A model generated the notes under the pieces. That model was given only the letters and a program-made list of their open reading frames with translations. It had not been told where the DNA came from and did no database searches. A DNA stretch of 64,000 bases from a virus. Shown here piece by piece: positions 1 through 64,000 of the stretch. Location of the stretch: positions 1 to 64,000 of the IMG/VR virus record IMGVR_UViG_3300030419_005383; one strand, written 5' to 3'. How positions within the stretch are numbered: position 1 is the first letter of the stretch; each line of letters begins with the position of its first letter. The position numbers were made by a program, and so were the translations under genes.

Positions 1-424
1 CCACCAGTTCCTGAAGTCCAAGTTGGACTCTCGGTTCCACCACCACCACCGGGGGGGCAGGGGTCCAGGCCTGGTCACCGGCCACGGTCGCCACGGTCGC
101 CACACGGGCCACCGTGACACGGGCCACCGCACCGGCCACCCGTCCGACCATCGCAGCGAGTACCGCAGCCGCGCCCCGGATGACACCGGCCAACATGACC
201 AACGCAGCCACCACCAAACGGGGAGAGGGGTCAAGCGGTACCGGCACCACCACCGGACGGGGGACGGGGGCCACCACCACGGGGCGGGGGGCTGGCAGGG
301 GCAAGGGCAACTGAGCACCCACAACCCGCACCACCCGCCGCACGGGGCGGGGGGCGCTTTTCACCTTGACCACCTGCGCGGGGCGCCGGGTCTCAGGGAA
401 GGGCAGTGGTAGTTGGGTCGCCAT
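1..424 (-). CDS. Proline/valine-rich putative membrane protein, cut by left window edge
   Basis: A minus-strand frame opens with ATG at 424 and stays open to base 1, so its C-terminus is outside the window. It starts MATQLPLPFPETRR, continues with proline/valine-rich sequence, then a hydrophobic alanine/valine stretch (roughly residues 73-115) that could be membrane-embedded, and then a run of tryptophans. No family is recognised. There is no Shine-Dalgarno, but a promoter of the phage consensus ends 6 bases before the ATG, which would give a leaderless message. The DNA is very GC-rich and repetitive (GGGCCACC-like units), so low-complexity non-coding DNA remains possible. The competing + strand frame is histidine-rich nonsense. 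Confidence 0.42.
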   Translation of the reverse strand, partial: MATQLPLPFPETRRPAQVVKVKSAPRPVRRVVRVVGAQLPLPLPAPRPVVVAPVPRPVVVPVPLDPSPRLVVAALVMLAGVIRGAAAVLAAMVGRVAGAVARVTVARVATVATVAGDQAWTPAPPVVVVEPRVQLGLQELV

Positions 425-430
425 GTCTGA

Positions 431-458
431 AAAGTAAACACCGTTGGAGGTGTGGCAC
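431..458 (-). promoter_or_regulatory. Phage-type promoter facing left
   Basis: Read on the minus strand: GTGCCA, 16-base spacer carrying CACC at its start and GGTG near its end, then TACTTT. It matches the eleven + strand promoters of the left arm in spacing and spacer sequence. The expected start of transcription is within a base or so of the ATG at 424. Confidence 0.5.
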
Positions 459-476
459 CGTCTGTGGTCTGCCCTG

Positions 477-581
477 TTACATTCCGTGACATCTCCCCGC
501 ACATGCGTTTCGCGAAGAGATGGAACCCGCGCGCGCGAGGGGGTCACACCCTGTGACATTCCGTGACATCTTTTCTATAGA
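477..581 (+). promoter_or_regulatory. Phased GTGACAT repeats and possible promoter upstream of the kinase gene
   Basis: The 16-mer ACATTCCGTGACATCT occurs exactly at 479-494 and again at 556-571. Each copy contains two GTGACAT-like half-sites 10 bases apart, i.e. on the same face of the helix. The second copy includes GTGACA at 553-558, followed after 17 bases by TATAGA at 576-581, a possible sigma70-type promoter for the gene at 637. It does not share the conserved spacer of the phage promoter family. An operator role is inferred from the phasing. Confidence 0.4.
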
Positions 582-636
582 CTTTCGTTTTGTCGGTACC
601 ATACTTCCTCCAACCAACCGCAACGGAGCAAACAAC

Positions 637-1206
637 ATGACCGCAACCCCAACCACGCAAGCCCCCACGATGATCTTCACCACCGGCACCCCTGGCGCAG
701 GCAAGTCCACAGTGAGCCGATCCCTGTTCCCGAGCGCGGCGATCATCGATTGCGATGAAATCAAAAAAACGCACCCGCAATACGACCCGAAGCGCCCGCA
801 AGAATGTCACGACTGGTCAAAACAGGTCGCCAACGAAATGTTTGAAGACGCTTGCGCGTCGGGGCAAGGGGTCTGGATTTACGATGGAACCGGCGCCAAC
901 GCAGAGAACCTCATGTCTCGAATTGAGCGCGCATCACAAGCCGGTTTCAAAACCGTTCTTCTGTACGTTCGGTGCTCCCTGGAAACGTCCTTGCGCAGAA
1001 ACGCCGCCCGTGCCCGCACGGTGCCCGAAGACATCGTACGGGAAAAGGCGCGGATGGTCGGGCATGCATTCCATATCACCCACGAGTACGCGCATTCGGT
1101 CATGGTTTTCGACAACGATGTGGACGGGCAACACCCGGTTGAAGACATCCATTGGGAACTTCAAATTTTTCTGAACCGAAACTCTCTGGACCACTGCATC
1201 TTCTAG
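637..1206 (+). CDS. P-loop kinase of the zeta-toxin / polynucleotide-kinase-like group
   Basis: A 189-residue protein with a clear Walker A motif (GTPGAGKST, residues 17-25), an acidic motif DCDE at 38-41 where this group places the base acting on the substrate hydroxyl, and arginine pairs near 120-127 fitting a lid. Members of this group phosphorylate 5' ends of nucleic acid or small molecules; the substrate cannot be told here. The start is the ATG after ACGGAG (spacing 9); an upstream in-frame extension to about 520 lacks a ribosome site. It is the first rightward gene, behind a phased repeat array. A nucleic-acid repair role is one possibility, a toxin-like kinase another. Confidence 0.75.
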   Translation: MTATPTTQAPTMIFTTGTPGAGKSTVSRSLFPSAAIIDCDEIKKTHPQYDPKRPQECHDWSKQVANEMFEDACASGQGVWIYDGTGANAENLMSRIERASQAGFKTVLLYVRCSLETSLRRNAARARTVPEDIVREKARMVGHAFHITHEYAHSVMVFDNDVDGQHPVEDIHWELQIFLNRNSLDHCIF

Positions 1207-1216
1207 GCCCGCCACC

Positions 1217-1243
1217 CTCACCCGGCCTGGCTGGTCGGGTGGG
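1217..1243 (+). other. GC-rich hairpin after the kinase gene
   Basis: About 11 base pairs (with two G-U pairs) around the loop TGGCT, just after the kinase stop codon. No T-tract follows, so it is not a standard intrinsic terminator. It may protect the message 3' end or pause polymerase. Confidence 0.3.
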
Positions 1244-1309
1244 CGCACTGGGTATCCCGCCTGTGGGGGGCGGGGGGTCCTGTCCGCCTCTTTGCCAAAA
1301 GGATTGAAC

Positions 1310-1534
1310 ATGCCAAAACGACCAACAAAAAAACCAGTGGAACGCATGACCGTAGGTGGCACGAAGTACGGCCTTTACAAGGGGCCGCACGGATACGAAC
1401 TCTGGATCATGGGCCGGTACGCTGACCGGGTGGGCTACGTCGCGAACCGGGAAAACATGGCCTTAGCCATCGACAACCACCGCGAGGAAATGCGCTGCCT
1501 GATGGCGCAGGCCCGTGAGGAATTCGGCTGCTGA
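1310..1534 (+). CDS. Small basic protein, unknown function
   Basis: 74 residues beginning MPKRPTKKP; the start is the ATG 6 bases after AAAGGAT. A longer frame from a TTG at 1292 has no ribosome site. The basic N-terminus is followed by a mixed alpha/beta-looking body with several glycine-tyrosine pairs and a charged helical end. No family recognised. It is preceded by a 100-base GC-rich spacer with a hairpin and followed by about 230 bases without a clear gene. Confidence 0.65.
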   Translation: MPKRPTKKPVERMTVGGTKYGLYKGPHGYELWIMGRYADRVGYVANRENMALAIDNHREEMRCLMAQAREEFGC

Positions 1535-1763
1535 TGTCGGACCCGACACCCGGCAACCCTCACCCCCTGGTCAGGTCAGGATCGGCCTGGTCGGGGCTTC
1601 GGAGGGGAGCGGGGCCAGGTCAATCACTTTTCCTGACCAATTCGCGGACCGCTTGAACAAAACCACTGAACAATTTTTCGCCACCTGCTGGAATTTTCCG
1701 ATGGTCGGGGGTCCTTCGTGGAACAAAAACGACTGTCGAGCGACAAATTTCGGAGAAAACAGA

Positions 1764-1985
1764 ATGCTTAATCGATTCATAAACCGCTTCGTTCGCCTGG
1801 TTTGGGTCTTCAATGCCCGAATGGAGGCGCCCCGAATGGAGGCCCAAGTCCGGCTTTGCGGCTTGGTTTTGACCCTTTCATGTCCTGCGTGGGTGTGGCG
1901 ACGTGTGGCGACCGAAGACCGGTTGGTCCGCGCGAACCGCAAGGCAAGGCCTTTTCTGAGTCGCAAATTGGAGTCCGACCAATGA
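1764..1985 (+). CDS. Small hydrophobic/basic protein, unknown
   Basis: 73 residues from the ATG that follows CGGAGAAAACAGA. The first half is amphipathic (MLNRFINRFVRLVW), the centre hydrophobic with two cysteines, the C-terminus basic. It may sit at the membrane. It ends in an ATGA overlap with the next gene, which supports translational coupling. The same frame is open back to 1515, but that part has no ribosome site and atypical codons; 1535-1763 holds nothing else recognisable. Confidence 0.5.
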   Translation: MLNRFINRFVRLVWVFNARMEAPRMEAQVRLCGLVLTLSCPAWVWRRVATEDRLVRANRKARPFLSRKLESDQ

Positions 1986-2377
1986 ACTACCCCTACAAGA
2001 TCGTCCACTTGCCCGACACTGATTCGATCAAAGGCGGCCCTGTCTACACGATCCTTTTGAAGACAACAGAACAGAGCGAGCTGATTGTGTCCTTGTCCCT
2101 GTCTGAAGCGAGGGGATTGGCGAACGCCGCCCGCCAGAAGTACCTGAGGGAAGGGGCCACCGTGATCAACCCGGACGGAAGCCGAACATGGCGCGAACGC
2201 CTGGTCGAATTCGATACGACCTTACCCGACTCCCTGCCATTTCATGCTGGGCTGACCTGGCACGCTGATCGCAAGCGAGTCCGGTGTCAATGGGTTGAGG
2301 TGACAACCAACCTCGACGGAACGAAAACAGATCGCCCGCTGCGGCGAGTTTGGGTCCGCTGGGACAAAGCATTTTGA
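1982..2377 (+). CDS. Hypothetical protein, 131 residues
   Basis: Starts in an ATGA overlap with the preceding gene, behind a GGAG. The sequence looks like a compact globular domain: beta-rich at the ends, with a helix around LSLSEARGLANAARQKYL (residues 39-56). Tryptophans are frequent in the C-terminal half. No family recognised. It is the last gene before the 670-base gene-free stretch with repeated octamers. Confidence 0.7.
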   Translation: MNYPYKIVHLPDTDSIKGGPVYTILLKTTEQSELIVSLSLSEARGLANAARQKYLREGATVINPDGSRTWRERLVEFDTTLPDSLPFHAGLTWHADRKRVRCQWVEVTTNLDGTKTDRPLRRVWVRWDKAF

Positions 2378-3045
2378 CCACCTTGCCGGCCACAATTCGC
2401 GAGCTGCCAGCTTCTCAGAATCCTCTAATGGGCAGTTAGTATGGCAATACACCCCGCTCGTGATAGCGAAATGGCCGATTGCCATACAATGACCACGCTG
2501 CCAGGTGGTTCTCAAGACTTTTAATTCTGCCCCCAGAACCCCATAGTTTACACTGCCACTACTTAAGCAGGGGAGTAAGGAAAAACCCAGGTTCTAAGGG
2601 GATCGCACTGCCTTTTATGCCAAACAAAGGTAGCGCAGTGAATTCACCCACAATGTACCAGAAATCGCTTTCAATGCCTGCTTTCAGCCTGCCACCTTCG
2701 TGGGCAGCTCGTATGGCACTTTTACTATTTTTGAATCGGCAAACAGAAGAAGTACCTTGGTTCAAGGCCAGCTTTAAGGCAGTTGGACAGGGTACGGCAA
2801 TAAGTATGGCACCGAATTTCGGCTCCATTCTGGCCGAACCCAAAAGCGGACAATTTCTGTCCGAAAAAAAAACAACAACACCCCTTGCCATACGTTTGTT
2901 GGGGAGTAGTTTCAAGGTGTTGGCGCCGACGCCGTGTCGGTCCTTGGTTTGAAGCTATTTCCCCGCCATTCGGTTGGCCTCGGATGGTTGGTCCCCTGGG
3001 ATGGGGTGAGGGCCGACACACTTCCTTTTCGATTTGAGAGAACCG
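2378..3045. repeat. Gene-free region with six TGCCATAC octamers and hairpins
   Basis: No frame here has a ribosome site and convincing composition. The octamer TGCCATAC or its complement GTATGGCA occurs exactly at 2439, 2480, 2711, 2804 and 2886, with a one-base variant at 2792; a sixth exact copy lies in the next gene at 3191. Additional elements are CTGCC/GGCAG hairpins (e.g. 2688-2706) and a CGGACA/TGTCCG inverted repeat (2847-2864) followed by nine A. The copy at 2886 overlaps the -35 element of a promoter. Candidate roles are a replication origin with iterons, or a protein-binding array controlling the early promoters. Confidence 0.55.
2885..2912 (+). promoter_or_regulatory. Phage-type promoter P1
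   Basis: TTGCCA, 16 bases, TAGTTT. The spacer has TACGTTTGTTGG, close to the family pattern, but GGG instead of GTG near the -10. It stands before the genes at 3046 and 3324. Confidence 0.55.
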
Positions 3046-3315
3046 ATGACTTACGAACAGCGATACAATCTGCGGTCCGTGCCCGGCGTTGCCGACCAAA
3101 CAGGGCTCACTTTGTACGAGGCGTGCAAGGCGCTGAACGCCGCTGGCCGTGATGGTCGCGTTCAAGGCGCAACCCGGATCACTCGCGGATTGCCATACAG
3201 TCGCGAGCGATTCGTCGCCTTCTTTTGTGGGTGGCGCAAAGATGTCCGCCCTGCTTTCGGGGCGCTCGACAGTGAGCGGAACGTGCTCTATTGCTGGCGA
3301 ACTTCGCAATACTAG
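3046..3315 (+). CDS. Hypothetical protein, 89 residues
   Basis: Starts at the ATG after GAGAGAACCG, the ribosome site typical of this arm. It begins MTYEQRYNLR and contains a helical stretch around residues 20-35 and an aromatic, cysteine-containing C-terminal part. The sequence could hold a small winged-helix or helix-turn-helix fold, but no motif is firm. One TGCCATAC octamer lies inside the coding region at 3191. First gene of the operon driven by P1, eight bases ahead of the next gene. Confidence 0.65.
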   Translation: MTYEQRYNLRSVPGVADQTGLTLYEACKALNAAGRDGRVQGATRITRGLPYSRERFVAFFCGWRKDVRPAFGALDSERNVLYCWRTSQY

Positions 3316-3323
3316 GAGAACCG

Positions 3324-3929
3324 ATGTACCTGAAACTTTCCGAAATGAAACCCGCCGTGGCTGACGCTTTGCGTCGGGCTGGACACACCCGACCCGACAT
3401 CGAAGTTGTGGTCACCGAGACCATCGATTCGTGCGGTGGCTCGAAAGGCGCCCGTGTTTCGCTGACGGCAATCCGTCTCGCTGACGGGTTCTCGAAAACA
3501 CAAACCGGGAGCTGGGGCGGTCCGAACGCCTATGAGACCCGCGCTGCCGACCACGTCCGTGACATGGCCTTGCCTGCCGGCTACGCTGTGTACCGTGGAT
3601 ACGAGGGCGGTAACCTGTCGGGATACGGTCGCTTGCTCATGAGCCCTGCCGATGTCCAGACCATGGCCCTGCCAGGTGACACGGGATTGACCGATGACGA
3701 CAAGCTGGCGCTGTTCGCCATGCGAGGTCTGAAGCCGGCCTATCGAGGTGAGTGGGTGCGGCGTGCCACGGGTGGCCGGGTGACCTACGGGTCCGATGAC
3801 CCGACCTATGCTGCGCTCGCGAGCGCTGGCCTGGTCAAGGTCTCGAAGAACGGGGCCATGCGGATCACCACTGAGGGCAAAAACGCGGTGGCTGACTTCA
3901 ATCCGCGCGCACTTGGAGTCTACGCTTGA
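3324..3929 (+). CDS. Hypothetical protein, 201 residues
   Basis: Start chosen at the ATG after AGGAGAACCG. The N-terminal half resembles a small alpha/beta domain with repeated VTETID/VSLTAIRL strands; the C-terminal part (about residues 125-195) looks like a winged helix: alternating helix-forming segments, then a strand pair ending in ITTEGKNAV, a pattern frequent in DNA-binding or replication-associated phage proteins. No family could be named. Its stop codon overlaps the next promoter (P2). Confidence 0.7.
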   Translation: MYLKLSEMKPAVADALRRAGHTRPDIEVVVTETIDSCGGSKGARVSLTAIRLADGFSKTQTGSWGGPNAYETRAADHVRDMALPAGYAVYRGYEGGNLSGYGRLLMSPADVQTMALPGDTGLTDDDKLALFAMRGLKPAYRGEWVRRATGGRVTYGSDDPTYAALASAGLVKVSKNGAMRITTEGKNAVADFNPRALGVYA

Positions 3930-3953
3930 CGCACCATTGTGTGTGCTTAAGAT
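3926..3953 (+). promoter_or_regulatory. Phage-type promoter P2
   Basis: TTGACG, 16 bases, TAAGAT. The 28-base core is identical to that of P3 except for one base, indicating recent duplication or strong selection. Confidence 0.75.
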
Positions 3954-3980
3954 ATTAGTGACGCACCGACAGGGGAAATT

Positions 3981-4469
3981 ATGAAGATCATCAGAAAAAG
4001 ACAATACATCGACGCCGTTCGTTACGAATTTTACCTCTACTCGCGCGAGACTTTCGATGCCGATGCCAGAGAGGAGCATGGTAAAAACAACCTGCGCGAC
4101 CGCCCAGCGTGGGTCAACACCACGAGCATGAGCCTGGGTACGGGGCGCGTCGGTGACAACCGATACGCATGGAAGGCTGGCCCCTTCCTATGTGACGAAA
4201 ACGGGAACCCAGACATCAGGCCCCGTAAAGAGGACGCCTACCTTAAGGCTGTGCAGGCTGACACTCAACAGGGACCAACGCAAGGCCCATTCTACAGCGG
4301 ATACAGGGTCTATGCCATTGCTGAGTGCGAGTGTGGACGGCGCCTGACCTTGGACCGCTTCACTAACGCCTGCCGCTGCGGTCTGATGTACAACCAATCA
4401 GGCCAATGCTTGGCCGCAGTCAGCCAGTGGGGGGAAGAAACCGGGGAGCACTGGACAGAATGTTATTGA
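3981..4469 (+). CDS. Protein with C-terminal CxC...CxC zinc-ribbon-like motif
   Basis: 162 residues; ATG after GGGGAAATT. The C-terminal third has C116-x-C118 and C131-x-C133 (ECECGRR and ACRCGLM), suggesting a metal-bound hairpin. The N-terminal half is rich in aromatic and charged residues without a recognised domain. Single-gene operon between promoters P2 and P3, whose sequences are almost identical. Could be a small regulator or adaptor; function unknown. Confidence 0.68.
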   Translation: MKIIRKRQYIDAVRYEFYLYSRETFDADAREEHGKNNLRDRPAWVNTTSMSLGTGRVGDNRYAWKAGPFLCDENGNPDIRPRKEDAYLKAVQADTQQGPTQGPFYSGYRVYAIAECECGRRLTLDRFTNACRCGLMYNQSGQCLAAVSQWGEETGEHWTECY

Positions 4470-4493
4470 CACACCATTGTGTGTGCTTAAGAT
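4466..4493 (+). promoter_or_regulatory. Phage-type promoter P3
   Basis: TTGACA, 16 bases, TAAGAT; twin of P2. It overlaps the last codons of the upstream gene and would start transcription around 4500, just ahead of an AAGGAACC ribosome site. Confidence 0.78.
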
Positions 4494-4519
4494 ATGGGTG
4501 AACCCACAAGGAACCAACC

Positions 4520-4720
4520 ATGACCACTTACCGAATCGTTCGAATGTATCAGAACGCAGGCATCCGCCAGCGAACCGTGAAGAGGGGCTTGACCCTTGAG
4601 CAGGCGCAAGCCTGGTGCCGCAATCCCGAAACCTCGTGGAGAACTGCCACAACCCCTGAGGCCACCGAACGCACCCGCCGCTGTGGCATGTGGTTCGACG
4701 GCTACAGCAAGGAAGGCTGA
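4520..4720 (+). CDS. Small basic protein, 66 residues
   Basis: ATG after AAGGAACCAACC. Starts [14 protein letters not shown], then a helical middle [11 protein letters not shown] (residues 25-35) in which 'L-T-L-E-E-A-q-a-w-C' resembles short phage proteins of unknown role, with a glycine/serine/tyrosine end. First gene of the P3 operon, five bases ahead of the next. Confidence 0.65.
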
Positions 4721-4724
4721 ACCA

Positions 4725-4907
4725 ATGACCCGTAAACAATTCGAGGCCAAGTACCGCAACGCATGGGCCAAGCTAGTCAAGTCTGGCCAATACACGCCGG
4801 AAGGTCAGCAGGCCCTCAAAACCCTTTCGGCCTTGTATGACCTGAACCCAGAATGGGCCGACGACGCAGAGGACCAAAGGATCGATGACGCCAGGATGAA
4901 CGGCTGA
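4725..4907 (+). CDS. Small protein, 60 residues, unknown
   Basis: Start at the ATG behind AAGGAAGG; the open frame to 4596 is a shadow of the gene before. Helical, acidic at the C-terminus (DDAEDQRIDDAR), basic at the N-terminus. Second gene of the P3 operon. Confidence 0.6.
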   Translation: MTRKQFEAKYRNAWAKLVKSGQYTPEGQQALKTLSALYDLNPEWADDAEDQRIDDARMNG

Positions 4908-4936
4908 AACCATCTCCACCCACAAGGAACAAACCA

Positions 4937-5245
4937 ATGAACGAACCTATCTCCCTGCACGGCTGGACCGTGGAAACCGAAACCATAGTCGATGAGGTTG
5001 GACTACAATTTTACCACGCATGGGTCGAGATCTCCCTGAAAGAAGGCGGACCCCTGCGCCCGTTCGGCGCTAGTAGCATCGACAGCCCAGAAGAGACCTT
5101 GAGGCGGTTGTCCTCTCGGCTTGGTGCGGTTGTCAGAGTGATGATCTACCTCAACGGTCCTTGGGACAAAGAGTACAAGAAAGTCCATGAGTTGAGCATG
5201 GAAATTGACAAGCGCGCGAACTACCCACTTTCGACCTCTGCCTGA
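4937..5245 (+). CDS. Hypothetical protein, 102 residues
   Basis: ATG after AAGGAACAAACCA. Predicted mixed alpha/beta: strands in the first 35 residues (WTVETETIVD), then a helix SPEETLRRLSSRLGAVVRVMIY. Charged and soluble; no family recognised. Third gene of the P3 operon, 29 bases after its neighbour. Confidence 0.62.
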   Translation: MNEPISLHGWTVETETIVDEVGLQFYHAWVEISLKEGGPLRPFGASSIDSPEETLRRLSSRLGAVVRVMIYLNGPWDKEYKKVHELSMEIDKRANYPLSTSA

Positions 5246-5263
5246 ACCACGAGGAACCGAACC

Positions 5264-5512
5264 ATGACCAACCATTTTTACATGAACCCTGATCACAAAC
5301 ACTGGGATGCAGCCTGGGAAAAGTTGGCTGCTGATCCTGTCAACAAAGGAATGTACGACAAGTACACCGCAACCTGTCCCCGCAGTGGGGAGAGCTGGCA
5401 GTACATGGGCTCACATTACGATGCGGACGGAAGTGTTCATGAGTTCCGGCATCGACATCACCCCGCCGTGTACCGTCGCGTGACCACGCGCGTATTTCTC
5501 CCTGGGGCATGA
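5264..5512 (+). CDS. Histidine/tyrosine-rich small protein, 82 residues
   Basis: ATG after GAGGAACCGAACC. Rich in His, Tyr and Trp; the C-terminal half has a HxHxxHxHH-like cluster (FRHRHHPAVYRR) that could bind metal. No family recognised. Its stop overlaps the next start by ATGA. Confidence 0.6.
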   Translation: MTNHFYMNPDHKHWDAAWEKLAADPVNKGMYDKYTATCPRSGESWQYMGSHYDADGSVHEFRHRHHPAVYRRVTTRVFLPGA

Positions 5513-5811
5513 CCATGGGCAAACCTGACAACCGCAGCAAGATCTACAACCACGGCAAAGACTACGAGGCCAAGCGCCACCGTGGAGCATCGAACCGCGC
5601 GCGCCGCGCCGATGCCACCGACCGTCTGTGGGAACGCCGCATGCGCCGTGATAGCAAAGCAGAGATCGATGACCAGTTGGATGACGACTGGATGATCGAC
5701 GAGCTGGAGCAGGCTGCCGAATTCGGTGACGACTCAACCGAGGTGGAGGTCGTGCCCTACGTTCCGCACATCTCGCAGGCTGAATTGCGAAAGAAGCTGA
5801 AACTGAAATAA
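5509..5811 (+). CDS. Highly charged small protein, 100 residues
   Basis: The first ATG overlaps the preceding stop; a second ATG six bases on (5515) is better placed relative to GGGG, so the N-terminus is uncertain by two residues. The N-terminal half is strongly basic (RRADATDRLWERRMRRD), the second strongly acidic, ending in the basic tail ELRKKLKLK. Probably helical; may bind nucleic acid or a host protein. End of the P3 operon. Confidence 0.62.
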   Translation: MTMGKPDNRSKIYNHGKDYEAKRHRGASNRARRADATDRLWERRMRRDSKAEIDDQLDDDWMIDELEQAAEFGDDSTEVEVVPYVPHISQAELRKKLKLK

Positions 5812-5827
5812 AGTTGAACGGGCAGGG

Positions 5828-5855
5828 TTGCCGCACGTTTGTTGGTGACTACACT
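5828..5855 (+). promoter_or_regulatory. Phage-type promoter P4
   Basis: TTGCCG, 16 bases, TACACT; the spacer carries CAC, TTTGTTGGTG and AC, very similar to P9. Confidence 0.75.
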
Positions 5856-5883
5856 TTAATTGAACCGAGAGAGAACCAAACCA

Positions 5884-6054
5884 ATGCCTGACGACAGAAC
5901 ACCCGCAAGCCCTGAACAGATCGAAGAAGCCCGGCAGATGTTCGGGGACACCGACATCGAGATCGATGACGACGCCCAGCAATCAGCAGGGAGCGAAGGC
6001 GCCTGGATTCAGGCTTGGGTCTGGGTACCGAACCCACAAGGAAAGAACCAATGA
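5884..6054 (+). CDS. Acidic small protein, 56 residues
   Basis: ATG after GAGAGAACCAAACCA. Begins MPDDRTPASPEQIEEAR; acidic middle (DTDIEIDDDAQQ) and a tryptophan-rich end. No family recognised. First gene of the P4 operon, in ATGA overlap with the next gene. The overall acidity could fit a DNA mimic, but at 56 residues this is only a guess. Confidence 0.6.
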   Translation: MPDDRTPASPEQIEEARQMFGDTDIEIDDDAQQSAGSEGAWIQAWVWVPNPQGKNQ

Positions 6055-6587
6055 TCAAAATGAAGGACCACCCTGGCTACGGCATGACTGTGGAGTTCTG
6101 CCAAGAGCAGGCCTACGGCAAGCGCAAAGCAAAACGCGATTCATTCGAGCGATGCGACACTGACGGCTTCGTGTCCCAATGGGCCAGCGGCATCGGCGCC
6201 GCACAATGGGAGCTGAAGGCAGCAGTTGTTCGCGACGGCGGGTACGCTCCATTTCAGGTCCTTGTTGACAGTGACGGTGTGGTCGTGTCCTGCCGAAACT
6301 TCACCAACGATTACGGAACGGCGTGGCTTGTGCGGGACGAACACCAGGCCAGAATCGGTCGGACGTTCATTCCGGCAGACGGATCCCACCGCGAGGGGAG
6401 CCGCAGACGCAGCCGAATCCAGAAGAACCTGGGACTGCGTCAAGAGCTGCGCGATGCGCGGGCCTGGGTCTGTATCGCTGGCGGCGGCGGTCGGGGGCTC
6501 AGTGGCGCGGCGAGTTGCTACGCTGACACCTTCCCATTGCGAGACGACAACAAGCGACTGCAATTCCGTGAGGATGACGAAAGATGA
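6051..6587 (+). CDS. Hypothetical protein, 178 residues
   Basis: Start in ATGA overlap behind AAGGAAAG. The first 110 residues look like a globular alpha/beta domain (ELKAAVVRDGG, FQVLVDSDGVVVSCRN); after residue 115 the sequence becomes arginine-rich and less regular. No family recognised. Followed by a 200-base structured non-coding stretch. Confidence 0.62.
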   Translation: MIKMKDHPGYGMTVEFCQEQAYGKRKAKRDSFERCDTDGFVSQWASGIGAAQWELKAAVVRDGGYAPFQVLVDSDGVVVSCRNFTNDYGTAWLVRDEHQARIGRTFIPADGSHREGSRRRSRIQKNLGLRQELRDARAWVCIAGGGGRGLSGAASCYADTFPLRDDNKRLQFREDDER

Positions 6588-6788
6588 GGACAAGCCGCTC
6601 CGGTTGAACCGCCGGATAGTCAGGGGTAGCTGACCCCGACGATTGAAGTGGTGTGGTAGCCACAGTCAAGCGCCCGGACCCCGGATGGGGTCGGAGCAGG
6701 GCAGCCCGTTAGCTGGCAGCCGGAGGCTTTCGAGCCGAAGAAGGTGAAACAGCACTGCCCCCTTTTCACACAAGAACAGAGAGAACCG
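6588..6788 (+). ncRNA. Structured non-coding segment with four hairpins
   Basis: Between two genes lie several perfect hairpins: GGGGT/ACCCC (6623-6637), GTGG/CCAC (6648-6663), GACCCC-GGAT-GGGGTC (6677-6692) and GGCT-TTCG-AGCC (6725-6736), the last with a UUCG tetraloop. None is followed by a T-tract. No tRNA pattern could be fitted. It may be a small RNA, an attenuator, or a leader controlling the following cysteine-rich gene. The RNA call rests on folding potential alone. Confidence 0.35.
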
Positions 6789-7241
6789 ATGAAAAACAGA
6801 GTGACATGTGACTGCGAAGAGTGTCGGAAGATGTGCCACGGAAACCCCGGTTGGTTCAGGCCAGGCGAGGCCAGGCGGGCAGCGGCTTCCTTGGGCATGA
6901 CCTTTGGTGCGTTCTTCAAGAAGTACCTGATCGTTGAATTTTGGGAAGAAGGATTCAGTGGGCCAACGCATGTGCTCGCGCCGCGCCGGGTCACCCAGCC
7001 AGACGGGCAGACCCACGCAAGGTGGAGCGACAACTTCAGTAAAGGGCAGTGCCGTTTGCTCGGCCCCAACGGGTGCAAGTTGAGCAGCGAGAACAGGCCC
7101 TACGAATGCGCGTGTACGCTCAGCTCTGCCTGCCTGAACAACAAAGGCGACGAGCGTGGGACGAACCACCGCGAAGAGATCAAAGAGCTGTGGGAACCCC
7201 TGCAAGAAAGCGATGAGCTGCGAGAAGTGGAGAACCTGTAG
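6789..7241 (+). CDS. Cysteine-rich protein of the YkgJ-like metal-cluster type
   Basis: 150 residues from the ATG after GAGAGAACCG. The N-terminus has C7, C9, C12 and C16; a second cluster follows, C88 and C96 in GQCRLLGPNGC, then RPYECAC and C115. The pattern 'C..L...GC.....RP..C' is typical of the YkgJ/zinc- or iron-chelating family, proteins of unclear role that bind a metal or Fe-S cluster. The gene is preceded by the structured segment at 6.6 kb and followed by promoter P5. Family assignment is by motif reading. Confidence 0.62.
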   Translation: MKNRVTCDCEECRKMCHGNPGWFRPGEARRAAASLGMTFGAFFKKYLIVEFWEEGFSGPTHVLAPRRVTQPDGQTHARWSDNFSKGQCRLLGPNGCKLSSENRPYECACTLSSACLNNKGDERGTNHREEIKELWEPLQESDELREVENL

Positions 7242-7248
7242 AAAGTTG

Positions 7249-7276
7249 TTGACAAACCTTTGTGCGTGTCTACCTT
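7249..7276 (+). promoter_or_regulatory. Phage-type promoter P5
   Basis: TTGACA, 16 bases, TACCTT; the spacer has AACCTTTGTGCGTG. Confidence 0.75.
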
Positions 7277-7305
7277 TCAGGTGTAGCCAAAACCACGGAG
7301 GCCTC

Positions 7306-7689
7306 ATGGCCCAAACCATCCTGACCCGCGTCCGACGCGCCATCTACAACGAGTTCGCTTGCTTCATTCCGGGCGACACTAAGAAAGAAAAGATGGCGGT
7401 TGTTCGTGCCGCAACCCGTGTCGTTGCCCAGCCTCGCCGGGGCCCACGAAATCTTGACGTTTGTGTGTTCACCGGGGCCGATTCAGGCATTCCCAGCAAC
7501 ATTGATGGGTGGCATCGAGTAAGCGACGAGCTGGGCGCATACCCCACGATGGGCCCCCGTCCATATTTTGACCAGCCATGGAGCAACTATCCAGGCAACT
7601 GGGAGGATGCAGCAGCCATCGCAGTCTACCAGGGGCCGCGCAGTGAAGCGCGCTGGATTCTCAGTCTTTCGGCAGGAAGGAGGGAGTGA
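7306..7689 (+). CDS. Hypothetical protein, 127 residues
   Basis: ATG after CGGAGGCCTC. A basic helical N-terminus (RVRRAIYNEFA) is followed by proline/tryptophan-rich loops and a final helix. No family recognised. First gene of the P5 operon; its stop shares a base with the next start. Confidence 0.63.
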   Translation: MAQTILTRVRRAIYNEFACFIPGDTKKEKMAVVRAATRVVAQPRRGPRNLDVCVFTGADSGIPSNIDGWHRVSDELGAYPTMGPRPYFDQPWSNYPGNWEDAAAIAVYQGPRSEARWILSLSAGRRE

Positions 7690-8024
7690 TGAACATGAAA
7701 ACCACAATCAAACCAGGCGACAAGATCCGATCCTTTGACTTCGCTCGATCCATGAAAGATGGGACCGTTTACGGGACCGACACCGAAGGTGAGGAAGCCT
7801 GCTTTGTCGAGGGAATCGTAACCAAGGTTGATGTTGAGATGAATCAGATTCATTTCGAGGTCACCCGGCAGGTTGGCGAGGGACGAGAGATCAGTGACTT
7901 CTTCAACTGGTGCGAAAAGAACGGACACCCAAAGGTGATGTCCTGTCCCATCGCATCGTGGAGAACCGGAAACAGAGAAAAGATCGGGGCCCTGGTCAAG
8001 ATCAGCGGAGGCCGTGATGCCTGA
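7689..8024 (+). CDS. Hypothetical protein, 111 residues
   Basis: ATG directly behind AGGAGGGAGTG, the strongest ribosome site of this operon; an in-frame GTG at 7686 is less likely. The first 70 residues look like a small beta barrel (IKPGDKIRSFDF, VEGIVTKVDVE), a fold common in proteins that bind nucleic acids or peptides. No family recognised. It overlaps the next gene by 8 bases. Confidence 0.62.
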   Translation: MNMKTTIKPGDKIRSFDFARSMKDGTVYGTDTEGEEACFVEGIVTKVDVEMNQIHFEVTRQVGEGREISDFFNWCEKNGHPKVMSCPIASWRTGNREKIGALVKISGGRDA

Positions 8025-8220
8025 AAAGATCACCGAAGACCAATGCGTCCTGCTCCCAGAATCCGCTTGGAATGCCGTCGTCGTAACGTTGAACGCCTTG
8101 TACAGTGAGCGGTTCCAACACAAGAGCCTGAACGAAGTGGGCGTGATTCGAGACTTGGCCAATTTCCTCCAGGCGAACCTGGACAACAACCACACAGTCG
8201 AGGACTGGAATGAAGACTAA
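8017..8220 (+). CDS. Small helical protein, 67 residues
   Basis: ATG after GGAGGCCGTG. Starts MPEKITEDQC; two helices predicted (AWNAVVVTLNALYSERF and VIRDLANFLQANLD). No family recognised. It overlaps the following gene by 11 bases, so the two are likely translated together. Confidence 0.6.
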   Translation: MPEKITEDQCVLLPESAWNAVVVTLNALYSERFQHKSLNEVGVIRDLANFLQANLDNNHTVEDWNED

Positions 8221-8743
8221 GCCACAATTTGAGCACGACTGCCCCCGTTGCGCTTTCTTGGGCCGGCTTGAAGTGAGCCCTGGTGAGAACGACATGAACC
8301 CGACAGGGGAAGCCACCGTCAAGTATGACCTGTACTTTTGCGTTGCAGCAACACCCACTGTGATCGGTCGCTACGGTGACGAGGGGTATGAGTATTGCAG
8401 CGGCATGTCGTTTGCCGACCGGGGGAGCCAACCCTTGGCTGAAGCAAAGAGCCGAGCGATCAAGCAGGGTCTGTACGACCCGACACCACAGCCCTTGAGG
8501 TGGCCACGGGAGGAGGAAGAAATGGCAGTGGTCGCCATGGACAAACTCAAGTCAGCGCTTGATGCCATTTCAGAGTTGGGAGGCCCTGACCCCTCAAGCA
8601 GTGGGATGGAGCTGTTTCGACACAAGGTCAAAGAGGACATCAACGCCGACTGGTTCTTTGGAGGCGACGAAATGAGAGATGCGATCCTGGCCTACACCAA
8701 GGCCTGTGAAGTGCGATCCTATGGTGACCCAAGCCAATCATAA
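8210..8743 (+). CDS. Protein with N-terminal CPRC motif, 177 residues
   Basis: ATG inside the end of the preceding gene. C11-P-R-C14 near the start suggests half of a zinc ribbon; C44 and C63 could complete it. The C-terminal 80 residues are helical (MDKLKSALDAISEL). No family recognised. Last gene of the P5 operon; promoter P6 follows 10 bases after the stop. Confidence 0.65.
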   Translation: MKTKPQFEHDCPRCAFLGRLEVSPGENDMNPTGEATVKYDLYFCVAATPTVIGRYGDEGYEYCSGMSFADRGSQPLAEAKSRAIKQGLYDPTPQPLRWPREEEEMAVVAMDKLKSALDAISELGGPDPSSSGMELFRHKVKEDINADWFFGGDEMRDAILAYTKACEVRSYGDPSQS

Positions 8744-8752
8744 AACAACCCC

Positions 8753-8780
8753 TTGCCAAACTGTTGTCGGTGCTTAGCTT
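8753..8780 (+). promoter_or_regulatory. Phage-type promoter P6
   Basis: TTGCCA, 16 bases, TAGCTT; GTGCT precedes the -10 as in P2, P3, P7 and P8. Confidence 0.76.
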
Positions 8781-8804
8781 AAAGATGTAACCAGAGGGAA
8801 CACA

Positions 8805-9074
8805 ATGTACGCATGGATTATCGACAAGGACTATCTAAACGATGGAGCAGAAGGGACGGTCGGCCCGCGCAACCCGCACGCCGCATCCCTTGAAACGCTG
8901 AAGGCTGGCTACGGCGAACCGTTGCGCCTGTACGACGACGACGGGAACCTTCAATACGAAGTGCGAATCGCCGGAAACTACGACGGCTTTGAGCCCATGG
9001 ATGACTATGGCCGACCCAACGCCGCAACCACTGAGGTTCGCTACCTGGCGCAAGGCCAGTGGAAACCACTGTAA
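8805..9074 (+). CDS. Hypothetical protein, 89 residues
   Basis: ATG after AGAGGGAACACA. Acidic and beta-rich (LQYEVRIAGNYDG, TTEVRYLAQGQW). No family recognised. First gene of the P6 operon. Confidence 0.63.
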   Translation: MYAWIIDKDYLNDGAEGTVGPRNPHAASLETLKAGYGEPLRLYDDDGNLQYEVRIAGNYDGFEPMDDYGRPNAATTEVRYLAQGQWKPL

Positions 9075-9112
9075 ATCCAACCCTAACCACAGAAGAAGAA
9101 GAAGAGAACACC

Positions 9113-9328
9113 ATGACCAACAAACAACAAGCAGCGGTGATTCAAGCAAATTCAAATGGATACAAGTATGAGGGCAAACTACCGGCAGCAGCCTGCGGCC
9201 AGTGTGGAGGGTGGACAAGTTGTGGTGGAATGAGCCGGTACTACAGAACGCTGGTGCCAGTGATGGGCCGCTATGGCTGCATCTGCTACGCAGATGCCCG
9301 CTACCTGAACAGCATGGAGCAGCCATGA
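9113..9328 (+). CDS. Small cysteine-rich protein, 71 residues
   Basis: ATG after the purine run AGAAGAAGAAGAGAACACC; the frame upstream to 9059 is an artefact of the purine tract. Cysteines C28, C31 and C37 (CGQCGGWTSC), and C56, C58 (GCIC) suggest a metal-binding knuckle. Stop overlaps the next start by ATGA. Confidence 0.6.
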   Translation: MTNKQQAAVIQANSNGYKYEGKLPAAACGQCGGWTSCGGMSRYYRTLVPVMGRYGCICYADARYLNSMEQP

Positions 9329-9588
9329 CAAGCCCCCCCGACACTTGGACCCTGCCAAATGGCGCCGTTGTCATCGAATCAAAACGGTACAGCGACAGGC
9401 CGGAACACCGAAACCTTCGATACGTGCTGTGCGAATTCAGGGATGAGTACGTCACCTGGCGATGCGACACCCGAACCGGCGAGTGTCTGTACGGTCGCTA
9501 CTTTGGTGACAACTGGGAGAAGGCATGGGCCCACTACCGGGACCGCAACAAGGACGAAAACGTAATCCAGATGCCCCCTCCAAAATAA
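9325..9588 (+). CDS. Hypothetical protein, 87 residues
   Basis: Starts in ATGA overlap. Beta-rich first half (TWTLPNGAVVIES, RYVLCEFRDEYVTWRCD) followed by a helical, charged end. The 'strand-turn-strand, CEF...W' arrangement resembles small single-domain phage proteins of unknown role. Last gene of the P6 operon. Confidence 0.62.
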   Translation: MTSPPDTWTLPNGAVVIESKRYSDRPEHRNLRYVLCEFRDEYVTWRCDTRTGECLYGRYFGDNWEKAWAHYRDRNKDENVIQMPPPK

Positions 9589-9592
9589 ACAC

Positions 9593-9620
9593 TTGCCACA
9601 CCTCAGTTGGTGCTTAGCTT
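9593..9620 (+). promoter_or_regulatory. Phage-type promoter P7
   Basis: TTGCCA, 16 bases, TAGCTT; 10 of 16 spacer bases match the family consensus, including GGTGCT next to the -10. Confidence 0.76.
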
Positions 9621-9648
9621 ATCAATGTAACCGGAACAAAGGGAACCA

Positions 9649-9888
9649 ATGAGCATTAGATATGAAGGCGGAATCCACCGCGTGAAGCTGACACCCCGTG
9701 AGGCAGCGCAAGCCATGATGATCGACCAGGCAGAACGGGCCTGTGACTCGTGGCCGGGTTTTGTCATCGACACCGACGCATTGACCGAACGTGAAATCAC
9801 CCTGATCAATGAGCAGTTGGAGAAGCAGCGGGAACGTATCCTTCGCTTGTTTGAAAAGACCGCACGGAAGATTGGGTACAGCGTTTAG
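9649..9888 (+). CDS. Small helical protein, 79 residues
   Basis: ATG after AAAGGGAACCA. Predominantly helical (PREAAQAMMIDQAERA; LINEQLEKQRERILRLFEKTARK), probably a coiled-coil dimer. No family recognised. First gene of the P7 operon. Confidence 0.62.
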   Translation: MSIRYEGGIHRVKLTPREAAQAMMIDQAERACDSWPGFVIDTDALTEREITLINEQLEKQRERILRLFEKTARKIGYSV

Positions 9889-9924
9889 CTGAACCCGACC
9901 ACCGAATCACCACAGGAACAAACC

Positions 9925-10194
9925 ATGAAAGACCCACGAAAAGTAAACACGATCAAGCTGGTCGCAGACAATGACCGGAACGGCAACCCTCAACGGGGCT
10001 GGCTGGTGATGACGCGAGCCGGTGAGCTGCTCTGCTTCATTGATGATGGCTTCGTTGGATGGGCCGGAGTCAGGTCCAAATTCCCGAACGCGAAGGAACC
10101 GATGATCACCATCCCGGTGTCCGCCGCCGTCTACCGACGCGCACTCAAGGGGAACGACAGAACGGGACCGTTTCCGCAAAGCCTTTTGAAGTGA
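9925..10194 (+). CDS. Hypothetical protein, 89 residues
   Basis: ATG after CAGGAACAAACC. Begins with alternating strands (NTIKLVADNDRNG, GWLVMTRAGELLCFIDDG) that look like a small beta domain and ends with a short basic helix. No family recognised. Second gene of the P7 operon. Confidence 0.62.
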   Translation: MKDPRKVNTIKLVADNDRNGNPQRGWLVMTRAGELLCFIDDGFVGWAGVRSKFPNAKEPMITIPVSAAVYRRALKGNDRTGPFPQSLLK

Positions 10195-10212
10195 ACAGCA
10201 AGGAGCAAAACA

Positions 10213-10485
10213 ATGCGTTATCAACCAATCGTTTGCGCTGATGGATTCAAGATGTCAGTCCAGGCCGGTAGTGCACACTATTGCACGCCACAAAATGGCC
10301 GAGGCCCATACAGCGCAGTTGAGGTTGGATTTCCCAGTAAGGCCGAGCCACTGCTGATGAAGTGGGCTGAGGACCGAGATGATCCGACCAACACTGTGTA
10401 CGGCTGGGTACCGGCTGATGTCGTCAAGCGCGTGATAGCGAAGCATGGCGGCATGGTGGGGGGACAGTTGCCACGTTTTCAGTAG
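10213..10485 (+). CDS. Hypothetical protein, 90 residues
   Basis: ATG after AAGGAGCAAAACA. Contains 'GPYSAVEVGFPSKAEPLL', a pattern seen in small phage proteins where a strand leads into a proline-ended loop; two cysteines near the N-terminus. No family assigned. Third gene of the P7 operon. Confidence 0.62.
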   Translation: MRYQPIVCADGFKMSVQAGSAHYCTPQNGRGPYSAVEVGFPSKAEPLLMKWAEDRDDPTNTVYGWVPADVVKRVIAKHGGMVGGQLPRFQ

Positions 10486-10492
10486 GCCCCAC

Positions 10493-10520
10493 TTGCCGCA
10501 CCTTTGTTTGTGCTTACATT
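10493..10520 (+). promoter_or_regulatory. Phage-type promoter P8
   Basis: TTGCCG, 16 bases, TACATT; the spacer is the closest of all to the family consensus (CACCTTTGTTTGTGCT). Confidence 0.78.
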
Positions 10521-10557
10521 AAAGATGTAACCACGAACCAACCTGAGAGAACCAACC

Positions 10558-11298
10558 ATGCCAGAAAGCACATTCAACAACTACAAGCTGAACAAGTCGC
10601 TTGGCCTCAACTGGATGACCGCAGGAATGTCCATGTCGCCGGCCACCGAATCAATCGAGGTTGGTGGCCGAAACATGTGCCCCTGGTCTGGAGCGTGCGA
10701 AAAGTCCTGCCTGAAGTTTGCTGGCCGAAACCGCAACGCTCAATCCAGGGTCGCCCGTCAACGGCGTACCATGTTTCGCCTTGAGGAATTGGGCGGGTTC
10801 ATCCGGCTTGTGTCGGGAGAGATTGAGGGACTGAAGCGCAAGGCCGCGAAAGAAGGAATGAAGGTCGCCTATCGGCCAAACGTCCTGAGCGACGACAGCG
10901 TGTTCGCCCTGAAGCTGGCCGAAGCAAACCCCGACGTGCAGTTCTACGACTACACCAAAATTCCCAAACCATGGAAACGGGTACGCGAGAACTACCACCT
11001 GACATACAGCCTCGACAACCACAACCACGCCGAAGCACTCGAAGCCATCGAGAACGGTATCAACGTCGCGGTTGCCTTTGACCTTGGCAAGGATGAGCCA
11101 CTGCCAGAAACCTGGCAGATCCCCGGCACCGATGTCGTGTTGCCAGTGATCAACGGTGACGAACATGACCTGCGATTCCTTGACCCGGTTGGTGTCTTTG
11201 TTGCCCTCAAATTCAAAGGCAGCAAGGCTGAGCGAGCCAAAGCGGTTGCGGCTGGCTTTGTTTTCTCCCCAGTCACCATCATGGCTAAGGCGGCATGA
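10558..11298 (+). CDS. GP88-like phage protein of unknown function
   Basis: 246 residues, ATG after GAGAGAACCAACC. The N-terminal region has the arrangement 'CPWSGACEKSCLKFAGR' (C41, C47, C51) followed by an R-x-R-R-T-x-F helix and 'YRPNVLSD' (105-112). This combination is characteristic of the phage family first described as mycobacteriophage gene product 88, whose members are common in phage early regions and of unknown biochemical role. The cysteines may bind metal or a cluster. It stands first behind promoter P8. A hairpin-containing spacer of 134 bases follows. Confidence 0.65.
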   Translation: MPESTFNNYKLNKSLGLNWMTAGMSMSPATESIEVGGRNMCPWSGACEKSCLKFAGRNRNAQSRVARQRRTMFRLEELGGFIRLVSGEIEGLKRKAAKEGMKVAYRPNVLSDDSVFALKLAEANPDVQFYDYTKIPKPWKRVRENYHLTYSLDNHNHAEALEAIENGINVAVAFDLGKDEPLPETWQIPGTDVVLPVINGDEHDLRFLDPVGVFVALKFKGSKAERAKAVAAGFVFSPVTIMAKAA

Positions 11299-11343
11299 CC
11301 ACACCACAGGAGGTGAGAACCAATCCCAATCAACCCGAACCCT

Positions 11344-11365
11344 CGCCGGCCCTGGTAATCCGGCG
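11344..11365 (+). other. Perfect 6-bp hairpin in the spacer after the GP88-like gene
   Basis: CGCCGG and CCGGCG flank a 10-base loop. No T-tract follows, so termination is not implied; a message-stability or pausing role is possible. The frame through this spacer (11295-11432) is open but has no ribosome site adapted to it. Confidence 0.3.
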
Positions 11366-11432
11366 GGTGCGTTGGGCTCTCCAAAGGGTGGAGATTCCAG
11401 CTCACCAACCAACCACAACAACCGAGAGAACC

Positions 11433-11519
11433 ATGACTACATATCGTAGATATTCACAGCGCTCCTTGTTCCGCGACAACCGACGCAAGGCCAGCCCCGA
11501 ACCACAGGAAGAAGAATGA
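11433..11519 (+). CDS. Very small basic protein, 28 residues
   Basis: The ATG follows GAGAGAACC, the standard ribosome site of this arm, giving a 28-residue product rich in Arg and Ser with an acidic end. The same frame is open to an ATG at 11295 (74 residues), but only the downstream ATG has the characteristic site. It overlaps the next start by ATGA. May be a leader peptide serving translational coupling. Confidence 0.4.
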   Translation: MTTYRRYSQRSLFRDNRRKASPEPQEEE

Positions 11520-11884
11520 CCAATCGAGAACAACAAGCCCTTAAACGAATCGAGCGTTTTTACCGGTTGATCGTAGACCATGACGATATCTATTTGGACA
11601 TTGTTGCGCCCACCTTCAACTGGTTCCGGGCGGAAAGCGACGACCCAATGAAGGTGTATCAAGACGCCGTTGATGCGTTTCAGCCGGCCATCGTGCGAGC
11701 AGCCTACATGCTTCGGAAAACCGGTGACTGGCGAGGCTCGGTGCTCAACCAAGATGAGCGGTTGGCTTTGCGTGCTGACCGTCAAGCCGTCGCAGAGATG
11801 ATGGTGGAACACTACGTTGATCGCTATTGTGACAGCGCGCGCGTCATCCTTGAGCTTGCGATTGCAGAAAAGTCGGGTGAATGA
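11516..11884 (+). CDS. Helical hypothetical protein, 122 residues
   Basis: ATG after CAGGAAGAAG, in ATGA overlap with the preceding small frame. Almost entirely helical and rich in Arg/Asp/Glu/Ala (ALKRIERFYRLIVDHDD; RADRQAVAEMMVEHYVDRY). No family recognised. Sits in the P8 transcription unit, in ATGA overlap with the next gene. Confidence 0.65.
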   Translation: MTNREQQALKRIERFYRLIVDHDDIYLDIVAPTFNWFRAESDDPMKVYQDAVDAFQPAIVRAAYMLRKTGDWRGSVLNQDERLALRADRQAVAEMMVEHYVDRYCDSARVILELAIAEKSGE

Positions 11885-12285
11885 TGGCCCCAGAAATTGA
11901 CCTGTCTGAATCTCACTGGCGTGTGGCGATGCGAATGCACAACCACTCCACGTTGTTTTCTCAGACTCCGTCTCACATCACAAGACCGAAAACTCCAGAT
12001 GAGGAGGTGGAAAGCTGGCTCTTCTACGTGGAGCATGAGGTCCGGGCCATTCAAATTCGTGAGCGAATTTTGCGTGAGTGCAAAGACCTGTCTCCTAAAG
12101 AAAGGGATTCGCATGAGCATCTGCGTAGCCGCTCACAGTGGCGAGTCGGACAGTTCAAAAAGGAGCTGAAAGAAGCAGAGCGCAAGGCGCTGCCAGGGAA
12201 AATCGAACGACTGCGTCAGCGGTACGCTGTCAGGAATTTCGTCGCCAAGCGTCAAAAACCTGAAACCACAGGAGAGAACCAATGA
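11881..12285 (+). CDS. Basic helical protein, 134 residues
   Basis: Two adjacent ATGs (11881, 11884) make the first residue ambiguous. Charged helices dominate the second half (QFKKELKEAERKALPGKIER). No family recognised. Ends in ATGA overlap with the next gene. Confidence 0.63.
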   Translation: MMAPEIDLSESHWRVAMRMHNHSTLFSQTPSHITRPKTPDEEVESWLFYVEHEVRAIQIRERILRECKDLSPKERDSHEHLRSRSQWRVGQFKKELKEAERKALPGKIERLRQRYAVRNFVAKRQKPETTGENQ

Positions 12286-12704
12286 CTGACAATTTGCAAT
12301 TTCAAATGAGGGTAGCCGAAGGATGGCTGCACTTTACGGAACAAGCACGGTTTGAAAAAATCACAGTGGAACAGCTTGTCCGAAGACATTTCACGCAATG
12401 TCTCACCGAGCCAAATGTTTGCCACGACTGCAACAAACCGTTGAACGCTGAATCTCACGTCTTCGATACGGGAGATGGCGACAAGGATCCGTCCTGCGTC
12501 AGGTGCGGCGTCAAGACGATGGTTTCGGTGAGACTGGACGAATCAACGTGCGTTCAGGAACTGAAGGCTTTGACGGACCCCATCACCGCAAGTGTTCTGT
12601 TTTTCAGTGGCATCGACACAGACCCGAATCATCCGTTGTTTGATGTTCGTGATTGTCTGGAAGAAATGTTGCTTGGCAGCATCCCTGACCTGGCGGAGGA
12701 ATAG
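12282..12704 (+). CDS. Protein with CxxC...CxxC zinc ribbon, 140 residues
   Basis: ATG after GGAGAGAACCA. C47-H-D-C50 and C72-V-R-C75 form a textbook zinc ribbon spaced by 21 residues. The C-terminal 60 residues are helical and acidic. May be a small adaptor binding RNA polymerase, nucleic acid or another protein. Part of the P8 unit. Confidence 0.68.
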   Translation: MTDNLQFQMRVAEGWLHFTEQARFEKITVEQLVRRHFTQCLTEPNVCHDCNKPLNAESHVFDTGDGDKDPSCVRCGVKTMVSVRLDESTCVQELKALTDPITASVLFFSGIDTDPNHPLFDVRDCLEEMLLGSIPDLAEE

Positions 12705-12708
12705 CGCT

Positions 12709-12948
12709 ATGCCTTTTGTTTGCGTCAACGAACGCTACGGCGACGGTGAGTACGAGACTGCCGAAGCTTTCATGGAAATGTGCCAGGAGGTCTTTGGTGA
12801 GGCGCCAACCTTGATTGAGCGGGTGCTGGGTGAACTGTCTGAATTCATTGCGCCATCTTGGTGTCAAAATGAAAAAGAGCGAATGGAGTGCCAGCGGGCC
12901 GACTACGGGTACTGGGAAGTTGTGCTTCGGAAAAATGAAAATGAATAA
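12709..12948 (+). CDS. Acidic small protein, 79 residues
   Basis: ATG after CGGAGGAATAGCGCT. Strongly acidic (ETAEAFMEMCQEVFGE; LGELSEF) with three cysteines and a tryptophan/tyrosine-rich end. No family recognised. Last gene before promoter P9. Confidence 0.6.
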   Translation: MPFVCVNERYGDGEYETAEAFMEMCQEVFGEAPTLIERVLGELSEFIAPSWCQNEKERMECQRADYGYWEVVLRKNENE

Positions 12949-12963
12949 TTTTCACCCCACGTG

Positions 12964-12991
12964 TTGCCGTACCTTTATTGGTGACTACACT
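12964..12991 (+). promoter_or_regulatory. Phage-type promoter P9
   Basis: TTGCCG, 16 bases, TACACT; close twin of P4 (same -35 and -10). Confidence 0.76.
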
Positions 12992-13011
12992 TTCTATGCA
13001 AGGGAGAACCA

Positions 13012-13506
13012 ATGACCCAAACCACTTTTGAATCTTTCAAGAAAGAAGCAGGTGACCTGCTCAAACAACCATCACCGCTGGCTGATCAGTTGAACAGAAT
13101 GGTCAAGATCGAGCGGACGGAGCGAGATGCGGTCCGCGGCATGCCTGCCGAGATGGACGGTCAGTTTGTTTCCGGCGTAGACCTGAAAGCGTTTCGTGAT
13201 GATGACAAGCGTTTCCAGCGCGTGGCAGGCTGGAAAATCGATGAGGAATGGGATGATCTCGAATGGACGGAATGCTCCACATGTGGATGGTTTGCCGCGC
13301 GAGAATCAGGCGATGGAGACTTCAATTCAATCCTTGATGACGAGTTCGGTTCGGATTGGTTTCTGTGTGACCCTTGCTGCGCCGCAGATGACCGATGTCG
13401 AGATACGACATTTCCTCCCCGCGAGGAACCGACCAAGCTGGACAAGATCGTCTCTGACCGCCTCACCGATGTGCTTGAGAAATTCGGAATCTTCCGAAAC
13501 GACTAA
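13012..13506 (+). CDS. Zinc-ribbon-like protein, 164 residues
   Basis: ATG after AAGGGAGAACCA. C88-S-T-C91 and C119-D-P-C122 give a zinc-ribbon-like pair separated by an acidic loop. The N-terminal part is helical and charged; the C-terminal segment forms another helix. Alone behind P9 and followed at once by P10, so it is separately controlled. Function unknown. Confidence 0.67.
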   Translation: MTQTTFESFKKEAGDLLKQPSPLADQLNRMVKIERTERDAVRGMPAEMDGQFVSGVDLKAFRDDDKRFQRVAGWKIDEEWDDLEWTECSTCGWFAARESGDGDFNSILDDEFGSDWFLCDPCCAADDRCRDTTFPPREEPTKLDKIVSDRLTDVLEKFGIFRND

Positions 13507-13516
13507 AACCAAAGGG

Positions 13517-13544
13517 TTGACACACTATTAAATGTGCCTATCTT
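13517..13544 (+). promoter_or_regulatory. Phage-type promoter P10
   Basis: TTGACA, 16 bases, TATCTT; GTGCC precedes the -10 as in P11. Confidence 0.74.
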
Positions 13545-13569
13545 ATATGTGAACCACAGGAGAGAACCA

Positions 13570-14172
13570 ATGTCCATTTTAAATCAAGCCGAAATCGTCG
13601 CACTCCAAGCCCTTGGCAACACATCATGTGAGCAGTTGCCAAAGGCCAAGGCGGCCGAAGCGAAGAGCGAGCTGCCGGAAGCAGAGTCCAAGACAATCAA
13701 ACTGACTGCGGAGATTGAGGCCACCGTGTCGAAGGGAAAGCCTCCAGCCGAGCGGCCGAACACCAGTTCTCTCGGCTCAGATGCTGATCTGCGAATTCTC
13801 GCAGCAGCAGTTGAGGAGGTCAGAGAAGCGGCCAAACGAGACGACAACGGAAGGTTTCGAGACAGCCAGGAGGCATCACGCGTTTTAGACATGTTGATGG
13901 ATGTCATCGTTTCCAAGAAGTCTGAATGGTCGGAGCGGCAGATTGAATGCGGAAATGACCCGAAGAAGCGAAAGCAGTTGAAGAAAGACTTTCTGCTCGA
14001 AACCGGCAACCCCGAAGTCCTGATGCGATTCGCTCAGCTCAACAAGGAACTGAAGGCCAACATGCCGAAAGTTCAACCGGCTGCTCCCGTTCGGGTGACA
14101 TTTGAAAACGTGAAGATCATGAATTGCGAATTGCTCCGCGACCAAGTCAACGCAGAAAAGGGTGAGGCTTGA
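13570..14172 (+). CDS. Helical charged protein, 200 residues
   Basis: ATG after GGAGAGAACCA. Rich in Lys/Glu/Ala; an alanine-lysine-glutamate N-terminal half that may be disordered or coiled-coil, then regular helices (SRVLDMLMDVIVSKKSEWSER) and a final strand-rich part (VRVTFENVKIMNCELL). No family recognised. Start of the P10 operon. Confidence 0.64.
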   Translation: MSILNQAEIVALQALGNTSCEQLPKAKAAEAKSELPEAESKTIKLTAEIEATVSKGKPPAERPNTSSLGSDADLRILAAAVEEVREAAKRDDNGRFRDSQEASRVLDMLMDVIVSKKSEWSERQIECGNDPKKRKQLKKDFLLETGNPEVLMRFAQLNKELKANMPKVQPAAPVRVTFENVKIMNCELLRDQVNAEKGEA

Positions 14173-14360
14173 TGATGGAAACGAACGACAGACATCTGCG
14201 GCTTGTCCGAAACGAACGACAAATGAAGGCTTTGCTGGATGACCTGGACCCGACACTGACGGCTCAGGTCATCCAAGACCTGCGAGCGATGCAGCCCGGC
14301 CAGGTCACCAACATCAAGGCAGGCGAAGTCATGCTGCGGGTCACCAGGGGCGGAACATGA
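14172..14360 (+). CDS. Small hypothetical protein, 62 residues
   Basis: The ATG at 14172 overlaps the preceding stop and follows GGTGAGG; a second ATG is three bases on. Helical first half (NERQMKALLDDLDPTL) and a beta hairpin at the end (VTNIKAGEVMLRVTRGG). Such a 'helix then basic hairpin' end is seen in small DNA-binding proteins, but no family is named. Ends in ATGA overlap. Confidence 0.58.
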   Translation: MMETNDRHLRLVRNERQMKALLDDLDPTLTAQVIQDLRAMQPGQVTNIKAGEVMLRVTRGGT

Positions 14361-14953
14361 GACCATCAACAACTCAGATCAGGATCCTTCGGGTCGTTGC
14401 ACAAAAATTTCTCTGTCAGATACGCGACGCCGGCCGCGTCATGTATCAGGAGGGTTTGGCTGTGCGTGAATTTCCGAATCGACATCCAGTGGCTGAGACC
14501 GGAATGGAACAACTTAAATTCCAATTCGTCAAAGTCCACCGATTGATGATGATGGCTGGCGCCGAACGCACCTGGGTTTCAACTGGCCAGTTCGCTGTCC
14601 CGCTGACGGGCACCGACGGCCGCTGGTACGGTCCAGAGCCGTTGCCGCGTATCGCAAACGAGTGTGAAGCAGCGAGGCTGCTGCTGACCAAGGGCGAGCT
14701 GCCAGATGGCTACCCGTCCGCCAGGTTGCAGGGTCGGTTCGTTCGCAACCGCGCGCTCTGCCATGTCATCCGGCCAGAGGTCGGTGTACATGACCTGCAC
14801 CTGTACGCTGCCTGTCGTGCCCTTGGCCAACTGCGACTTCCCCTCCGGCACCTTCGGCTTCGCCAGATGAACCCCGAAGATCCGGTCGTCGTTCAGACTG
14901 ACGCCGACCCCAGCGCATTCGTTTTGATCAAACCGTTCAAAAGAAAAACTTGA
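14357..14953 (+). CDS. Basic hypothetical protein, 198 residues
   Basis: Starts in ATGA overlap with the preceding gene. Basic throughout (many Arg, few acidic residues) with a leucine/arginine-rich patch around residues 150-170 (RALGQLRLPLRHLRLR). No family recognised. Last gene of the P10 operon; its stop overlaps the -35 element of P11. Confidence 0.6.
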   Translation: MRPSTTQIRILRVVAQKFLCQIRDAGRVMYQEGLAVREFPNRHPVAETGMEQLKFQFVKVHRLMMMAGAERTWVSTGQFAVPLTGTDGRWYGPEPLPRIANECEAARLLLTKGELPDGYPSARLQGRFVRNRALCHVIRPEVGVHDLHLYAACRALGQLRLPLRHLRLRQMNPEDPVVVQTDADPSAFVLIKPFKRKT

Positions 14954-14977
14954 CTTTCATGAGTCGGTGCCTATCTT
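14950..14977 (+). promoter_or_regulatory. Phage-type promoter P11
   Basis: TTGACT, 16 bases, TATCTT. The left half of the spacer deviates from the family but CGGTGCC before the -10 matches. Confidence 0.68.
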
Positions 14978-15018
14978 ATTGGTGTGACCGTTTAACCCCA
15001 CAGAGAAAAGAGAGAACA

Positions 15019-15336
15019 ATGAGCACAAAACGATTCCAGTATGAGTGGCAGCTTTTCTGGGAAGAGCCAGATGGCGAAGTTGACCACAGCGATACCATCG
15101 AAGGGTTCCACCCAGATGACATCAACGATCTGCTCGCCAAGCGGTGTGAACTGTCCGTCCGCGTGTGGGACCACAGGAATCCCTACGGCGGCTGGGAAGA
15201 CGCACGATGTCATTGGAACGATGGCACCCTGACCATCGCCAGCCACCATGAGCCTGCGGCATTCCAATTGCACGGCAAGAAGGTGTTGCAGCGCCACCAC
15301 AAAGAACTGGCTGCATTCATGTGCAACCACCGATAA
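15019..15336 (+). CDS. Hypothetical protein, 105 residues
   Basis: ATG after AAAGAGAGAACA; the frame from 14950 passes through the promoter and is not used. Sequence rich in Trp and His, beta strands in the first half (FQYEWQLFWEEPDGEV), histidines concentrated at the C-terminus. No family recognised. First gene behind P11, upstream of a tandem duplicated pair. Confidence 0.62.
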   Translation: MSTKRFQYEWQLFWEEPDGEVDHSDTIEGFHPDDINDLLAKRCELSVRVWDHRNPYGGWEDARCHWNDGTLTIASHHEPAAFQLHGKKVLQRHHKELAAFMCNHR

Positions 15337-15384
15337 CCACCGGGGCCCACAGCCCCACCAACCACACAAACAACGGAGAGAACA

Positions 15385-15885
15385 ATGCCTGCACAATGGT
15401 ACATTGGAAATGTGAAAAACTGGAAAACCACCTGCTATCGGGTGGAGACCGCCGCAGATTTTACGAAGAGGCGCGCCATCGACATAGAAGTTGTTCGCGA
15501 ATGGGCCGGTTCAGATCATGTCGATTTTTGGACTGCTGATGGAACCGAGCGCGAGGACATCACGGAAGACACGTTGATCAAGATGATGGATCCGATTTGT
15601 CGATTCTTGGTTTTTCAAGGACTGCCCTACACTGGGCATGAAGATTTGCTTCTCAAAAACATTGAGGATGTCTACAAGCGTCTTCGGCTGATTGGCGACC
15701 GCGAAGGAATCCGACCGTCTGATCACAAGGATGGTGAACTTTTCCGACGCGACATCACAATGGATGATCTGATCAAGTTTGTTGGGATCTACAACACTGC
15801 CGCCATCAGACGAAGAAAAAAGGTCACCGTCTTTTGCGAAGAACTCAAAATCAGCAGTAAGGAATGGCGAAACTGGGCAGCGTAA
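15385..15885 (+). CDS. Tandem paralogue A, 166 residues
   Basis: ATG after GGAGAGAACA. Shares with the next gene an almost identical N-terminus (MPAQW...TTCYRVETAADF), a central block ADGTEREDITEDTLIK, IEDVYKRLRLIGDR, and the C-terminus KVTVFCEE-KISSKEW. Between these blocks the two proteins differ strongly. No family recognised. The conserved and variable blocks suggest one fold with a specificity region under divergent selection. Confidence 0.68.
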   Translation: MPAQWYIGNVKNWKTTCYRVETAADFTKRRAIDIEVVREWAGSDHVDFWTADGTEREDITEDTLIKMMDPICRFLVFQGLPYTGHEDLLLKNIEDVYKRLRLIGDREGIRPSDHKDGELFRRDITMDDLIKFVGIYNTAAIRRRKKVTVFCEELKISSKEWRNWAA

Positions 15886-15925
15886 ACCACCGGCCCCACC
15901 AACCACACAAACAAAGGAGAGAACA

Positions 15926-16429
15926 ATGCCTGCACAATGGAGCATTGAAGATGTCAAAGACTGGGAAACGACCTGCTATCGGGTAGAGACCGCCGCAGAT
16001 TTCCTGAAGAGGCACACCTACGTGAGAGACATCGAAGCCATTCGGGATCCCAACGGACCATCCAATATTTGGGCGGCTGATGGAACCGAGCGCGAGGACA
16101 TCACGGAAGACACGTTGATCAAAACGATGGATCCAATTTGCAATTGGTTGGTTTTTAGCGGCCTGCCCATGACGGGACACGCGAGACTGACCTTCAAAAA
16201 CATTGAGGATGTCTACAAGCGTCTTCGGCTGATTGGCGACCGCTTCGGACGCTACCGACCACAAGATTGGAAGGACAAAAAACACTTCTTCTTTGACATC
16301 ACAATGGATGATCTGATCAAGTTCGTTGGGATCTACAACACCGGCACATCGTCACAGTTGAAAAAGGTCACCGTCTTTTGCGAGGAATTCAAAATCAGCA
16401 GCAAGGAATGGCGAAGCTGGGCAGCGTAA
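15926..16429 (+). CDS. Tandem paralogue B, 167 residues
   Basis: Duplicate of the preceding gene, with its own copy of the leader and ribosome site. The most diverged stretches against copy A lie around residues 27-47, 78-90 and 112-125. The frame is open further upstream into copy A's end, but the leader duplication fixes the start. Unknown function. Confidence 0.68.
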   Translation: MPAQWSIEDVKDWETTCYRVETAADFLKRHTYVRDIEAIRDPNGPSNIWAADGTEREDITEDTLIKTMDPICNWLVFSGLPMTGHARLTFKNIEDVYKRLRLIGDRFGRYRPQDWKDKKHFFFDITMDDLIKFVGIYNTGTSSQLKKVTVFCEEFKISSKEWRSWAA

Positions 16430-16475
16430 ACCACCGGGGCCCCACAGGCCCCACCAACCACACAGAGAGAACCAC

Positions 16476-16961
16476 ATGTCCAAACATCCCGCAGACGAAC
16501 CACCTGGGCTCTACTTGCGCCTCTACCCTCCGGGCTGGAGAGCCACAGCCATCTCGGTAACGCACCTTTGCGACACGGATGTTCCGCAAGGCGTGACGTT
16601 TGAATCAGGCAAATCGTCCGGCTCTAATGTCGCATGTCCTGATTGTGGACTGGATCAAGAATCCGCCGAAGATGAAGATCGTGAGGTTTGGGCCTACGAG
16701 GTGGACAACGAGGGATTCGACATCTGGACCCGCGCGACCTGCAACGACTGCGAACGGGTGGAGATCTTCCGATGCACAGGCGGGAAGCGTGACAAGCAAC
16801 CACGCAATGTGGCGCTCTGTGTGTCGGGTGAACATCGGGACAAAATCTTTCGATGCTGGGACGGACAACGCTGGCGGCACACTCGCCGCCCAGGTTTTGC
16901 CCGGCACGAGCTTGACCGCAAGCACAAGGAATCACACAGCGAGTGGGCAGGTGAATCATGA
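16476..16961 (+). CDS. Zinc-ribbon protein, 161 residues
   Basis: ATG after AGAGAGAACCAC. C54-P-D-C57 and C89-N-D-C92 form a zinc ribbon with a long acidic loop; further cysteines at 100 and 114. The C-terminus is basic and His-rich (RRPGFARHELDRKHKESH). Ends in ATGA overlap with the next gene. Possibly nucleic-acid binding. Confidence 0.66.
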   Translation: MSKHPADEPPGLYLRLYPPGWRATAISVTHLCDTDVPQGVTFESGKSSGSNVACPDCGLDQESAEDEDREVWAYEVDNEGFDIWTRATCNDCERVEIFRCTGGKRDKQPRNVALCVSGEHRDKIFRCWDGQRWRHTRRPGFARHELDRKHKESHSEWAGES

Positions 16962-17200
16962 GAAACGCCTGGCACAAAGCGTTGAAGAACGTGGAGGAGT
17001 ACGCCCCCATGATCTACCTGAGTGTTGTTTGTTCACAACTCAAAGCGTGCCTGGCTCTCCAGTGCGAACCGGCCGAATACGGTGAGGGTGACCTGGACCT
17101 GAGGAAGTTGGACTTCGTCAAGAGGGCGAAAGCCGATGGTTGGACCTACGACAAGAACGGCAACTGGCTCTGCCCTGACTGCTCCAAGGAAGGTGAATGA
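16958..17200 (+). CDS. Small protein ending in CPDC, 80 residues
   Basis: Starts in ATGA overlap. Helical N-terminal half with C25, C31 and C36; the C-terminal W-L-C-P-D-C (C72, C75) near the end. The segment 'DFVKRAKADGWTYDKNGNWLCPDC' resembles short zinc-knuckle proteins found in many phages. Overlaps the next start. Confidence 0.62.
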   Translation: MRNAWHKALKNVEEYAPMIYLSVVCSQLKACLALQCEPAEYGEGDLDLRKLDFVKRAKADGWTYDKNGNWLCPDCSKEGE

Positions 17201-17424
17201 TGAAACTCTCCGAGATGCGAAAGCTGGTGGAGGAAAGCTCAACGGACGGAGACTTGATCTGCCGTGCCAGCGTGGGTTCATGCCCATCTGAGTTTAAGAA
17301 GGGCGAGACAAAACGAGTCATCAGAGTCAATATCGATTTCTACAGCAAAAATGAAGATCGTTGTGTCTCCGCAAGTGGATTTTTGGAGGTCTGGGATGTG
17401 GAAGATCACAGGAAAGGTGAATGA
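17197..17424 (+). CDS. Hypothetical protein, 75 residues
   Basis: Two adjacent ATGs (17197 and 17200). A short helix, then beta strands (KRVIRVNIDFYSKN, CVSASGFLEVWDV). No family recognised. Ends in an overlap with the next short gene. Confidence 0.58.
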   Translation: MMKLSEMRKLVEESSTDGDLICRASVGSCPSEFKKGETKRVIRVNIDFYSKNEDRCVSASGFLEVWDVEDHRKGE

Positions 17425-17585
17425 TGAACCTACCGAGACGCATCAAAGACTGGCCAGCCGAGGCCACTGCTGATTGGAACGAACGGGCTGGCATCATGGA
17501 GTTTGATGGTGGCCTTGCAAGAAGAGAAGCCGAACGGCAAGCCGAGAAAATTGTTCGACGCCAATATGCGGCTGTCAAAAATTGA
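17421..17585 (+). CDS. Short phage protein with 'IMEFDGGLxRxEAE' motif, 54 residues
   Basis: ATGATG start overlapping the preceding stop, after GGAAAGG. The protein contains DWNERAGIMEFDGG and then LARREAERQAE, a motif widespread in phage and prophage genomes, both as a stand-alone small protein and attached to primase-like proteins; its function is unknown. Recognition is by memory of the motif. It closes the P11 transcription unit. Confidence 0.65.
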   Translation: MMNLPRRIKDWPAEATADWNERAGIMEFDGGLARREAERQAEKIVRRQYAAVKN

Positions 17586-17652
17586 ATCACACTCTTCACT
17601 TTTCAAAATTCGTGACAAACATATATAGGACACAGACAAACAGGGAGAACCA

Positions 17653-17979
17653 ATGAGCCAAAACGAATCCATTTTGAAATGCCTGACGTGGGCGACTACC
17701 TTTGCGGAGGGTAGCCGGGACGCTGACGAGTCCCTGGGCAACCCGGTCTTCAACGGTTGGCTTGACGATTGCAAAAACGCAATCCAGTCGCTGACCCCAG
17801 AGGATGAGGCCGACCAGCAGAAAGCCTCCGAAGAGAGAGACCTTGCAGTCGATGCGCTGAAGCAATTCGTGTCGGCATTTGATGCGGAACTTTTCGAGCT
17901 GGTCATCGCGAAGGCGAACGCTCAAGCGGTCATTAAGAAAATCGAATCCGCAGGAGAGAACCATGAACCGCAGCAGTAA
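17653..17979 (+). CDS. Helical protein, 108 residues
   Basis: ATG after AGGGAGAACCA. Acidic helical body (LTPEDEADQQKASEERDLAVDA), ends overlapping the next gene by 17 bases. The 67-base spacer before it contains GTGACAAAC and TATATAGG, a possible promoter that does not obey the family consensus. No family recognised. Confidence 0.62.
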   Translation: MSQNESILKCLTWATTFAEGSRDADESLGNPVFNGWLDDCKNAIQSLTPEDEADQQKASEERDLAVDALKQFVSAFDAELFELVIAKANAQAVIKKIESAGENHEPQQ

Positions 17980-18160
17980 ATCTCGCCGCACACGCCGCAA
18001 GGCACAGCGGAAGTTCAAGCAAGCCATGCGTGGCAAGCTTGAGAAAACCACAGGACGGAACTGGTTGGCAGTTTCCGCCCACTTTCGTCGCGGTGGCGCT
18101 TTTAAGAACCGCCGCGCTCACAACAACAAGATGGCATGTCGCCGTCGAGTGGAGGGCTAA
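17963..18160 (+). CDS. Strongly basic small protein, 65 residues
   Basis: ATG after GGAGAGAACC, inside the end of the preceding gene. About one third Arg/Lys (RSSKSRRTRRKAQRKFKQ), few acidic residues. Probably binds nucleic acid. TAATG overlap with the next gene. Confidence 0.6.
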   Translation: MNRSSKSRRTRRKAQRKFKQAMRGKLEKTTGRNWLAVSAHFRRGGAFKNRRAHNNKMACRRRVEG

Positions 18161-18405
18161 TGCCGACTTTTGATTTTCCATCCGAACCATACTTCGTCAT
18201 CTACGACGAAAACGGGAGACGTGTCTATTTCACATTCCGTGAGATTGGAGACCGTGTCCGCAAGGAGGCGCCTGAAACCCTGGGTGAGCACATCTTTGTG
18301 CAGATTGACGCCCTGGGTTTGAACAAAGAGTTCGAACGGGCAGGGACTCCGCACTCGCTTCCTTACACTTTTGCTGAAAAAAACACTGGAGAAAACAATG
18401 CCTGA
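18160..18405 (+). CDS. Hypothetical protein, 81 residues
   Basis: TAATG start behind GTGGAGGGC. Beta-rich beginning (YFVIYDENGRRVYFTF) then a helix with RDRVRKEAPE-like composition. No family recognised. Overlaps the next gene by 8 bases. Confidence 0.6.
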   Translation: MPTFDFPSEPYFVIYDENGRRVYFTFREIGDRVRKEAPETLGEHIFVQIDALGLNKEFERAGTPHSLPYTFAEKNTGENNA

Positions 18406-18985
18406 TCCCCGGCAATACAATCGTGAAGACGTAATCAAACAACACATTAGCAGCGCAGTTGGAAGCGATGCCGCATTTATGGCTGCTCGGCATGATCCCA
18501 AGCTTCAAGGCACCTTTACCATCAGCCATAAAGGGCAGTTGTACCACAATGGAGTTCTTGTTGATCACGCAATGATCAGTGACTTTATGGTGTACTTGAG
18601 CGGCACATACGGTGTTAGGCCGCGGGCAGATGAAGTTGTTGCTGGGTTCACTTCTGCCGCAACGAAGAACCCGAAAAGCATTATGCGGAAACGAAAACGA
18701 ACCACCCATGTTCCGCCCAGGCTTCTCCATGAAGTTGATCAAACGGTTCGGCTTATGAGAGGGGAACTGACCACGAAGAAGATCGCCTTGAAGTTGATGC
18801 CACACGAATACGAGGATTCAGCGCGGTCCGTGGAAATGCTCATCTCCGAGGCTATGAAGCGGCTTGGCTACATCAAGAAACGGAAGATGATCAACTGCGT
18901 CCGTCAGAGCCGGTGGGAACCAAACCCAAAAGCAAAGCGGGTTGGGCTACCTCAAAACGATAGGCTTGAGGGGGGAGAAGAATGA
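18398..18985 (+). CDS. Putative DNA-binding regulator, 195 residues
   Basis: ATG after TGGAGAAAACA. The middle has a basic stretch (IMRKRKRTTHVPP) followed by LMRGELTTKKIALKL and SVEMLISEAMKRLGY, reminiscent of a helix-turn-helix with a recognition helix. The C-terminus is basic. This suggests nucleic-acid binding, but no family is certain. ATGA overlap with the next gene. Confidence 0.58.
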   Translation: MPDPRQYNREDVIKQHISSAVGSDAAFMAARHDPKLQGTFTISHKGQLYHNGVLVDHAMISDFMVYLSGTYGVRPRADEVVAGFTSAATKNPKSIMRKRKRTTHVPPRLLHEVDQTVRLMRGELTTKKIALKLMPHEYEDSARSVEMLISEAMKRLGYIKKRKMINCVRQSRWEPNPKAKRVGLPQNDRLEGGEE

Positions 18986-19479
18986 TTTTAACCCTATTCG
19001 CGTTGATGCTTGCGGGCGATTTTTATCGCCCAATAGCCAAGCCGGAGCCGAAGCCATACGCCGATATGCTCGACACTATGACGGGATTCCGCGGCGTTGA
19101 GTTCCGCTCTGCGCCGAATCTGGGCCCAGAATTTCTGCTCTACGAAGACAACATCGATACAACCGTTTACCGGCGCCCAGGTGATGATCTGCAATTCTCT
19201 GGTGTTGAGATGGACGATGTCTACTACGTCTTCTGGCGGGGCAAATTCCTGGGAGGAGTTGCTTTGTGTTCCATCGCCGTCCACTGCCTGGAGCCTTTGT
19301 ATCTCGCGATTGTGCCAATGCTTGGTGAAGGAATCTTTGAAGAACACGAGGACCGAATTGTCTGGCCAGGCGAGCAAGCCTTTCTGGTTCTGAAACGAGA
19401 AGAGGACGGCACCGGACGGCTACTGTTGCTTGACAAAGAGACCATAGAAGAAATCCGACAGACGCCTTCGGAGAAGTGA
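18982..19479 (+). CDS. Putative exported protein, 165 residues
   Basis: The N-terminus MILTLFALMLAGDF reads as a short signal peptide; the rest is a beta-rich, acidic domain (DIPTTVY-like strands, LVLKREEDGTGRLLLLD). No Cys follows the signal, so it is not a lipoprotein of the standard type. It may act in the periplasm or at the membrane, for example in exclusion of other phages; this is inference from topology only. ATGA overlaps at both ends. Confidence 0.55.
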   Translation: MILTLFALMLAGDFYRPIAKPEPKPYADMLDTMTGFRGVEFRSAPNLGPEFLLYEDNIDTTVYRRPGDDLQFSGVEMDDVYYVFWRGKFLGGVALCSIAVHCLEPLYLAIVPMLGEGIFEEHEDRIVWPGEQAFLVLKREEDGTGRLLLLDKETIEEIRQTPSEK

Positions 19480-19742
19480 TGAACGCCACACAGGAACGAC
19501 TTGACACCCTTTCAGCGGTCCAGGCCTTAGTTGATGCGCTGGGAGGCAGGGTCAAGCCAGCAGCAAGGATCATGGGTGCATCTGAATCAAGCTTGTACAA
19601 GGTTCTCAAGAAAGAGAACGCGGCCCCGACGCTCGATACATTGGCCCGATACGCCAACAGAATTTTTCGAGAAACTGGAATCCGTCTCATTTTTACTGTG
19701 ACGCCCGATTTTAAACTTCATTGGACCGTCAAGAACGAATGA
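19476..19742 (+). CDS. Cro/CI-type helix-turn-helix protein, 88 residues
   Basis: ATG overlapping the preceding stop, with a second ATG three bases on. Residues about 20-65 fit a lambda-repressor-like fold: ALGGRVKPAARIMGASESSLYKVLK, then a third helix starting TLDTLARYA. The C-terminal strand region may mediate dimerisation. Probably a transcription factor. Position at the end of the small-gene block and just before the replication genes suggests it controls one of the two. Confidence 0.65.
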   Translation: MMNATQERLDTLSAVQALVDALGGRVKPAARIMGASESSLYKVLKKENAAPTLDTLARYANRIFRETGIRLIFTVTPDFKLHWTVKNE

Positions 19743-19936
19743 TGTTTTTGACGAGCTAATCTCAACACCCTATTCTCTTCTGGCCTGCCGGGATTGATCC
19801 CCCGGCCTCGTGAAAGCGAGTCAGGCATCTTGGTTGGGCCCCCGCCACCAAACTAGTCGTTGCTCTGCGCGGTTGGTGGCGGAGCGGCCCCAGCCAGGAG
19901 TGCGCCTGCCGCGACCACTAAAGGAACCAAGAACCA
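19743..19936 (+). ncRNA. Structured RNA-like segment before the primase gene
   Basis: Two strong structures fill the spacer. First, a three-way junction: outer stem GCCTG/CAGGC (19783-19787 with 19822-19826) enclosing hairpins CCGGG/CCCGG (19788-19805) and CTCG/CGAG (19807-19820). Second, a long hairpin: CCGCCACCAA with TTGGTGGCGG (19842-19851 with 19873-19882, ten perfect pairs), extended by GGGCC/GGCCC (19836-19840 with 19886-19890). No T-tract follows. A leader controlling primase expression, an independent small RNA, or a replication-origin structure are the candidates. No Rfam family was recognised. Confidence 0.5.
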
Positions 19937-20998
19937 ATGAAACTCTGGATTGAAAACGTGAAGCAGGCAGCAACAACGACACAGGTTGCTAAACTTCTCG
20001 GAGCCAAACCAGGCAAGAACAAGTCATTTGGGCCATGTCCAGCCTGCAAGAACGAAAGACGAAGCAAAACTGATCAGCGTAAGCCTTTGACGATTTATTC
20101 TACTGGAAAGTGGGTTTGCTACGCATGCTCAGCCAAGGGCGATGGCGTGGACCTTGTATCTATTCATCTTCACGGTGCCAGGCTTGGCGCGGTCAGTAAG
20201 GATAAAGTGAAAGCCGTTCGGGGGTGGTTTGCATCCCATGGCTTCTGCGAGAATGGCCAGGCTACACCAAAGATTCCAACCGGGCGACCCCAGCGCGAGA
20301 AGAAACAGGAAGACCAGAACGTCTACGTCAAGCGGGGAAGACCACCGGCACACGAGATCGTTTCTCTTTGGAAATCGAGCCTGTATCCCAACAAGGCCGT
20401 GGAGAGCAGCCGGCCGAACGACCCACTTGTCAAATGGCTGCTCAATCGCGAATTCTCCCCTCAGACCCTGAAAAACACAGGACTCATAAAAGTCACGCCA
20501 CTGGGCGTAGACTATGAATATCCTGAATGGTGGCCTCGCCAGTGGTCATACTCCATCCGGCTGATCACACCAGCGTATGAACCCAACGGAAAGGTCGCCT
20601 CACTGCACGGGCGAAGCGTCGTGAAGAGCGGCCCAAAAACGCGCTGGCCGCTCGGCTACGAAGCGGGGGGTCTCTGGATGGCAAACCGGTCAGGCGTACA
20701 CATGATGCGCGGGCAGAAGCCCAGGCTGAGCGGCGTTCTAATCTGCGAAGGAATTACAGACCTGATGCGGGCTGCTTGCCAGAACATCGACCAGGCGTTG
20801 GGACTAGCTGTTCTCGCTGGGACATCCGGCTCGTTCCGTCACGTCCACCAAGCCAGCATTCCAAAGGATCTGCCAGTCTATCTGGCTACGGATGACGACG
20901 GGACTGGTGATAAGTATGCACGTATAGTTGTCGAAAAGCTGAAGCACAACAGAATCTACCGCTTGAACCTTGCAGGAACTGCCGATGCCCGATCTTGA
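19937..20998 (+). CDS. DNA primase with CHC2-type zinc finger and Toprim domain
   Basis: 353 residues, ATG after AAGGAACCAAGAACCA. A zinc finger C34-P-A-C37 ... C61-Y-A-C64 at the N-terminus, in the CHC2 style of DnaG-like primases, and a Toprim core: LICEGITD (E271) and YLATDDDGTG (D319-D321), the acidic residues binding Mg2+. A KRGRP patch near residue 132 could contact DNA. It would lay RNA primers at the phage fork or origin. Overlaps the helicase gene by 14 bases, so both are likely made together. Shorter than host DnaG, lacking a helicase-binding domain, as usual for phage primases paired with their own helicase. Confidence 0.85.
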   Translation: MKLWIENVKQAATTTQVAKLLGAKPGKNKSFGPCPACKNERRSKTDQRKPLTIYSTGKWVCYACSAKGDGVDLVSIHLHGARLGAVSKDKVKAVRGWFASHGFCENGQATPKIPTGRPQREKKQEDQNVYVKRGRPPAHEIVSLWKSSLYPNKAVESSRPNDPLVKWLLNREFSPQTLKNTGLIKVTPLGVDYEYPEWWPRQWSYSIRLITPAYEPNGKVASLHGRSVVKSGPKTRWPLGYEAGGLWMANRSGVHMMRGQKPRLSGVLICEGITDLMRAACQNIDQALGLAVLAGTSGSFRHVHQASIPKDLPVYLATDDDGTGDKYARIVVEKLKHNRIYRLNLAGTADARS

Positions 20999-22310
20999 CG
21001 ATGCTCTCAAAGCCTCAAACCTCAAAGACCTTATTGATGAAGCGAATGAGGCCGGCGCCTTACACGAGCCATCGAACGAGCTGACGCTTGGCGACATTGC
21101 CGATGAGTCTGTTTTGGCCAGGCTCCAGCAGTACAAAGATTCGTATGGAAACCCGACCGGGCGACCAATGAAAACAAGAAGGAATTGCTATCTGATCATT
21201 CGGTACGACAAACGACTGAGTAAACAGATCTGGTTGGACTCATTCAAGAACGTGCTGATGTTTGGTGATGCCGACTACAGCGATACGGATGACACTCGAA
21301 TCTCTCTCTGGATTGATGCGGTCTACGGCGTTTCATACGCACCGGGCACCATCATGGAGATGACCAGAAAAGTCGGCGAAGAGAACCAGAAAAACGAACT
21401 GGTTAACTGGCTGAACCGAATCACATGGGACAAAACCCCCCGCTCGGAAGAGTGGCTGATTGAAGGCGCTGGAGCTGACGACACAGAACTGATCAAAACA
21501 ATGTCCAGATGTTGGTTGATTCAGGCCGTGGCCAGGGCTCTCAATCCCGGCGTGAAAGGCGATGTGTGCTTGATTCTGGTCGGCCCTCAAGGCGCCAAAA
21601 AATCCACCTTGCTGGAGGCCGTCGCTGGGAAGGAATACTTCGCGGACACTCCCTTGGACATCGGAAGTCGTAATGCCTACCAACAATTGCAACGTGCTTG
21701 GATTTACGAGGTAGCAGAATTAGACTCAATTCGGCGCAGCCATAACTCAAGCACAAAGGCCTTTTTGAGCGCCACCGAAGACACCTTTGTGCCACCGTAT
21801 GGCAGGCATGCTGTCACCATCAAAAGACATGTCTGCTTCTGCGGCAGTACGAACGAAGACACCTTCCTGCGAGACAAAACCGGATCTCGCAGGTTTTGGC
21901 CGGTTCGTGTTGGAAAAATCAACCTGCAATGGGCCAGAGAAAACCGAGAACAACTCTGGGCGGAAGCTGTCCACCTGTACAAGTCGGGCGCCCAATGGTG
22001 GCTTGGCCATGATTCTGAAAATGTGCTGGCAGAAGAATCAACCCAGTACGAAGAAGCCGACCCGTGGCTCAACATCATCGCTGAGTTCTTGTTGACGCGG
22101 GGGGGCTCAGCCCTGGAAACGTCTGACATCATGAAAGAGGCCCTGAAGCTGGAATCTCACCACATGTCGAGAACGAACAGCATGCGTTTACACGAAGTCA
22201 TGACAAAGCTTGGATGGGTTCGAGAACGCCGATCATACGCCGGAACCAGAGGGTACTACTGGGTAAAGAGTGCCGATGTGCTTAGCTTCAATAAATTAGG
22301 TGATTTATGA
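20985..22310 (+). CDS. VapE-type (virulence-associated E) replication helicase/ATPase
   Basis: 441 residues from the ATG at 20985 after CAGGAACTGCCG; a TTG 15 bases upstream is unlikely. Walker A GPQGAKKST (residues about 200-208), Walker B-like region YEVAELDS (about 241-248), and the signature RDKTGSRRFWPV (about 296-307) with its arginine fingers, all features of the VapE family, which act as SF3-like replicative helicases in phages and phage-inducible islands. The C-terminal 80 residues form a winged-helix-like domain. Works with the adjacent primase. ATGA overlap with the next gene. Confidence 0.85.
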   Translation: MPDLDDALKASNLKDLIDEANEAGALHEPSNELTLGDIADESVLARLQQYKDSYGNPTGRPMKTRRNCYLIIRYDKRLSKQIWLDSFKNVLMFGDADYSDTDDTRISLWIDAVYGVSYAPGTIMEMTRKVGEENQKNELVNWLNRITWDKTPRSEEWLIEGAGADDTELIKTMSRCWLIQAVARALNPGVKGDVCLILVGPQGAKKSTLLEAVAGKEYFADTPLDIGSRNAYQQLQRAWIYEVAELDSIRRSHNSSTKAFLSATEDTFVPPYGRHAVTIKRHVCFCGSTNEDTFLRDKTGSRRFWPVRVGKINLQWARENREQLWAEAVHLYKSGAQWWLGHDSENVLAEESTQYEEADPWLNIIAEFLLTRGGSALETSDIMKEALKLESHHMSRTNSMRLHEVMTKLGWVRERRSYAGTRGYYWVKSADVLSFNKLGDL

Positions 22311-23674
22311 CGAAAACAGTAATTGGCGGTGGTTTTTTCCTTTCGCCGCAACATCCATCAATAAATGATATTCGGAACCGATTCAAAATTAGGAATCCAG
22401 ACTATGGCCAAGCCCTGGCGCTCAGGGATAAGGGTCGATGGGTCGATCTTCCTGATCAATGGGTTTACGCATGCGAGCCGCTGCCCCCTGGCCACCCCTG
22501 GCAAGGCGGATTGGCCGTCCCAAGGGGTCTGATTAACCAAATTGCGGAAGTCAAAACAGCTCAAAACGCGCAAAGCTATGCGCCCGCTGAACCGCTTTCA
22601 ACTGGAGCCAACCTCCAGTCTCGCGCTTACCAGCAAAAAGCTGTTGAAGAGCTGAAGAAGCACCATTCCGGCATCGTCATCGCGCCATGCGGAAGCGGAA
22701 AGACCTGCATTGGCATTTTGGCCATTGCGGCGATCCCCACCAAGACGCTGGTTCTGGTACACACACTTGATCTCGCCAAGCAATGGATTGATCGATGCGA
22801 ATCAATGCTGGGCATCACTCCCACACTCGTTGGTGGCGGCAAGTTCAATTCAGATGGTCGCGTTGTTGTCGCCACATTCCAAACTTTGTCGCGTTGCCGT
22901 TGGGATGAACGATACCAATGGGCAAAGCAGTTCGGAATGGTCATTGCTGACGAGGTTCATCATGTTCCGAGCAGGACTTTTCGCGATGTCATGATGACCA
23001 TGCCGGCGAAGTATCGTTTGGGCCTGACCGCAACACCTGACCGGCCTGATGGGTTGACGGAATTGATGTGGTGGCACTTTGGCAGAAAGCTACTGGAGCT
23101 TCAGCAGAGCGACATGGTGGACGCTGGCTTAGTTCTTTCGCCATCAATTGAATGGCTGCACACCGGCTGGGAGGGTGCAGGACGAGACATGGACTGGCCG
23201 AAGTTCATCAACTCAATGACTCAAGACGACAGCAGGAACAGCAAAATTCTTGAACGAGTCAAGCAGGCCGTAGCAAAAGGGCGGCAAGTCTTAGTGTTGT
23301 CAGATCGGGTAGCCCACTGTGAGATGATCGCAGAACAAATGAATGCATGCGGTATCTCTTCCGCGGCACTTGTTGGGCGTTTATCGAAGAAGAAAAGAGC
23401 AGAACTGCTTAAAGACGCAGACGATAAGAAGCTGTCGGTCATTACTGCAACAACAATTGCAGATGAAGGGCTTGATCTGCCGAATCTGGACACAGTGGTT
23501 TTGACCACACCAACGAAAGCGATGGGGCGAGTTCAGCAGAGAATTGGAAGGGTAATGCGCAAGGCCCCAGGAAAGCGGAAACCGCTGGTCATAGACTGCC
23601 TCGATGAAGTAGGTTCATTACGAGGATTGGCCAGAAAGCGATTCAAGCTGTACAGTAAAATGGGGTGTTCATGA
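22307..23674 (+). CDS. SF2 DNA helicase (type III restriction/UvrB-like fold)
   Basis: 455 residues. Walker A APCGSGKT (126-133), motif II ADEVHH (214-219), motif III LTATPDRPDG (240-249), motif VI QQRIGRVMR (410-418); the two RecA-like lobes are complete. N-terminal 100 residues are unique. Phages often carry such helicases next to primase genes for remodelling forks or unwinding D-loops in recombination. Stop overlaps the next start by ATGA. Confidence 0.85.
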   Translation: MTKTVIGGGFFLSPQHPSINDIRNRFKIRNPDYGQALALRDKGRWVDLPDQWVYACEPLPPGHPWQGGLAVPRGLINQIAEVKTAQNAQSYAPAEPLSTGANLQSRAYQQKAVEELKKHHSGIVIAPCGSGKTCIGILAIAAIPTKTLVLVHTLDLAKQWIDRCESMLGITPTLVGGGKFNSDGRVVVATFQTLSRCRWDERYQWAKQFGMVIADEVHHVPSRTFRDVMMTMPAKYRLGLTATPDRPDGLTELMWWHFGRKLLELQQSDMVDAGLVLSPSIEWLHTGWEGAGRDMDWPKFINSMTQDDSRNSKILERVKQAVAKGRQVLVLSDRVAHCEMIAEQMNACGISSAALVGRLSKKKRAELLKDADDKKLSVITATTIADEGLDLPNLDTVVLTTPTKAMGRVQQRIGRVMRKAPGKRKPLVIDCLDEVGSLRGLARKRFKLYSKMGCS

Positions 23675-23880
23675 GCAAGAACATGCTTCCTGAAGGCTGG
23701 ACCGTTCGCCAAACTGATTGTGGAACGACCTGTTTAATCGATGAAGATGGCTTTCTGGTGGCTTCGAGGCCAGACTATGATGAAGTGTTTCGACGGTTAA
23801 GCGCAGCTCTTCACTGGGCGAGCCAAAACGCTTCACCAACAAACGCAAAGATCAAAAAACAGAAACCCGCAAAAGCCTAA
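23671..23880 (+). CDS. Small protein, 69 residues, C-terminal basic tail
   Basis: Starts MSKNMLPEGWTV in ATGA overlap. 'LPEGW-TV...D...VASRPDYDEVFRRL' looks like a compact alpha/beta fold; the tail KIKKQKPAKA is basic. No family recognised. Last gene of the replication operon; its stop overlaps the stop of the opposite-strand gene by 4 bases. Confidence 0.62.
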   Translation: MSKNMLPEGWTVRQTDCGTTCLIDEDGFLVASRPDYDEVFRRLSAALHWASQNASPTNAKIKKQKPAKA

Positions 23881-24137
23881 GACTTCTTGGTCGTCTTCTT
23901 TGTGGTGCTCTTTTTTGCAGCCGGTTTTTTTGCTGGGGCCTTTTTGGCCGGGGCCTTTTTGGCCGGGGCCTTCTTGGCTGGAGCTTTTTTAGCTTCTGCT
24001 GCTTCGAGAGCTTCTATGAGAGAAAGAATAGCAGAACAAAGCAGAGGAACCGCTTTGGGTGCATGGTAAGGGGATCGCTCATTCCGGTATCCGCCCCGTG
24101 CAGCTTTAACGAGACTCAGTGCTTCTTTTTTGTCCAT
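23877..24137 (-). CDS. Basic protein with KKAPA-repeat tail (histone H1-like)
   Basis: 86 residues on the minus strand; ATG after AGAGGAAATCCTG, in TGATG overlap with the repressor gene. Residues 1-45 form a small helical domain; the remainder is a run of KKAPA units ending KKSTTKKTTKKS, like the C-terminal tail of histone H1 and of bacterial H1-like proteins. Such tails bind DNA without sequence specificity. Co-transcribed with a Cro-like repressor. Possibly a DNA-compacting or anti-host factor; the repeated DNA makes the unit number prone to change. Confidence 0.65.
   Translation of the reverse strand: MDKKEALSLVKAARGGYRNERSPYHAPKAVPLLCSAILSLIEALEAAEAKKAPAKKAPAKKAPAKKAPAKKPAAKKSTTKKTTKKS
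23932..23995 (-). repeat. 15-base tandem repeat coding for KKAPA
   Basis: About four copies of a unit read on the + strand as GGGGCCTTTTTGGCC, with drift in the outer copies. Encodes the lysine-alanine-proline tail. Confidence 0.75.
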
Positions 24138-24382
24138 CAGGATTTCCTCTTGTGTAAACGCTTAGATAGGCCAGGCCAACTGTTTGTAGATACTACCCCA
24201 CCCGTGGCTTCTTCGACAGCCACCGCCAGCAGCAATGATGGCACCGAACGCCCAGACTCCAAGTCTCGCAGATATGGAATGCTGATGGTCAGCCCGCCTG
24301 GAAGCTGTCCGTTCAACCATGAGCAAAACGCAACGCGAGTGCTGTGGCGTGGATGACTTTGCCGATAATCAGAGATGTTCAC
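24137..24382 (-). CDS. Cro-like helix-turn-helix repressor
   Basis: 81 residues from a GTG after GAGGTGAT. The segment TISIPYLRDLESGRSVPS followed by LAVAVEEATGG is characteristic of the Cro/CI and YdaS-like family, with 'YLRDLESGR' the recognition-helix region. It faces the recombination operon across a symmetric promoter region with several inverted repeats, so it most likely represses both its own gene and the exonuclease/RecT operon. First gene of a two-gene minus-strand operon, the only minus-strand genes inside the left arm apart from its extreme left end. Confidence 0.72.
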   Translation of the reverse strand: MNISDYRQSHPRHSTRVAFCSWLNGQLPGGLTISIPYLRDLESGRSVPSLLLAVAVEEATGGVVSTNSWPGLSKRLHKRKS

Positions 24383-24384
24383 AG

Positions 24385-24442
24385 CATCACCTCAACTCAA
24401 TGTAGTGATGCTATTGACATCACTTTATCATGTCAATACGAT
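24385..24442. promoter_or_regulatory. Divergent overlapping promoters with operator half-sites
   Basis: Rightward: TTGACA (24414-24419), 17 bases, TACGAT (24437-24442). Leftward: TTGACA (24436-24431), 17 bases, TAGCAT (24413-24408). The two -35 elements are the two arms of one inverted repeat, ATTGACAT/ATGTCAAT, spaced by 9 bases. In addition CATCAC occurs at 24385-24390 and 24418-24423 and inverted (GTGATG) at 24405-24410. The geometry makes simultaneous use of both promoters impossible, and the half-sites are natural targets for the Cro-like protein. Confidence 0.7.
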
Positions 24443-24461
24443 TGGTAAGACAGAGGTAAGA

Positions 24462-25421
24462 ATGACTTCAGAAGAACGTGAGAAGTGGCTTGAGAAACGC
24501 CGAACCGGATTAGGCGGAACGGACATCGCAAAAATCATCGTGGACGCAGCACCCCCCGCCAAGCGCATCGGCTGCTATCGGGGCAGCATCTTCCAGATGT
24601 GGGCAGAGAAAGTCGGGCTGCACCAACCGTCCGAATACACCATGAGTGATGCGGCCAGGCGCGGCATCCAGCTTGAGAGCTATGTTTGCGGGCTGTACAA
24701 AGACTACCTGAGCGAAGAGGTTGAGTTCACCGAACTAAGCTCAGTTCAGCACCCAGACAGGCCCATCATCAGGGGAACGCCTGATCGAATGGTGAAAGCG
24801 ATTGCTAGCGGCAAGACATGGGGCATGGACGCGAAAACCCGCCGATACAAAAAGGGTTGGGGCGATCATGAAACCGCTGACGTTCCGCTGGACACCGAAA
24901 TCCAGTGCCGTGTCTACATGGAAATCTTCGACAGTCCAATGTGGGATGTAGCTGCCTTGTTTTCGCTTGATGATCTTGGGGTCTATCGGCTCTTTCGTGA
25001 CAAAGAGCTGGGACTCCAAATTCTCGATGTTGCCGAAACATGGTGGGAGACTCATGTCATTGGCAACAAACCGCCAGACCCAGATGGTCATGAGAAGACC
25101 CGAGAGCTTCTGGCGCATTTTCATGACAAGCCAACTGATGAATTGCGGCAAGCGACTTTGCTCGACCAGCAGCTACACGAAGACCTGATCGACATCCGAA
25201 AGCGATACAAGGAACTGGGCGCAGAGAAGCATTTGCTGGAAAACACTTTACGTGGCCGAATCGGTGACGACCTTGGCATCAAAGGCATCGCCACATGGAA
25301 GCAGGGTAAACCTCGCAAGATTCTCGACACGAAGCGGCTCAAGGCTGAGGACCCGGAAATCTACGAAAAATACTTGGTAGAGCGACCAGCTACCAGAACT
25401 CTTCGCGTCATGGGCGAATAA
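24462..25421 (+). CDS. YqaJ-type viral recombinase / lambda-exonuclease-like nuclease
   Basis: 319 residues from the ATG after AGAGGTAAGA; the frame upstream crosses the promoter. Features of the YqaJ/exonuclease family: RRTGLGGTDI (13-22), E72 in RRGIQLES, D108 in GTPDRM, D123-x-K125 in GMDAKT, and Q148 in EIQCRVYM, together a PD-(D/E)xK active site. It would resect 5' strands to feed RecT. The C-terminal 100 residues are helical. Followed 14 bases later by RecT. Confidence 0.8.
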   Translation: MTSEEREKWLEKRRTGLGGTDIAKIIVDAAPPAKRIGCYRGSIFQMWAEKVGLHQPSEYTMSDAARRGIQLESYVCGLYKDYLSEEVEFTELSSVQHPDRPIIRGTPDRMVKAIASGKTWGMDAKTRRYKKGWGDHETADVPLDTEIQCRVYMEIFDSPMWDVAALFSLDDLGVYRLFRDKELGLQILDVAETWWETHVIGNKPPDPDGHEKTRELLAHFHDKPTDELRQATLLDQQLHEDLIDIRKRYKELGAEKHLLENTLRGRIGDDLGIKGIATWKQGKPRKILDTKRLKAEDPEIYEKYLVERPATRTLRVMGE

Positions 25422-25435
25422 CCACAGGAGAAATC

Positions 25436-26293
25436 ATGACTCAACTTCAACAACAAAATCAAAGCCAGCTTGCTGTCCTTCAGGACTACCTGATTGATCG
25501 CAAACACGTCCTACAGGAGCTTGCGCCAGACGGCGTAAACGTAGACAAGATCATCAAGGTTGCCATCTTTGAGGCTGCTAAGAACGAACAGCTTCGGTCC
25601 TGCACACCACAGTCCATGTTTATGGCCATTGGCAAGGCCTGTGAGCTTGGCTTGGCTGCTGGAGGGGTTCTGCATAGGGCAAGCCTCGTGCCCATCTACA
25701 GCAAGAAGAAGCGGGCCATGGAGGCGGACCTCTGGGTCGAATACACCGGGCTGATGGACTTGGTTCGTCGTTCTGGCGAAATCGCTTCTTTTGTCGCCCG
25801 TGTGGTTCATGAGAACGAAGAGTTCGAACACTACTTTGATGCTGCTCAAGGTGAAGTGCTTCGTCACCGGCCATGCTACGACTCTGACCCAGGTGGACTT
25901 CGGCTGGCTTATGCCGTCGCTTTCTACAAAGATGGCCGTCGTCAGATTGAGGTCATGCGGCGTGACCAGATCCTCAAGATTCGTGACGGCTCACGCTACA
26001 ACGGGAATGGTCCGTGGAAAACTCACGAAGAAGAAATGTGGCGCAAAACCGTAATTCGCCGCATTTGCAAATACCTTCCCCTTACACCACAGGCTACAGC
26101 CGTTATCAACGACGATATCAACACTGAATTTTCCGGCAACATGGACCTGATGGACAACCTGTCAGTCGCAGCCACCGAAACCATTGATGTTGATTCCGAT
26201 ATTATCGATGAACCGGCTGAGACGATTGCTCAAGAAGCAGTCAAAAAGGCCAAAACAAAAACAGCTAAAAAAACTACTGAGGATGTGAACTGA
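25436..26293 (+). CDS. recT: RecT-family single-strand annealing protein
   Basis: 285 residues, ATG after CAGGAGAAATC. The core around SMFMAIGKACELGLAAGG, then a strand-rich part with LWVEYTGLMDLVRRSG and YAVAFYKDGRRQIEVM, and the 'WKTHEEEMWRKTVIRRICKYLPLTP' region (split here: WKTHEEEMWRKT and RICKYLPLTP) are hallmarks of RecT. It anneals single strands produced by the neighbouring exonuclease, in phage recombination, repair or concatemer formation. The C-terminus is lysine-rich. One-base overlap with the next gene. Confidence 0.88.
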   Translation: MTQLQQQNQSQLAVLQDYLIDRKHVLQELAPDGVNVDKIIKVAIFEAAKNEQLRSCTPQSMFMAIGKACELGLAAGGVLHRASLVPIYSKKKRAMEADLWVEYTGLMDLVRRSGEIASFVARVVHENEEFEHYFDAAQGEVLRHRPCYDSDPGGLRLAYAVAFYKDGRRQIEVMRRDQILKIRDGSRYNGNGPWKTHEEEMWRKTVIRRICKYLPLTPQATAVINDDINTEFSGNMDLMDNLSVAATETIDVDSDIIDEPAETIAQEAVKKAKTKTAKKTTEDVN

Positions 26294-26925
26294 TGTCTCT
26301 AATTGCAAAGCTTGAGGCTGAGCGGGCCAATAAATCGCGCGGCGAAATTGATGAATCCGAAAAGGAATCTAAAATCTTGCAGCCAGCCACGTTGATGCGA
26401 ATCCTCAATGAATCGCTGGACGCAAAGTGTGTCAACAAGAAAACGGCCAAGGCCTGGTCCTCATATCGGCACAGGGTGCAAGACGTTGGGTGGCCATTGG
26501 AGAACCTGCTTGGCTCCGTGACTCCTGAGATCTGGAGCAACATTTGTGAAGGTGCCATTGCCGGAATGCTGAAGACCATTCGTCACAGCCAGTCGAACGG
26601 CGATTGGCAGATTACAGAATATGAAGCAGACATTAGGCGTGATAGGGATGGCCGCGAGCGGGTGATGGTGGCGGTTAAATGGGTTGACGCCAAAAACCAA
26701 AACGACCTGACTTATCAAAACGGAATCCCCAGCAATCTAAACGTGAACATTAAGCAAGCCGCAATACCTGATGAAGTCATCAATGCAATCACCAACCGCG
26801 GCAACAGCAGCAACGATGATGAGTTGAAGGAGCTGCTTAAGGGCTTGGTTTCAGAAATGGCCCAGGCCAGGAAAAGCAACGAAGAAAAACCTGCACCAGA
26901 AGAGGGCGTTCACCTTGCCGAATGA
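26293..26925 (+). CDS. Hypothetical protein of the recombination operon, 210 residues
   Basis: TGATG overlap with recT. Starts with a coiled-coil-like helix; the middle (WPLENLLGSVTPEIWSNI; then ITEYEADIRRDRDGRE) is beta-containing; the C-terminus is acidic and probably disordered. Similar genes behind exonuclease/RecT pairs sometimes encode single-strand DNA-binding proteins, and the acidic tail fits that, but no OB-fold signature is evident. Confidence 0.6.
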   Translation: MSLIAKLEAERANKSRGEIDESEKESKILQPATLMRILNESLDAKCVNKKTAKAWSSYRHRVQDVGWPLENLLGSVTPEIWSNICEGAIAGMLKTIRHSQSNGDWQITEYEADIRRDRDGRERVMVAVKWVDAKNQNDLTYQNGIPSNLNVNIKQAAIPDEVINAITNRGNSSNDDELKELLKGLVSEMAQARKSNEEKPAPEEGVHLAE

Positions 26926-27163
26926 TGTAAATGTCCCGAAAGGTTTTGATGCTTGGAATGTTGAGATTCTACAGAAGGCTGTTTTTGAGCCTGGAAAGTG
27001 GACAAGTCGAACATTGAGCGAACACTACCAAGTGCCTTGGCCGACTATGAAAAATCGAGTCGGTCATCTTCGAGCCGTCGGCTACATCAAACGAAAGGTG
27101 CATGCGATTATTGCAACAGATGATGGCCGAGTGGCGTACCACAAGCGGATGAACATGATTTGA
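26915..27163 (+). CDS. Winged-helix-like small protein, 82 residues
   Basis: No ATG is available: the frame begins with TTG at 26915, 7 bases after AGAGGGCG, overlapping the preceding gene. Residues about 25-70 (RTLSEHYQVPWPTMKNRVG, then a basic strand pair) look like a winged helix-turn-helix. Probable DNA-binding role. The TTG start is an inference. Confidence 0.55.
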   Translation: MPNDVNVPKGFDAWNVEILQKAVFEPGKWTSRTLSEHYQVPWPTMKNRVGHLRAVGYIKRKVHAIIATDDGRVAYHKRMNMI

Positions 27164-27336
27164 GACAGTGTGAACAAGACCAGTGCCTACAAAGAGCCGT
27201 GGTATTGACTGACACAATCCATAATCAACCAATGTGGTTGTGTGGCCAGTGTGCAATCAAGGCGCTTCGGGCATTGGCCGACAACGAGGAAATAGATGGC
27301 GCGGTGCGGACGATGCGGACTCTTCCAAGAGGATGA
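27160..27336 (+). CDS. Possible small CxxC protein, 58 residues
   Basis: Open frame from a TTG that overlaps the preceding stop. It contains C-x4-C at the start and WLCGQCAIKALRAL in the middle, a zinc-finger-like arrangement. The ribosome site is weak and the last 40 bases overlap the next gene. Real but uncertain. Confidence 0.33.
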   Translation: MRQCEQDQCLQRAVVLTDTIHNQPMWLCGQCAIKALRALADNEEIDGAVRTMRTLPRG

Positions 27337-27583
27337 CCAGATGGGTGCCGAGATTGGCGGCACATGTCTTTGGTTCCTGATGGAAGTTCCGGTTGATGCT
27401 GTGTGGGATGAGCGAGAATGTGAAAAATTCCACAAGCGCGTCTCCTCGTGGGAGCCCATCGACCACTGGCGCTTCATGCGAGAAAGAGACGGTATGCGTG
27501 ATGCCTACAAGGGGGTTCAGCGAGCAATCTTCTTCTCTCTCGTTTCTGTTCTGTTCAGTCTTGCCTCCTATATGAGTAAATAA
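27296..27583 (+). CDS. Small protein with N-terminal cysteines and C-terminal membrane segment
   Basis: 95 residues, ATG after CGAGGAAATAG. C4-G-R-C7 and C24 suggest a metal site; the last 22 residues (AIFFSLVSVLFSLASY) form a likely membrane helix. A membrane-anchored zinc protein of unknown role. Followed by a hairpin-rich spacer. Confidence 0.58.
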   Translation: MARCGRCGLFQEDDQMGAEIGGTCLWFLMEVPVDAVWDERECEKFHKRVSSWEPIDHWRFMRERDGMRDAYKGVQRAIFFSLVSVLFSLASYMSK

Positions 27584-27589
27584 GACCCT

Positions 27590-27656
27590 CCCCCTTGGCT
27601 CAATCATGCCCTGAAATTGCGGACAGCCAGGGTTCCCACCGGTTGGGCTAAGGGGG
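27590..27656 (+). other. Nested inverted repeats before the FmdB-like gene
   Basis: CCCCCTT (27590-27596) can pair with AAGGGGG (27650-27656), enclosing CCCTG/CAGGG (27609-27613 with 27628-27632). The AAGGGGG is also the only purine-rich ribosome-site candidate ahead of the next gene, so folding would hide it. Confidence 0.35.
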
Positions 27657-27670
27657 ACACCATAATCAAA

Positions 27671-27871
27671 ATGCCAATTTACGACTTTAAATGCACCAAT
27701 TGCGAGACAAAAGTAGAGCGGATGCAGCGGTATGACGATGATCCGCCGATCTGCAAGAAGTGCTGTGGATCAATGTCTCGCATGATTTCAGTGACCAACT
27801 TCTCTCTTAAAGGAGCAGGCTGGTACAAAGATCACTACGGGCTCAAGCCCACTAAAAACAATCAATCGTAA
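27671..27871 (+). CDS. FmdB-like zinc-ribbon protein
   Basis: 66 residues. The start MPIYDFKCTNCETK with C8, C11 and then C28, C31 matches the FmdB-type regulatory zinc ribbon. Such proteins are common in phages and bacteria and of uncertain function, possibly binding nucleic acid or regulatory partners. The start is placed at the ATG beginning the conserved motif; the ribosome site lies 14 bases upstream, unusually far. Its end overlaps the end of the first minus-arm gene by 10 bases: the meeting point of the two arms. Confidence 0.7.
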   Translation: MPIYDFKCTNCETKVERMQRYDDDPPICKKCCGSMSRMISVTNFSLKGAGWYKDHYGLKPTKNNQS

Positions 27872-28227
27872 ACGACTTTGACAATAACAGCAGTGGACAG
27901 AGCAGTGGTGCCACCTTCACCTGGCGTCGTGACGCATGCCATCTTGATTGCCGTACCAAAAGCAATGCCCTCAGAGAACTGATATGCAACCTTTTTGCCA
28001 GCAGGAGCAAATAAAGTCATGTCGTTCGAAGTGGTCCCAGGGGTCGGGCTGGCATGGTCGTAAAACTTAACGTATGCATCTTCTGAACTGGCCGCAGTGT
28101 TGTCAATCTCTACACACTGAAGGGTTCCAGACGATCCCTTAAAAGTCACGGCAGTAGCGTTGGCGCTTGTGTCTTTACCGAACGAGGCGCCAAGCCGGGT
28201 GGTTAATGTCAGTGTCGTAAGAGCCAT
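27862..28227 (-). CDS. Small beta-rich virion protein (decoration/appendage-like), copy 1
   Basis: 121 residues, ATG after CCGGAACCAAC. Alternating strands with VKFYDHASPTPGTTS and then F-A-P-A-G-K and GIAFGTAIKMAC: the pattern of a widespread class of short phage beta-sandwich proteins. It is paralogous to the next gene (28241). Last gene of the right arm, behind the lysis genes. Role in capsid decoration or fibre is inference. Confidence 0.62.
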   Translation of the reverse strand: MALTTLTLTTRLGASFGKDTSANATAVTFKGSSGTLQCVEIDNTAASSEDAYVKFYDHASPTPGTTSNDMTLFAPAGKKVAYQFSEGIAFGTAIKMACVTTPGEGGTTALSTAVIVKVVYD

Positions 28228-28240
28228 GTTGGTTCCGGTA

Positions 28241-28615
28241 TCAGGTTGAAATCAACGTAACAGAACAAGTCGAACCACCAGAGACCGCAGAGCCGACACC
28301 TGTTCCGCCAGCGTCACCGCACGCCCAAGAAACGCCATTCGAGAAAGCGATTGGATCACTGATCGTTACAACCTGACGTTGCCCGTTCGTAATTGGAAAA
28401 CAAATATGAGATGCGGTCGATGCTGCTGTTGGAGCGGCGTCATTCCAAATATGCAGGAAAATTTTAGTCGAGGCGCCACCATTATGGGTCACATCAATGC
28501 AAGAGATCTTGGCAGCGCCGCCAACAATGTTGTTGTCTGCCGTTGTTCCTACTGCTGTTTGCTTCACCCGTTGATTTTTAAATTTAGCGAACGGAACTGT
28601 TGCAGTGAAAGCCAT
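28241..28615 (-). CDS. Small beta-rich virion protein (decoration/appendage-like), copy 2
   Basis: 124 residues, ATG after CCGGAGATTGATC; a TTG two codons upstream is rejected. Shares with copy 1 the spacing of a central cysteine, 'K-I-F-L-H-I-W-N-D-A-A-P-T', an F-x(4)-G turn and 'IAFSNGVSWAC'. A tandem duplication that has diverged. Unknown exact role. Confidence 0.62.
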   Translation of the reverse strand: MAFTATVPFAKFKNQRVKQTAVGTTADNNIVGGAAKISCIDVTHNGGASTKIFLHIWNDAAPTAASTASHICFPITNGQRQVVTISDPIAFSNGVSWACGDAGGTGVGSAVSGGSTCSVTLIST

Positions 28616-28639
28616 GATCAATCTCCGGTTGTATCGATT

Positions 28640-28861
28640 CTACTTGGTCTCAGGAGTTGCTTCAACTTTCTTGATCGGTTCGGACACGACAACTGCTGCC
28701 GTGTCTTCCACCGACTTCATCTCTTCGACCCGTGCCAGGATCTCAGAGAGCTTTTCGTTCATCTCCAGGGCCTGTTCCACAACTGTTTCTGTCTGAACTT
28801 GTGCCGGTTCAGGTGCCGGCTCATCAGCGAAAGCCAAAGTAACAAGAACAACAAGTTTCAT
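28640..28861 (-). CDS. Short exported protein, 73 residues
   Basis: ATG after AGAGGTCATC. MKLVVLVTLAFADE is a signal peptide with a likely AFA/DE cleavage; the mature 60 residues are Pro/Glu-rich then a helix (NEKLSEILARVEEM). It sits in the lysis gene block, so an outer-membrane-side spanin-like role is possible, but no lipobox is present. Confidence 0.5.
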   Translation of the reverse strand: MKLVVLVTLAFADEPAPEPAQVQTETVVEQALEMNEKLSEILARVEEMKSVEDTAAVVVSEPIKKVEATPETK

Positions 28862-28869
28862 GATGACCT

Positions 28870-29067
28870 CTATTGTGGTGTGCGCGGGGCAATGTTGTCG
28901 AGTATCTCCAGAATAGCACTGGTCTGCGTATTGGCCTGTTCCATCTGGATTCGGATCTGTGCCAATTCGACTTTGACCTCAACCACAAACGTGGCAAGAC
29001 CAATCAAAGCCGCAGTCAACAGTCCCGTTAGCACTTTGTGGATTGCTTCCCAGGTGTTTCCGTTCAT
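28870..29067 (-). CDS. Small membrane protein, 65 residues, holin-like
   Basis: Starts in ATGA overlap. One clear membrane helix, LLTAALIGLATFVV, then a charged amphipathic helix. Size, single helix and position after the endolysin fit a class III-like holin or an antiholin. No defined family. Confidence 0.5.
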   Translation of the reverse strand: MNGNTWEAIHKVLTGLLTAALIGLATFVVEVKVELAQIRIQMEQANTQTSAILEILDNIAPRTPQ

Positions 29068-29456
29068 TTCCCACTCCCCTTTTGTTGTCGGGCTAACTCT
29101 TTCATCTTCGCTTCCTGGTAGTGGGATCTCATTTCACCAAGACCTGTTTCCATCATTTGATGTAGCTCAGATAATCTTGTAAGCACTGATTCTCTCACGT
29201 CTTCATTCCGATCTTGGTATTCGCGCACTACGCTGTCGTACCGCTCCCTCAACGATTCTTCACGAGCCTCGTATTTCGCGGCCAATTCAGACAGCTTTTC
29301 CTCGAATCGGGTTTGCATTGCATCAGAACGCTCTGATGATGCCTTTTGTTCTTCATGCTGCCGTTTGGTCATTGAGAGATGCTGCCAGACCATAAAAGCA
29401 GCAAATAATCCAAGCGCCCCATAATCTAATAGCGTGTTCAGTAGTGCATCAGTCAT
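29064..29456 (-). CDS. Membrane-anchored coiled-coil protein, BhlA/holin-like
   Basis: 130 residues from the ATG of an ATGA overlap; a longer frame upstream is a shadow. The N-terminus YGALGLFAAFMVWQHLSM is one membrane helix, and the rest is a long charged coiled coil. Short proteins with this plan include BhlA-type holins of Bacillus phages and i-spanins. In this lysis block either is possible. Confidence 0.52.
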   Translation of the reverse strand: MTDALLNTLLDYGALGLFAAFMVWQHLSMTKRQHEEQKASSERSDAMQTRFEEKLSELAAKYEAREESLRERYDSVVREYQDRNEDVRESVLTRLSELHQMMETGLGEMRSHYQEAKMKELARQQKGSGK

Positions 29457-29869
29457 TGTTGCCCCCCGGCCACTTGAGCAAGCGCCCACCCAGTTCCAAT
29501 ACAGACTACTACCCCACCGACAAGGCCCATGGCAACGTGAACACCGGGGCGTTGCACAATTGGTTCAGCCCGCTCAGCATCCAACATTTGTTGTAGCTGC
29601 GCCGACTTCCACTCAGCCATTTCTACGGACAATTCGAGTTCAGCAGTATCAATGCGGTATCTCGCTTCCAGATGTTCCGCCCACTTCTCAGTGGCGTACA
29701 AATCCGCAGCGACGGACAAAGGAAGCGCCACAGCAGCGCAATCAGTAGCGTCGCGTAACCCTGGGGTCACACTGAAAGCCTCTGGACACTCCCCAGGGAC
29801 AGGTTGCGGTGGTTCTGGCCTTGCCGGAGGCTCGATGGCAAGAGCCGTACTGAACAGCAACCAAATCAT
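29453..29869 (-). CDS. Exported or membrane protein of the lysis block, 138 residues
   Basis: TAATG overlap start. MIWLLFSTALAIEPP is a signal peptide; then CPEAFSVTPG ... DCAAVALPLSVAADLYA, a cysteine pair likely disulphide-bonded; a coiled helix; and a C-terminal membrane helix GLVGGVVVCIGTGWALA. The combination of cysteines, periplasmic helix and membrane end resembles spanin-type proteins, but this is structural analogy only. Similar unnamed genes occur in other phage lysis regions. Confidence 0.5.
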   Translation of the reverse strand: MIWLLFSTALAIEPPARPEPPQPVPGECPEAFSVTPGLRDATDCAAVALPLSVAADLYATEKWAEHLEARYRIDTAELELSVEMAEWKSAQLQQMLDAERAEPIVQRPGVHVAMGLVGGVVVCIGTGWALAQVAGGQQ

Positions 29870-30144
29870 TATCGTTTCCGCTTATTGATCATGTCGGCGA
29901 GCGCATCGGCATCGCCGCTTTCGATCACTTCACGAACCTCTTCTTGCTCAGCTTCAGCCTGGCGATCAATCTCAACACGCGCCACTGCAATCGCTTCATC
30001 TGGTGCAGGGGGTGGGTCAATCGACGTTTGCGTTGGCTTCTCTAACCCACGCAGAAACCACATCTTAGCAATGATACCTGCCAGACCGGCGCCGAGAACG
30101 CCGATCAGGACGGTAAATATATGCGTTGAGATGTCTTCGATCAT
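29869..30144 (-). CDS. Small membrane protein, 91 residues
   Basis: ATGA overlap start. Membrane helix near the N-terminus (FTVLIGVLGAGLAGIIA), then a proline-rich linker and an acidic helix, ending MINKRKR. Candidate holin or Rz-like protein. Confidence 0.5.
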   Translation of the reverse strand: MIEDISTHIFTVLIGVLGAGLAGIIAKMWFLRGLEKPTQTSIDPPPAPDEAIAVARVEIDRQAEAEQEEVREVIESGDADALADMINKRKR

Positions 30145-30383
30145 TCGTCCGTGGCTTTGAGCACCAGATCGACAATCACATCAATGATGATGCCGAGAAT
30201 CAAACTCTCTTGGCGCTCGCTGAGGAACGGAATGTCGAGCTTGGCGTTCACCGTATCGACAACCCATTCACGTTTTTCGGCTCCTGAGCCGGCTTCAGGA
30301 AACAGAACCTCAGCCATTTGGATGGCTCTGGTCAGGACCTTGCCGAGATCAGATGGACTCACGCGACGCTTCTTTCTACCCAT
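30141..30383 (-). CDS. Small amphipathic protein, 80 residues
   Basis: ATG after AAGGGGTAAACC. Basic N-terminus (MGRKKRRVSPSD), then hydrophobic stretch ESLILGIIIDVIVDLVLKA near the C-terminus. It could be membrane-inserted; directly follows the endolysin gene, which places it in the lysis block. Confidence 0.5.
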   Translation of the reverse strand: MGRKKRRVSPSDLGKVLTRAIQMAEVLFPEAGSGAEKREWVVDTVNAKLDIPFLSERQESLILGIIIDVIVDLVLKATDE

Positions 30384-30386
30384 GGT

Positions 30387-31226
30387 TTACCCCTTGAGTT
30401 TTTTGTACACAGCCCAGCAGACGAAGGTAGACCACATTCCGTCTTCGACCAAGCCGTTATCTTGTTGGAACTTTTCAAGTGCAGCCTGCGATAGGCGCCC
30501 CCAGTCGCCGTCAGCTCCGTAGCTGCCCAGGTCGTAACCAAGCGCCATCAGCACCCGCTGACGCTGCTCAGCCGAGCGGAATGGTGTCCACACGTCTGGA
30601 ATGCCTGGGTCGTCGTAGATGCCTCTCAGGACCTCCGCAAACGGGAACCCGATGACATCGAGCTTCCTGGCGGGGCAGATGTCGTGATGACCATGATGGT
30701 GCTCAGGACGGATGTGCGGGAACCGTTCAATGATTTCCTGGCCGACGCCGATCATCATTGTGATCTGCTCATCAGTCCACGGCTGAATTTCCATTTCGCT
30801 ACGACCGCGATGGTCCAGCACCTTAATCCAATCGTGAGCAGCAGGTACACCCTTACGTGCGTAGCCGATGTTCACGGTTTCAATCCCGATGGTCGTGCGG
30901 GCGCCACTCCAAGACGAGCTACTGCGCTTGCCGTCAAACCGGAGGGTTTGGCCCTTACCTGCATGCCAGGAACGATTCTCAAGCGTCACGTAGCGATGCA
31001 CACCCTCTTTGTACGAGCGACCCACGCCATAGTGCGCAGATGCCGAACCCTTACGCAGGGCGTTGGCGCCACCCAGAATACGTGTGCAGGTCTTCAGGTC
31101 CCAGGTTGCCGTCCAGTGCCAGGTCACACCGTGAGGTTTCCCGCCAGTGGCGTTTGGCCAACCAGCCGAGACAGCGTGACCCCGCTTGACCGGAATCAGG
31201 TACTCATCGCTGATCTCGAATGCCAT
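30387..31226 (-). CDS. Endolysin: N-acetylmuramoyl-L-alanine amidase with peptidoglycan-binding domain
   Basis: 279 residues. Amidase_2-type zinc enzyme: H37 in WHWTAT, SWHAGKG (88), GIE (E116) and HHDICPARK (180-188) supply the zinc ligands and catalytic residues. It cuts the bond between muramic acid and the stem peptide. Residues about 215-270 (LMALGYDLGSYGADGDWG, LEKFQQDNGLVEDG) match a PG_binding_1 domain. No signal peptide, so release needs a holin, and several membrane proteins follow. TGATG overlap with the preceding gene. Confidence 0.88.
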   Translation of the reverse strand: MAFEISDEYLIPVKRGHAVSAGWPNATGGKPHGVTWHWTATWDLKTCTRILGGANALRKGSASAHYGVGRSYKEGVHRYVTLENRSWHAGKGQTLRFDGKRSSSSWSGARTTIGIETVNIGYARKGVPAAHDWIKVLDHRGRSEMEIQPWTDEQITMMIGVGQEIIERFPHIRPEHHHGHHDICPARKLDVIGFPFAEVLRGIYDDPGIPDVWTPFRSAEQRQRVLMALGYDLGSYGADGDWGRLSQAALEKFQQDNGLVEDGMWSTFVCWAVYKKLKG

Positions 31227-31414
31227 CAGGACTTCCAGGCCGAGACAGCCTTCTGTGCGGCATCAGAACCCACGTAAACCGTGCAGATCAGGATGTAGTC
31301 TTCACCTGTGATGACACCAAACGGCACCATTGCGGTGCAGGTCAACCAACACAAGAGTCGTCGATATGACAGTCTCTGACTGCCGAATGCGGCATCTATC
31401 CACTTGGCAAGCAT
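31226..31414 (-). CDS. Small protein with membrane segment, 62 residues
   Basis: ATG after GGAGGCTAAG, inside the spacing of the preceding stop; the six-residue longer frame has no ribosome site. Basic N-terminus (FGSQRLSYRRLL) then hydrophobic CWLTCTAMVPFGVITG and a second hydrophobic patch. It immediately precedes the amidase and may belong to the lysis module, e.g. as holin. Confidence 0.5.
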   Translation of the reverse strand: MLAKWIDAAFGSQRLSYRRLLCWLTCTAMVPFGVITGEDYILICTVYVGSDAAQKAVSAWKS

Positions 31415-31415
31415 C

Positions 31416-31625
31416 TTAGCCTCCGTTGGCAATGTCTACAATTTGCTGGACGGTCAGTTGTTCAATGACAGTACCTGAGCCTGGGTAATGCACGCATGAC
31501 AAGTCTGGAGCCAAAACGCACAAGTCCGCATCATCTTCAGATTTGAATGCGTTGACTGTTTCACCATTCTCTGTGTAACGAACAATCGTCCGAGCTAAAA
31601 ATTCTTGGGCTTCTTCTTGTGTCAT
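31416..31625 (-). CDS. Small acidic protein, 69 residues
   Basis: The ATG overlaps the preceding stop as ATGA, starting MTQEEAQEFLART; the longer frame to 31832 is a shadow of the neighbour. Ends PGSGTVIEQLTVQQIVDIANGG. Tail helix may oligomerise. No family recognised. Confidence 0.55.
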   Translation of the reverse strand: MTQEEAQEFLARTIVRYTENGETVNAFKSEDDADLCVLAPDLSCVHYPGSGTVIEQLTVQQIVDIANGG

Positions 31626-32404
31626 GGGAACCACGTAGGCTGACGCCCCGAAAACGCGACGTGAAGTTTGAACGATATACTTTCTGTTCCCGCTGTACTT
31701 CCGCTTCGACCCAAAGCCAAAAAGAACGCAGGGGAAGAGTTCGTAAGCGACTGAGAAGTTGATGTTGCTCGCTTGGTATACTTCCAGGTCAATCCTGCTG
31801 CGGTTGTATTTGTCATTGCGTTGGCATGGCAACTTGACAGAATTTGTCCAGGCAGGACTTGGATCACACCTAAAACCCCGACAACACCGGCCTGTGCACC
31901 ACTGTCGCTACCCGTTCCATCACGGCCGATACCAACCCGTACCTCTGGGTTGTCTTCATTCGATCCATCATAGTGAAGCCCGCTTAAAGCGAATGAAGAA
32001 TCAGGCAGTCCTGCGGCATTTCCACAAACACCGCATGTGATGACAAGGTTGGAGTTACCTAATCCGCTATTGTCGGTAATCTCAAGGGCGGTCCACAATG
32101 TGTTGATATCACCGCATACCCAGCCATCGAAACCAAGTGCCGGGGTGAGATCCCAGCCATACAACACACCTTCGCCGGGCTTATTACACGCGGTTCCACC
32201 TTGTACATGTACAGTCCAAACACCTAAAGCGTCTTGACTTGCTCCACCTGCACCCGCATCCAATCGAGTTGTGACGCTGGTCTCAACATTCGACAACTTT
32301 GGTTGCCACCACTGCCCAGGCATACGAACTTTGTTGCCCATGATCGCGCTGCTACCATGTCGATTGACAATCGGCCCAGGAAGATTTGGTCGGCGACGGT
32401 TCAT
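31622..32404 (-). CDS. Lectin-like virion appendage protein, paralogue 1, 260 residues
   Basis: ATGA overlap start. Glycine/serine/threonine-rich, beta-rich throughout. It is a clear paralogue of the next gene upstream (32401): both share a basic N-terminus NRR/NRHP, 'YGWDL/YYWDL', 'GLPDSSFALSGLHYD/GLPSETLAMTGLHWD', 'VRVGI', a glycine-rich block followed by QAGV, and an end LALGR-AET-ISFK. Likely a concanavalin-like jelly roll of a tail or capsid fibre. Confidence 0.62.
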   Translation of the reverse strand: MNRRRPNLPGPIVNRHGSSAIMGNKVRMPGQWWQPKLSNVETSVTTRLDAGAGGASQDALGVWTVHVQGGTACNKPGEGVLYGWDLTPALGFDGWVCGDINTLWTALEITDNSGLGNSNLVITCGVCGNAAGLPDSSFALSGLHYDGSNEDNPEVRVGIGRDGTGSDSGAQAGVVGVLGVIQVLPGQILSSCHANAMTNTTAAGLTWKYTKRATSTSQSLTNSSPAFFLALGRSGSTAGTESISFKLHVAFSGRQPTWFP

Positions 32405-33171
32405 AACGGAAACCAGATGTCAGGTTGGGCAGAAACCATGGCGTGGAATTTAAATGAAATCGTTTCAGCCGCAGTACCTGTTGCAATACGACCCACTGCT
32501 AAGAACAGGACTGGATCATCACCACTGTCCCAGACAATAGCCGTCGCAGAAGACCGTTTCGTATATTTCCACGTCGGAGTGTTGGCCTGACAGGAATGCG
32601 TCTGAGCGCTCATGATGCGTCGGTTTGGTCCAACTTCGATCATCCCAATGTAGCCAATGACACCCGCTTGGGCAGCAGAGCCCGAACCCTCACCACCTGT
32701 GTCATGAATCCCAACACGAACATCCACGTTTGCGTGTGTGCTGTGGTCCCAGTGGAGCCCCGTCATTGCAAGTGTTTCGCTTGGGAGTCCTGAACCTGTC
32801 TCAGTTAGGCCTGTTGCAACATAGAGTTCAGGTACATTTCCCGAACTGAATGTTGTACCTGTAACCTCAACGCACGACCAAAAAGTGAATGGTCGATTAG
32901 GACGCATTCCTTTTGCATCTGCGGTATTCGGAAGATCCCAGTAGTAACAGATGCCATCCCCAATATCAGACGTTGAACCAGTATTGACGGTAAACGTCCA
33001 TGTGGCCCCGGATTGGCTGACACTTCCCAGCCCTGTTGTGCCTTTTACGTTTGCATTCGCAAGTTGGGGCGCAAACCACTCCATCTCTCCTGGTACGTTC
33101 GGACGGTTGAGGTGCGAACGACCCCAACGATCAGAAATAAGCCCAGGAACAGTTGGATGGCGGTTAGGCAT
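32401..33171 (-). CDS. Lectin-like virion appendage protein, paralogue 2, 256 residues
   Basis: TAATG overlap start. Tandem paralogue of 31622-32404 with the same order of conserved blocks (WTFTV, GICYYWDLP, GLHWDH, VRVGIHD, WKYTKRS, ISFKFHAM). Differences concentrate in loops, as in receptor-contacting jelly rolls. Host receptor binding is an inference. Confidence 0.62.
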   Translation of the reverse strand: MPNRHPTVPGLISDRWGRSHLNRPNVPGEMEWFAPQLANANVKGTTGLGSVSQSGATWTFTVNTGSTSDIGDGICYYWDLPNTADAKGMRPNRPFTFWSCVEVTGTTFSSGNVPELYVATGLTETGSGLPSETLAMTGLHWDHSTHANVDVRVGIHDTGGEGSGSAAQAGVIGYIGMIEVGPNRRIMSAQTHSCQANTPTWKYTKRSSATAIVWDSGDDPVLFLAVGRIATGTAAETISFKFHAMVSAQPDIWFPL

Positions 33172-33527
33172 TAAGCAGTGATCCTGTTCGCATAGCCGAA
33201 GAGCAGGATAACGTCTGCCGTGCCCGCAAATGCTTCTATAACTTTAGAATTATTAAGAATCAGACCAGGAATAATCAAAGACAGACCTGATTCAGCAGGA
33301 ATGGTTTGCTCGATATTTCCCTCATCCGCAGTTGCCGTTCCCCACTCCAGGGTCAGCTTCACAGCAGAAGTGCTTGTATTGGTCGCATAGAGCCAAATTT
33401 CATCAATATCAGAAGTGCCGGAAACGGCAGTATGGACAGCAGTTGCACCAGCAGTGTCTGTTCCAGAGACCTGATGCGCCAACCCATTACCACAGCCGGT
33501 AAGTACAATTTTACTCATAGTTGCCAT
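33171..33527 (-). CDS. Small beta-rich virion protein, 118 residues
   Basis: TAATG overlap start behind AGGTG; a second ATG at codon 4 lacks a ribosome site. Beta-rich with the scheme of the 121- and 124-residue proteins at 27.9-28.6 kb: a strand, 'EIWLYATNTSTSAVKLTLEWG', then IPAESG and a terminal strand pair (quoted segments shortened). Likely the same fold and a decoration or fibre role. Confidence 0.55.
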   Translation of the reverse strand: MATMSKIVLTGCGNGLAHQVSGTDTAGATAVHTAVSGTSDIDEIWLYATNTSTSAVKLTLEWGTATADEGNIEQTIPAESGLSLIIPGLILNNSKVIEAFAGTADVILLFGYANRITA

Positions 33528-34057
33528 TACGAAAACACCTGCATGTGAAGGATTGTGTTCATGTCATTAGCAGCAGCACCACCACCGCCAATGGATGAGT
33601 GGTCAGCAGACACGTCCATGAACTGAATAAGATACCAATTAGTTCCGTCAAACGTCCAGGTCGTTACATCACCGTTCGCGGTCGTGATGTCTGTCGAACC
33701 ACCCTTCAGGTTGGTGCCGGTTACATCGAAAACGACTGCGGCTGTGGAAATGACCGTGATGGTTTGACCAGCCACGCCGCCATCAAACATCGTCAGCGTC
33801 TGACCACTGGCGTGGGTCTTGAACAGGTTGCCAGTTGCTACAGATGGTGTCGTGTCGGATGAGCTAAACGTTACAAACGTCTCGCTGGGCCCAGAGAATG
33901 CAGCAGAGCCAGCGACATGGAGCGTACAGTCTGGGGTGGCTGTGCCAACGCCAAGACGGTCATTGGTCTCGTCAACAACAACTGTAGGGCTATCGACCTC
34001 AAGGTCGGTGAGGATCTGGGATCCTCCACTGCTGTTGAACGCACTGTAGAATCCCAT
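33527..34057 (-). CDS. Tail-fibre-like protein, 176 residues
   Basis: ATG after GGGAGAAGAA. The sequence TNDRLGVGTATPDCTLHVAG is the motif found at the start of many phage fibre domains and in peptidase-associated tail spikes (LGIGTTSP-TL-V). Downstream is a beta-rich domain (TFDGTNWYLIQFMD). Probably a virion fibre or spike element. Confidence 0.62.
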   Translation of the reverse strand: MGFYSAFNSSGGSQILTDLEVDSPTVVVDETNDRLGVGTATPDCTLHVAGSAAFSGPSETFVTFSSSDTTPSVATGNLFKTHASGQTLTMFDGGVAGQTITVISTAAVVFDVTGTNLKGGSTDITTANGDVTTWTFDGTNWYLIQFMDVSADHSSIGGGGAAANDMNTILHMQVFS

Positions 34058-34066
34058 TTCTTCTCC

Positions 34067-34501
34067 CTATGCTCCACCACCACTGCGCTTGTCTGCCCAA
34101 TGAAGACGTGCGCTCGCAATTTCTGGATTTCCCGTTGCGTCATCAACGAGAACCCAAAGGTAGCACTTTCCTGCCGTTGTTTGAGCCGTTGGCGCAGTCA
34201 CCAAAGCATCAAGGGCAATGGACACATGCTTCAAGTTGCTTGTGCTTCCCGATTGCAGTTTCTGACCAGTCGCCTCACCCGTCATCGGGTGATCTTTACC
34301 ACTGTCCCATGTCAGGAAACATGAGACAGTCGTGGCGCTGTTTGCGTTGGTCAAAGACAGATCAACATGCGACAAGTAGCACGCCTGCGGCATCGCCCGT
34401 GAACGAGCATCAACCGCTGCATCCTCATGAAGCAAAAGCCCGTTCCCGTAAGACGCAGTGATTTCGGTTGTCGCGTTGTCGTTGCAAATAAATCCCTGCA
34501 T
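34067..34501 (-). CDS. Small beta-rich virion protein, 144 residues
   Basis: ATG after AGGAGGTGTCCCA, an excellent ribosome site. Beta-strand pattern and length fit the family of short appendage proteins of this region (LSLTNANSATTVSCFLTW, YLWVLVDDATG). No family recognised. Confidence 0.58.
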   Translation of the reverse strand: MQGFICNDNATTEITASYGNGLLLHEDAAVDARSRAMPQACYLSHVDLSLTNANSATTVSCFLTWDSGKDHPMTGEATGQKLQSGSTSNLKHVSIALDALVTAPTAQTTAGKCYLWVLVDDATGNPEIASARLHWADKRSGGGA

Positions 34502-34531
34502 TGGGACACCTCCTGCGTCAGGGATTCAGAA

Positions 34532-35155
34532 TCAGGTAGACGGGTTGACGATGTCTACGATGAACATTTCCAACTCAACATCATTGTCGTTGTGGTTAGC
34601 AGACCACTGAGAGTCGATTGACAGCACTAGAGCAGCGGTTGTGTCAACGGCTGCGGTTCCAGAAATGCTCGTTGCAATTTGAGACTTAACTGCCTGATCA
34701 CTTGGCTGAGAGTATGTCCACATTGCGTAGCCAGTTGCTGTTGCTCCAACAGTTCTGAATTGAATGGCTCCGTCAATAACGCAAAAATCACCATCAGCTA
34801 CGGTTGCATCGTTCGTAGTCAAAAGCTGGTTGTTACTGGCAGGCGTTGTAGTGTTAGCCCCAAGACTCACAAAAATCTGCAATGCGTCAGTACCGTTTAC
34901 GTCTGAATTCCGCGTAACAGCGCGAACCCGAATCGTAGATCCTGCAACCAAAGTGTTGGCGGGGATCGTATACGTTCCGAGCATTGTGTGAACAGTCGTG
35001 TCGTATGTAGAGCCTTCCTTTGCGGCTTGGGCTGTAATCGCATGGGCTTGGCCACCGACGTACATCTTGGCGCCAGAGCCACGGCCATGATCAACAACCA
35101 AAGCCAAACCGTGTTCAAGGGCGCGACCGCCCATCAGTGCAGGAATCTTAGACAT
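34532..35155 (-). CDS. Beta-rich virion protein, 207 residues
   Basis: ATG after GGAGGCTGAAG; the seven-residue longer frame would need TTG. Begins MSKIPALMGGRALEHGLAL; then a long beta-strand domain (TIRVRAVTRNSD, QIFVSLG, AAVDTTAALVLSIDS) ending ELEMFIVDIVNPST. Such sequences fit trimeric appendage or head-fibre proteins. First of the small virion genes downstream of the giant gene, from which it is separated by 101 bases. Confidence 0.6.
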   Translation of the reverse strand: MSKIPALMGGRALEHGLALVVDHGRGSGAKMYVGGQAHAITAQAAKEGSTYDTTVHTMLGTYTIPANTLVAGSTIRVRAVTRNSDVNGTDALQIFVSLGANTTTPASNNQLLTTNDATVADGDFCVIDGAIQFRTVGATATGYAMWTYSQPSDQAVKSQIATSISGTAAVDTTAALVLSIDSQWSANHNDNDVELEMFIVDIVNPST

Positions 35156-35256
35156 CTTCAGCCTCCAGGGGCTCAACTAGGTGGACAGGTGATCAGCATA
35201 ACATGAGGCACAAGTCTGACAGAAAGTCTGATCAAAACTCAACCAAAAGCACAGCA

Positions 35257-38200
35257 TCATTCATCTATAGCAGATTCAGCTTGGCGTTTTTTCTCTACTG
35301 TTGCTTTAGACAAATCTCTCAGGGATGAGCGCAAGGCACGCTGAATCTTAGTTTCTTGCGTCTCTACAACATCAGGAACAATACCTATTACGCCCATTGC
35401 CTCGCCGGGAGAGAACGCGGCAGGGTCTTCACCAGCAACCAGCTCTGTACGAGGCACCATTGTTTCCGCGGCAACCGTACCGGGTTGTGCTTGTATGTAT
35501 GTTGACGTACCAGGCAGTCTCACTCGCCTGTGTCGGGGCAAATAATGTGAATCAATGTCATCGAGAAACCCTTCACGGTTTCCGAACTGACGAAATTGAT
35601 AGCCAACCTCCAGCATGGATTCAACGGCGCCCATGTTTGCGCGATCTAAGCGATCAAAAAGCGTCATCTCACGCCCTGCAAAAGGTAAAGGCGCCATATT
35701 TTTCCACATATGGAACAGCAGGGGACCAAGAGATCCGCCGGCTTTATAAGAGACAGTTTCTCCAGGCACCTTTTGATATTCAGGGTCACTTGGCCCCCAA
35801 ACTTCCGCACCAAACAACTCGTCAACGACGTACCCCCCACTGGGGCCATACCGGTCAAGATTGACGAACCAAGATGGGATAGTGCCTGAACGCCGAAGGC
35901 TTCGATTGAAGTAGAAGTTTTGTTCAGTAACAGTGACAATTGGAAGCATTAAAACAGGGTTCGTCATCGAGATAAACTCTCGAAGACCCTGATCACCTTG
36001 CTTGGTGCCATGGTAAGCAGCCGCATCGAAAAGGTTCAAGAAAGGCATCATTGCTGTAAAAGCGGGCAATTCAGGCGCATACCAGGCAACTTGCTTGTTT
36101 TTCATCCGGTTTAGAACCGACTTCATTGCAAACATGACCGGACGGCTTTCGAAGTAATGCTCTTCAACAAGGACAGGTTCTTCTTCAAGCCAGAGGTTCT
36201 TGCTGCCTTTGACCAGGCGCATCTGTGCCAGGATTCTGCCTGGGTTGGTCAACAACGTCTCGTAGAATAAATCCAGATTCTTGCGCTGGAAACTGTAAAA
36301 CATAAACACAATACGCATGAAGGATTTTTCGAATTCAGTCAGCGCCGAATAGTCCATGCCGATCTTGCGCGCCCTCGCCGCGGCTTGACTGGGAGACAGG
36401 CCGCGCTCTATTTCAGAAATCCAGACAGATACGCGGAAGATGTTGTCCATCGCGGTCGCGAATTCCAGAAGCGTTTCCTTCCAGGGTCGATAAACTTTCT
36501 TAATGAATCCGGTCGGTGACTTATACCACGGGGCCGTGTCCAGCTTGTCTCGCAGAATCTCATGGACCGCTCTCGCTGATTCAGCCTGAGGGAAGCTGCT
36601 TTTCAAACTGTGGGCAATAGCCATATTACCGAGACGATTTGCTGTATATACACGGTAATCTTTCGTGATTAGGGGGCGCGCGTTTGGCTTCCAGCCACCC
36701 TCTCCCCACATTCTGGAAACAACAGCACCGACCAAATTGGAGTTCTTGGTAACCAGGCTTGTCCCCATCCTGGCCATGGTCGGAACTGCCTGCGCTGTAA
36801 TTTTCCCCGCCTTTACCGCCCCAAGGCCTTGATGAACAGCCGCAGCAATTCCCATAAACGCGGCCATGTAGTACGGTAATTCAACCAGACCGGTCCCCGT
36901 TGTCATGTGCTGCTTCATTCTGGAGTGCGTCAACGGATTCAGCTCAAAAACGGTGTCAACGGCTTGAGCCAGTGTCAGCTTCGCCTTCTCGGTCGGGCCC
37001 AGGTCTTCTGGAATAAACTCAGGGCCAAGCTCTGTTCCTAACAGGCCCTTCTTGGTAGCCTTTAGGCGCCCCTTAGCGGCTATATCCTGCGCCTTACGTG
37101 ATTTTGCTCCCGTCCAGGCGTAGCCGATTTGAGACAGCCTATTGGTCATCTCTTCAATTTCTTTGATGGCGGCTTCCGGCAGTAAAGTAGTGCTCCCGTC
37201 AGGGAATGTGTGTTGTTGGAAACCTGATTTTGCGTACTTGATTCCCCATTTTTGAACATACTTATGCGCAACCGTGTAGGCCTCAAGATCATCATTGTTT
37301 ACGGTCAAGCGCCAGTCAGGTTGACGCGGTGGTTTTGGTCGCGGTGTTTGAAGCCTTCTTTTCTCAGGTTTTCTGATTGCTTGATAATTAAAGCTCATGA
37401 TCTGATTGATGTGGTGATGCACATTCTCAACGAATGCGATTCGATCAATCGACGTGTCAGGTGAGAAGCCGCGGTGTGAGGTCAGTTCTCGGACATCTCC
37501 CGTGTACCCGTACTTTGCCAGGTTGTGCGAAAGCACAGTCAAGATTTCCATGAACCGCATCCGCATGATCATTTCAAGAATCGCCGTTGCGGCGTCATAC
37601 TCATACCCGCTAACAATCAGGCCCTTTTCTTGAGCCAGATTGATCATCTCCATGAATCTGCCTTGATAGAAATTCTGATAAATGCTGATCAGCTCATACT
37701 CATCAAGGTTCTTCACAATGCTAAGATCATCGGCTCCAGACAAGGATATTGCCAGATTTTCGGCCCGAACCAATACTTGTTTTTTACGGCGAACAAGCCC
37801 ATTGTGAATCACCCGGATCGCATCTGACACCGCATATCTGTCATTGTCAGACAGTTCCACCAAGCGGTCAGGATTGGTTGGGTCAATGTAAGATCGAATA
37901 ATATCCAATGCTTGACGATCTTTTGGATGCAGCCCCCAGTATTCAGTCAAGTACCCCTGGATGTTGTCCAGCTTTCTAACCAACATCTGAAGATCGAAAC
38001 CTTCATCCAATTGATCAATTTTGATGTCAAGTTCTTCTTGGGTTTTGAACCTTAGATCTTCACGGCTGATAACTCCAGACAGATCTCTTTCCATTTCTAA
38101 AATCGGTTTCAGGTCAGAAAGGGCAACAGGTGCATTGAGGTGCTCAATCAAGTGGTCATACAACTCTTGGACTGTTCCTTCCTTGTTGCCTTTTCTCCAT

Positions 38201-41200
38201 TCAGAAACCGCACGAACAAAGAATCGTGGATTGTCTTCACCCAGCCGAAGCGAGTTGTTTATGAGGTCCCGAACCGCTGGGTCCATCAGGTCTTTGCCAA
38301 ATTCTGGCACAATGAACAAATCGCGGAATTTCCTTCTGACGTTGTCGATTGATTTAAACAAAGCCCTGTTGTCAACTTTGTCGAAAACCTCGCCCACATA
38401 CCGAGTAAAGGCGAGGGCCAAGGAACGGCTCATTCGATCATCGTATCGATTGACTCGTGCAGCCACGCCTGCGCTTACATCAACCAGAACCTCATGAATG
38501 TTTTGCCAGTCGGCAACCGCAATCTTTGTGAAGTCACTTTGACGGAAAAACCTGTCAGGCAGAATGTTGCCCATTGGTTCATTTGCCAGCTCATGTACCA
38601 AACGCTTGATGCGAGCAGCCTGAGGCGGATCAAACTCAATGTAGTCGGCCTCATCAAGCAACCGTGCGTTGGGGTCTTCCTGCATGTAAGATCGAACAAG
38701 TCCGGTAGCATCGCCCCTGCTGACCAATTTGATTCGCTTGACAAGCTGCTTGGCGTTTTCACCAACAGCATCCATCAACCGGTCAGTGACATCTTTTTTG
38801 ATTCGGGACACCCTGCTTGCTGGAACAATCGTCCGAATCGTCATCCTCACTACGTTTTCTGCACGCTGACTTCTCTTAAACCGCTCCGCTGCCTCTAAGC
38901 CCATAGAGCGAACAACAAGCGCGATTGCGTCGATCTCGTCTCCAGCCTTCACGCCAAGCTCTTGTCGCAACGACTCCTCATCGCCCATCAACCGCATACC
39001 CGCACGCCTTCGACCGGCTTTTCCGACCGGTGATTCAAGAACCCGCTCAGCCATGGCTGTTGGCACCATTTCAGGTGAAATGTTCTTCAGTCGAGTGAAC
39101 ACATCCGAAACAATCCCTTTCGACACTTCTTTGAGAAAATCATCTGCCGACAAGGGGGGACCGAGCTTTTCGTCACCTCCTTCCAGTCGGAGCCTTAAGT
39201 CACGTCCTTCCAGTCTTTTCAAAACATCTGAAATGATCCCGTCCATTAAGCCTTGGATTAGATCATCAGGCAATTCTACTGGGACTCTCGAATCTGCCAT
39301 AAGTTTACGAATAGCAGTATCAGCAATATCAGACGCAATGCGTTGAGCTACTTGCCGATCCCGTAAACGAAACACCTTCATCAGTGGAGTCAGTCCAGAT
39401 TTGTCATCCGCTTGCGAGACGGTCCTGGCGACATATCCCTCGATGGACTTTTTCACGCGGCCAGCAACCGAACGCTTCAACTGAACGACTGGTCGCTTTT
39501 GAGTCTTCTTCAAAACGTCGTCGGTGATCTTTGCGGCAGGCATAGCCAGCAGCTCGGACGGCCTGTACAGCTCATCCCAGAACTCAGCCAGGTGCTTCGG
39601 CAAATTGTGACGCTTCTGACGGATTAGGCGCCAAAGATTGCGAAGCTCACCGTGAAGCTGACCAATCAGTCGATTCACGCCTGGATTGTACGAAGCCCTC
39701 TTGGTTTCCCACCATTGAGCAAGGGCATTAGCAAATTGTTCGTGTCCAGCGTCAGTAAGTCGCCCGTTTTGGTCTGTATCAAAAAAGCGGAATAGCCAGC
39801 TTCGCCACTTGTCACCCATAATGGCCTGCAACAAGTGTCCATTTTCATGAGCAAGTGTATCAAAGCGCCCAGTCGAGAAAAGGCGAAGTAGATACGAGGC
39901 CGTTCCAGACTCGTCCGTTCGAACTTCGAAACTGCCGCGTGGAGAATCCGGCCCGCCGTCGTAGCGAATCGATGTTGGAAGAGCAGGCTTGGCCTCAGTC
40001 GGAGCTATCCGAAAGGCATCCGCGAGGACATCAAGGACTGTATCATCTGGTTGAACTCCGAATCGCTCAATGGCTCTGTCGTAGGCTGCGCGGTTGACGC
40101 TTGGGTGCTCGTACCAGTTTCCTCCAGCTTCTTGGGAGAGTCTGGCGAGGTACTTTCCTGTTGGTTCTCCTTCTGGCTGCCGGGGGAGGATTCGTTCTTC
40201 TGGGGAGAGTTTTTTGAGGACATCTTTGGCATGGGATTTAATCTCTTTTTCGAATTTATTTTTTGACTTTAGATCAAACCCAAAGATTCGACCATCGGAG
40301 GTGGCGGCAGCAAGTATGCCGTTTCCGTGGACAGGATCCAGAGCATGCAGATCTGCTTTCGGGACGTTTACATAATAGAAACCCAGGATGGGTGACCTCT
40401 GCTCACCCATCCGAACATAGACACCACGATAGGGTGATTCCAGCCCAAACATCTCTTTGACCAGCGCCTCGCCAGTGGAATGCGAGATGAGCTGCTGGTT
40501 CGCCGCTACCCATGTTTCCCAATGGAAGCGACCAATGGAAGCATCTTCTGGACGGCCCAATTTCTTATAGACTTCGGGTACGATCTTATTAAGGGCGCCT
40601 TCCACGGCCTCATAGAACAGAAGACCGCGGGGCCCATCAAATACCGACGCAAGACCTGGTTTTTGGGACCATGGCCGAAATGATGCGGTGCTTTTGTATC
40701 CACCTTTTGGCGCCTGCCATCCAGTGTTCAGACTGCCGGGATTTCCGTATTCATTGGCCCGATTCGCGTAGTCATAGATGTGCCTGGTCTGCCATACATC
40801 CAAAACAGCCGTATCGGGTCGCCCTGCCATCAAAGCGACAAAGCTCATCACTTTGTTTTGAATGCCGACCCCCTGGCTCATCGTCCAGAATTGCCGGCGC
40901 ACTTCGCTTCCAGACAGATTTTGGTCGGACATCAGTCTATGTATGGCCTCCAGTTTAGTCATGCCTGGATACCGATCATGATTTACAGGCAACCGCTCGC
41001 TCATCCGCCTCAAGAACAGATCACCAAACGCATTGAGATTCATCAACGCCTGTGTGCCTGGAGAGCCCGAATACTTGTTAAGATTCACGATGGCCCGAGC
41101 ACGCTTCCGCCAGGCGGCTTGCCAAACGTCATCCCATTCGCCGCGCAGAGCGACATTGATGAATTCGTCTACGCCAGCATTGACGGCATCAATGAATCCT

Positions 41201-44200
41201 GCCTCTTGAATCCAAACAGAAGAATTTCGGCTGAGCATGCCCCACAGAAACAGCTTCGCTGTATGGCGCGGTTGAGCCCGCCCGGCGGCATATGCTTCGC
41301 CAAATTTCTCAACAACACTAAAGCCTTCATTTACAGCGCTCTGCTGTTCAGCCGTGAGGTTCTCTTTCAGGAAATCAACAACCGCATCAGGGTTGTTGTA
41401 GTATTCGATCATCTTATACGGGGGCTTCACCACGTTCTTATCATTCGTGGCGTTAAACCAGAACTTCTTCCATTCGGCTTCACTCGAAAGCATCTTGCCT
41501 TCTGGCCAACGCTCCAGCAAGGCATCGATTTTAGCTAATACATCGTCACCACGGCGGGTCGGATTCAATGGAAGGGCCTTTTCCTTCACGCTGTCACGGG
41601 GCTTGAACCTCGTCTTGATCGCCATCGGGGCCGGAACAGCAGCGAGAACCTCAATTCTGAACGCCTCACGAATCCGTCTACGTTCTTGTTCTGGTAGAGC
41701 CTCACGCTCGGCCTTGGGCATCTTTGCGTACTTGGCCAGCGCCTTTTTTCCTATGGGAACAATTGGCGTCTGCTTGGAATCCAGAAACGCCTCAACGTCT
41801 TGGTCCGTGAATTCGGCGCCTTCATGTTCAGCCAGGTCGCGTGTAATTTTTGGCGGGACTGGCGCCTTGCTGGGTAATGGCTCTACCATTCCCGCTGGAG
41901 GGGCCACAGATGGTTCCCCTTCTCTGGGGGCCGTCAAAAGATCATGCTGAATCCTCATGGCCTCAGAAAGCGCGTTTCTGTCTGTTTTCGCGATTCCGAG
42001 CGCATCAGCCACCCACGAAAGCAGCCGGCTCCAAACCGACTCCTGGGTGTCAACGAACACGATGTCTTTCAATATTGACTGGAATTCTGGATTAGAAAAC
42101 GCTTCAGCAAGAAACTCCTTTGCGTTTTTCAATCCATAAGGAAGGGTTCTCACCACCGGTTCATCGTCAACTATAAGTTGTTCCAAATAGTCAACTTCCT
42201 CACCGAGAGTCTCTCTTCTTTCTTCTTGCCTCAAGTAGCCATCAAGCCTGTCTCTGACGTACTCCCAAAGATGATCCAACTCTATAGAGGCTTTTCCCAA
42301 TGGGGTTGACGGGCCCTCACCTAAGCCTTCGTTGTACCGCATTACGGTTGCTGCATGGACCAGCTCATGGAGCGCGGTTTTTTCCCAATCGCCAGACCGC
42401 AGCTTTTCATTGGGTTGATATAGATCGATATGGGGACTAGGCCGACCCGGCCCGAGCCAATAGTATATTCCCGTCCAACCCTCTGGATGCGCGGCCTCTG
42501 TGGTTTCTATCGATACATCATCGGTGATGAACTCTTCAATATATGCAGCGATGGCCCTTATTTGATCGGTTGTTCCGTTCTCTTTTATCCAGTAGACAGC
42601 CTCTTTTGCGCTTTTCCACTGCTTGGCTGCTTTTCTAAATTTAAGATTTGAATCAGCACGAATACTGGGCGGGATTGGCATGGGTGTACGGATCGCAGGA
42701 CGTGCGCCATTCCAGAAAACCCTGGAATCTAAGCCTCGGTAAATCAAATTGTAACGATGTAGCGCACGTGAAACGTCACTTGAGTCCGCATCTCTTACAG
42801 CATCAACCAACCGAAGCGCCTCTTCGGCAGCTCCACCAGCCTGAAGAATCCTTGCTTCAACGGCCTTCCAGTCGATAGTGTCGTCAACTTCAATAAATTC
42901 TTTGAATAAAGAATCGATAAATTCATCACTGAAAACATCGCCTATATCGTCAAGAAGTCGTCTGGCCTCACCAAAAGCGACCTGCCTGAATGTTTTAATC
43001 GCAGGAAGAATCTTCTCTTGGTATTCCTTGATGGAGCCGATTTCGGTCAGTAGTTCACGGGCCTCTTCATAAATCGCCCGATCAACATCGTTTAGTTCTT
43101 GGTCCTTGAGACCCATGAACCGTGAAAAGTCTGCTGGTGTATTGAACGCCCTGCTTACCACATCTGTTGATACGCGCTTCTTAATGCCATCGGCCTTTAT
43201 CCTTGCTTGTACTCGATCTTTTCTCTCTTTTTCTCGCTTAATCACGGCCCGTTCTGGCCCTGTATACCGAGACAGACCTTTGGTTTGAGATTCAAACCTA
43301 TCTTCGGCCTTAGCATAGGCGTCGAAAACTGCTTCATCGTTCGCCAGAGTGAGTGCAGACGCCTTGCGGAGGACTGTTCGCTTTAACGCTTGAGCCATCG
43401 GAGAGACCCACTTGTACTCAATGGACAGTTCAGAACCTATCGGTAAACCGCCACGGCGAACTTGATATTCGCGATTGATGCCACGAAACAGTGAGGTCCA
43501 TTCATCCGATTGAAAAATAGAATGAAGTTCAGCATTGAGACCGAGCTGTGTTTTGGTGTCTTTGAGGCCCTCAATCAATCCGTACAAATCGCTCCGCCGA
43601 ATGTTTTTCTGATCAAACCGCTCAATCACGCCCTCATAAACATCTTCTATCGTCCATGGTTCTCTGTCCAAAAGATGCGACTTTTTGAGGCTACCCTTAT
43701 CTGAAATTAGAGGCTCAATATCTTTAAGTGCAGCCCGAAGAGCATCTATGGCGCCTTCTGGAATCCCTTTAAGTACAGCGCCTTCTGGAACTTGAGTGAG
43801 ATCCTGAAGGATTCTTTCTATGTTGTTGAGGTCACTCCAAACGAGGCGTTCTGCCATTTTGACCTGTTGACTAAAAATACCCCCAATGGCCCTGATCGCA
43901 TGCCAGGGTGTATATTCAAATCGGCCATATTTGGTTTCAGCCGAGAGGCGGGTTCCCATTGTTGCGGTTTCAATCAATTGACGAATGCTGCCGTAGCCAC
44001 TCTCAACATCGAGATCTTCCGGCCTGTTGGCGTTCCAGGCTCTCTCAAGCGAGTTCTTGACCCACGATGCTGACTCAAGCAAATAGTTCGGCCATGCTTT
44101 CGGCAGCTCAGGGGGCTTGTCAGGGGGCTTAAGGATAACTTCCGGGTCAAGCGAAGGCAGCGGATCTCTGGCGCCCTCGACGCGCGGGGATGTCAGCCAG

Positions 44201-47200
44201 TCGGCGGGGCGCTCCATAAGCTCTACATCAACAACAATCTTCTTTTTGCCCATTCCGCGCAGGGCTTCAAGACGATGCCGACCATCCATGATGCTGTGGA
44301 ATGTTCCGTCTGCATTGATGGCGACTCTTGGCGGGGCCATAGGTTTACCCGACTTAATGAACTCAATCGCTCCTTTCAGTCTTCCGCTTCCCCATAGTTT
44401 CTGTACAGGAATGTCATCGATGTTGACGACACGGGGCTCTATGTATTCCAATCCGGCAAGGGTTCCTGAGTCTTGACGCATCAACTCTTCTACGTCATGA
44501 CCCATTTCTATGATCTCGTCGCGCATTTCCCGAGCCCGGTCTGCCCGAGATCGATACGACACACCCTCGACTTCAGTCACCGCTTCAACTGGTTGACCTA
44601 AGACCTCGACGCGGGCGGGGGGCTCTACACCCTCTGGCGTTTGAAAACGAGCACCAGGCCCAGGTTGACCGCCAACCCGATGGTTAATCTTTTTGAAGAA
44701 ATCAATCGGGGTGACGATGTCAGGAATCATATCGTCAGATGAATGAGCAAGCGCCTGATGCTCAAGAAGCGCAAGATGTATGACCAAGTCCTGGTCCGTC
44801 AGGTTCCCCGCTTTGATGTATTCGCTCAGCTCATCCTTTACGCGCAGATACTCAGGGTCTTTGCGCATACTCATTTCAGTCGGGGTTCCGTGCTGTAGAA
44901 ACCGCTGCAAATTTCCCGTGTAAAGAGAACGGCGACCTTTCATTGCGTTGTTGAAGGTCTTGATAAATTCTTCTGTGTCCTCAACGCCCGTCTCTTTGAG
45001 TCGGTTCTCGAAGGCCTCCAACCGATACCCACTCATGCTGTCCAGGGGGCTGATCCCCAGCTCGATCATCTTTGCAGCCAATTGCATTGTTGCGTTGTTG
45101 ACCGCAGAAACCGCGTCCAAGTCTTCCTTTTTCTGAGGGTCTAAGGCGGCTTCTTCTGGTGGCTTCACAACCCTTTGATAAATCTCAGGTCCGACATACG
45201 CTGACATCATGTGCGTAGCCATAGACAGCTTACTTGTAATCGGGGCGCCATCTAATGCTTGAACCGCCCTTTTGGCTGCAACCGAACCCCGCAATGCGTT
45301 TGCGGATCTTCTTACGCCAAACCCAAGCGTTCTGAAAATTGGAGATTCCCAAGGAACAAGGAAGTCCGCCGAAAGACCGCCAAGCATTCCATACATCCAG
45401 TAACCTTCACCAGGCCTGCCTCCGTTTGCCATCATGGCTCTTCGCGTTGCCATCATCGCACCAGAGTCACCAGTAGCCACGTTAGCCAGGCTTTCCGCCA
45501 TCCAGCCGGTCAAAGTCAACTCTTGATTCTTGTCTTTGACTCCAAGTACCTGATTCAGAGAATCGCCCGCAAAAACCGGAGCATCCATCAAAAGCTGTAA
45601 TTGCGGCTCCATCAGCAGGTCCGCACTTCTCATGACCCGGCTCATGGTCCCTTCAATCAAGTAAAGCTGATTCCCTTCCCGAACAGTGGTTGTCATATAG
45701 GAACCAACCGACTCTTCGAGCTTTGTGGTCGGAGCCGCACGTTCAATCATGCGTCCAGTTGTCTCGATGACTGATGCCGTATCAGGAACAGATTCAGCGA
45801 ACTTGAAGTTCATTGAAACCAAGGTTCCAAATTTCACCTGATTCAGCCAGTTTTGGACTTCAGACAAGTCCACTTCATCTTCGACATCATCTCCAGCCAA
45901 ATCGAGTATCGTCTCAGTAATCCAAGGCCAGTCCGATGTGCCGTAGGCAGCATTCATCGCCTTGCCAAGGTTGCGGTCGTACCTCGCCCAAGATTCATAA
46001 GTCTTACGCTGTTCCGGTGTTGCCTCTTGCAAAATATGAACAAAAAGACGCACATCCGGCATCCGTGTGGGTCCGCCATACTCCTGCCTGAGACTGCCTG
46101 GAACATCCACATATGAGACATTCTGCATCTGATCTAAAAGAATTCCAGAAACGTTCGAGTCTGGATTTTCCTTCGCATACCGAACAGTTTCCATCAACTG
46201 AGCCCAAGCATCCGACCACTTGGCTTCTGAAGTTCGGACTCTGCGCTCTAAATAATATGCGCCCCTTTCCTCAGGGGTCATGAAAGAAGCGCCGGCAACG
46301 CGCTCAAAGAAATCGTTGCTCTTTTCATGAAATTCTCGATAGAGCTGAGCCATCGACTTCAACGCTGGAACGCCTTCTCGCTCCTCATCAGACGACAATG
46401 CGGTTGTGACAAGCAGTGCCGGCAACTGCATAGGCGAAACGGTTGCAACGCTTGACGGAGGCAGCGATTCCATTGCCTCAATCTGACGAGCAAGCGGAAT
46501 CCCGGCAGCGAGAATGTTGTCCATTGCGGTAGCTGATTCAGGGTCCGTATCGACAAGCTCCTGCCGCGCTGACCGGATCTTCATATTGGCTTCTTGAACG
46601 CCTTTTGCCCACTCTTCAACTTCAGCATCTGCCTGTTCAGGCGTCTTGCCGTCCATATGGACCTTCTTCTGCTTCAATACATACCGGGCTCCCTCAAAAG
46701 CCTGCGCCATACCTTCGGCAGTAAGCTCTTCCGCCATATTGCCTGCGCGGGAAAGCTCAGTCACATCCAGGGTTCGGTTGAAAAGGTCCGCCAAGTAGCC
46801 TGGGTCGTCAATCTCGTGAGCCAGAGCTGTTCCACCAGCAGCGCCACCCATTGCTCCAACAATCCAGCCGCCAGGAATCTTCAGCCGGGAAGCCAAAACA
46901 GAACCACCCGCTGCGCCAACTATGGCTAATTCTTCCGCAAACTCAGGAACGTCAGGAAGGTCCCCCTCTGTGATCTCTTCCTTAAAGGCCGGCTGCGTGA
47001 CTCCGATCATTACATCTTTGAGGCCCCTGAGAAGCTCTCCAGACTCCTGCGCTTTATCCAGGGTCTCTTTGTACTCCGCTTTTCTTTTCGCGGGTTCATC
47101 AGGATCAATAGGCTCGGTGACTGGCAGCACTCTCGGCCCAAAGACTGTCTTACCTTTTTCGATCGTGGCGCCGGGCGTCTCGTCGCCTGGGATTCCCTCT

Positions 47201-47439
47201 ATAAATCGAAACCCATCCTCTGCTTCCCGAACCCTTAAATCAATCCATTCGTCAGATTTGGTCGGGTTATCCACCTTGAGGGCTGCTCTGACCTGCTCGC
47301 CAAGCTCACTAATGCCCGCTTCATAGGCCTCACGGAGGTCTTCGCCTGTCCTTATTTCAAAGCGCGGATCAGGAGCGGGGCCAAGAACTTCTGCCGTTTC
47401 TTCAGTGACCTCGGTTCCCTCAAGCGTCTCTTCAGCCAT
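35257..47439 (-). CDS. Giant polyvalent virion protein, 4060 residues
   Basis: ATG after GGAGGCGGTA, 12.2 kb without a stop. Segments recognisable by eye: glycine-zipper/hydrophobic stretch (170-215); a ParB/Srx-like domain (about 1000-1080) with SIMDGRHRLEALRG at 1049; a zinc metallopeptidase motif ALHELVHA at 1689 with a possible third ligand in KEFLAEAFSNP (1774); a helix-hairpin-helix/base-excision-glycosylase-like segment (2186-2222; GVGIQNKVMSFVALMAG then VLDVWQTR); a second gluzincin, AHENGHLLQA (2530) with HEQFANAL (2566); and a C-terminal part (3500-3850) with FYSFQRKNLDLF as in large polyvalent-protein-associated domains. Placed next to ejection genes, so it is probably packaged and injected. 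Exact activities are unknown. Confidence 0.72.
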   Translation of the reverse strand: MAEETLEGTEVTEETAEVLGPAPDPRFEIRTGEDLREAYEAGISELGEQVRAALKVDNPTKSDEWIDLRVREAEDGFRFIEGIPGDETPGATIEKGKTVFGPRVLPVTEPIDPDEPAKRKAEYKETLDKAQESGELLRGLKDVMIGVTQPAFKEEITEGDLPDVPEFAEELAIVGAAGGSVLASRLKIPGGWIVGAMGGAAGGTALAHEIDDPGYLADLFNRTLDVTELSRAGNMAEELTAEGMAQAFEGARYVLKQKKVHMDGKTPEQADAEVEEWAKGVQEANMKIRSARQELVDTDPESATAMDNILAAGIPLARQIEAMESLPPSSVATVSPMQLPALLVTTALSSDEEREGVPALKSMAQLYREFHEKSNDFFERVAGASFMTPEERGAYYLERRVRTSEAKWSDAWAQLMETVRYAKENPDSNVSGILLDQMQNVSYVDVPGSLRQEYGGPTRMPDVRLFVHILQEATPEQRKTYESWARYDRNLGKAMNAAYGTSDWPWITETILDLAGDDVEDEVDLSEVQNWLNQVKFGTLVSMNFKFAESVPDTASVIETTGRMIERAAPTTKLEESVGSYMTTTVREGNQLYLIEGTMSRVMRSADLLMEPQLQLLMDAPVFAGDSLNQVLGVKDKNQELTLTGWMAESLANVATGDSGAMMATRRAMMANGGRPGEGYWMYGMLGGLSADFLVPWESPIFRTLGFGVRRSANALRGSVAAKRAVQALDGAPITSKLSMATHMMSAYVGPEIYQRVVKPPEEAALDPQKKEDLDAVSAVNNATMQLAAKMIELGISPLDSMSGYRLEAFENRLKETGVEDTEEFIKTFNNAMKGRRSLYTGNLQRFLQHGTPTEMSMRKDPEYLRVKDELSEYIKAGNLTDQDLVIHLALLEHQALAHSSDDMIPDIVTPIDFFKKINHRVGGQPGPGARFQTPEGVEPPARVEVLGQPVEAVTEVEGVSYRSRADRAREMRDEIIEMGHDVEELMRQDSGTLAGLEYIEPRVVNIDDIPVQKLWGSGRLKGAIEFIKSGKPMAPPRVAINADGTFHSIMDGRHRLEALRGMGKKKIVVDVELMERPADWLTSPRVEGARDPLPSLDPEVILKPPDKPPELPKAWPNYLLESASWVKNSLERAWNANRPEDLDVESGYGSIRQLIETATMGTRLSAETKYGRFEYTPWHAIRAIGGIFSQQVKMAERLVWSDLNNIERILQDLTQVPEGAVLKGIPEGAIDALRAALKDIEPLISDKGSLKKSHLLDREPWTIEDVYEGVIERFDQKNIRRSDLYGLIEGLKDTKTQLGLNAELHSIFQSDEWTSLFRGINREYQVRRGGLPIGSELSIEYKWVSPMAQALKRTVLRKASALTLANDEAVFDAYAKAEDRFESQTKGLSRYTGPERAVIKREKERKDRVQARIKADGIKKRVSTDVVSRAFNTPADFSRFMGLKDQELNDVDRAIYEEARELLTEIGSIKEYQEKILPAIKTFRQVAFGEARRLLDDIGDVFSDEFIDSLFKEFIEVDDTIDWKAVEARILQAGGAAEEALRLVDAVRDADSSDVSRALHRYNLIYRGLDSRVFWNGARPAIRTPMPIPPSIRADSNLKFRKAAKQWKSAKEAVYWIKENGTTDQIRAIAAYIEEFITDDVSIETTEAAHPEGWTGIYYWLGPGRPSPHIDLYQPNEKLRSGDWEKTALHELVHAATVMRYNEGLGEGPSTPLGKASIELDHLWEYVRDRLDGYLRQEERRETLGEEVDYLEQLIVDDEPVVRTLPYGLKNAKEFLAEAFSNPEFQSILKDIVFVDTQESVWSRLLSWVADALGIAKTDRNALSEAMRIQHDLLTAPREGEPSVAPPAGMVEPLPSKAPVPPKITRDLAEHEGAEFTDQDVEAFLDSKQTPIVPIGKKALAKYAKMPKAEREALPEQERRRIREAFRIEVLAAVPAPMAIKTRFKPRDSVKEKALPLNPTRRGDDVLAKIDALLERWPEGKMLSSEAEWKKFWFNATNDKNVVKPPYKMIEYYNNPDAVVDFLKENLTAEQQSAVNEGFSVVEKFGEAYAAGRAQPRHTAKLFLWGMLSRNSSVWIQEAGFIDAVNAGVDEFINVALRGEWDDVWQAAWRKRARAIVNLNKYSGSPGTQALMNLNAFGDLFLRRMSERLPVNHDRYPGMTKLEAIHRLMSDQNLSGSEVRRQFWTMSQGVGIQNKVMSFVALMAGRPDTAVLDVWQTRHIYDYANRANEYGNPGSLNTGWQAPKGGYKSTASFRPWSQKPGLASVFDGPRGLLFYEAVEGALNKIVPEVYKKLGRPEDASIGRFHWETWVAANQQLISHSTGEALVKEMFGLESPYRGVYVRMGEQRSPILGFYYVNVPKADLHALDPVHGNGILAAATSDGRIFGFDLKSKNKFEKEIKSHAKDVLKKLSPEERILPRQPEGEPTGKYLARLSQEAGGNWYEHPSVNRAAYDRAIERFGVQPDDTVLDVLADAFRIAPTEAKPALPTSIRYDGGPDSPRGSFEVRTDESGTASYLLRLFSTGRFDTLAHENGHLLQAIMGDKWRSWLFRFFDTDQNGRLTDAGHEQFANALAQWWETKRASYNPGVNRLIGQLHGELRNLWRLIRQKRHNLPKHLAEFWDELYRPSELLAMPAAKITDDVLKKTQKRPVVQLKRSVAGRVKKSIEGYVARTVSQADDKSGLTPLMKVFRLRDRQVAQRIASDIADTAIRKLMADSRVPVELPDDLIQGLMDGIISDVLKRLEGRDLRLRLEGGDEKLGPPLSADDFLKEVSKGIVSDVFTRLKNISPEMVPTAMAERVLESPVGKAGRRRAGMRLMGDEESLRQELGVKAGDEIDAIALVVRSMGLEAAERFKRSQRAENVVRMTIRTIVPASRVSRIKKDVTDRLMDAVGENAKQLVKRIKLVSRGDATGLVRSYMQEDPNARLLDEADYIEFDPPQAARIKRLVHELANEPMGNILPDRFFRQSDFTKIAVADWQNIHEVLVDVSAGVAARVNRYDDRMSRSLALAFTRYVGEVFDKVDNRALFKSIDNVRRKFRDLFIVPEFGKDLMDPAVRDLINNSLRLGEDNPRFFVRAVSEWRKGNKEGTVQELYDHLIEHLNAPVALSDLKPILEMERDLSGVISREDLRFKTQEELDIKIDQLDEGFDLQMLVRKLDNIQGYLTEYWGLHPKDRQALDIIRSYIDPTNPDRLVELSDNDRYAVSDAIRVIHNGLVRRKKQVLVRAENLAISLSGADDLSIVKNLDEYELISIYQNFYQGRFMEMINLAQEKGLIVSGYEYDAATAILEMIMRMRFMEILTVLSHNLAKYGYTGDVRELTSHRGFSPDTSIDRIAFVENVHHHINQIMSFNYQAIRKPEKRRLQTPRPKPPRQPDWRLTVNNDDLEAYTVAHKYVQKWGIKYAKSGFQQHTFPDGSTTLLPEAAIKEIEEMTNRLSQIGYAWTGAKSRKAQDIAAKGRLKATKKGLLGTELGPEFIPEDLGPTEKAKLTLAQAVDTVFELNPLTHSRMKQHMTTGTGLVELPYYMAAFMGIAAAVHQGLGAVKAGKITAQAVPTMARMGTSLVTKNSNLVGAVVSRMWGEGGWKPNARPLITKDYRVYTANRLGNMAIAHSLKSSFPQAESARAVHEILRDKLDTAPWYKSPTGFIKKVYRPWKETLLEFATAMDNIFRVSVWISEIERGLSPSQAAARARKIGMDYSALTEFEKSFMRIVFMFYSFQRKNLDLFYETLLTNPGRILAQMRLVKGSKNLWLEEEPVLVEEHYFESRPVMFAMKSVLNRMKNKQVAWYAPELPAFTAMMPFLNLFDAAAYHGTKQGDQGLREFISMTNPVLMLPIVTVTEQNFYFNRSLRRSGTIPSWFVNLDRYGPSGGYVVDELFGAEVWGPSDPEYQKVPGETVSYKAGGSLGPLLFHMWKNMAPLPFAGREMTLFDRLDRANMGAVESMLEVGYQFRQFGNREGFLDDIDSHYLPRHRRVRLPGTSTYIQAQPGTVAAETMVPRTELVAGEDPAAFSPGEAMGVIGIVPDVVETQETKIQRALRSSLRDLSKATVEKKRQAESAIDE

Positions 47440-47489
47440 TACCGCCTCCGTGTTCAGAGATTGTATCAGCCGAGCGGAGTTTGTTCACC

Positions 47490-50400
47490 TCATGGCCCCA
47501 TGGCGTCTACAAGCTCATCGGTGCCCTGTTGGTTTTGTAGATCCCAGGTGGGGGCTAGTCCTTGATTGTCCCGAATCACCTTCAACGCTGCATCATATTT
47601 ACCCACATATTTTCTGGTCTCAGGGTGAAGTCCGCGATCATCACGGTTCTTGGTTTTAAATTCAGCGCGAGGATTTCGTAATGCCACTGTAAGGTTTCCT
47701 GGGCCGGTATTGTATGCCGCAGCGGAAAGTCTCCACGCATCTTCCTCAGAGTCTGCGTGAGAAGCGAACTTTTTGTGCAACATCTTTAGATACCGGGCCG
47801 CAGCATCAGCCTGTTCTCTCCAGTCTTGATAGTTCCTCGGATCAATCTTGAGATCTTCGCTGGCGGTTTTTGGCATGATCTGAAACATGCCTTGAGCACC
47901 AGCCTTGCTTATCGCTCCTGGCTTGAACCTGGATTCAACCCAAGCAATACCCTGCAACATACCTGGGGGAAGGCCGTACCTTTCCTCTATACGGAAAAAG
48001 TGGTCCCTCATTTCCTTGGGAACCCTCTCATTAAAGAGTCCATCATAGTTTTTCTTGTAGCCAAGGATGTACTTGTCTGGGCTATCAAAAGCTCCAGCTT
48101 CATCTAAAACCGTCCCACCAACACCACCAACAACCCTGGGGCCCGACTCGCCTGGCTCTGGCTCGACATCTTCCACGGTCATATCGCCAACTGCGCTTTT
48201 GAACTGGGGCTCGTCGCCTTCCATCCGCATCTGGTCCACTGCGCTTTTGAACTGAGGCTCGTCGCCTTCCATCTCTTCGCTCGTGGCTTCCCCGATTTTT
48301 GTTTCTCCAGCATCTTGCTCAAGTGGAACATCAGATCTGGCCCACTCCAGGGCCTGCTGCAACGCGCTTTCTGATGGCCCAATGTTCTGCAACGCTCGAT
48401 TAGCCGCGCCTGCTTGAGTCTGGTAACGGGCCTGGTTTGCTTTTTCGTTTTCAACTTGTTGGATGGATTTCTGAAGTTGAGATTGTAGGTCTGCGATCTT
48501 CTGGTCGTGCTTTTCCTTCGCCTGTTGATAGGCGGCAACCTTCATGGTCTCTTTGTCACGATCATCTTGTCGAACAATTTCTCCATGCCGACCCAGTGTT
48601 CGTTCGTCTTTCCAGTGACCAGCAGCTTTCATCCTTGCAGAGCGGTCGTTAAAACTTGCCAATTCATCATCAATTTCTTGCTGTAGCTGACCGGCCACAG
48701 GGCCAAGTTGGGCGATATTTTTTCTGCTTTCGGTAGCCATCCGGCCATAATACTTCCTCGCGTCTTCCGTGCTTTTGCGCTTTTGCGCTAAGTCCAAGAC
48801 CTGTTGACGCTGATCCCGTTGCGACATCAGTCCAAAACCAGGGATTACATTCTCAAGACCCGCGACCGCCTCATCTGACAGTGCCGGCATAGCCTCGGCT
48901 GGAGGCGGCGGCTCTCCCGCGGCCAATGGCCCGACTGGAGGCGGGGGAGTGTCAAACAAGCCATCAAACTCTTTTTTAGCTGCCTTAGCCTCAGCCCCAG
49001 AAGCCGCAGTGTAGAACGAGTCCTGTAGCTCAAGGTCAGTCGCGTCAACTACACGATCTGAAAGCGGCACAGGAGCCTGCTCCGGTCCAAGTCTTCCCGC
49101 CTCGCGGGCTAGTCTTCTTCCTTCACGCACAGCTTGACGCTGGCCTCTTGCTGCCTGCCGGGCTTTAGTCAATTCTTCCTGACCCGTTCCAAACACTTCT
49201 CCAGCGGGCTCTGCATCTTCTACGGCAAGGTCTTCTGGAGCAACTTCGCCGAATTCAAATTGTTCCTCTTCAGGAAGAGCGCCTTCTGTATCTTCTACGG
49301 CAATCTGTTTCGGAGCAACTTCGCCGAATTCAAATTGTTCCTCTTCAGGAAGAGCGCCTTCTGTATCTTCTACGGCAATCTGTTTCGGATGAACTTTGCC
49401 GAATTGAACCTGTGACACCGATTTGGCCGGATCGATTGGATCCAAGGCGTCAAATGGCACACTCAAGTCTAATTCAGCGAGCCTACCCATGAAGTTACCG
49501 AAAACGCTTGTGCCTGCCTGGCGGGCCTCTCTTGCTTCCTGGCGCTCACCGATTCGTTGTAGCTTCGCCGCATGACGAGCCGCACTTGTTTCCTGGCGCT
49601 CACCGATTCGCTCTCGCTTCGCCTCATGGCGCTTACCGAACCGTTCTGTCCGCCGCTTGTATCGATCAAGTGCCGGTGACACTTCACGGAAACCGGACGG
49701 AGCCATATACTCGCCGTAATACTGCTGGCTCCTATATGGGAGACCGGCCATCCTCATCAATTCAGCATGCTGTCGCGAGGCGCTCAATTGTGAAGGTGCT
49801 GATTCCCCAGAAAAATCAATGTTGCCCATCTTCTCAGCTTGTTCAAAAAGCTTAGCAGATGTGCTGTCTTTGGCCATTTCGTCAATTGCCGCAGTTATGT
49901 CAGCTTCGCTATAGACCGGAAATTCAGACTGAATGTAGGGACCAGGCTCCTGACCAGCAAAAAAATCAGCCTTTAGCCCTTGGGTGATTGAATCGTCTGC
50001 ACCATGCTCCTCCATCATTGCGTCATAGATTATTCGATTCAAAGCGAGCTTCTTGGCTCTATATGTATTTGCATCTTTGCTTTTTAGGTCTCCCACGATG
50101 TTCCCTGACATCCTTCTCAATTGGCGTAGCGCGGTATCGGTATCGGGCCAGGTAGTGCGCTTGTAGTCCCTTAAAACCTTATCCACGGCGTCAATTTGTT
50201 TCTGAGTCAACTCAAGACGCTTTTCATTATCTACGCTAATGCCTCTCAGTTGGTTGGAGAGTTTTACCTCCCGATCCTGTTCGGACTCTTTCAGTGAGCC
50301 CGCTGTCCTGATGAGGGAGGGGCCCATTGTTTGGAAGAGCCTGGCTTGCTGCGAAGCTGGAGAATACTTCTGCTGAGCCTCCCACCTCTTCAGGGCGTCT

Positions 50401-50504
50401 GCATCGCTGAGACCACCCAGCGAATATTGCGAAGCTGCCGATGGCTGTGGCGACATAAGAATTTGAGCCAGAAGCTGGTCTGCGACTGTTTTTGTTTTTG
50501 CCAT
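47490..50504 (-). CDS. Internal/ejection protein with C-terminal lytic transglycosylase
   Basis: 1004 residues, ATG after AGGAAATAGTC. Residues about 836-985 are an SLT-type transglycosylase domain: GLPPGMLQGIAWVESRF with catalytic E857, AQGMFQIMP (870-878) and AAYNTGPGNL (929-938). It would open the host cell wall during DNA entry, like the T7 gp16 transglycosylase. Upstream of it are charged coiled coils, a 25-residue repeat in three copies (368-442) and a doubled MEGDEPQFKSAV (745-771). Downstream neighbour is the giant protein, upstream neighbours are two small ejection-type proteins. Confidence 0.82.
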   Translation of the reverse strand: MAKTKTVADQLLAQILMSPQPSAASQYSLGGLSDADALKRWEAQQKYSPASQQARLFQTMGPSLIRTAGSLKESEQDREVKLSNQLRGISVDNEKRLELTQKQIDAVDKVLRDYKRTTWPDTDTALRQLRRMSGNIVGDLKSKDANTYRAKKLALNRIIYDAMMEEHGADDSITQGLKADFFAGQEPGPYIQSEFPVYSEADITAAIDEMAKDSTSAKLFEQAEKMGNIDFSGESAPSQLSASRQHAELMRMAGLPYRSQQYYGEYMAPSGFREVSPALDRYKRRTERFGKRHEAKRERIGERQETSAARHAAKLQRIGERQEAREARQAGTSVFGNFMGRLAELDLSVPFDALDPIDPAKSVSQVQFGKVHPKQIAVEDTEGALPEEEQFEFGEVAPKQIAVEDTEGALPEEEQFEFGEVAPEDLAVEDAEPAGEVFGTGQEELTKARQAARGQRQAVREGRRLAREAGRLGPEQAPVPLSDRVVDATDLELQDSFYTAASGAEAKAAKKEFDGLFDTPPPPVGPLAAGEPPPPAEAMPALSDEAVAGLENVIPGFGLMSQRDQRQQVLDLAQKRKSTEDARKYYGRMATESRKNIAQLGPVAGQLQQEIDDELASFNDRSARMKAAGHWKDERTLGRHGEIVRQDDRDKETMKVAAYQQAKEKHDQKIADLQSQLQKSIQQVENEKANQARYQTQAGAANRALQNIGPSESALQQALEWARSDVPLEQDAGETKIGEATSEEMEGDEPQFKSAVDQMRMEGDEPQFKSAVGDMTVEDVEPEPGESGPRVVGGVGGTVLDEAGAFDSPDKYILGYKKNYDGLFNERVPKEMRDHFFRIEERYGLPPGMLQGIAWVESRFKPGAISKAGAQGMFQIMPKTASEDLKIDPRNYQDWREQADAAARYLKMLHKKFASHADSEEDAWRLSAAAYNTGPGNLTVALRNPRAEFKTKNRDDRGLHPETRKYVGKYDAALKVIRDNQGLAPTWDLQNQQGTDELVDAMGP
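49179..49403 (-). repeat. Three 75-base tandem repeats inside the transglycosylase gene
   Basis: Two nearly perfect copies and one diverged copy of a 75-base unit, each giving FGEVAPKQIAVEDTEGALPE plus five residues. In-frame, so copy number can change without a frameshift. Encodes an acidic linker. Confidence 0.75.
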
Positions 50505-50513
50505 GACTATTTC

Positions 50514-51491
50514 CTATAGGAGCTTGTACCGACTGGGGGGGGTCGATGATGCCCCAGTGCCACCAAGAGAATACTTGCCCGTGTTAGGATTGAAGTTTTC
50601 CATCAACTCATCATCTAGATGTGTTGGACTGATCCTCTGGGCTCTGGAACGCGCCCGTGCTGCCCGCCGCCCGTACCCGGCACCAGCACGCGATGGCGCC
50701 TCACCCATTTCGGCCATCGTTCGAGCCGCTTCTGGGTCAACATCAAAACCGGCCCTCTTGGCCGCTGTCTTTTGCGCCTCAAGCTGTTTTCTGCTTAGCT
50801 CCTCAGCCCTGCCGGTCGCTTTCTGGGCCGCAGCTTCCGCCGACAATGGTTTCCCAGTTTTCAGGGCTGCGGTTGCTGCCATCAGGCCTGTCTGTAGCGC
50901 CCCAACAGCAGACTCTCGCCTTCTTTTCCTGAATTGCGCGTCTGCTTCCTCAAGCTCTCGACGGCGGTCAATCTTCATCTGTTCCTTGTGCTGCCTTTCT
51001 TGTTCAGCAAGCCTGGAGCCCTCACGAAAGAGATCCGCCATCTGCCCGCTGGCCTCTCGTCGTTCTCTGACCTGTGAGGCCGCAGATGTATCTCCGCGAG
51101 CGGCCAATCCAGCCTGTAGCTGCTGTGAAAACTCCCTTGCCCCGCGGAACATGCCTGGTGGCATTTCTCTACGGATAGGGCCTTGCCCTCTTAATTCCTG
51201 CAACTCTTCGTATTGTTGTCTCTCAAGGGGTGTTCGAAACACTCCCAGGCCTGATTCGACGAGAGTTGGAGCTGCCGTCATCCCAATTCCAGCCAATTGC
51301 CGAAGACGCAAGACTTCCTGGTTGTACGCCGCCTGCTCCGGGGAACCCAGATACTGCTGGGCGAAGCCTTGTGAAGCCCGGTCCATCCATGGGGGCTGAA
51401 GGCTCTGCTGCGGATACGAGCCAGGCTCGATTGGGCGCCCATAGGCGTCTACCGCTAAACCGCTAATCATCGGATCGAATTCATATGCCAT
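50514..51491 (-). CDS. Coiled-coil internal virion protein, 325 residues
   Basis: ATG after GAGGAATCAAAC. Central charged coiled coil (roughly 130-205; EQERQHKEQMKIDRRRELEE), alanine-rich flanks, and a KYSLGG element near the C-terminus (307) that also appears as QYSLGG near the N-terminus of the following protein. Position between the glycine-zipper protein and the transglycosylase matches the core-protein order of podovirus ejection modules (T7 gp14-gp15-gp16). Function by position. Confidence 0.6.
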   Translation of the reverse strand: MAYEFDPMISGLAVDAYGRPIEPGSYPQQSLQPPWMDRASQGFAQQYLGSPEQAAYNQEVLRLRQLAGIGMTAAPTLVESGLGVFRTPLERQQYEELQELRGQGPIRREMPPGMFRGAREFSQQLQAGLAARGDTSAASQVRERREASGQMADLFREGSRLAEQERQHKEQMKIDRRRELEEADAQFRKRRRESAVGALQTGLMAATAALKTGKPLSAEAAAQKATGRAEELSRKQLEAQKTAAKRAGFDVDPEAARTMAEMGEAPSRAGAGYGRRAARARSRAQRISPTHLDDELMENFNPNTGKYSLGGTGASSTPPSRYKLL

Positions 51492-51505
51492 GTTTGATTC
51501 CTCAA

Positions 51506-51955
51506 TTACCCGATTCCATAAAGGTCTGCGTTGAATCTATCGGTGAGCGTTGCACCACCGACATTCATCGCCTCAACAATTGGGGCGTCTGCTTCACCAA
51601 TCTGAACCGGCCTTGGGGAATCAGCCCTCTTGGCCAGCTCTGCTGCTTCTTTATTGAAGCGTTTTTGCGCTTCTTCTGCTCTTTCTTGAGCTTGCTTTTC
51701 CAACGCTGTAATCGCCTTCTGTTCTTTCATTGCCTTCTTCGCGCTCACGCCACCCATGATGGCTCCAGCAACCAAGCCAACGCCAGCGCCAATAAGCGTG
51801 CCAACAACCGGAACGGCACTGCCCATTGCCGCACCCATCATCATTCCGGTAGTCGCCCCGGTTGCGCCCGTCTTCAGTCCGGTCACAGCGGCCTCTGACC
51901 GCATCGCTTTTCTTTCGGCTTCTGTGAAATCAGTTGTAAGGTCTTTATCAGCCAT
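51506..51955 (-). CDS. Glycine-zipper membrane-active virion protein, 149 residues
   Basis: The stretch GATGATTGMMMGAAMGSAV and then GTLIGAGVGLVAGAIMGG (residues about 25-72) is a glycine zipper able to insert in membranes and oligomerise; an acidic/lysine coiled helix follows. Typical of small ejection proteins that help form a channel through the inner membrane. Weak ribosome site (GGCGGGAC before CTCAAATG). Confidence 0.62.
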   Translation of the reverse strand: MADKDLTTDFTEAERKAMRSEAAVTGLKTGATGATTGMMMGAAMGSAVPVVGTLIGAGVGLVAGAIMGGVSAKKAMKEQKAITALEKQAQERAEEAQKRFNKEAAELAKRADSPRPVQIGEADAPIVEAMNVGGATLTDRFNADLYGIG

Positions 51956-51983
51956 TTGAGTCCCGCCGTCTTAGGATACCATC

Positions 51984-52796
51984 CTATCCGAATCGTTTGA
52001 CTGGTGCAGTCAGCCCATAGTAGTCCACGATGATATTTCGGGCAGATGCGCTTGCGGGAGCGATTGCAATGACCGGCGCAAGCGCCTGTGTAGAAGCGGG
52101 AATGTTTGTTGTAACAACCGGGCCAACGTCTTTGTTCTCAACTTGAAATTGTATACCGCTGCGTGTTCTGCGCCATCCAAGGGTTGCGTACTTCGTGTTT
52201 GCCGCAACCTTTAAATCTACCTTTGTTTCTGCTGTTCCTTTTCGGCAGACTCCGAACCAATTGACAGCAGTTGCTGTTGCTCTGGCCGCAAACCCTATTC
52301 CATGGGCGGTGTTTGACCCGGCAGCATCAGGTATAACGGTGGCGCTATAGAATAGACCGGCCCAGATATTGACTTGAGTCAACGTTCCGTCCAGTTTGAT
52401 TTTTATGAACAGCCTCGCTCCGACCGGAGGTGGGCCGTAAAACGGACATGTTGTTGTTTGGCCCTGATGAATCGCAATACCGTTTCCTGACGATCCTGCT
52501 GTAGTCAGCTTAATCATCCCACAATCCAGCCAACCAGACGCAGAAGGGCTTACCGCAGCAACGGATCCGCCGCCTGAGCCAATATCAGCAATGACCCACC
52601 CTAATCGACCGACTTCGCCCGTCTCGGCAGAAGGAACCTCGAAATCATCCCACAACCTGTAGCCGCTCTGCTGCGACAAAGTGACACTTGTAGGCGTCAG
52701 GTTGCTTGCGCGAACAATCGGCCTTGTAAGCCTTTCGCGCTTTCGAGACTTTTTGACCGGTCTTGATTTAACTGAACGGCCACCACGCCATGACAT
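51984..52796 (-). CDS. Beta-rich lectin-like protein with basic N-terminus, 270 residues
   Basis: Start ATG in TGATG overlap behind AGCGGGAG; a TTG one codon upstream is discounted. Residues 1-30 are basic (SRPVKKSRKRERL); the rest alternates strands (GYRLWDDFEVPS, GWLDCGMIKLTT, LFIKIKLDGTLTQVNIWAG) and ends NIIVDYYGLTAPVKRFG, consistent with a concanavalin-like beta sandwich of an appendage. Belongs to the tail/appendage cluster. Confidence 0.58.
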   Translation of the reverse strand: MSWRGGRSVKSRPVKKSRKRERLTRPIVRASNLTPTSVTLSQQSGYRLWDDFEVPSAETGEVGRLGWVIADIGSGGGSVAAVSPSASGWLDCGMIKLTTAGSSGNGIAIHQGQTTTCPFYGPPPVGARLFIKIKLDGTLTQVNIWAGLFYSATVIPDAAGSNTAHGIGFAARATATAVNWFGVCRKGTAETKVDLKVAANTKYATLGWRRTRSGIQFQVENKDVGPVVTTNIPASTQALAPVIAIAPASASARNIIVDYYGLTAPVKRFG

Positions 52797-53614
52797 CAAC
52801 CGCTCCCGCTGTAGTTGGTGTGAACATCGACCACCATTGATCTCACATCAACAATAATCTGGCCAGTATTTTGGCCAGCCGTAGCCGTTAATGGCTTGAC
52901 GTAAACAGCAACGCTGTGCATTCCCTCGTCAAGCTCTTTGTGACAAATCATAGACACGTTCTTTCGAGCCAGGAAATTGGAAAACGTCCTGATACCAACA
53001 CCATCTACACCTGTAGCTTCAGCCCAATCAATAAACCGATTATCAGGGTCAGACGCCAGGCAGACTTCACGAACAGTTCCATCAACTTTTGGGCCATCGT
53101 TAAAAGCCAACCATAGGCGAGCGCATTGCGTTCCATCATCCTCGAAAGCTGAAGGTTGCCAAGTCGAAGACGAAGACGAATAATTTCCAATCATTGGGTC
53201 GTTATCTGTAGATACCTGCGATCTTTCCGGTAAATTTCCGCCTTCTTCATAGACGTACAAGTTGCAAAACACTGAAACCTTGCAGTCATCTCTTGGCACA
53301 TAGAAAGTGACGCCAAGCCCAGGGCAGGCGTTGTCTGTCTTTGTGTGATTAGAGTGGAAAAACGCCTGATGCCCATAGCCCTCAGGAGTCATTCGGTAGT
53401 GAACGTCTCCAGTTACCGCGACCATTCTTGGGCTGGGAGCACCGTAAAACTCAGGTTTATAAATGTACTCACGAGTGATCCAATTTGTGCTGGATGTGAG
53501 ATCCGAAGCCTCAATGTCCTCATTGATAAAATCTGAAATTTCTTGCAGTTTGTCTTGTATGTCTGATGCGCTGACTGTGTCGCCAGGTGAGAAATTAGTG
53601 AATGTCGTCGGCAT
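52796..53614 (-). CDS. Tail appendage protein C, 272 residues
   Basis: ATG after GGGAGATAGAA. The N-terminal 45 residues (FSPGDTVSASDIQDKLQEIS, then INEDIEASDLT) match in plan the starts of the next two upstream genes: a 'GD-T/V' turn, an amphipathic helix, then 'N..L..SNL'. The body is beta-rich. Likely attached to the tail or neck. Confidence 0.6.
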   Translation of the reverse strand: MPTTFTNFSPGDTVSASDIQDKLQEISDFINEDIEASDLTSSTNWITREYIYKPEFYGAPSPRMVAVTGDVHYRMTPEGYGHQAFFHSNHTKTDNACPGLGVTFYVPRDDCKVSVFCNLYVYEEGGNLPERSQVSTDNDPMIGNYSSSSSTWQPSAFEDDGTQCARLWLAFNDGPKVDGTVREVCLASDPDNRFIDWAEATGVDGVGIRTFSNFLARKNVSMICHKELDEGMHSVAVYVKPLTATAGQNTGQIIVDVRSMVVDVHTNYSGSG

Positions 53615-53616
53615 TT

Positions 53617-54309
53617 CTATCTCCCAAACAATTCCACATAGAGGTACGGCGCAGAAAACGTGATGTCCAAAGTCGGATGAAGGTTTTGTTTAAGAAACAA
53701 GCCAAACCAAACTGTACTTGAGCTTGAACTCGTAAACTTGTGGGCAATAGTCGTAATGCCCCTGAAGACAACTCCAGCCCGCGCAATCTCAAACGGCCTG
53801 TCTTCGTGTTCATCACTATCTGATCTACTGCCTGAGACTGAGGACCCATCGCCTTTTGCTACAGATTCATGAAATTGGAAGTTTCGTTTCGTCTCGTCAA
53901 TCAAGGTCCAAGTGGAATTGTCTGTAGAATATCCAATCGCCACCTGTCCGTAAGGTGGGTCTTCCGAATAGTCACTGGCCCCTAATGCTATCTCAAACGA
54001 TGCCCTGACAATACAGGTAGTAGTGCTGTCAGACAGGTCGAAAGAACCAACCATCATCTGATCACCACCAATAAAATTGGGAACCGAAAAATAATCGCCG
54101 TTGTGAGTCGTATAGCTTGAACTGCTAAAAGAATTTAGGTCCAATCGAACCGCGCTTGCTTCAAAACACCCGCCATCCAACCCTTCCTCTCTAAGGTTGG
54201 CCCTGTTGATTGATCCTGTTGCTGATGCCCAATTATCGAGAGTTTTATTAGCATCAGTGGTGTTTAGAACATCGCCGGCTGTGACTTTAGTAATCGAAAC
54301 CCGGCTCAT
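53617..54309 (-). CDS. Tail appendage protein B, 230 residues
   Basis: ATGA overlap start. Begins VSITKVTAGDVLNTTDANKT and a short helix, then SINRANLREEGLDG: the same start plan as its neighbours. Beta-rich body with serine-rich loops (FTSSSSSTVWFGLFL) and a terminal strand LYVELFGR. Confidence 0.6.
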   Translation of the reverse strand: MSRVSITKVTAGDVLNTTDANKTLDNWASATGSINRANLREEGLDGGCFEASAVRLDLNSFSSSSYTTHNGDYFSVPNFIGGDQMMVGSFDLSDSTTTCIVRASFEIALGASDYSEDPPYGQVAIGYSTDNSTWTLIDETKRNFQFHESVAKGDGSSVSGSRSDSDEHEDRPFEIARAGVVFRGITTIAHKFTSSSSSTVWFGLFLKQNLHPTLDITFSAPYLYVELFGR

Positions 54310-55016
54310 CTGTACCTCGCACGAATCAAAAGTTCCCTTTGCTTCATGGTGAAAGTAAAGTCCGCACCAACAAAGTAGCTTGTGTTTTGATTCATGTTGA
54401 GGTGGTCTTGCTCCACAATCTTAAGGCTCTGCTCTAAGTAGACGAGCTGCGCTTCAAGTTGAACAATATGACTCCCAGCTACTACTGGAATGGCTCCTAC
54501 CAAATAAGCTGAATCACGAGCCCTTCTCGCTGAAGAAAACCCAGTTTCAGAAACAATCATTCCATCTACTGACAGGCGGAACCTGCAAAGAGTCGATGTC
54601 GGGTCTCTCTTAAGGGTGACACTTGTCGATGAAGAGTCTGTTCCGGGGACCTGAAGCCAGTCAGGATCAGTTGCATCATATGACCACTTCCAACCGCCAG
54701 ACCATTCAACCATCAACAACGCATCAGCCTCAACCTCTATTGTTCTTCTGCTGATATTTGTGTTGTCAACGTCCTCGTACTGCCAGTCTGTTGTAGATGA
54801 AACAAGCGCCGAAGAGTCAGTGCTCGAAGATGTAGACCAGAATTGATTACAGGCATTAACTGCCAGCATGTCTTTCTTAATGAAATTGGCTGGAAAATTA
54901 TCACGGTCCAGATTCCCGTTGAATTCTTCGGCGAAATTCGTGTGATTCAGATTCCAATCATCTGGATCAATCACGTCACCAGATTCGAATGCTCTTTTCT
55001 GATACCGAAAAGCCAT
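54306..55016 (-). CDS. Tail appendage protein A, 236 residues
   Basis: ATG after GGAGAGGCGTTG in TGATG overlap; a TTG one codon earlier is discounted. Starts FESGDVIDPDDWNLNHTNFA, then GNLDRDNFPANFI, the plan shared by the three neighbouring genes; this 'GD-V-I-x-x-x-x-W-N' start is typical of phage neck/tail appendage proteins whose N-terminus docks on the tail. Beta-rich remainder. Confidence 0.62.
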   Translation of the reverse strand: MAFRYQKRAFESGDVIDPDDWNLNHTNFAEEFNGNLDRDNFPANFIKKDMLAVNACNQFWSTSSSTDSSALVSSTTDWQYEDVDNTNISRRTIEVEADALLMVEWSGGWKWSYDATDPDWLQVPGTDSSSTSVTLKRDPTSTLCRFRLSVDGMIVSETGFSSARRARDSAYLVGAIPVVAGSHIVQLEAQLVYLEQSLKIVEQDHLNMNQNTSYFVGADFTFTMKQRELLIRARYR

Positions 55017-57163
55017 CAACGCCTCTCCGAGCCCAGCACAGTTGTCATGGGCAACATGTTTCGCTGTTCACCAACCTTAATCTCAAGATCAATCCCAATG
55101 ATCTGAATCCTCTGAGACGCTGCGCTAATGTCAAGCTGAAGTTCGTGAACCGGTTGTTCATGCATGGCCGAGATGTCAAACCGAATAACAACGGGGCGAT
55201 GGGTATTCCATGTATACGGGCCGTCCCAGGTCGCGGTGTCATAGTGAGACAACGCATCAAGCGGATAGACTTGGTCCAGCCCAATTGCATCAGTCAACGA
55301 CGTTGAGTCCTGCCGGTTTACTGTAAAGTTGAGATTGATGTCGTTTTTCCCGTATCCAACCGCATAAATCATCGCATACGCAGGCTGAACAGCCCTATAA
55401 ACAGCACCAAAATCGAAATGAGAAGTTCGGTATAGCGAGCTGATAGGTTTTGTTGACCCAATCGCGCCAGTATCGCCTCTACCTTTGGTTGTAATCCCGC
55501 GAGTGTAAACATGCAGGCCTGGGTTGTTGGTAGTATCGTGGCTCCCAAAAATCAGATACCCGCGGTGGTCCTTTGTCTCCACCATGCAACTGATTGGGAA
55601 ATTCTCCCTTACTGACCAAGCGCCAATCTCATAGTGGTAGATCAAAACCAAGTGATTCTTGACGCCGCCAGAACTTGGTACAGATAACCAATACTCTTTG
55701 TCCTGATGGTAAACAACGCCACACGCATTCATCATCGCTGACTTATTGATTTCTTTGATCTGATCAGGAATTGATGCACTAAGGTTCACGATCTTAGTCG
55801 CCGTCCCCGTGTTCTCCAGGGCCCCAGCAAGTACATATACGCCGGCATCTGATAGAAACATCAGACCAACACCTGGGACCTCTTTGATTGTGTTTGGGGC
55901 AGAACAACCAACGTCTCTGGTTAGAGTCTGGGCATAGAAACCATTCAACGGATCACCTTTGATCAGGTAAATCCCACGCGGCTTAAAAATCACAAGAGAA
56001 TTCTTCGTTGGATAAATTCCAGTGATTGCGCCCATGTCTGAGTCGCCAACCTGAAACACGTTGTCTACTGGAAAAACCTCAGGTTGATTCGGGGCCGAAA
56101 ACCGAACCTCGTTGTTAGCCATTCCGGCAACAAACATCGTGTTTTTGAACACTGCCAAATACTTTGACCCGGCAGGCCAAAACCCAAAATCGTTCGGATC
56201 CATCAACGAACCAAGCCCATAGTCTTGAAGACCGTCTTCATAGTAGGTCGTGATGTTGTCCTGAATCTCAGCCAAGAAATAATAATTCTCACCATCTTGG
56301 GCTTCGATCAGGTCACCGTTCGAATCGGCAAGATTAAGCGTTCTGTAAATCCGGCGAGCAACCACTGACCGATCACCCCTTGGGACATGAACAGCAAGGA
56401 AGTGCCTATACTTGAGACCAGATTCTCTACAGATATTATCAAATCGAATCAGCGAGCTTGACGCCGAGGGCGGTGACTCCTGCCCTCTTTCATTTAAAAA
56501 CGTAACTTTGTAACGATAAGCTGCTGGCGTTCTGTCACTGTACGACGGGTCAACGGTGCCATCTTCGTCTAATTCTGGAAGATCGTCTCTGTGAATATCT
56601 GGACTGGCCGGACCAAGCCCCAGCTCTCTCACTGTTGTTTGACGGTCAATCAGACTCACTGACGGCGCAGAGGGAGGCGAGTCGAACCCAGCGCGATGGG
56701 CTACCCTGCCGTCGAAAACAATCGGCTCATCAAAGCCGTTGACCATGTACAAGCGGCCACCAAAAGACTGCGACTGCGTCCGCTGCCATGAGCCATTTAA
56801 ATAAGTGCGAGCGGTGTAAGTGCTGGCATTAAACCGCGGGACATACGCTTCTGGGCTCGCTGGGGCACTGGCACCCTTGAAATATTTTAGCTCACCATCA
56901 GCCGTTTCATAAATCAGCCACTGGCGCCCACCGTTGTGCTGAGCAAACCAGTGCAAGCTAGTAATTTCTGACTCACCAAAGTAAGCCGGCTGCGAATACT
57001 CGACAAAAGGTGCCGTGACCAGAGGATGGTAGCCACCTGAGTCTTTCCATCCATCCCGCTGATCCCACGTCATGTCGCGAATTAGGCTCGCAGTTGCCGG
57101 AGAAGGCTTCCAGCGTTGGTCCATGCCCCTCAGTTTGGCGATTTGAAAAACTTGAGTTTTCAT
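55016..57163 (-). CDS. Large tail (nozzle-like) protein, 715 residues
   Basis: ATGA overlap with the adaptor gene. The N-terminus resembles tail-tube-like proteins (IAKLRGMDQRW, LIRDMTWDQRDGW); after that come repeated beta motifs with aromatic cores, such as WLIYETADGELKYF and LVIFKPRGIYLIKG, the pattern of a beta-propeller. In podoviruses the protein following the head-tail adaptor is usually the tail-nozzle (T7 gp12-like); position and length fit this. Assignment by position and sequence pattern. Confidence 0.62.
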   Translation of the reverse strand: MKTQVFQIAKLRGMDQRWKPSPATASLIRDMTWDQRDGWKDSGGYHPLVTAPFVEYSQPAYFGESEITSLHWFAQHNGGRQWLIYETADGELKYFKGASAPASPEAYVPRFNASTYTARTYLNGSWQRTQSQSFGGRLYMVNGFDEPIVFDGRVAHRAGFDSPPSAPSVSLIDRQTTVRELGLGPASPDIHRDDLPELDEDGTVDPSYSDRTPAAYRYKVTFLNERGQESPPSASSSLIRFDNICRESGLKYRHFLAVHVPRGDRSVVARRIYRTLNLADSNGDLIEAQDGENYYFLAEIQDNITTYYEDGLQDYGLGSLMDPNDFGFWPAGSKYLAVFKNTMFVAGMANNEVRFSAPNQPEVFPVDNVFQVGDSDMGAITGIYPTKNSLVIFKPRGIYLIKGDPLNGFYAQTLTRDVGCSAPNTIKEVPGVGLMFLSDAGVYVLAGALENTGTATKIVNLSASIPDQIKEINKSAMMNACGVVYHQDKEYWLSVPSSGGVKNHLVLIYHYEIGAWSVRENFPISCMVETKDHRGYLIFGSHDTTNNPGLHVYTRGITTKGRGDTGAIGSTKPISSLYRTSHFDFGAVYRAVQPAYAMIYAVGYGKNDINLNFTVNRQDSTSLTDAIGLDQVYPLDALSHYDTATWDGPYTWNTHRPVVIRFDISAMHEQPVHELQLDISAASQRIQIIGIDLEIKVGEQRNMLPMTTVLGSERR

Positions 57164-58470
57164 AGTTTAGACGGTGTTCCCCATCGCTCGAACTGGAGGA
57201 TGTCTTTCATAAAAGAGCGCCGGATGTAGAGTCTATCAGGCGAAGACAACCAACGGGCCTTCATCTGCTCAAGTACGACCCCGGATCTGCGCTCATAAAG
57301 CTGACCAAGCTGTGTCATCCCGTGCTGAAGACATATATCTTGCAGTGTGCGGTAAACCAGCAGGTGGTGGTACGGCGCAGGCCAAGATGGAACGTCAGCG
57401 TCATTAGAGAGCCTTCTGGGTTGCTGAAGGTAGCGCACGTCCATATTCATGTCTGAATTCGGCGTATACCAGATTCGGAAGTAATCCCTGGGGCCCTGCT
57501 CATACAACGTAGGAACGCGCTGTCTTTCTTTTTCGCCACTCGACGAGCTTGAGTATGTCCCATCCCAAGTAAAGGCAGTCGTTGACTCATCAAGGTCTCC
57601 GCTAATCTCTCGCCAAACACCTCCGCTCGTCTTCTTTCGTGCATAAATACGCTTAAGCCGCCCGGTCGAGTTTTCGGCTGGAGTGCCGCCATAAGTCGCC
57701 TGAGTGTTTTCTAAGTCGTAAATTTTAACGCTTCGGTCCACCCCTGTTCCTGTGGTATGGCTAACGACAAGTGATGGTGCTGACTCTCGACCCTTATAAA
57801 TAAAGGTGTAGCAGAATTCGTATTCTGTGTTTGTTTCGAGGCTTCCGCCTGCGGCCTCCGAAGCAGACGGCGCATCGTCCGGTGGCGGATCGATGTAGCT
57901 GTCCATACTGATGTAGACAATCCCGTCTCCGGTCTCGTCTCGGTCCAAGTGAAGGTTCTCTTCTCTGGCCCGGTCCACATAGACAAGGCGACCCCGGTCA
58001 TCATCTCTGGACATGATTCCCAGGATTTCTGTGCAGTCTTTCGGGACTGGATACCTGCGGAACTCCAGCGACCAATCAGTCGAAGCACTGACCGCCCCAG
58101 AGAGAGTTGTGTCGATAATGACCTTGTCGCCGGTCACAACCTGTGTGATCTCTGCTTCGACGGTGCCAATCTTGAGTGTTTGGCCTTCCCAATCACTTTC
58201 TGCCGTTGGGGCTGATACTCCGCCAAAACTAACAGTACGAAGGCCAGCAACTGTTGAGTCGGTAACCGTGATGGTCTTACCTGAACCGCCTTCAATCTTG
58301 GCCTTCAGCGTAATCTCATGCGTCTTTTGCAGGAAGCTCCACTGGTACTGACTTGAGATCTGGAGGTAATGACGATTCAACACGCGGGCCACAATGTCCC
58401 GGTACTGAGCCAGGTCTGGATTGTAATCCAGCGCGGCATTGACTTCCTGGCGTAGTTCTTTCAGATTCAC
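57160..58470 (-). CDS. Head-tail adaptor / connector protein, 436 residues
   Basis: Start set at GTG (MNLKELRQEVNAAL) after GGAGG; the frame extends to 58509, but that part covers an intrinsic terminator and has no ribosome site. The first 50 residues (ALDYNPDLAQYRDIVARVLN, then HYLQISSQYQWSF) are the helical adaptor-type fold that sits under the portal; the middle is beta-rich with EYEFCYTFIYKGRE; the end is helical. Typical role: lowest part of the connector, attaching the tail. Confidence 0.62.
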   Translation of the reverse strand: MNLKELRQEVNAALDYNPDLAQYRDIVARVLNRHYLQISSQYQWSFLQKTHEITLKAKIEGGSGKTITVTDSTVAGLRTVSFGGVSAPTAESDWEGQTLKIGTVEAEITQVVTGDKVIIDTTLSGAVSASTDWSLEFRRYPVPKDCTEILGIMSRDDDRGRLVYVDRAREENLHLDRDETGDGIVYISMDSYIDPPPDDAPSASEAAGGSLETNTEYEFCYTFIYKGRESAPSLVVSHTTGTGVDRSVKIYDLENTQATYGGTPAENSTGRLKRIYARKKTSGGVWREISGDLDESTTAFTWDGTYSSSSSGEKERQRVPTLYEQGPRDYFRIWYTPNSDMNMDVRYLQQPRRLSNDADVPSWPAPYHHLLVYRTLQDICLQHGMTQLGQLYERRSGVVLEQMKARWLSSPDRLYIRRSFMKDILQFERWGTPSKL

Positions 58471-58486
58471 GGACCTTTCCTCCAAT

Positions 58487-58526
58487 AGAAAACCGGCGAC
58501 CGAGCACATTGTACCCCGGTCGCCGG
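58487..58526 (-). terminator. Intrinsic terminator between decoration gene and adaptor gene
   Basis: Minus strand: CCGGCGACC, 16-base loop, GGTCGCCGG (nine perfect pairs; + strand 58493-58526), followed directly by TTTTCT. A textbook Rho-independent terminator. It lies downstream of portal-scaffold-capsid-decoration genes and 17 bases before the adaptor start, so it would lower downstream expression relative to capsid. Confidence 0.8.
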
Positions 58527-58557
58527 CATTGGGCGCAGGGCCCGAGAACGGAAAGGC

Positions 58558-59028
58558 TTAGTTGGTGAACCAGCCCTTGTCGTACATCATGAACTTACCG
58601 TCCGAATCACCGCTGCTATACGCATCAATGCAAACGCCAAGGACCTCAGTTGTTGTCGAATCCGTATCATAAATACGAATTTGACCAGAGGTAGACGCCG
58701 ACACCCGGTCACCCGCAGAAATCGCTTCAGCGGCCGTTGGGCTGGTTGCGTTAACGCCATCAATCAACCCACCGGTTTGAATAATGACCTTTTCTTTATC
58801 CGAAGCGGCATGCAGAGCAACGCCGCAAGCCAATGGACTACTGGTGGCGTCGCATGCCTTAACGATCTGGCCTGCATAACCATAGTTATCAGGATCCGGG
58901 TCAGCAGCCGCATCGGTCTCCAGAATAACCACCTGGCCCTTCGTGATTGTTCCATTAGCCAGCGCTGTATACGTGTTTTTTGGGTTGTGTGCAGTTCCAT
59001 CAACCCCATCAATCTTCAAGATACCCAT
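58558..59028 (-). CDS. Capsid decoration-like protein (DUF2190-type), 156 residues
   Basis: ATG after GGGGAAAACAAA, 26 bases after the capsid gene stop. Glycine/alanine-rich beta protein: TYTALANGTITKGQVVILE, then LACGVALHAA and GDRVSASTSGQIRI. The pattern 'G-V-A-L-x-x-A...V-x-x-x-G' is typical of DUF2190-type phage proteins that cement the capsid. Position after the major capsid gene supports it. Confidence 0.65.
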   Translation of the reverse strand: MGILKIDGVDGTAHNPKNTYTALANGTITKGQVVILETDAAADPDPDNYGYAGQIVKACDATSSPLACGVALHAASDKEKVIIQTGGLIDGVNATSPTAAEAISAGDRVSASTSGQIRIYDTDSTTTEVLGVCIDAYSSGDSDGKFMMYDKGWFTN

Positions 59029-59054
59029 TTTGTTTTCCCCAAAAAGAAGTTAGT

Positions 59055-60101
59055 TTAGAAGGTTTCGAGGTCGATAGCCAAGCCGCTGGAACCGAGATGC
59101 TTAGCGAGAAGCTGACCGCGGCAACGGATTTTGGCGGAACGAACATCGTACTCACCGGACACGGTTTCAAACTCACCCAGATCGAAGAAACCCTTCGGAT
59201 CCCAGAGGACGTGAATGTCGCTCATGTTCAGGAAGTAGAAGCTGGCGGGGTCGGTAGTGGACTGCGAGCCGTCATCAGGCATGTTGCGCTCGACATCGAT
59301 CATCACGCCATCCCAGAACTCAACCATGCGGCCACCATCGATCTTGTCGGTATCCACGTACCGCTCGTTGGCTTGGAGAGAACGCTTCAGGTTCTTGAAG
59401 CCTTCACGCGATGCCAAGATGACATCCGGGGGGCCAGATGGCGACACGCTGTTGATTTCGACTTTCAGGTCGTACAGTCCAGCGAGACCATTCGCGTTGA
59501 AGCTACCGGAACCATCATAAAACTGGTTCTGCCAACCGACCTTGGACGAATACGTGCCCTTGTCTACGCCACCAACTGAGTTGGTTTGTGTAGTAGGCGC
59601 TGCCGCTTCAAGAAAACCAGCAACAGCAGTGTCGATACCGTTGAGGCTTCCCCAGTCTTCCCAGCCAGTCTGACCGCCTTTCACGATCTGCTTGACGAAT
59701 TCACGCTTGAGGGCGTTCGCGGTCATCTTGACCCGGCCTTCAAGAATGGACAGAACCGCAGCATCACCCTGGTTCACGAACTCTTCTTCTGAAGAGATTG
59801 CAACGGGACGCACGACGTGTGCCCATTGGTACACAGCAGGCTGGTACACATCCGAGACGCTCAGGTCGATGCGCTCGAAACCGGTCTGCATGCGGGTGGT
59901 GCTGCTGTGCTCACCGAAACCCAATGGCACGACAATACGGGTTCCACCAGACTGGCTGGGGGATCCTGCACCATGCACGCGCTCTTGAGCGTCGAGGAAT
60001 GCAACTGATTCATGAACTGCGTCACGCCATTCCTTCATCAGGACATACATGGTCGTGGAAAGCAGTTCGTTTCCAATGGTAAGAGAGGTAGTAGTGGCCA
60101 T
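59055..60101 (-). CDS. Major capsid protein, 348 residues
   Basis: ATG after AGGAGCCCACG. HK97-like fold features: N-terminal helix region with 'VLMKEWRDAVHESVAFLD', a long backbone region (SEEEFVNQGDAAVLSILEGRV), a glycine-rich region with the P-domain, and a conserved end FYFLNMSDIHVLWDPKGFF with a typical 'R-G-Q-L' strand. The position between scaffold and decoration genes and the length agree. Makes the icosahedral head shell. Confidence 0.8.
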   Translation of the reverse strand: MATTTSLTIGNELLSTTMYVLMKEWRDAVHESVAFLDAQERVHGAGSPSQSGGTRIVVPLGFGEHSSTTRMQTGFERIDLSVSDVYQPAVYQWAHVVRPVAISSEEEFVNQGDAAVLSILEGRVKMTANALKREFVKQIVKGGQTGWEDWGSLNGIDTAVAGFLEAAAPTTQTNSVGGVDKGTYSSKVGWQNQFYDGSGSFNANGLAGLYDLKVEINSVSPSGPPDVILASREGFKNLKRSLQANERYVDTDKIDGGRMVEFWDGVMIDVERNMPDDGSQSTTDPASFYFLNMSDIHVLWDPKGFFDLGEFETVSGEYDVRSAKIRCRGQLLAKHLGSSGLAIDLETF

Positions 60102-60122
60102 CGTGGGCTCCTATAGGGGGTC

Positions 60123-61133
60123 TCAGTGTCGGAATTCGCTGCTAATTTTGCGCGCAGCCTCTGGATTGTTTTCTAACCACAGTCGTATGGCGTTCGCACC
60201 TTTACGTTTCACATCAGCAGGAACACCCTCAATACCGGGAGAACCACTGGCCGAGGTTCGGCTCACTCTGCGCGCCGCATTGGCACGCGCTCTTTGCTCT
60301 TGCGCTTGACGTGCTTGCCGTTCAGCAAGAACCTGTTGCGCCTTTACAAGCTGGTACGCATCCTGCGTATCAATGGCTTGGCCAGCCTCTTGGCGCCCAC
60401 GGACAAGTTTAAGGACTTCGTTCTTAAACGTCGGGTCACGCATCTCAGGATGCTTGTCAACAAAGTCCAAGTAGGCGCTTTGTTTAATCTTCCGGTCAGC
60501 CGCCTGGTGGAGTGGCTCCAATACACGACTCATCCCCTGAGCGACCCCACGATCAATGCGGGCCTGAATTCCCTCCGGGGAAAGTGGATCAGGAAGCTCT
60601 TCCTCTGGTACTGAAAGCGTCTCTCTTACCTTCGGATCGTCAATCAGCGCATAGAACTCTGCCTGGCGGCGGGCAAAGTCTCGCTCCATCTGCTCCAACT
60701 TCTGTTGGCGCTGAGCACTTTCCGCTTCCTTAGATGCAATCACCTCTTGCAGTTTCGCGTTGTTCTTTTCGTATGCAACACGGAAGTTGTGCAACATGCG
60801 GCGAGCAACGGGTGGAAGATCCTTGATGTGCTCTGGATTCAGGTCGTCGTAGAACCCGTCATGCTCCATCTCTTCGACTTCAGGCAACTCCGAGGTCAAA
60901 GGGTCAAAGCTTACGGGCTCAAAATTGTCGCTCGACACAGGCTCAGACGCAGGCTCAGACGCAGGCTCCGCATCTGCTGAAGCAGCAGTAGCGTCAACGG
61001 TATCAACAGGCGCAGCCTCTACTGCTTCAATTGGCTCTGGCTCAATTGAGTCAACAGAAGAAGCAAGTTCATCCGTAGAGACTGACGCCTCTGCGGACAT
61101 GGTTTCATTTACATCGGTGTCTTCGTTAATCAC
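60123..61133 (-). CDS. Scaffolding protein, 336 residues
   Basis: GTG start after GAGGGTACACA. Acidic, disordered N-terminal third (alanine/glutamate/serine-rich with repeated PASEPASEP), a charged coiled coil in the middle (NAKLQEVIASKEAESAQRQQ), and a basic helical C-terminus that would contact the capsid protein. Located directly before the major capsid gene, as scaffolds nearly always are. Degradation or release after assembly is usual for this class. Confidence 0.72.
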   Translation of the reverse strand: MINEDTDVNETMSAEASVSTDELASSVDSIEPEPIEAVEAAPVDTVDATAASADAEPASEPASEPVSSDNFEPVSFDPLTSELPEVEEMEHDGFYDDLNPEHIKDLPPVARRMLHNFRVAYEKNNAKLQEVIASKEAESAQRQQKLEQMERDFARRQAEFYALIDDPKVRETLSVPEEELPDPLSPEGIQARIDRGVAQGMSRVLEPLHQAADRKIKQSAYLDFVDKHPEMRDPTFKNEVLKLVRGRQEAGQAIDTQDAYQLVKAQQVLAERQARQAQEQRARANAARRVSRTSASGSPGIEGVPADVKRKGANAIRLWLENNPEAARKISSEFRH

Positions 61134-61197
61134 TGTGTACCCTCATTTCCGTTAATACGAGAATAAAACTTACCACTAAGTACCAACGCTACGCAAG

Positions 61198-61791
61198 CTA
61201 TGCAAGCCCCGCTGCGAGTTCTTCGTCTTCAGGAGACATGGCCCCCATTTCAGGCGGAGGGCCAAGCTCACCAGCCGGCGCTTCGGCTGGAGCCTGCATT
61301 GCCTCAATGAGCTTTTTGTCTTTTCTCATCCGAACAAGTTGCGCACTGGTTTTTCTAAGCTCAACGTCGCTAACCATTTGGAGAGGTTCAAAGTCATACT
61401 TTTCAGCAAACTCACCTTCTCCAACCATCTTAAGGGCCTCAGAGATTGCAACGAGAGGAACAAACAGTGCAGGCGGAATTGGTTCCATCCACTTCTTTTC
61501 AGTACCAAAATCAACCTCAACAGGAGGAAGCTCACCACCACCAAAAACATCAAGCGTTTCGTTGAATTCTTTTTGCAGCGTCTGGAGCGCCTTTACTGAA
61601 TATGGCTTTTCCGGCACTGGGGCTTGAGCCGCGATATCAGAAACCCGAGCCATCGCATCGTCTTGTACCCCTTCAGGAGGCATTGGTGGTGCGGCACCTG
61701 GCCCACCGGGGGGCATCGGGGGCGCGTCTGGGGCGGCTCCAGGTTCTCCAGCGTATGGAAGGCGTTGTCCGGTTGCGGGGTCGGTGGGCAT
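61198..61791 (-). CDS. Proline/methionine-rich virion protein, 197 residues
   Basis: ATG after TAGGAGACATC. N-terminus rich in Pro, Gly and Met (GAPPMPPGGPGAAPPMPPEG); the middle helical (LQTLQKEFNETLDVFGGGELPPV); the C-terminus again proline- and methionine-rich. Similar composition is found at the C-terminus of the portal protein two genes before. It may be a portal-associated or assembly protein; no family recognised. Confidence 0.55.
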   Translation of the reverse strand: MPTDPATGQRLPYAGEPGAAPDAPPMPPGGPGAAPPMPPEGVQDDAMARVSDIAAQAPVPEKPYSVKALQTLQKEFNETLDVFGGGELPPVEVDFGTEKKWMEPIPPALFVPLVAISEALKMVGEGEFAEKYDFEPLQMVSDVELRKTSAQLVRMRKDKKLIEAMQAPAEAPAGELGPPPEMGAMSPEDEELAAGLA

Positions 61792-61809
61792 GATGTCTCC
61801 TAAAGGTGC

Positions 61810-62421
61810 TCAGAGAATACCAAGATCTCGTTTGCGGCGAAACTCTTTAAAACCAGGATGTGTATCAAGACGTTCGCAATAATCTGCGTACTCTTTCTCT
61901 TCCTTCTTGTTTTGCGTATCCCATTTAGAATACTCTCGCTCAATGTCCCAGTCACCGTCAACGGGCGTCAATCCACGAGCACGGCAGATGTCTCGGCGGT
62001 GCTGTTTTGATTGAAGCATCACGCCGAGGCCCCGGTCATAGTACGGAAAACGCTCACTGAACCGGTCGATGTTGACTGTGACGGGTCGAACCTCAGCAGA
62101 GGCTCCACAATTGGTGCAAGCAATTGACTTGGGAACTTCGCCGTCAACCAAGTCAATGTCCTCAATGTCTTCATGGCCACAATCACTGCACCGAATGTCA
62201 CGCCAGGCATAATTTTTCTCAGCCTGGCGCCGGTTGGACTCGTCAATCCTGAGTTTTTCACCATGACGGGTAACAGTCAAAGACTGACTCATTCCCACAG
62301 ACGGTCGATATTTAGATTTCTGACAGCAGGTGTCGCACTCGACACTTTCCGGTCTGGAAGATGCAGAAAAGAACTTTTCAGTCTCATGTCCGTCTACACA
62401 AAAAAAACCATACAAAGGCAC
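61810..62421 (-). CDS. Protein with two FmdB/CxxC zinc ribbons, 203 residues
   Basis: GTG start after AGGAATGTAAAA. Starts MPLYGFFCVDGHE with C8 and C29-x-x-C32, in FmdB style; a second ribbon has C78-S-D-C81 and C102-T-N-C105. The C-terminal part is basic and helical. Lies between portal and proline-rich protein genes, unusual for a zinc-ribbon protein; it may be a virion component or an assembly factor. Confidence 0.62.
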   Translation of the reverse strand: MPLYGFFCVDGHETEKFFSASSRPESVECDTCCQKSKYRPSVGMSQSLTVTRHGEKLRIDESNRRQAEKNYAWRDIRCSDCGHEDIEDIDLVDGEVPKSIACTNCGASAEVRPVTVNIDRFSERFPYYDRGLGVMLQSKQHRRDICRARGLTPVDGDWDIEREYSKWDTQNKKEEKEYADYCERLDTHPGFKEFRRKRDLGIL

Positions 62422-62423
62422 TT

Positions 62424-64000
62424 TTACATTCCTGGCATCTGAGGTGATCCGCCTACAGCATTAGCCAACATCTGTGCTTGCTGATCGGGCGGTAGTTGAG
62501 CCAACTGGTCCAATGTTGCCAACATTTCAGGGTCGTTCGCAAAGACCTCACGCAACATTGGAATCGCTTGCTCTGGTGGAAGTGTAGCAATCTGTGCGAG
62601 GTCAGGTGGCGCTCCAGGCACTCCAGGCGCTCCAGGTGGAGGAGCCTCTGGCTGCATTTCTTCCGGCCCAGCTTCAGGTTGTTCCTGCTTTGCTTCAGCT
62701 TCCGCCTTCTCCATTTCTTCTTTACCGCGAGTTTCCAGCTCTTCTGGGTGTAGATCCTGCGGAAGATCAAAACGCTCAGCAACAACTTTCATATACGATT
62801 TAGCAAAGGCGCCCATAGGGCCACCCTCTTGAGCCGCCTGCCATAGTGCTGTCAACGGTTGCAGTAAAGCCACCAAATTCTGTTGCATCGCGGCATCATT
62901 CAACGGGGTTCTGCCACCCTCAACAAAGTTGACCTCAAACTCAGCATCAAGGTCCATTACCGCAACCGCAATCATTTCTCGACGATCCATCAGCTTTAGA
63001 ACCGACTGCTCAACAGCCACGCTACCGTCTTCCAGCTCAGACTTCCCAAGTTCAGGAACCTGGCCACCGTCGAGGTAAGACGAAGGTCCTCCAAAAATCT
63101 TATCTGCTTCTGAGTGCTTGACCTGAGATTCTGTCTCCTCATCAATCTCTTCAGAGTCAGAGGACTTTTCATCCCCGTCTGGGATCGCGCCAACTTCTGC
63201 GTACTCTACAGCCTGGTCTTCATAGGCCCCGGTGCTGTCGCCAGCGTCTTGCATGGCCCCAATCAGAGCCCTAAGCATGAGTTTGACCACTTGTGCCAGC
63301 CATTCGTCCCTGATGGAGGCGTGTAGACCGTACTCAGATTCCGTGTACTGCTGAACCGTTTGGACCTCAAAGGCCGTTGCCTTGGTCACCTGGCCTCGTG
63401 CCGCCGGGCTGGTTCCAATAGCCAATTGCAGATCGCGCTCGACCTGGCTCAGGTAACGATCAATGTTTGCCGAAATCGGGGAATTCTGGATTGGAATAAT
63501 CGCATCGCCAAGCGGGCGCTCGAATCCCTGCTCTACCTCAAGGACCAGCCCATCATGACCTTCCGTTAGGTTGGTCAACTCATCGCTTGAAAACGTGCCC
63601 TTACGAGTAATGTACTGACGGGTATCTTTACGCGTCGCCATCGCCATAAACGACCGATAGCCATTCAGCTCTCGCAGTTGAGGCATCATGCGCCGAGCAT
63701 GCGCAATCCCGCGAAGCGGAAATTCAGGCTCATGATTAAAGATCAGCGGAACCACATGCGCCATCGGTTGACCAGACGGTGTCGCAAACGGAAGCGGACC
63801 AATCCATACGGGCGTCTTGGACAATTCGCCTTGGCCCAAAATATAGATTTCCAGCCTGCCGTTGTAGATGATGTCGGGATTCTGTTCGTCCCGCACTTGA
63901 TCCTCCAGATTACAAAGCTCCAAAACCCGCACAAAGGCCTGATTATCTGACGGTGCCTGATTGGTCTTTTTGGTCGTTTTTGAGTCAAGTTGGGACTTTT
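62424..64000 (-). CDS. Portal protein, N-terminus outside the window
   Basis: The frame is open to base 64000, so only the last 525 residues are seen. A long helical body with REGIAHARRMMPQLRELNGY-like and DELTNLTEGHDGLVLEVEQGFERP-like segments (shortened here), FEVQTVQQYTESEYGLHASI and a disordered acidic/proline-rich C-terminal tail (EEMQPEAPPPGAPGVPGAPP). The order portal - ... - scaffold - major capsid confirms the role as DNA entry/exit ring and packaging-motor dock. Terminase genes probably lie beyond the right edge. Confidence 0.72.
   Translation of the reverse strand, partial: KSQLDSKTTKKTNQAPSDNQAFVRVLELCNLEDQVRDEQNPDIIYNGRLEIYILGQGELSKTPVWIGPLPFATPSGQPMAHVVPLIFNHEPEFPLRGIAHARRMMPQLRELNGYRSFMAMATRKDTRQYITRKGTFSSDELTNLTEGHDGLVLEVEQGFERPLGDAIIPIQNSPISANIDRYLSQVERDLQLAIGTSPAARGQVTKATAFEVQTVQQYTESEYGLHASIRDEWLAQVVKLMLRALIGAMQDAGDSTGAYEDQAVEYAEVGAIPDGDEKSSDSEEIDEETESQVKHSEADKIFGGPSSYLDGGQVPELGKSELEDGSVAVEQSVLKLMDRREMIAVAVMDLDAEFEVNFVEGGRTPLNDAAMQQNLVALLQPLTALWQAAQEGGPMGAFAKSYMKVVAERFDLPQDLHPEELETRGKEEMEKAEAEAKQEQPEAGPEEMQPEAPPPGAPGVPGAPPDLAQIATLPPEQAIPMLREVFANDPEMLATLDQLAQLPPDQQAQMLANAVGGSPQMPGM

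Follow-up and report, generated by a model that had tools for sequence, protein, structure and literature searches.

Twelve sigma70-type promoters in a phage early region share a conserved spacer that may be an operator

How lytic phages coordinate large blocks of unknown early genes with many separate promoters is largely an open question. The window analyzed here (bases 1–64,000 of an IMG/VR record of 74,295 bases, classed as linear, from an uncultured bacterial virus) poses it in a concrete form, for it contains a series of promoter-like sites whose spacers, in addition to their −35 and −10 elements, are conserved. What reads these sites, and what keeps their spacers alike? A sequence-only reading had listed eleven sites on the plus strand and one on the minus strand, and all twelve are present, each with a 16-base spacer. 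The remaining 10.3 kb of the record were added and the whole was scanned with a matrix built from the twelve sites, which returned exactly twelve family members with scores of 24.3–37.9 bits, against 15.7 for the best non-member and 10.5 for the reversed-sequence control. When each site was left out of the matrix in turn, the twelve scored between 15.1 and 35.6, every one above that control. The loose pattern TTGMCR-N16-TANNNT has 11 matches in the window against 1.27 expected, a number reached in none of 100 shuffles; ten of the matches are family members, and the eleventh, at 26112 on the minus strand, lies outside the promoter family. A chance origin of the family is excluded. The −35 and −10 hexamers by themselves are unconvincing, and it is the spacer and the start site that carry the case: a generic sigma70 scan of the region from 2.3 to 15.4 kb found seven sites versus 5.1 in shuffles, four of them family members.

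Counting from the first T of the TTG in the −35 element, T1 is present in 11 of the 12 copies and T2, G3, and C5 in all of them. T23, A24, and T28 of the −10 element are equally invariant (12/12 each), and these positions, together with TTG-C, coincide with the main sigma70 contacts; each of the four bases occurs at positions 25 and 26, which those −10 contacts enclose. When T28 is taken as −7, T34 and G35 (11/12 each) fall exactly at −1/+1, forming the usual pyrimidine–purine start, and C39 (10/12) falls at +5. The flanks of the twelve sites have almost no information content and almost no sequence in common. With a −35 of TTGMC, 16-bp spacing, a −10 of TANNNT, and a pyrimidine–purine start about 7 bases past it, the family has the features of sigma70-type promoters, and its assignment as a set of bacterial sigma70-type phage promoters is well supported at the sequence level. 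The conserved TG at −1/+1 is a feature that the sequence-only reading did not contain.

The spacer is far from random. A8 (11/12) and C9 (12/12) near its start and G18 (12/12), T19 (11/12), and G20 (12/12) toward its end are almost fixed, and T12, T13, G14 (9/12 each), and T15 (10/12) in its middle are less so. The copies had been described as near-identical, which is true of the sites at 3926 and 4466 (27 of 28 bases shared, confirming the claimed single difference) and fails for the other pairs, which agree at 14–25 of 28 bases. Some motifs also proved looser than described: ten plus-strand sites match the loose pattern with TTGMCR and the one at 14950 reads TTGACT; a spacer start of CACC or AACC is found in only 6 of 12 copies, the strict part being A8 C9; the central TTGT occurs in seven; and the GTG before the −10 is replaced by GGGG at 2885. 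The conserved spacer forms an imperfect dyad, CACC-N6-GGTG, centered at 13.5, in which A8 pairs with T19 and C9 with G18 and, in part, C7 with G20 and C10 with G17. Column permutation, taking the best of all centers, gave p = 0.016 for these 12 related sites, uncorrected for the fact that the dyad was suggested by the same data, which is supportive of symmetry but not strong. The center, often TTGT, is asymmetric, and one arm varies, with C, T, or A at position 7. No compensatory change between the arms was seen among the 12 sites, and an 11-bp helical periodicity of conservation was not significant (lag 11, p = 0.20). The TG at positions 19–20 lies at −16/−15, which is one base further upstream than in a classical extended −10.

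For the placement of the sites, gene starts were assigned manually on the basis of open frames and ribosome-binding sites. By the terms of the sequence-only reading itself, matrix matches as frequent inside genes as between them would have refuted it; what we find is that 296 of the 308 bases (96%) of the eleven plus-strand sites are intergenic, versus 14% expected from the region. Between 3.9 and 15 kb there is one site in every gap of 50–75 bases and none in the gaps of 29–48 bases. Ten of the eleven immediately precede a gene with a ribosome-binding site, and the distance from the predicted +1 to the start codon is 14–35 nt, except at the first site, P1 (2885–2912; TTGCCATACGTTTGTTGGGGAGTAGTTT), where a predicted +1 at 2919 and a first gene at 3046 leave an outlying leader of 127 nt. 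P2 (3926–3953; predicted +1 3960, gene at 3981), its close copy P3 (4466–4493; +1 4500, gene at 4520), and P11 (14950–14977; +1 14984, gene at 15019) overlap the TGA stop of the upstream gene, and P11 has the most divergent spacer, TTCATGAGTCGGTGCC. Between them follow P4 (5828–5855; +1 5862, gene at 5884), P5 (7249–7276; +1 7283, gene at 7306), P6 (8753–8780; +1 8787, gene at 8805), P7 (9593–9620; +1 9627, gene at 9649), which has a perfect CACC-N6-GGTG dyad, P8 (10493–10520; +1 10527, gene at 10558), which is closest to the consensus, P9 (12964–12991; +1 12998, gene at 13012), and P10 (13517–13544; +1 13551, gene at 13570). P12, on the minus strand (431–458), combines GTGCCA with a perfect dyad, and its predicted +1, position 424, coincides with the A of an ATG, so that its transcript is possibly leaderless. 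The 3′ extension of P12 fits the family less well. P1–P11 head the apparent operons of an early block on the plus strand (3046–15336) of about 30 small genes, nearly all without a known family, in which the motif marks operon starts; the genes of the block share a GGAGAGAACCAATG-like leader at their start codons.

The rest of the gene content is in keeping with a lytic podovirus-like phage: primase, two helicases, RecE/RecT, capsid, portal, SLT transglycosylase, terminase, and SSB. Among the proteins scanned, we found no RNA polymerase, sigma factor, integrase, CI-like repressor, or member of a known activator family. The phage sigma factor that the sequence-only reading had offered as one possibility is thus not supported, and because neither a phage RNA polymerase nor a phage sigma factor was found, host sigma70 polymerase would be the natural reader.

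These observations can be combined in a model that we consider to have an even chance of being correct, in which the sites are early promoters for host RNA polymerase and each carries in its spacer an operator for a phage DNA-binding protein. All twelve would be read by the host's polymerase and main sigma factor, with transcription starting at G35, and each promoter would serve a small operon of early genes. The CACC-N6-GGTG dyad would be bound by a dimeric phage protein which, as it accumulates, would sit between the −35 and the −10 and shut off all early operons together, much as CI and Cro act at lambda pL via OL1. Operator copies beyond the promoters were also sought: with one mismatch allowed, CACC-N6-GGTG has 48 matches where 29 are expected, most of them scattered, and no clear regulon outside the promoters emerges.

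The best candidate for the dimeric regulator is an 87-aa Xre/Cro-like helix–turn–helix protein (19479–19742, plus strand), whose link to the promoters is hypothetical. Orthologs are found in nine of ten relatives identified by the helicase and in all three helicase-bearing relatives identified by the capsid. It matches known families weakly (HTH_28, E = 3e-4, below cutoff; phrog_4268, ‘transcriptional repressor’, E = 0.005). A confident AF2 model with a pLDDT of 84 retrieved mostly Xre regulators and antitoxins as its best Foldseek matches, with weak E-values of 0.07 and up. The putative recognition helix varies between phages, and no operator copy was seen at the gene itself. Orthologs also occur in the relatives G018 and G019, in whose stretches read no comparable promoter family was found, and the protein may have another job. 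An alternative candidate is a second conserved early protein (18398–18985, plus strand), possibly a winged-helix protein by inspection, with no family match.

Comparison with relatives bears on the spacer directly. A blind repeat search in one of them, G007 (IMGVR_UViG_3300003690_000090; helicase 52% identical), revealed five early promoters with 16-base spacing, a −10 of TACRTT, and mostly T34 G35. Their spacer is conserved but different, CGTTRTCA...GG, with a consensus that can also be written CCGTTATCAG-RRCGG, and is partly dyadic (CCGTT-N5-AACGG). A weaker sixth site has the spacer element and −10 in register but TTGACA one base further upstream. The same layout with a different spacer word would be expected if the protein that binds an operator had altered its specificity, although a different host polymerase could do likewise. 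Together with the dyad symmetry and the displaced TG, this makes plausible the phage-specific, spacer-binding factor suggested in the sequence-only reading, the factor itself being only inferred. Elsewhere, the exact 28-base IUPAC pattern had no match in IMG/VR with its own record left out, and a matrix scan of relatives gave nothing convincing. The contigs of most relatives do not include the early region. The G007 motif had four further matches in other contigs, which form no promoter family, show no homology to G007 genes by BLAST, and are probably due to chance. No prophage relative was found by capsid in genome contigs, and the nearest cultured capsids are 23–30% identical.

The spacer could also be conserved without any phage regulator, if its word made the strongest promoter that 16-bp spacing allows for the host polymerase, through contacts with sigma region 3 or the beta′ zipper or through DNA shape, and had been selected for strength. 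Such an account needs no spacer-binding protein, and it agrees with the resemblance of the sites to normal sigma70 promoters with a conserved initiator and with the use, by relatives, of plain TTGACA-17-TANNNT promoters as well. It leaves less room for the dyad symmetry of the conserved bases, for a TG one base off the extended −10, and for the different word that G007 keeps at the same place, though G007 may infect another host. We regard selection for strength alone as unlikely, while granting it real weight.

A protein bound to the spacer might instead turn the promoters on, whether as a phage activator or by redirecting host polymerase in an early-to-middle switch. Seven of the 12 copies have no better −35 than TTGCC or GTGCC, and in G007 several sites keep the spacer in spite of a poor −35; an early 56-aa protein (5884–6054) weakly resembles sigma70 region 1.1 (E = 0.0021, below cutoff). 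The almost invariant TTG and C5, however, fit direct recognition by sigma, and the proteins scanned include neither a sigma factor nor a known activator family. To our knowledge, activators seldom bind inside a 16-bp spacer, which we count against activation, and we hold it to be distinctly improbable.

Descent has also been proposed, in the form of a very recent multiplication of a promoter cassette whose copies are alike for no other reason. Locally, recent copying is real for the sites at 3926 and 4466, which differ at 1 of 28 bases; some other pairs share right halves, e.g., GTGCTTAGCTT or GGTGACTACACT, and the relatives lack the motif. As the sole cause it is very unlikely: positions 25, 26, and 16 are randomized while A8, C9, G18, T19, and G20 are kept in at least 11 of 12 copies, and because neutral positions have been randomized, descent alone would not hold five spacer bases. 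The flanks share almost nothing, and the spacer arms remain fixed in pairs of otherwise modest identity. N4-like hairpin promoters, in which the dyad would fold as a single-strand hairpin for a virion-borne RNA polymerase, are barely credible and were rejected, since despite the dyad, the many small early genes, and one giant late gene, no polymerase was found. The giant 4060-aa protein, which would have to be the polymerase, matches none in Pfam, PHROGs, or PDB and lacks a polymerase motif set, and the sigma70-type −35, −10, and initiator are all conserved.

Returning to host-read promoters with an operator in the spacer, a wider proposal is possible, though on balance doubtful: the early genes of this phage group may form one regulon, in a phage that has no lysogeny genes, with the same promoter and spacer operator at each operon and an operator word specific to the lineage (CACC-N6-GGTG here, CCGTTATCAG-N2-CGG in G007), the specificity of the regulator and the dozen sites changing together. 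Should a regulator that re-targets a dozen sites from one related phage to another be confirmed, it would offer a useful example of an operator and its regulator evolving together. The sites, their predicted starts, and the short list of candidates are specific enough to be taken straight into binding or reporter assays.

A few phages with similar promoter families are already known, and the present family adds a solid new example to them, not a new principle. Its variant features are the 12 copies, the 16-bp spacer, the short dyad within it, the lack of detected lysogeny genes, and the specificity that differs between relatives. The PeSL elements of T4-type phages are early-promoter cassettes that recur among small, fast-changing early genes and carry a stem-loop terminator. 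Repeated promoters between small early genes are found here too, but there is no excess of terminators near the sites (19 between 2.3 and 15.4 kb versus 17.1 in shuffles) and copies lie tight against stop codons. Lambda pL is a sigma70 promoter with the operator OL1 between its −35 and −10, to which an Xre/Cro-type dimer binds. The early promoters of lambda number two, their operators are clustered, and their spacing is 17 bp, in contrast to 12 dispersed single copies and 16-bp spacing here. More generally, operators of temperate master repressors (SPBRE, stoperators, and OL/OR) differ in their temperate setting, as neither an integrase nor a CI-like repressor was found among the proteins scanned in this phage.

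SPBRE of Bacillus phage SPbeta is a 15-bp motif repeated at about ten promoter regions, which was recognized in silico before it proved to be the operator that the master regulator MrpR, a recombinase-like repressor, binds (PMC10516654). The likeness lies in one element repeated across many promoter regions; SPbeta is temperate (PMC10516654), whereas neither lysogeny genes nor an MrpR-like protein were found in our phage. The nearest parallel described so far is that of the extended start-associated sequences (ESAS) of cluster K mycobacteriophages, first described in PMC3203893, which are intergenic copies of 46–47 bp, seven of them in Adephagia, with SigA-like hexamers and an imperfect inverted repeat (PMC11373665). 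Their spacing is 17–18 and their repeat arms are 15–17 bp long, whereas the family described here has a spacing of 16 and a short dyad with an asymmetric center inside the spacer, and cluster K phages have the integrase and repressor not found here; the two families are not expected to be related in sequence. ESAS have a consensus specific to the phage group, the genes downstream share a start-associated sequence, and a regulator that binds the repeat is suspected (PMC3203893, PMC11373665). Both families consist of dispersed, intergenic copies with a sigma70/SigA-like promoter, and both are accompanied by a shared sequence at the gene starts, of which GGAGAGAACCAATG is this phage's own version.

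The non-coding gap 5' of the first early gene (2378-3045, here mainly its part 2378-2884, up to promoter P1) is crowded with TGCC repeats on both strands. It holds direct repeats of the form TGCC-N8-TGCC and five copies of TGCCATAC, the promoter at 2885 being counted among them. The gap is a candidate for a replication origin or a regulatory region. In the relative G018, CCCTAACCT repeats are clustered on both strands immediately 5' of the early genes (L113, 9850-10100); this cluster may correspond to the TGCC repeats described above. In the closest relative, L010, the dyad TCCGAA-CGAGA-TTCGGA occurs in four tandem copies (1150-1226) 5' of a gene, an arrangement that is likely to constitute an operator array.

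Inspection of the early genes of the relatives, including L116 of G019, revealed an exact common start sequence, GGAGGTGAGTGATG, at many of them, with 14 copies in 20 kb of G019. This sequence is not present in the virus studied here, which uses GGAGAGAACCAATG instead. For the minus-strand promoter P12, which together with its predicted start spans 424-458 (-), that start is the A of an ATG, so that its transcript may be leaderless; the gene that it would serve extends past the end of the record.

The first gene downstream of promoter P4 encodes an acidic early protein of 56 residues (5884-6054), possibly a mimic acting on the host polymerase; its match to sigma70 region 1.1 is weak and below the cutoff (E 0.0021).

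Among the late proteins, one of 144 residues (34067-34501, -) is 86% identical to its counterpart in the relative G007, against 30-55% for most proteins, which would reflect either recent exchange or strong constraint. The 4060-residue late protein (35257-47439, -) had no match in Pfam, PHROGs or PDB. Inspected by eye, it displays ParB-like and metalloprotease-like (HELVH, HENGH) stretches and appears to resemble the large polyvalent virion proteins.

Follow-up and report, generated by a model that had tools for sequence, protein, structure and literature searches.

The spacer of 194 bases (19743-19936) that lies between a helix-turn-helix gene and the primase gene of a virus record is probably a conserved cis-regulatory leader RNA, a translational switch which sets the level of primase through pairing with its Shine-Dalgarno sequence. 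By computation, the spacer holds a conserved RNA fold with a defined strand and a fixed position before the primase, and this fold includes pairing with the Shine-Dalgarno sequence. An earlier note on this DNA had offered two kinds of interpretation, a regulatory RNA or leader on the one hand and a single-strand initiation structure on the other. The first is borne out by an element that is always directly before the primase start, by stems that are kept through compensation, and by one conserved strand that pairs with the primase ribosome site; the second finds no support, for the reasons discussed below.

Locus and structure of the element

The window, i.e., the whole stretch of DNA analysed, comprises 64,000 nt of the 74,295-base virus record IMGVR_UViG_3300030419_005383. 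Its replication genes (1-29000, + strand) and virion genes (30000-64000, - strand) meet near 29-30 kb, where the GC skew changes sign. The gene upstream of the spacer (19476-19742, + strand) encodes an 88-aa helix-turn-helix protein (P0003) with a weak match to HTH_28, and it is kept beside the primase in relatives whether or not they have the RNA element. Downstream, on the same strand, are the primase gene (19937-20998), which has a zinc ribbon and Toprim and is the putative regulated gene, a VapE/VirE-type (D5-like) replication helicase (20970-22310) as the next gene in the operon, and a DEAD-type helicase gene. The Shine-Dalgarno-like sequence of the primase, AAAGGA, is at 19920-19925 (+ strand) and its ATG at 19937, hence just behind the element, where the earlier note had placed the ribosome site. 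The same note had excluded a T-tract and a reading frame; indeed, neither a T-run terminator nor an ORF of at least 80 aa was found in the spacer, and a tRNA search also returned none.

Every part of the fold named beforehand, which included a three-way junction with GCCTG/CAGGC and a ten-pair hairpin with GGGCC/GGCCC, is present at its place on the + strand. The three-way junction (19783-19826) consists of the helices P1, P2, and P3, of which P1 and P2 have counterparts in relatives. The outer helix P1 pairs GCCT with AGGC (19783-19786/19823-19826) and reaches up to GCCTG/CAGGC (19783-19787/19822-19826). Hairpin P2 (19787-19792/19801-19806) joins (G)CCGGG with CCCGG(C) around the loop ATTGATCC (19793-19800), which contains UGAUC, and hairpin P3 (19807-19811/19816-19820) joins CTCG(T) with (G)CGAG. 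These are followed by the shared strand S, TCTTGGTT (19828-19835), which is able to pair with either a proximal or a distal strand, and by hairpin P5 (19836-19890), in which a base helix of GGGCC/GGCCC (19836-19840/19886-19890) precedes ten perfect pairs of CCGCCACCAA with TTGGTGGCGG (19842-19851/19873-19882). The proximal strand AGCCAGG (19892-19898) pairs with S in the open fold, which leaves the ribosome site free, and the distal strand (19925-19932) pairs with S in the closed fold.

Taken alone, the window is only moderately unusual, and the comparative evidence is the strong part. The minimum free energy of the spacer is -79.6, whereas its shuffles average -66.3 (z -2.8; 0 of 200 as low), and a stem of ten perfect pairs arose in 3 of 300 shuffles of the spacer, while a compact three-way junction, loosely defined, arose in 352 of 1000. 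Other UGAUC hairpins in the window have weak stems only, and, judged by eye, the UGAUC loop has no downstream pairing partner that is consistent between members.

Conservation of the fold among relatives

Relatives were gathered from marine viral contigs, 80 of them by the helicase (45-51% identity) and more by helicase alignment. In many of them the gene order is that of the window (small gene, RNA, primase, helicase), and the element is directly before a homologous primase in 36 distinct marine-phage sequences. In these relatives the layout runs from GCCC through a hairpin with the loop YUGAUCM (Y = C/U, M = A/C) to GGGC, and goes on to a strand of which CUCCUGAC is an example, and to a long hairpin. 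After these comes another strand, for example GUCAGGAG, a few bases (mostly five to eight) before the start codon. A DNA pattern made from the RNA only recovered 41 contigs, and in 41 of 41 it is 80-90 bases before the primase. The UGAUC loop never varies: each of the 36 distinct aligned relatives has it, and so do the window and the far relatives L161, L162, and L166. Whole virus records carry one copy of the element each.

A covariation search, of the kind proposed in the earlier note, was run with a covariance model built from 19 relatives, with the window left out. The model matches the window once in 64 kb, at 19778-19905 (30.9 bits, E 2.4e-5), and it also finds L161, L162, and L166, which were absent from its training set. 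Apart from these, it matches the antisense strand of the element itself and, once, a site at chance level (L004, 12.5 bits), and it has no match in loci that lack the element. The model alignment puts the proximal strand of the window at the position of the distal strand of the relatives.

Destruction of the stems without compensation among relatives, which the earlier note had named as the refuting outcome, was not what the alignment revealed. Among the 36 distinct aligned sequences, standard pairs fill 97.7% of the pair cells and 18 of the 29 pairs have changes on both sides. Cells with a double change number 95 against 25.6 in shuffles (0 of 500 reach the observed value), and when the partner is slid by 1-3 columns the pairing falls to 40-55%. 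Covariation is seen at 7 of 7 pairs in P2, 8 of 11 counterpart pairs in P5, and 3 of 7 in the Shine-Dalgarno helix, while P1 is nearly invariant; as the structure was set by hand and the sequences were aligned to fit it, the alignment leans towards that structure. On the + strand, G-U cells number 29 and A-C cells 8, as expected of an RNA transcribed from that strand.

A long-range helix (19828-19835/19925-19932) that the earlier note had missed joins the structure to the ribosome site. In the window, UCUUGGUU pairs with AACCAAGA through the core CTTGGTT/AACCAAG; the corresponding S and distal strands are CUCCUGAC/GUCAGGAG in the L010 type, UCCUGGUC/GACCAGGA in L005, CUUCCGGU/ACCGGGAG in L002, and CUCCCAC/GUGGGAG in L162. 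In a duplex test, which is independent of the covariation alignment and uses strands picked by eye, each of the 15 representatives forms a stronger distal duplex with its own strand than it does on average with the strands of others; the own duplexes average -18.2 kcal/mol and the foreign ones -13.4 kcal/mol. The distal duplex of the window alone is only modestly better than shuffles (p about 0.02).

The competing proximal pairing of the window scores -13.8 with its own strand against a mean of -5.4 with foreign strands. The proximal strands at the foot of P5 include AGCCAGG in the window, ACCGGGAG in L002, AUCAGGA in L009, and UCAGG in L048. The pairing is not significant in L121, L161, L162, and L166, and in the model alignment it varies by single G-U-compatible changes only. 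Hence, the strand comparisons support this putative freeing alternative in most members, not in all. The closed fold (forced) and the open fold (distal strand single) are within about 4.5 kcal/mol of each other in 14 of 15 representatives. For the window, the open fold is lower by 2.4 kcal/mol, while in the closed fold the three-way junction stays complete and the GG (19923-19924) of AAAGGA pairs with CC at 19894-19895.

A candidate switch for primase translation and its rivals

The best explanation of these results is drawn from computation throughout, and repression of translation, switching between two states, and the identity of the effector are what we infer from it. The spacer would be part of the primase transcript, as its leader, and would fold into a cis-regulatory RNA. 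Its sensor-like domain would be P1 and P2 with the invariant UGAUC loop, to which the window adds P3 to give the three-way junction, and this domain would be followed in order by strand S, hairpin P5, and the ribosome-binding site. In the closed state, S would reach across P5 and pair with the strand in which, or next to which, the Shine-Dalgarno sequence lies, leaving the primase untranslated. In the open state, S would pair with the proximal strand at the foot of P5, so that P5 lengthens and the ribosome site is freed. Because the closed and open folds are nearly equal in energy, a ligand gripping P1/P2 would set the primase level. Such a ligand would most likely be a protein, from either the replication machinery or the host. 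A comparison of ten virus records (that of the window, five others with the element, and four without) found no gene confined to the carriers of the element, which leaves core replication proteins, host factors, and small molecules as candidate effectors, or no effector at all.

A broader proposal, in which we place about as much belief as doubt, is that the element represents a new RNA switch family of uncultured marine phages of about 73 kb, in which the UGAUC hairpin senses the replication state and competing Shine-Dalgarno pairings set primase translation. Candidate signals of the replication state would be the primase itself, another replisome protein, or a nucleotide. The phages that bear the element are podovirus-like by some virion protein matches. 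To our knowledge, autogenous translational control of replication genes is understood in detail mainly from T4-type phages; if true, the proposal would add another RNA architecture for this task, the second and unrelated to the first, in uncultured marine phages. The dosage of primase appears to be under lasting selection, given that the fold is kept though the primases share only about 40% identity. The invariant loop makes a search for the ligand directly testable.

A strict metabolite riboswitch, with P1/P2 (and P3) as a small-molecule pocket and S, P5, and the Shine-Dalgarno sequence as the expression platform, would account for an aptamer-like conserved loop ahead of alternative pairings and for the lack of an accompanying effector gene. 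It is unlikely, as invariant unpaired bases are very few (essentially UGAUC plus stem positions), P3 is dispensable, and Rfam offers no similarity. Moreover, metabolite riboswitches usually precede several genes and occur in bacteria too, whereas all occurrences found here precede one gene, the primase.

Improbable as well is a static structure for mRNA processing or stability, such as an RNase III-like intergenic site, in which occlusion of the Shine-Dalgarno sequence would be a fixed decrease of translation. Long perfect P5 hairpins between genes fit such a site, and so does the additional, variable hairpin that several relatives have just past the stop of the upstream gene. However, a static structure has no need of a UGAUC loop that never changes, or of an S that covaries with the ribosome-site strand.

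The single-stranded DNA initiation or origin structure suggested earlier, in which an exposed folded strand would load the primase/helicase pair, is very unlikely, even though the element adjoins the primase and helicase genes and its hairpin loop always contains GATC. The variation obeys RNA pairing on the + strand (29 G-U against 8 A-C), and the conserved long-range helix targets the Shine-Dalgarno strand, taking in the primase ribosome site a few bases before the start codon. In addition, the GC skew of the window has no turning point at 19.7 kb, and related viruses with the same replication genes are entirely without the element.

Chance folding of a GC-rich spacer has next to no probability, for although compact three-way junctions form in 35% of spacer shuffles, a model that was not trained on the window still matches it and the strong compensation across relatives refutes chance by covariation.

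Known systems and distribution of the element

The DNA polymerase and SSB of T4 repress their own translation via leader structures (PMC3014915). In the gene 43 operator of T4/RB69, a hairpin whose loop is conserved stands tens of bases ahead of a replication gene and operator sequence extends to the ribosome site, in a phage replisome context (PMC3014915); likewise, the marine element is a leader with a hairpin before a phage replication gene that reaches the ribosome site. The two differ in that the T4 operator is one small hairpin with a single-stranded flank, whereas the element is a leader of several helices in which one strand pairs with the Shine-Dalgarno sequence, and its gene is a primase. 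Its loop is UGAUC and not of the UAAC type known from T4 (PMC3014915). The pseudoknot leader of T4/RB69 gene 32 is similarly a structured phage leader upstream of the ribosome site of a replication gene (PMC3014915), and related phages have it too, in differing sequence (PMC3014915; PMC535899); the element, in contrast, has no demonstrated pseudoknot and no A+U-rich single-stranded repeat before the start codon. By analogy, the autogenous operators of T4 genes 43 and 32 suggest the working mode of a candidate primase operator. Translational riboswitch platforms would share with the element one strand with mutually exclusive pairings, one of which hides the Shine-Dalgarno sequence; in the element, the hiding helix is supported in 15 of 15 representatives and the freeing helix in most, not all. 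Unlike them, it has no known aptamer or Rfam match and precedes one viral gene only.

Rfam 15 at the gathering cut-off gave no match to the element in the window and nine relatives, and relaxed thresholds gave chance-level scores only. Among cultured phages, a DNA search with the spacer region and the elements of two relatives found no match, and no primase relative was detected at the sensitivities used, only a distant VapE domain. Bacterial genomes yielded a single distant primase, L189, where inspection by eye revealed no spacer of this kind. No description of the element was found in the literature, of which the coverage was incomplete. Another genomic context for the RNA was sought with a degenerate pattern, whose one new contig (L187) was rejected as a chance match inside a coding region; this test was partial, as its gap limits missed the commonest sub-type.

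In the primase tree, carriers of the element form one group of 28 rows, made up of 27 that have it, among them the window, and the partial case L007; in addition to this group, L161, L162, and L166 carry it. The relatives without it make up the rest and have a short spacer, mostly of 8-60 bases; three changes are needed in all, with the partial case counted apart. The primase of the window shares at most 43% identity with any relative, and its long branch leaves its exact place in the tree unsure. P3 was found only in the window, L002, L004, L005, L009, L121, and the partial L007/L008, in another form in L161-L166, and is missing in the L010, L014, and L077 types. In L007 and L008 (both 4844-4939), the UGAUC hairpin P2 and P3 are kept while P5 and the Shine-Dalgarno helix are absent, and CGGGGGCCCCC abuts the start codon in their place; this loss may be genuine or may come from faulty assembly at a hairpin. 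Upstream of P1, an extra hairpin is present in L002, L005, L014, L077, L079, and L114, immediately behind the stop of the upstream gene; its stem sequences are very different, and it is weak or absent in the window.

A 13-base near-direct repeat, CAAGAACNAATGA (12 of 13 bases matching), is found on both sides of the spacer, at the stop of the helix-turn-helix gene (19730-19742) and at the primase start (19928-19940). Mobile insertion was considered from these flanks and rejected, since the element occupies the same place in relatives, where no repeats are obvious, and the near-repeat is probably due to chance around two ATGA junctions. Elsewhere in the window, a reading frame of 4060 aa (35257-47439, - strand) has no Pfam or PHROG match, while frames matching it at 22-32% identity occur in 9 of 9 other virus records compared. 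Genes for a RecE/YqaJ-like exonuclease and a RecT annealing protein are at 24375-26293; both are closer to homologues of element-less viruses and of the virus of L161 than to those of the main element clade, and these affinities suggest module exchange.
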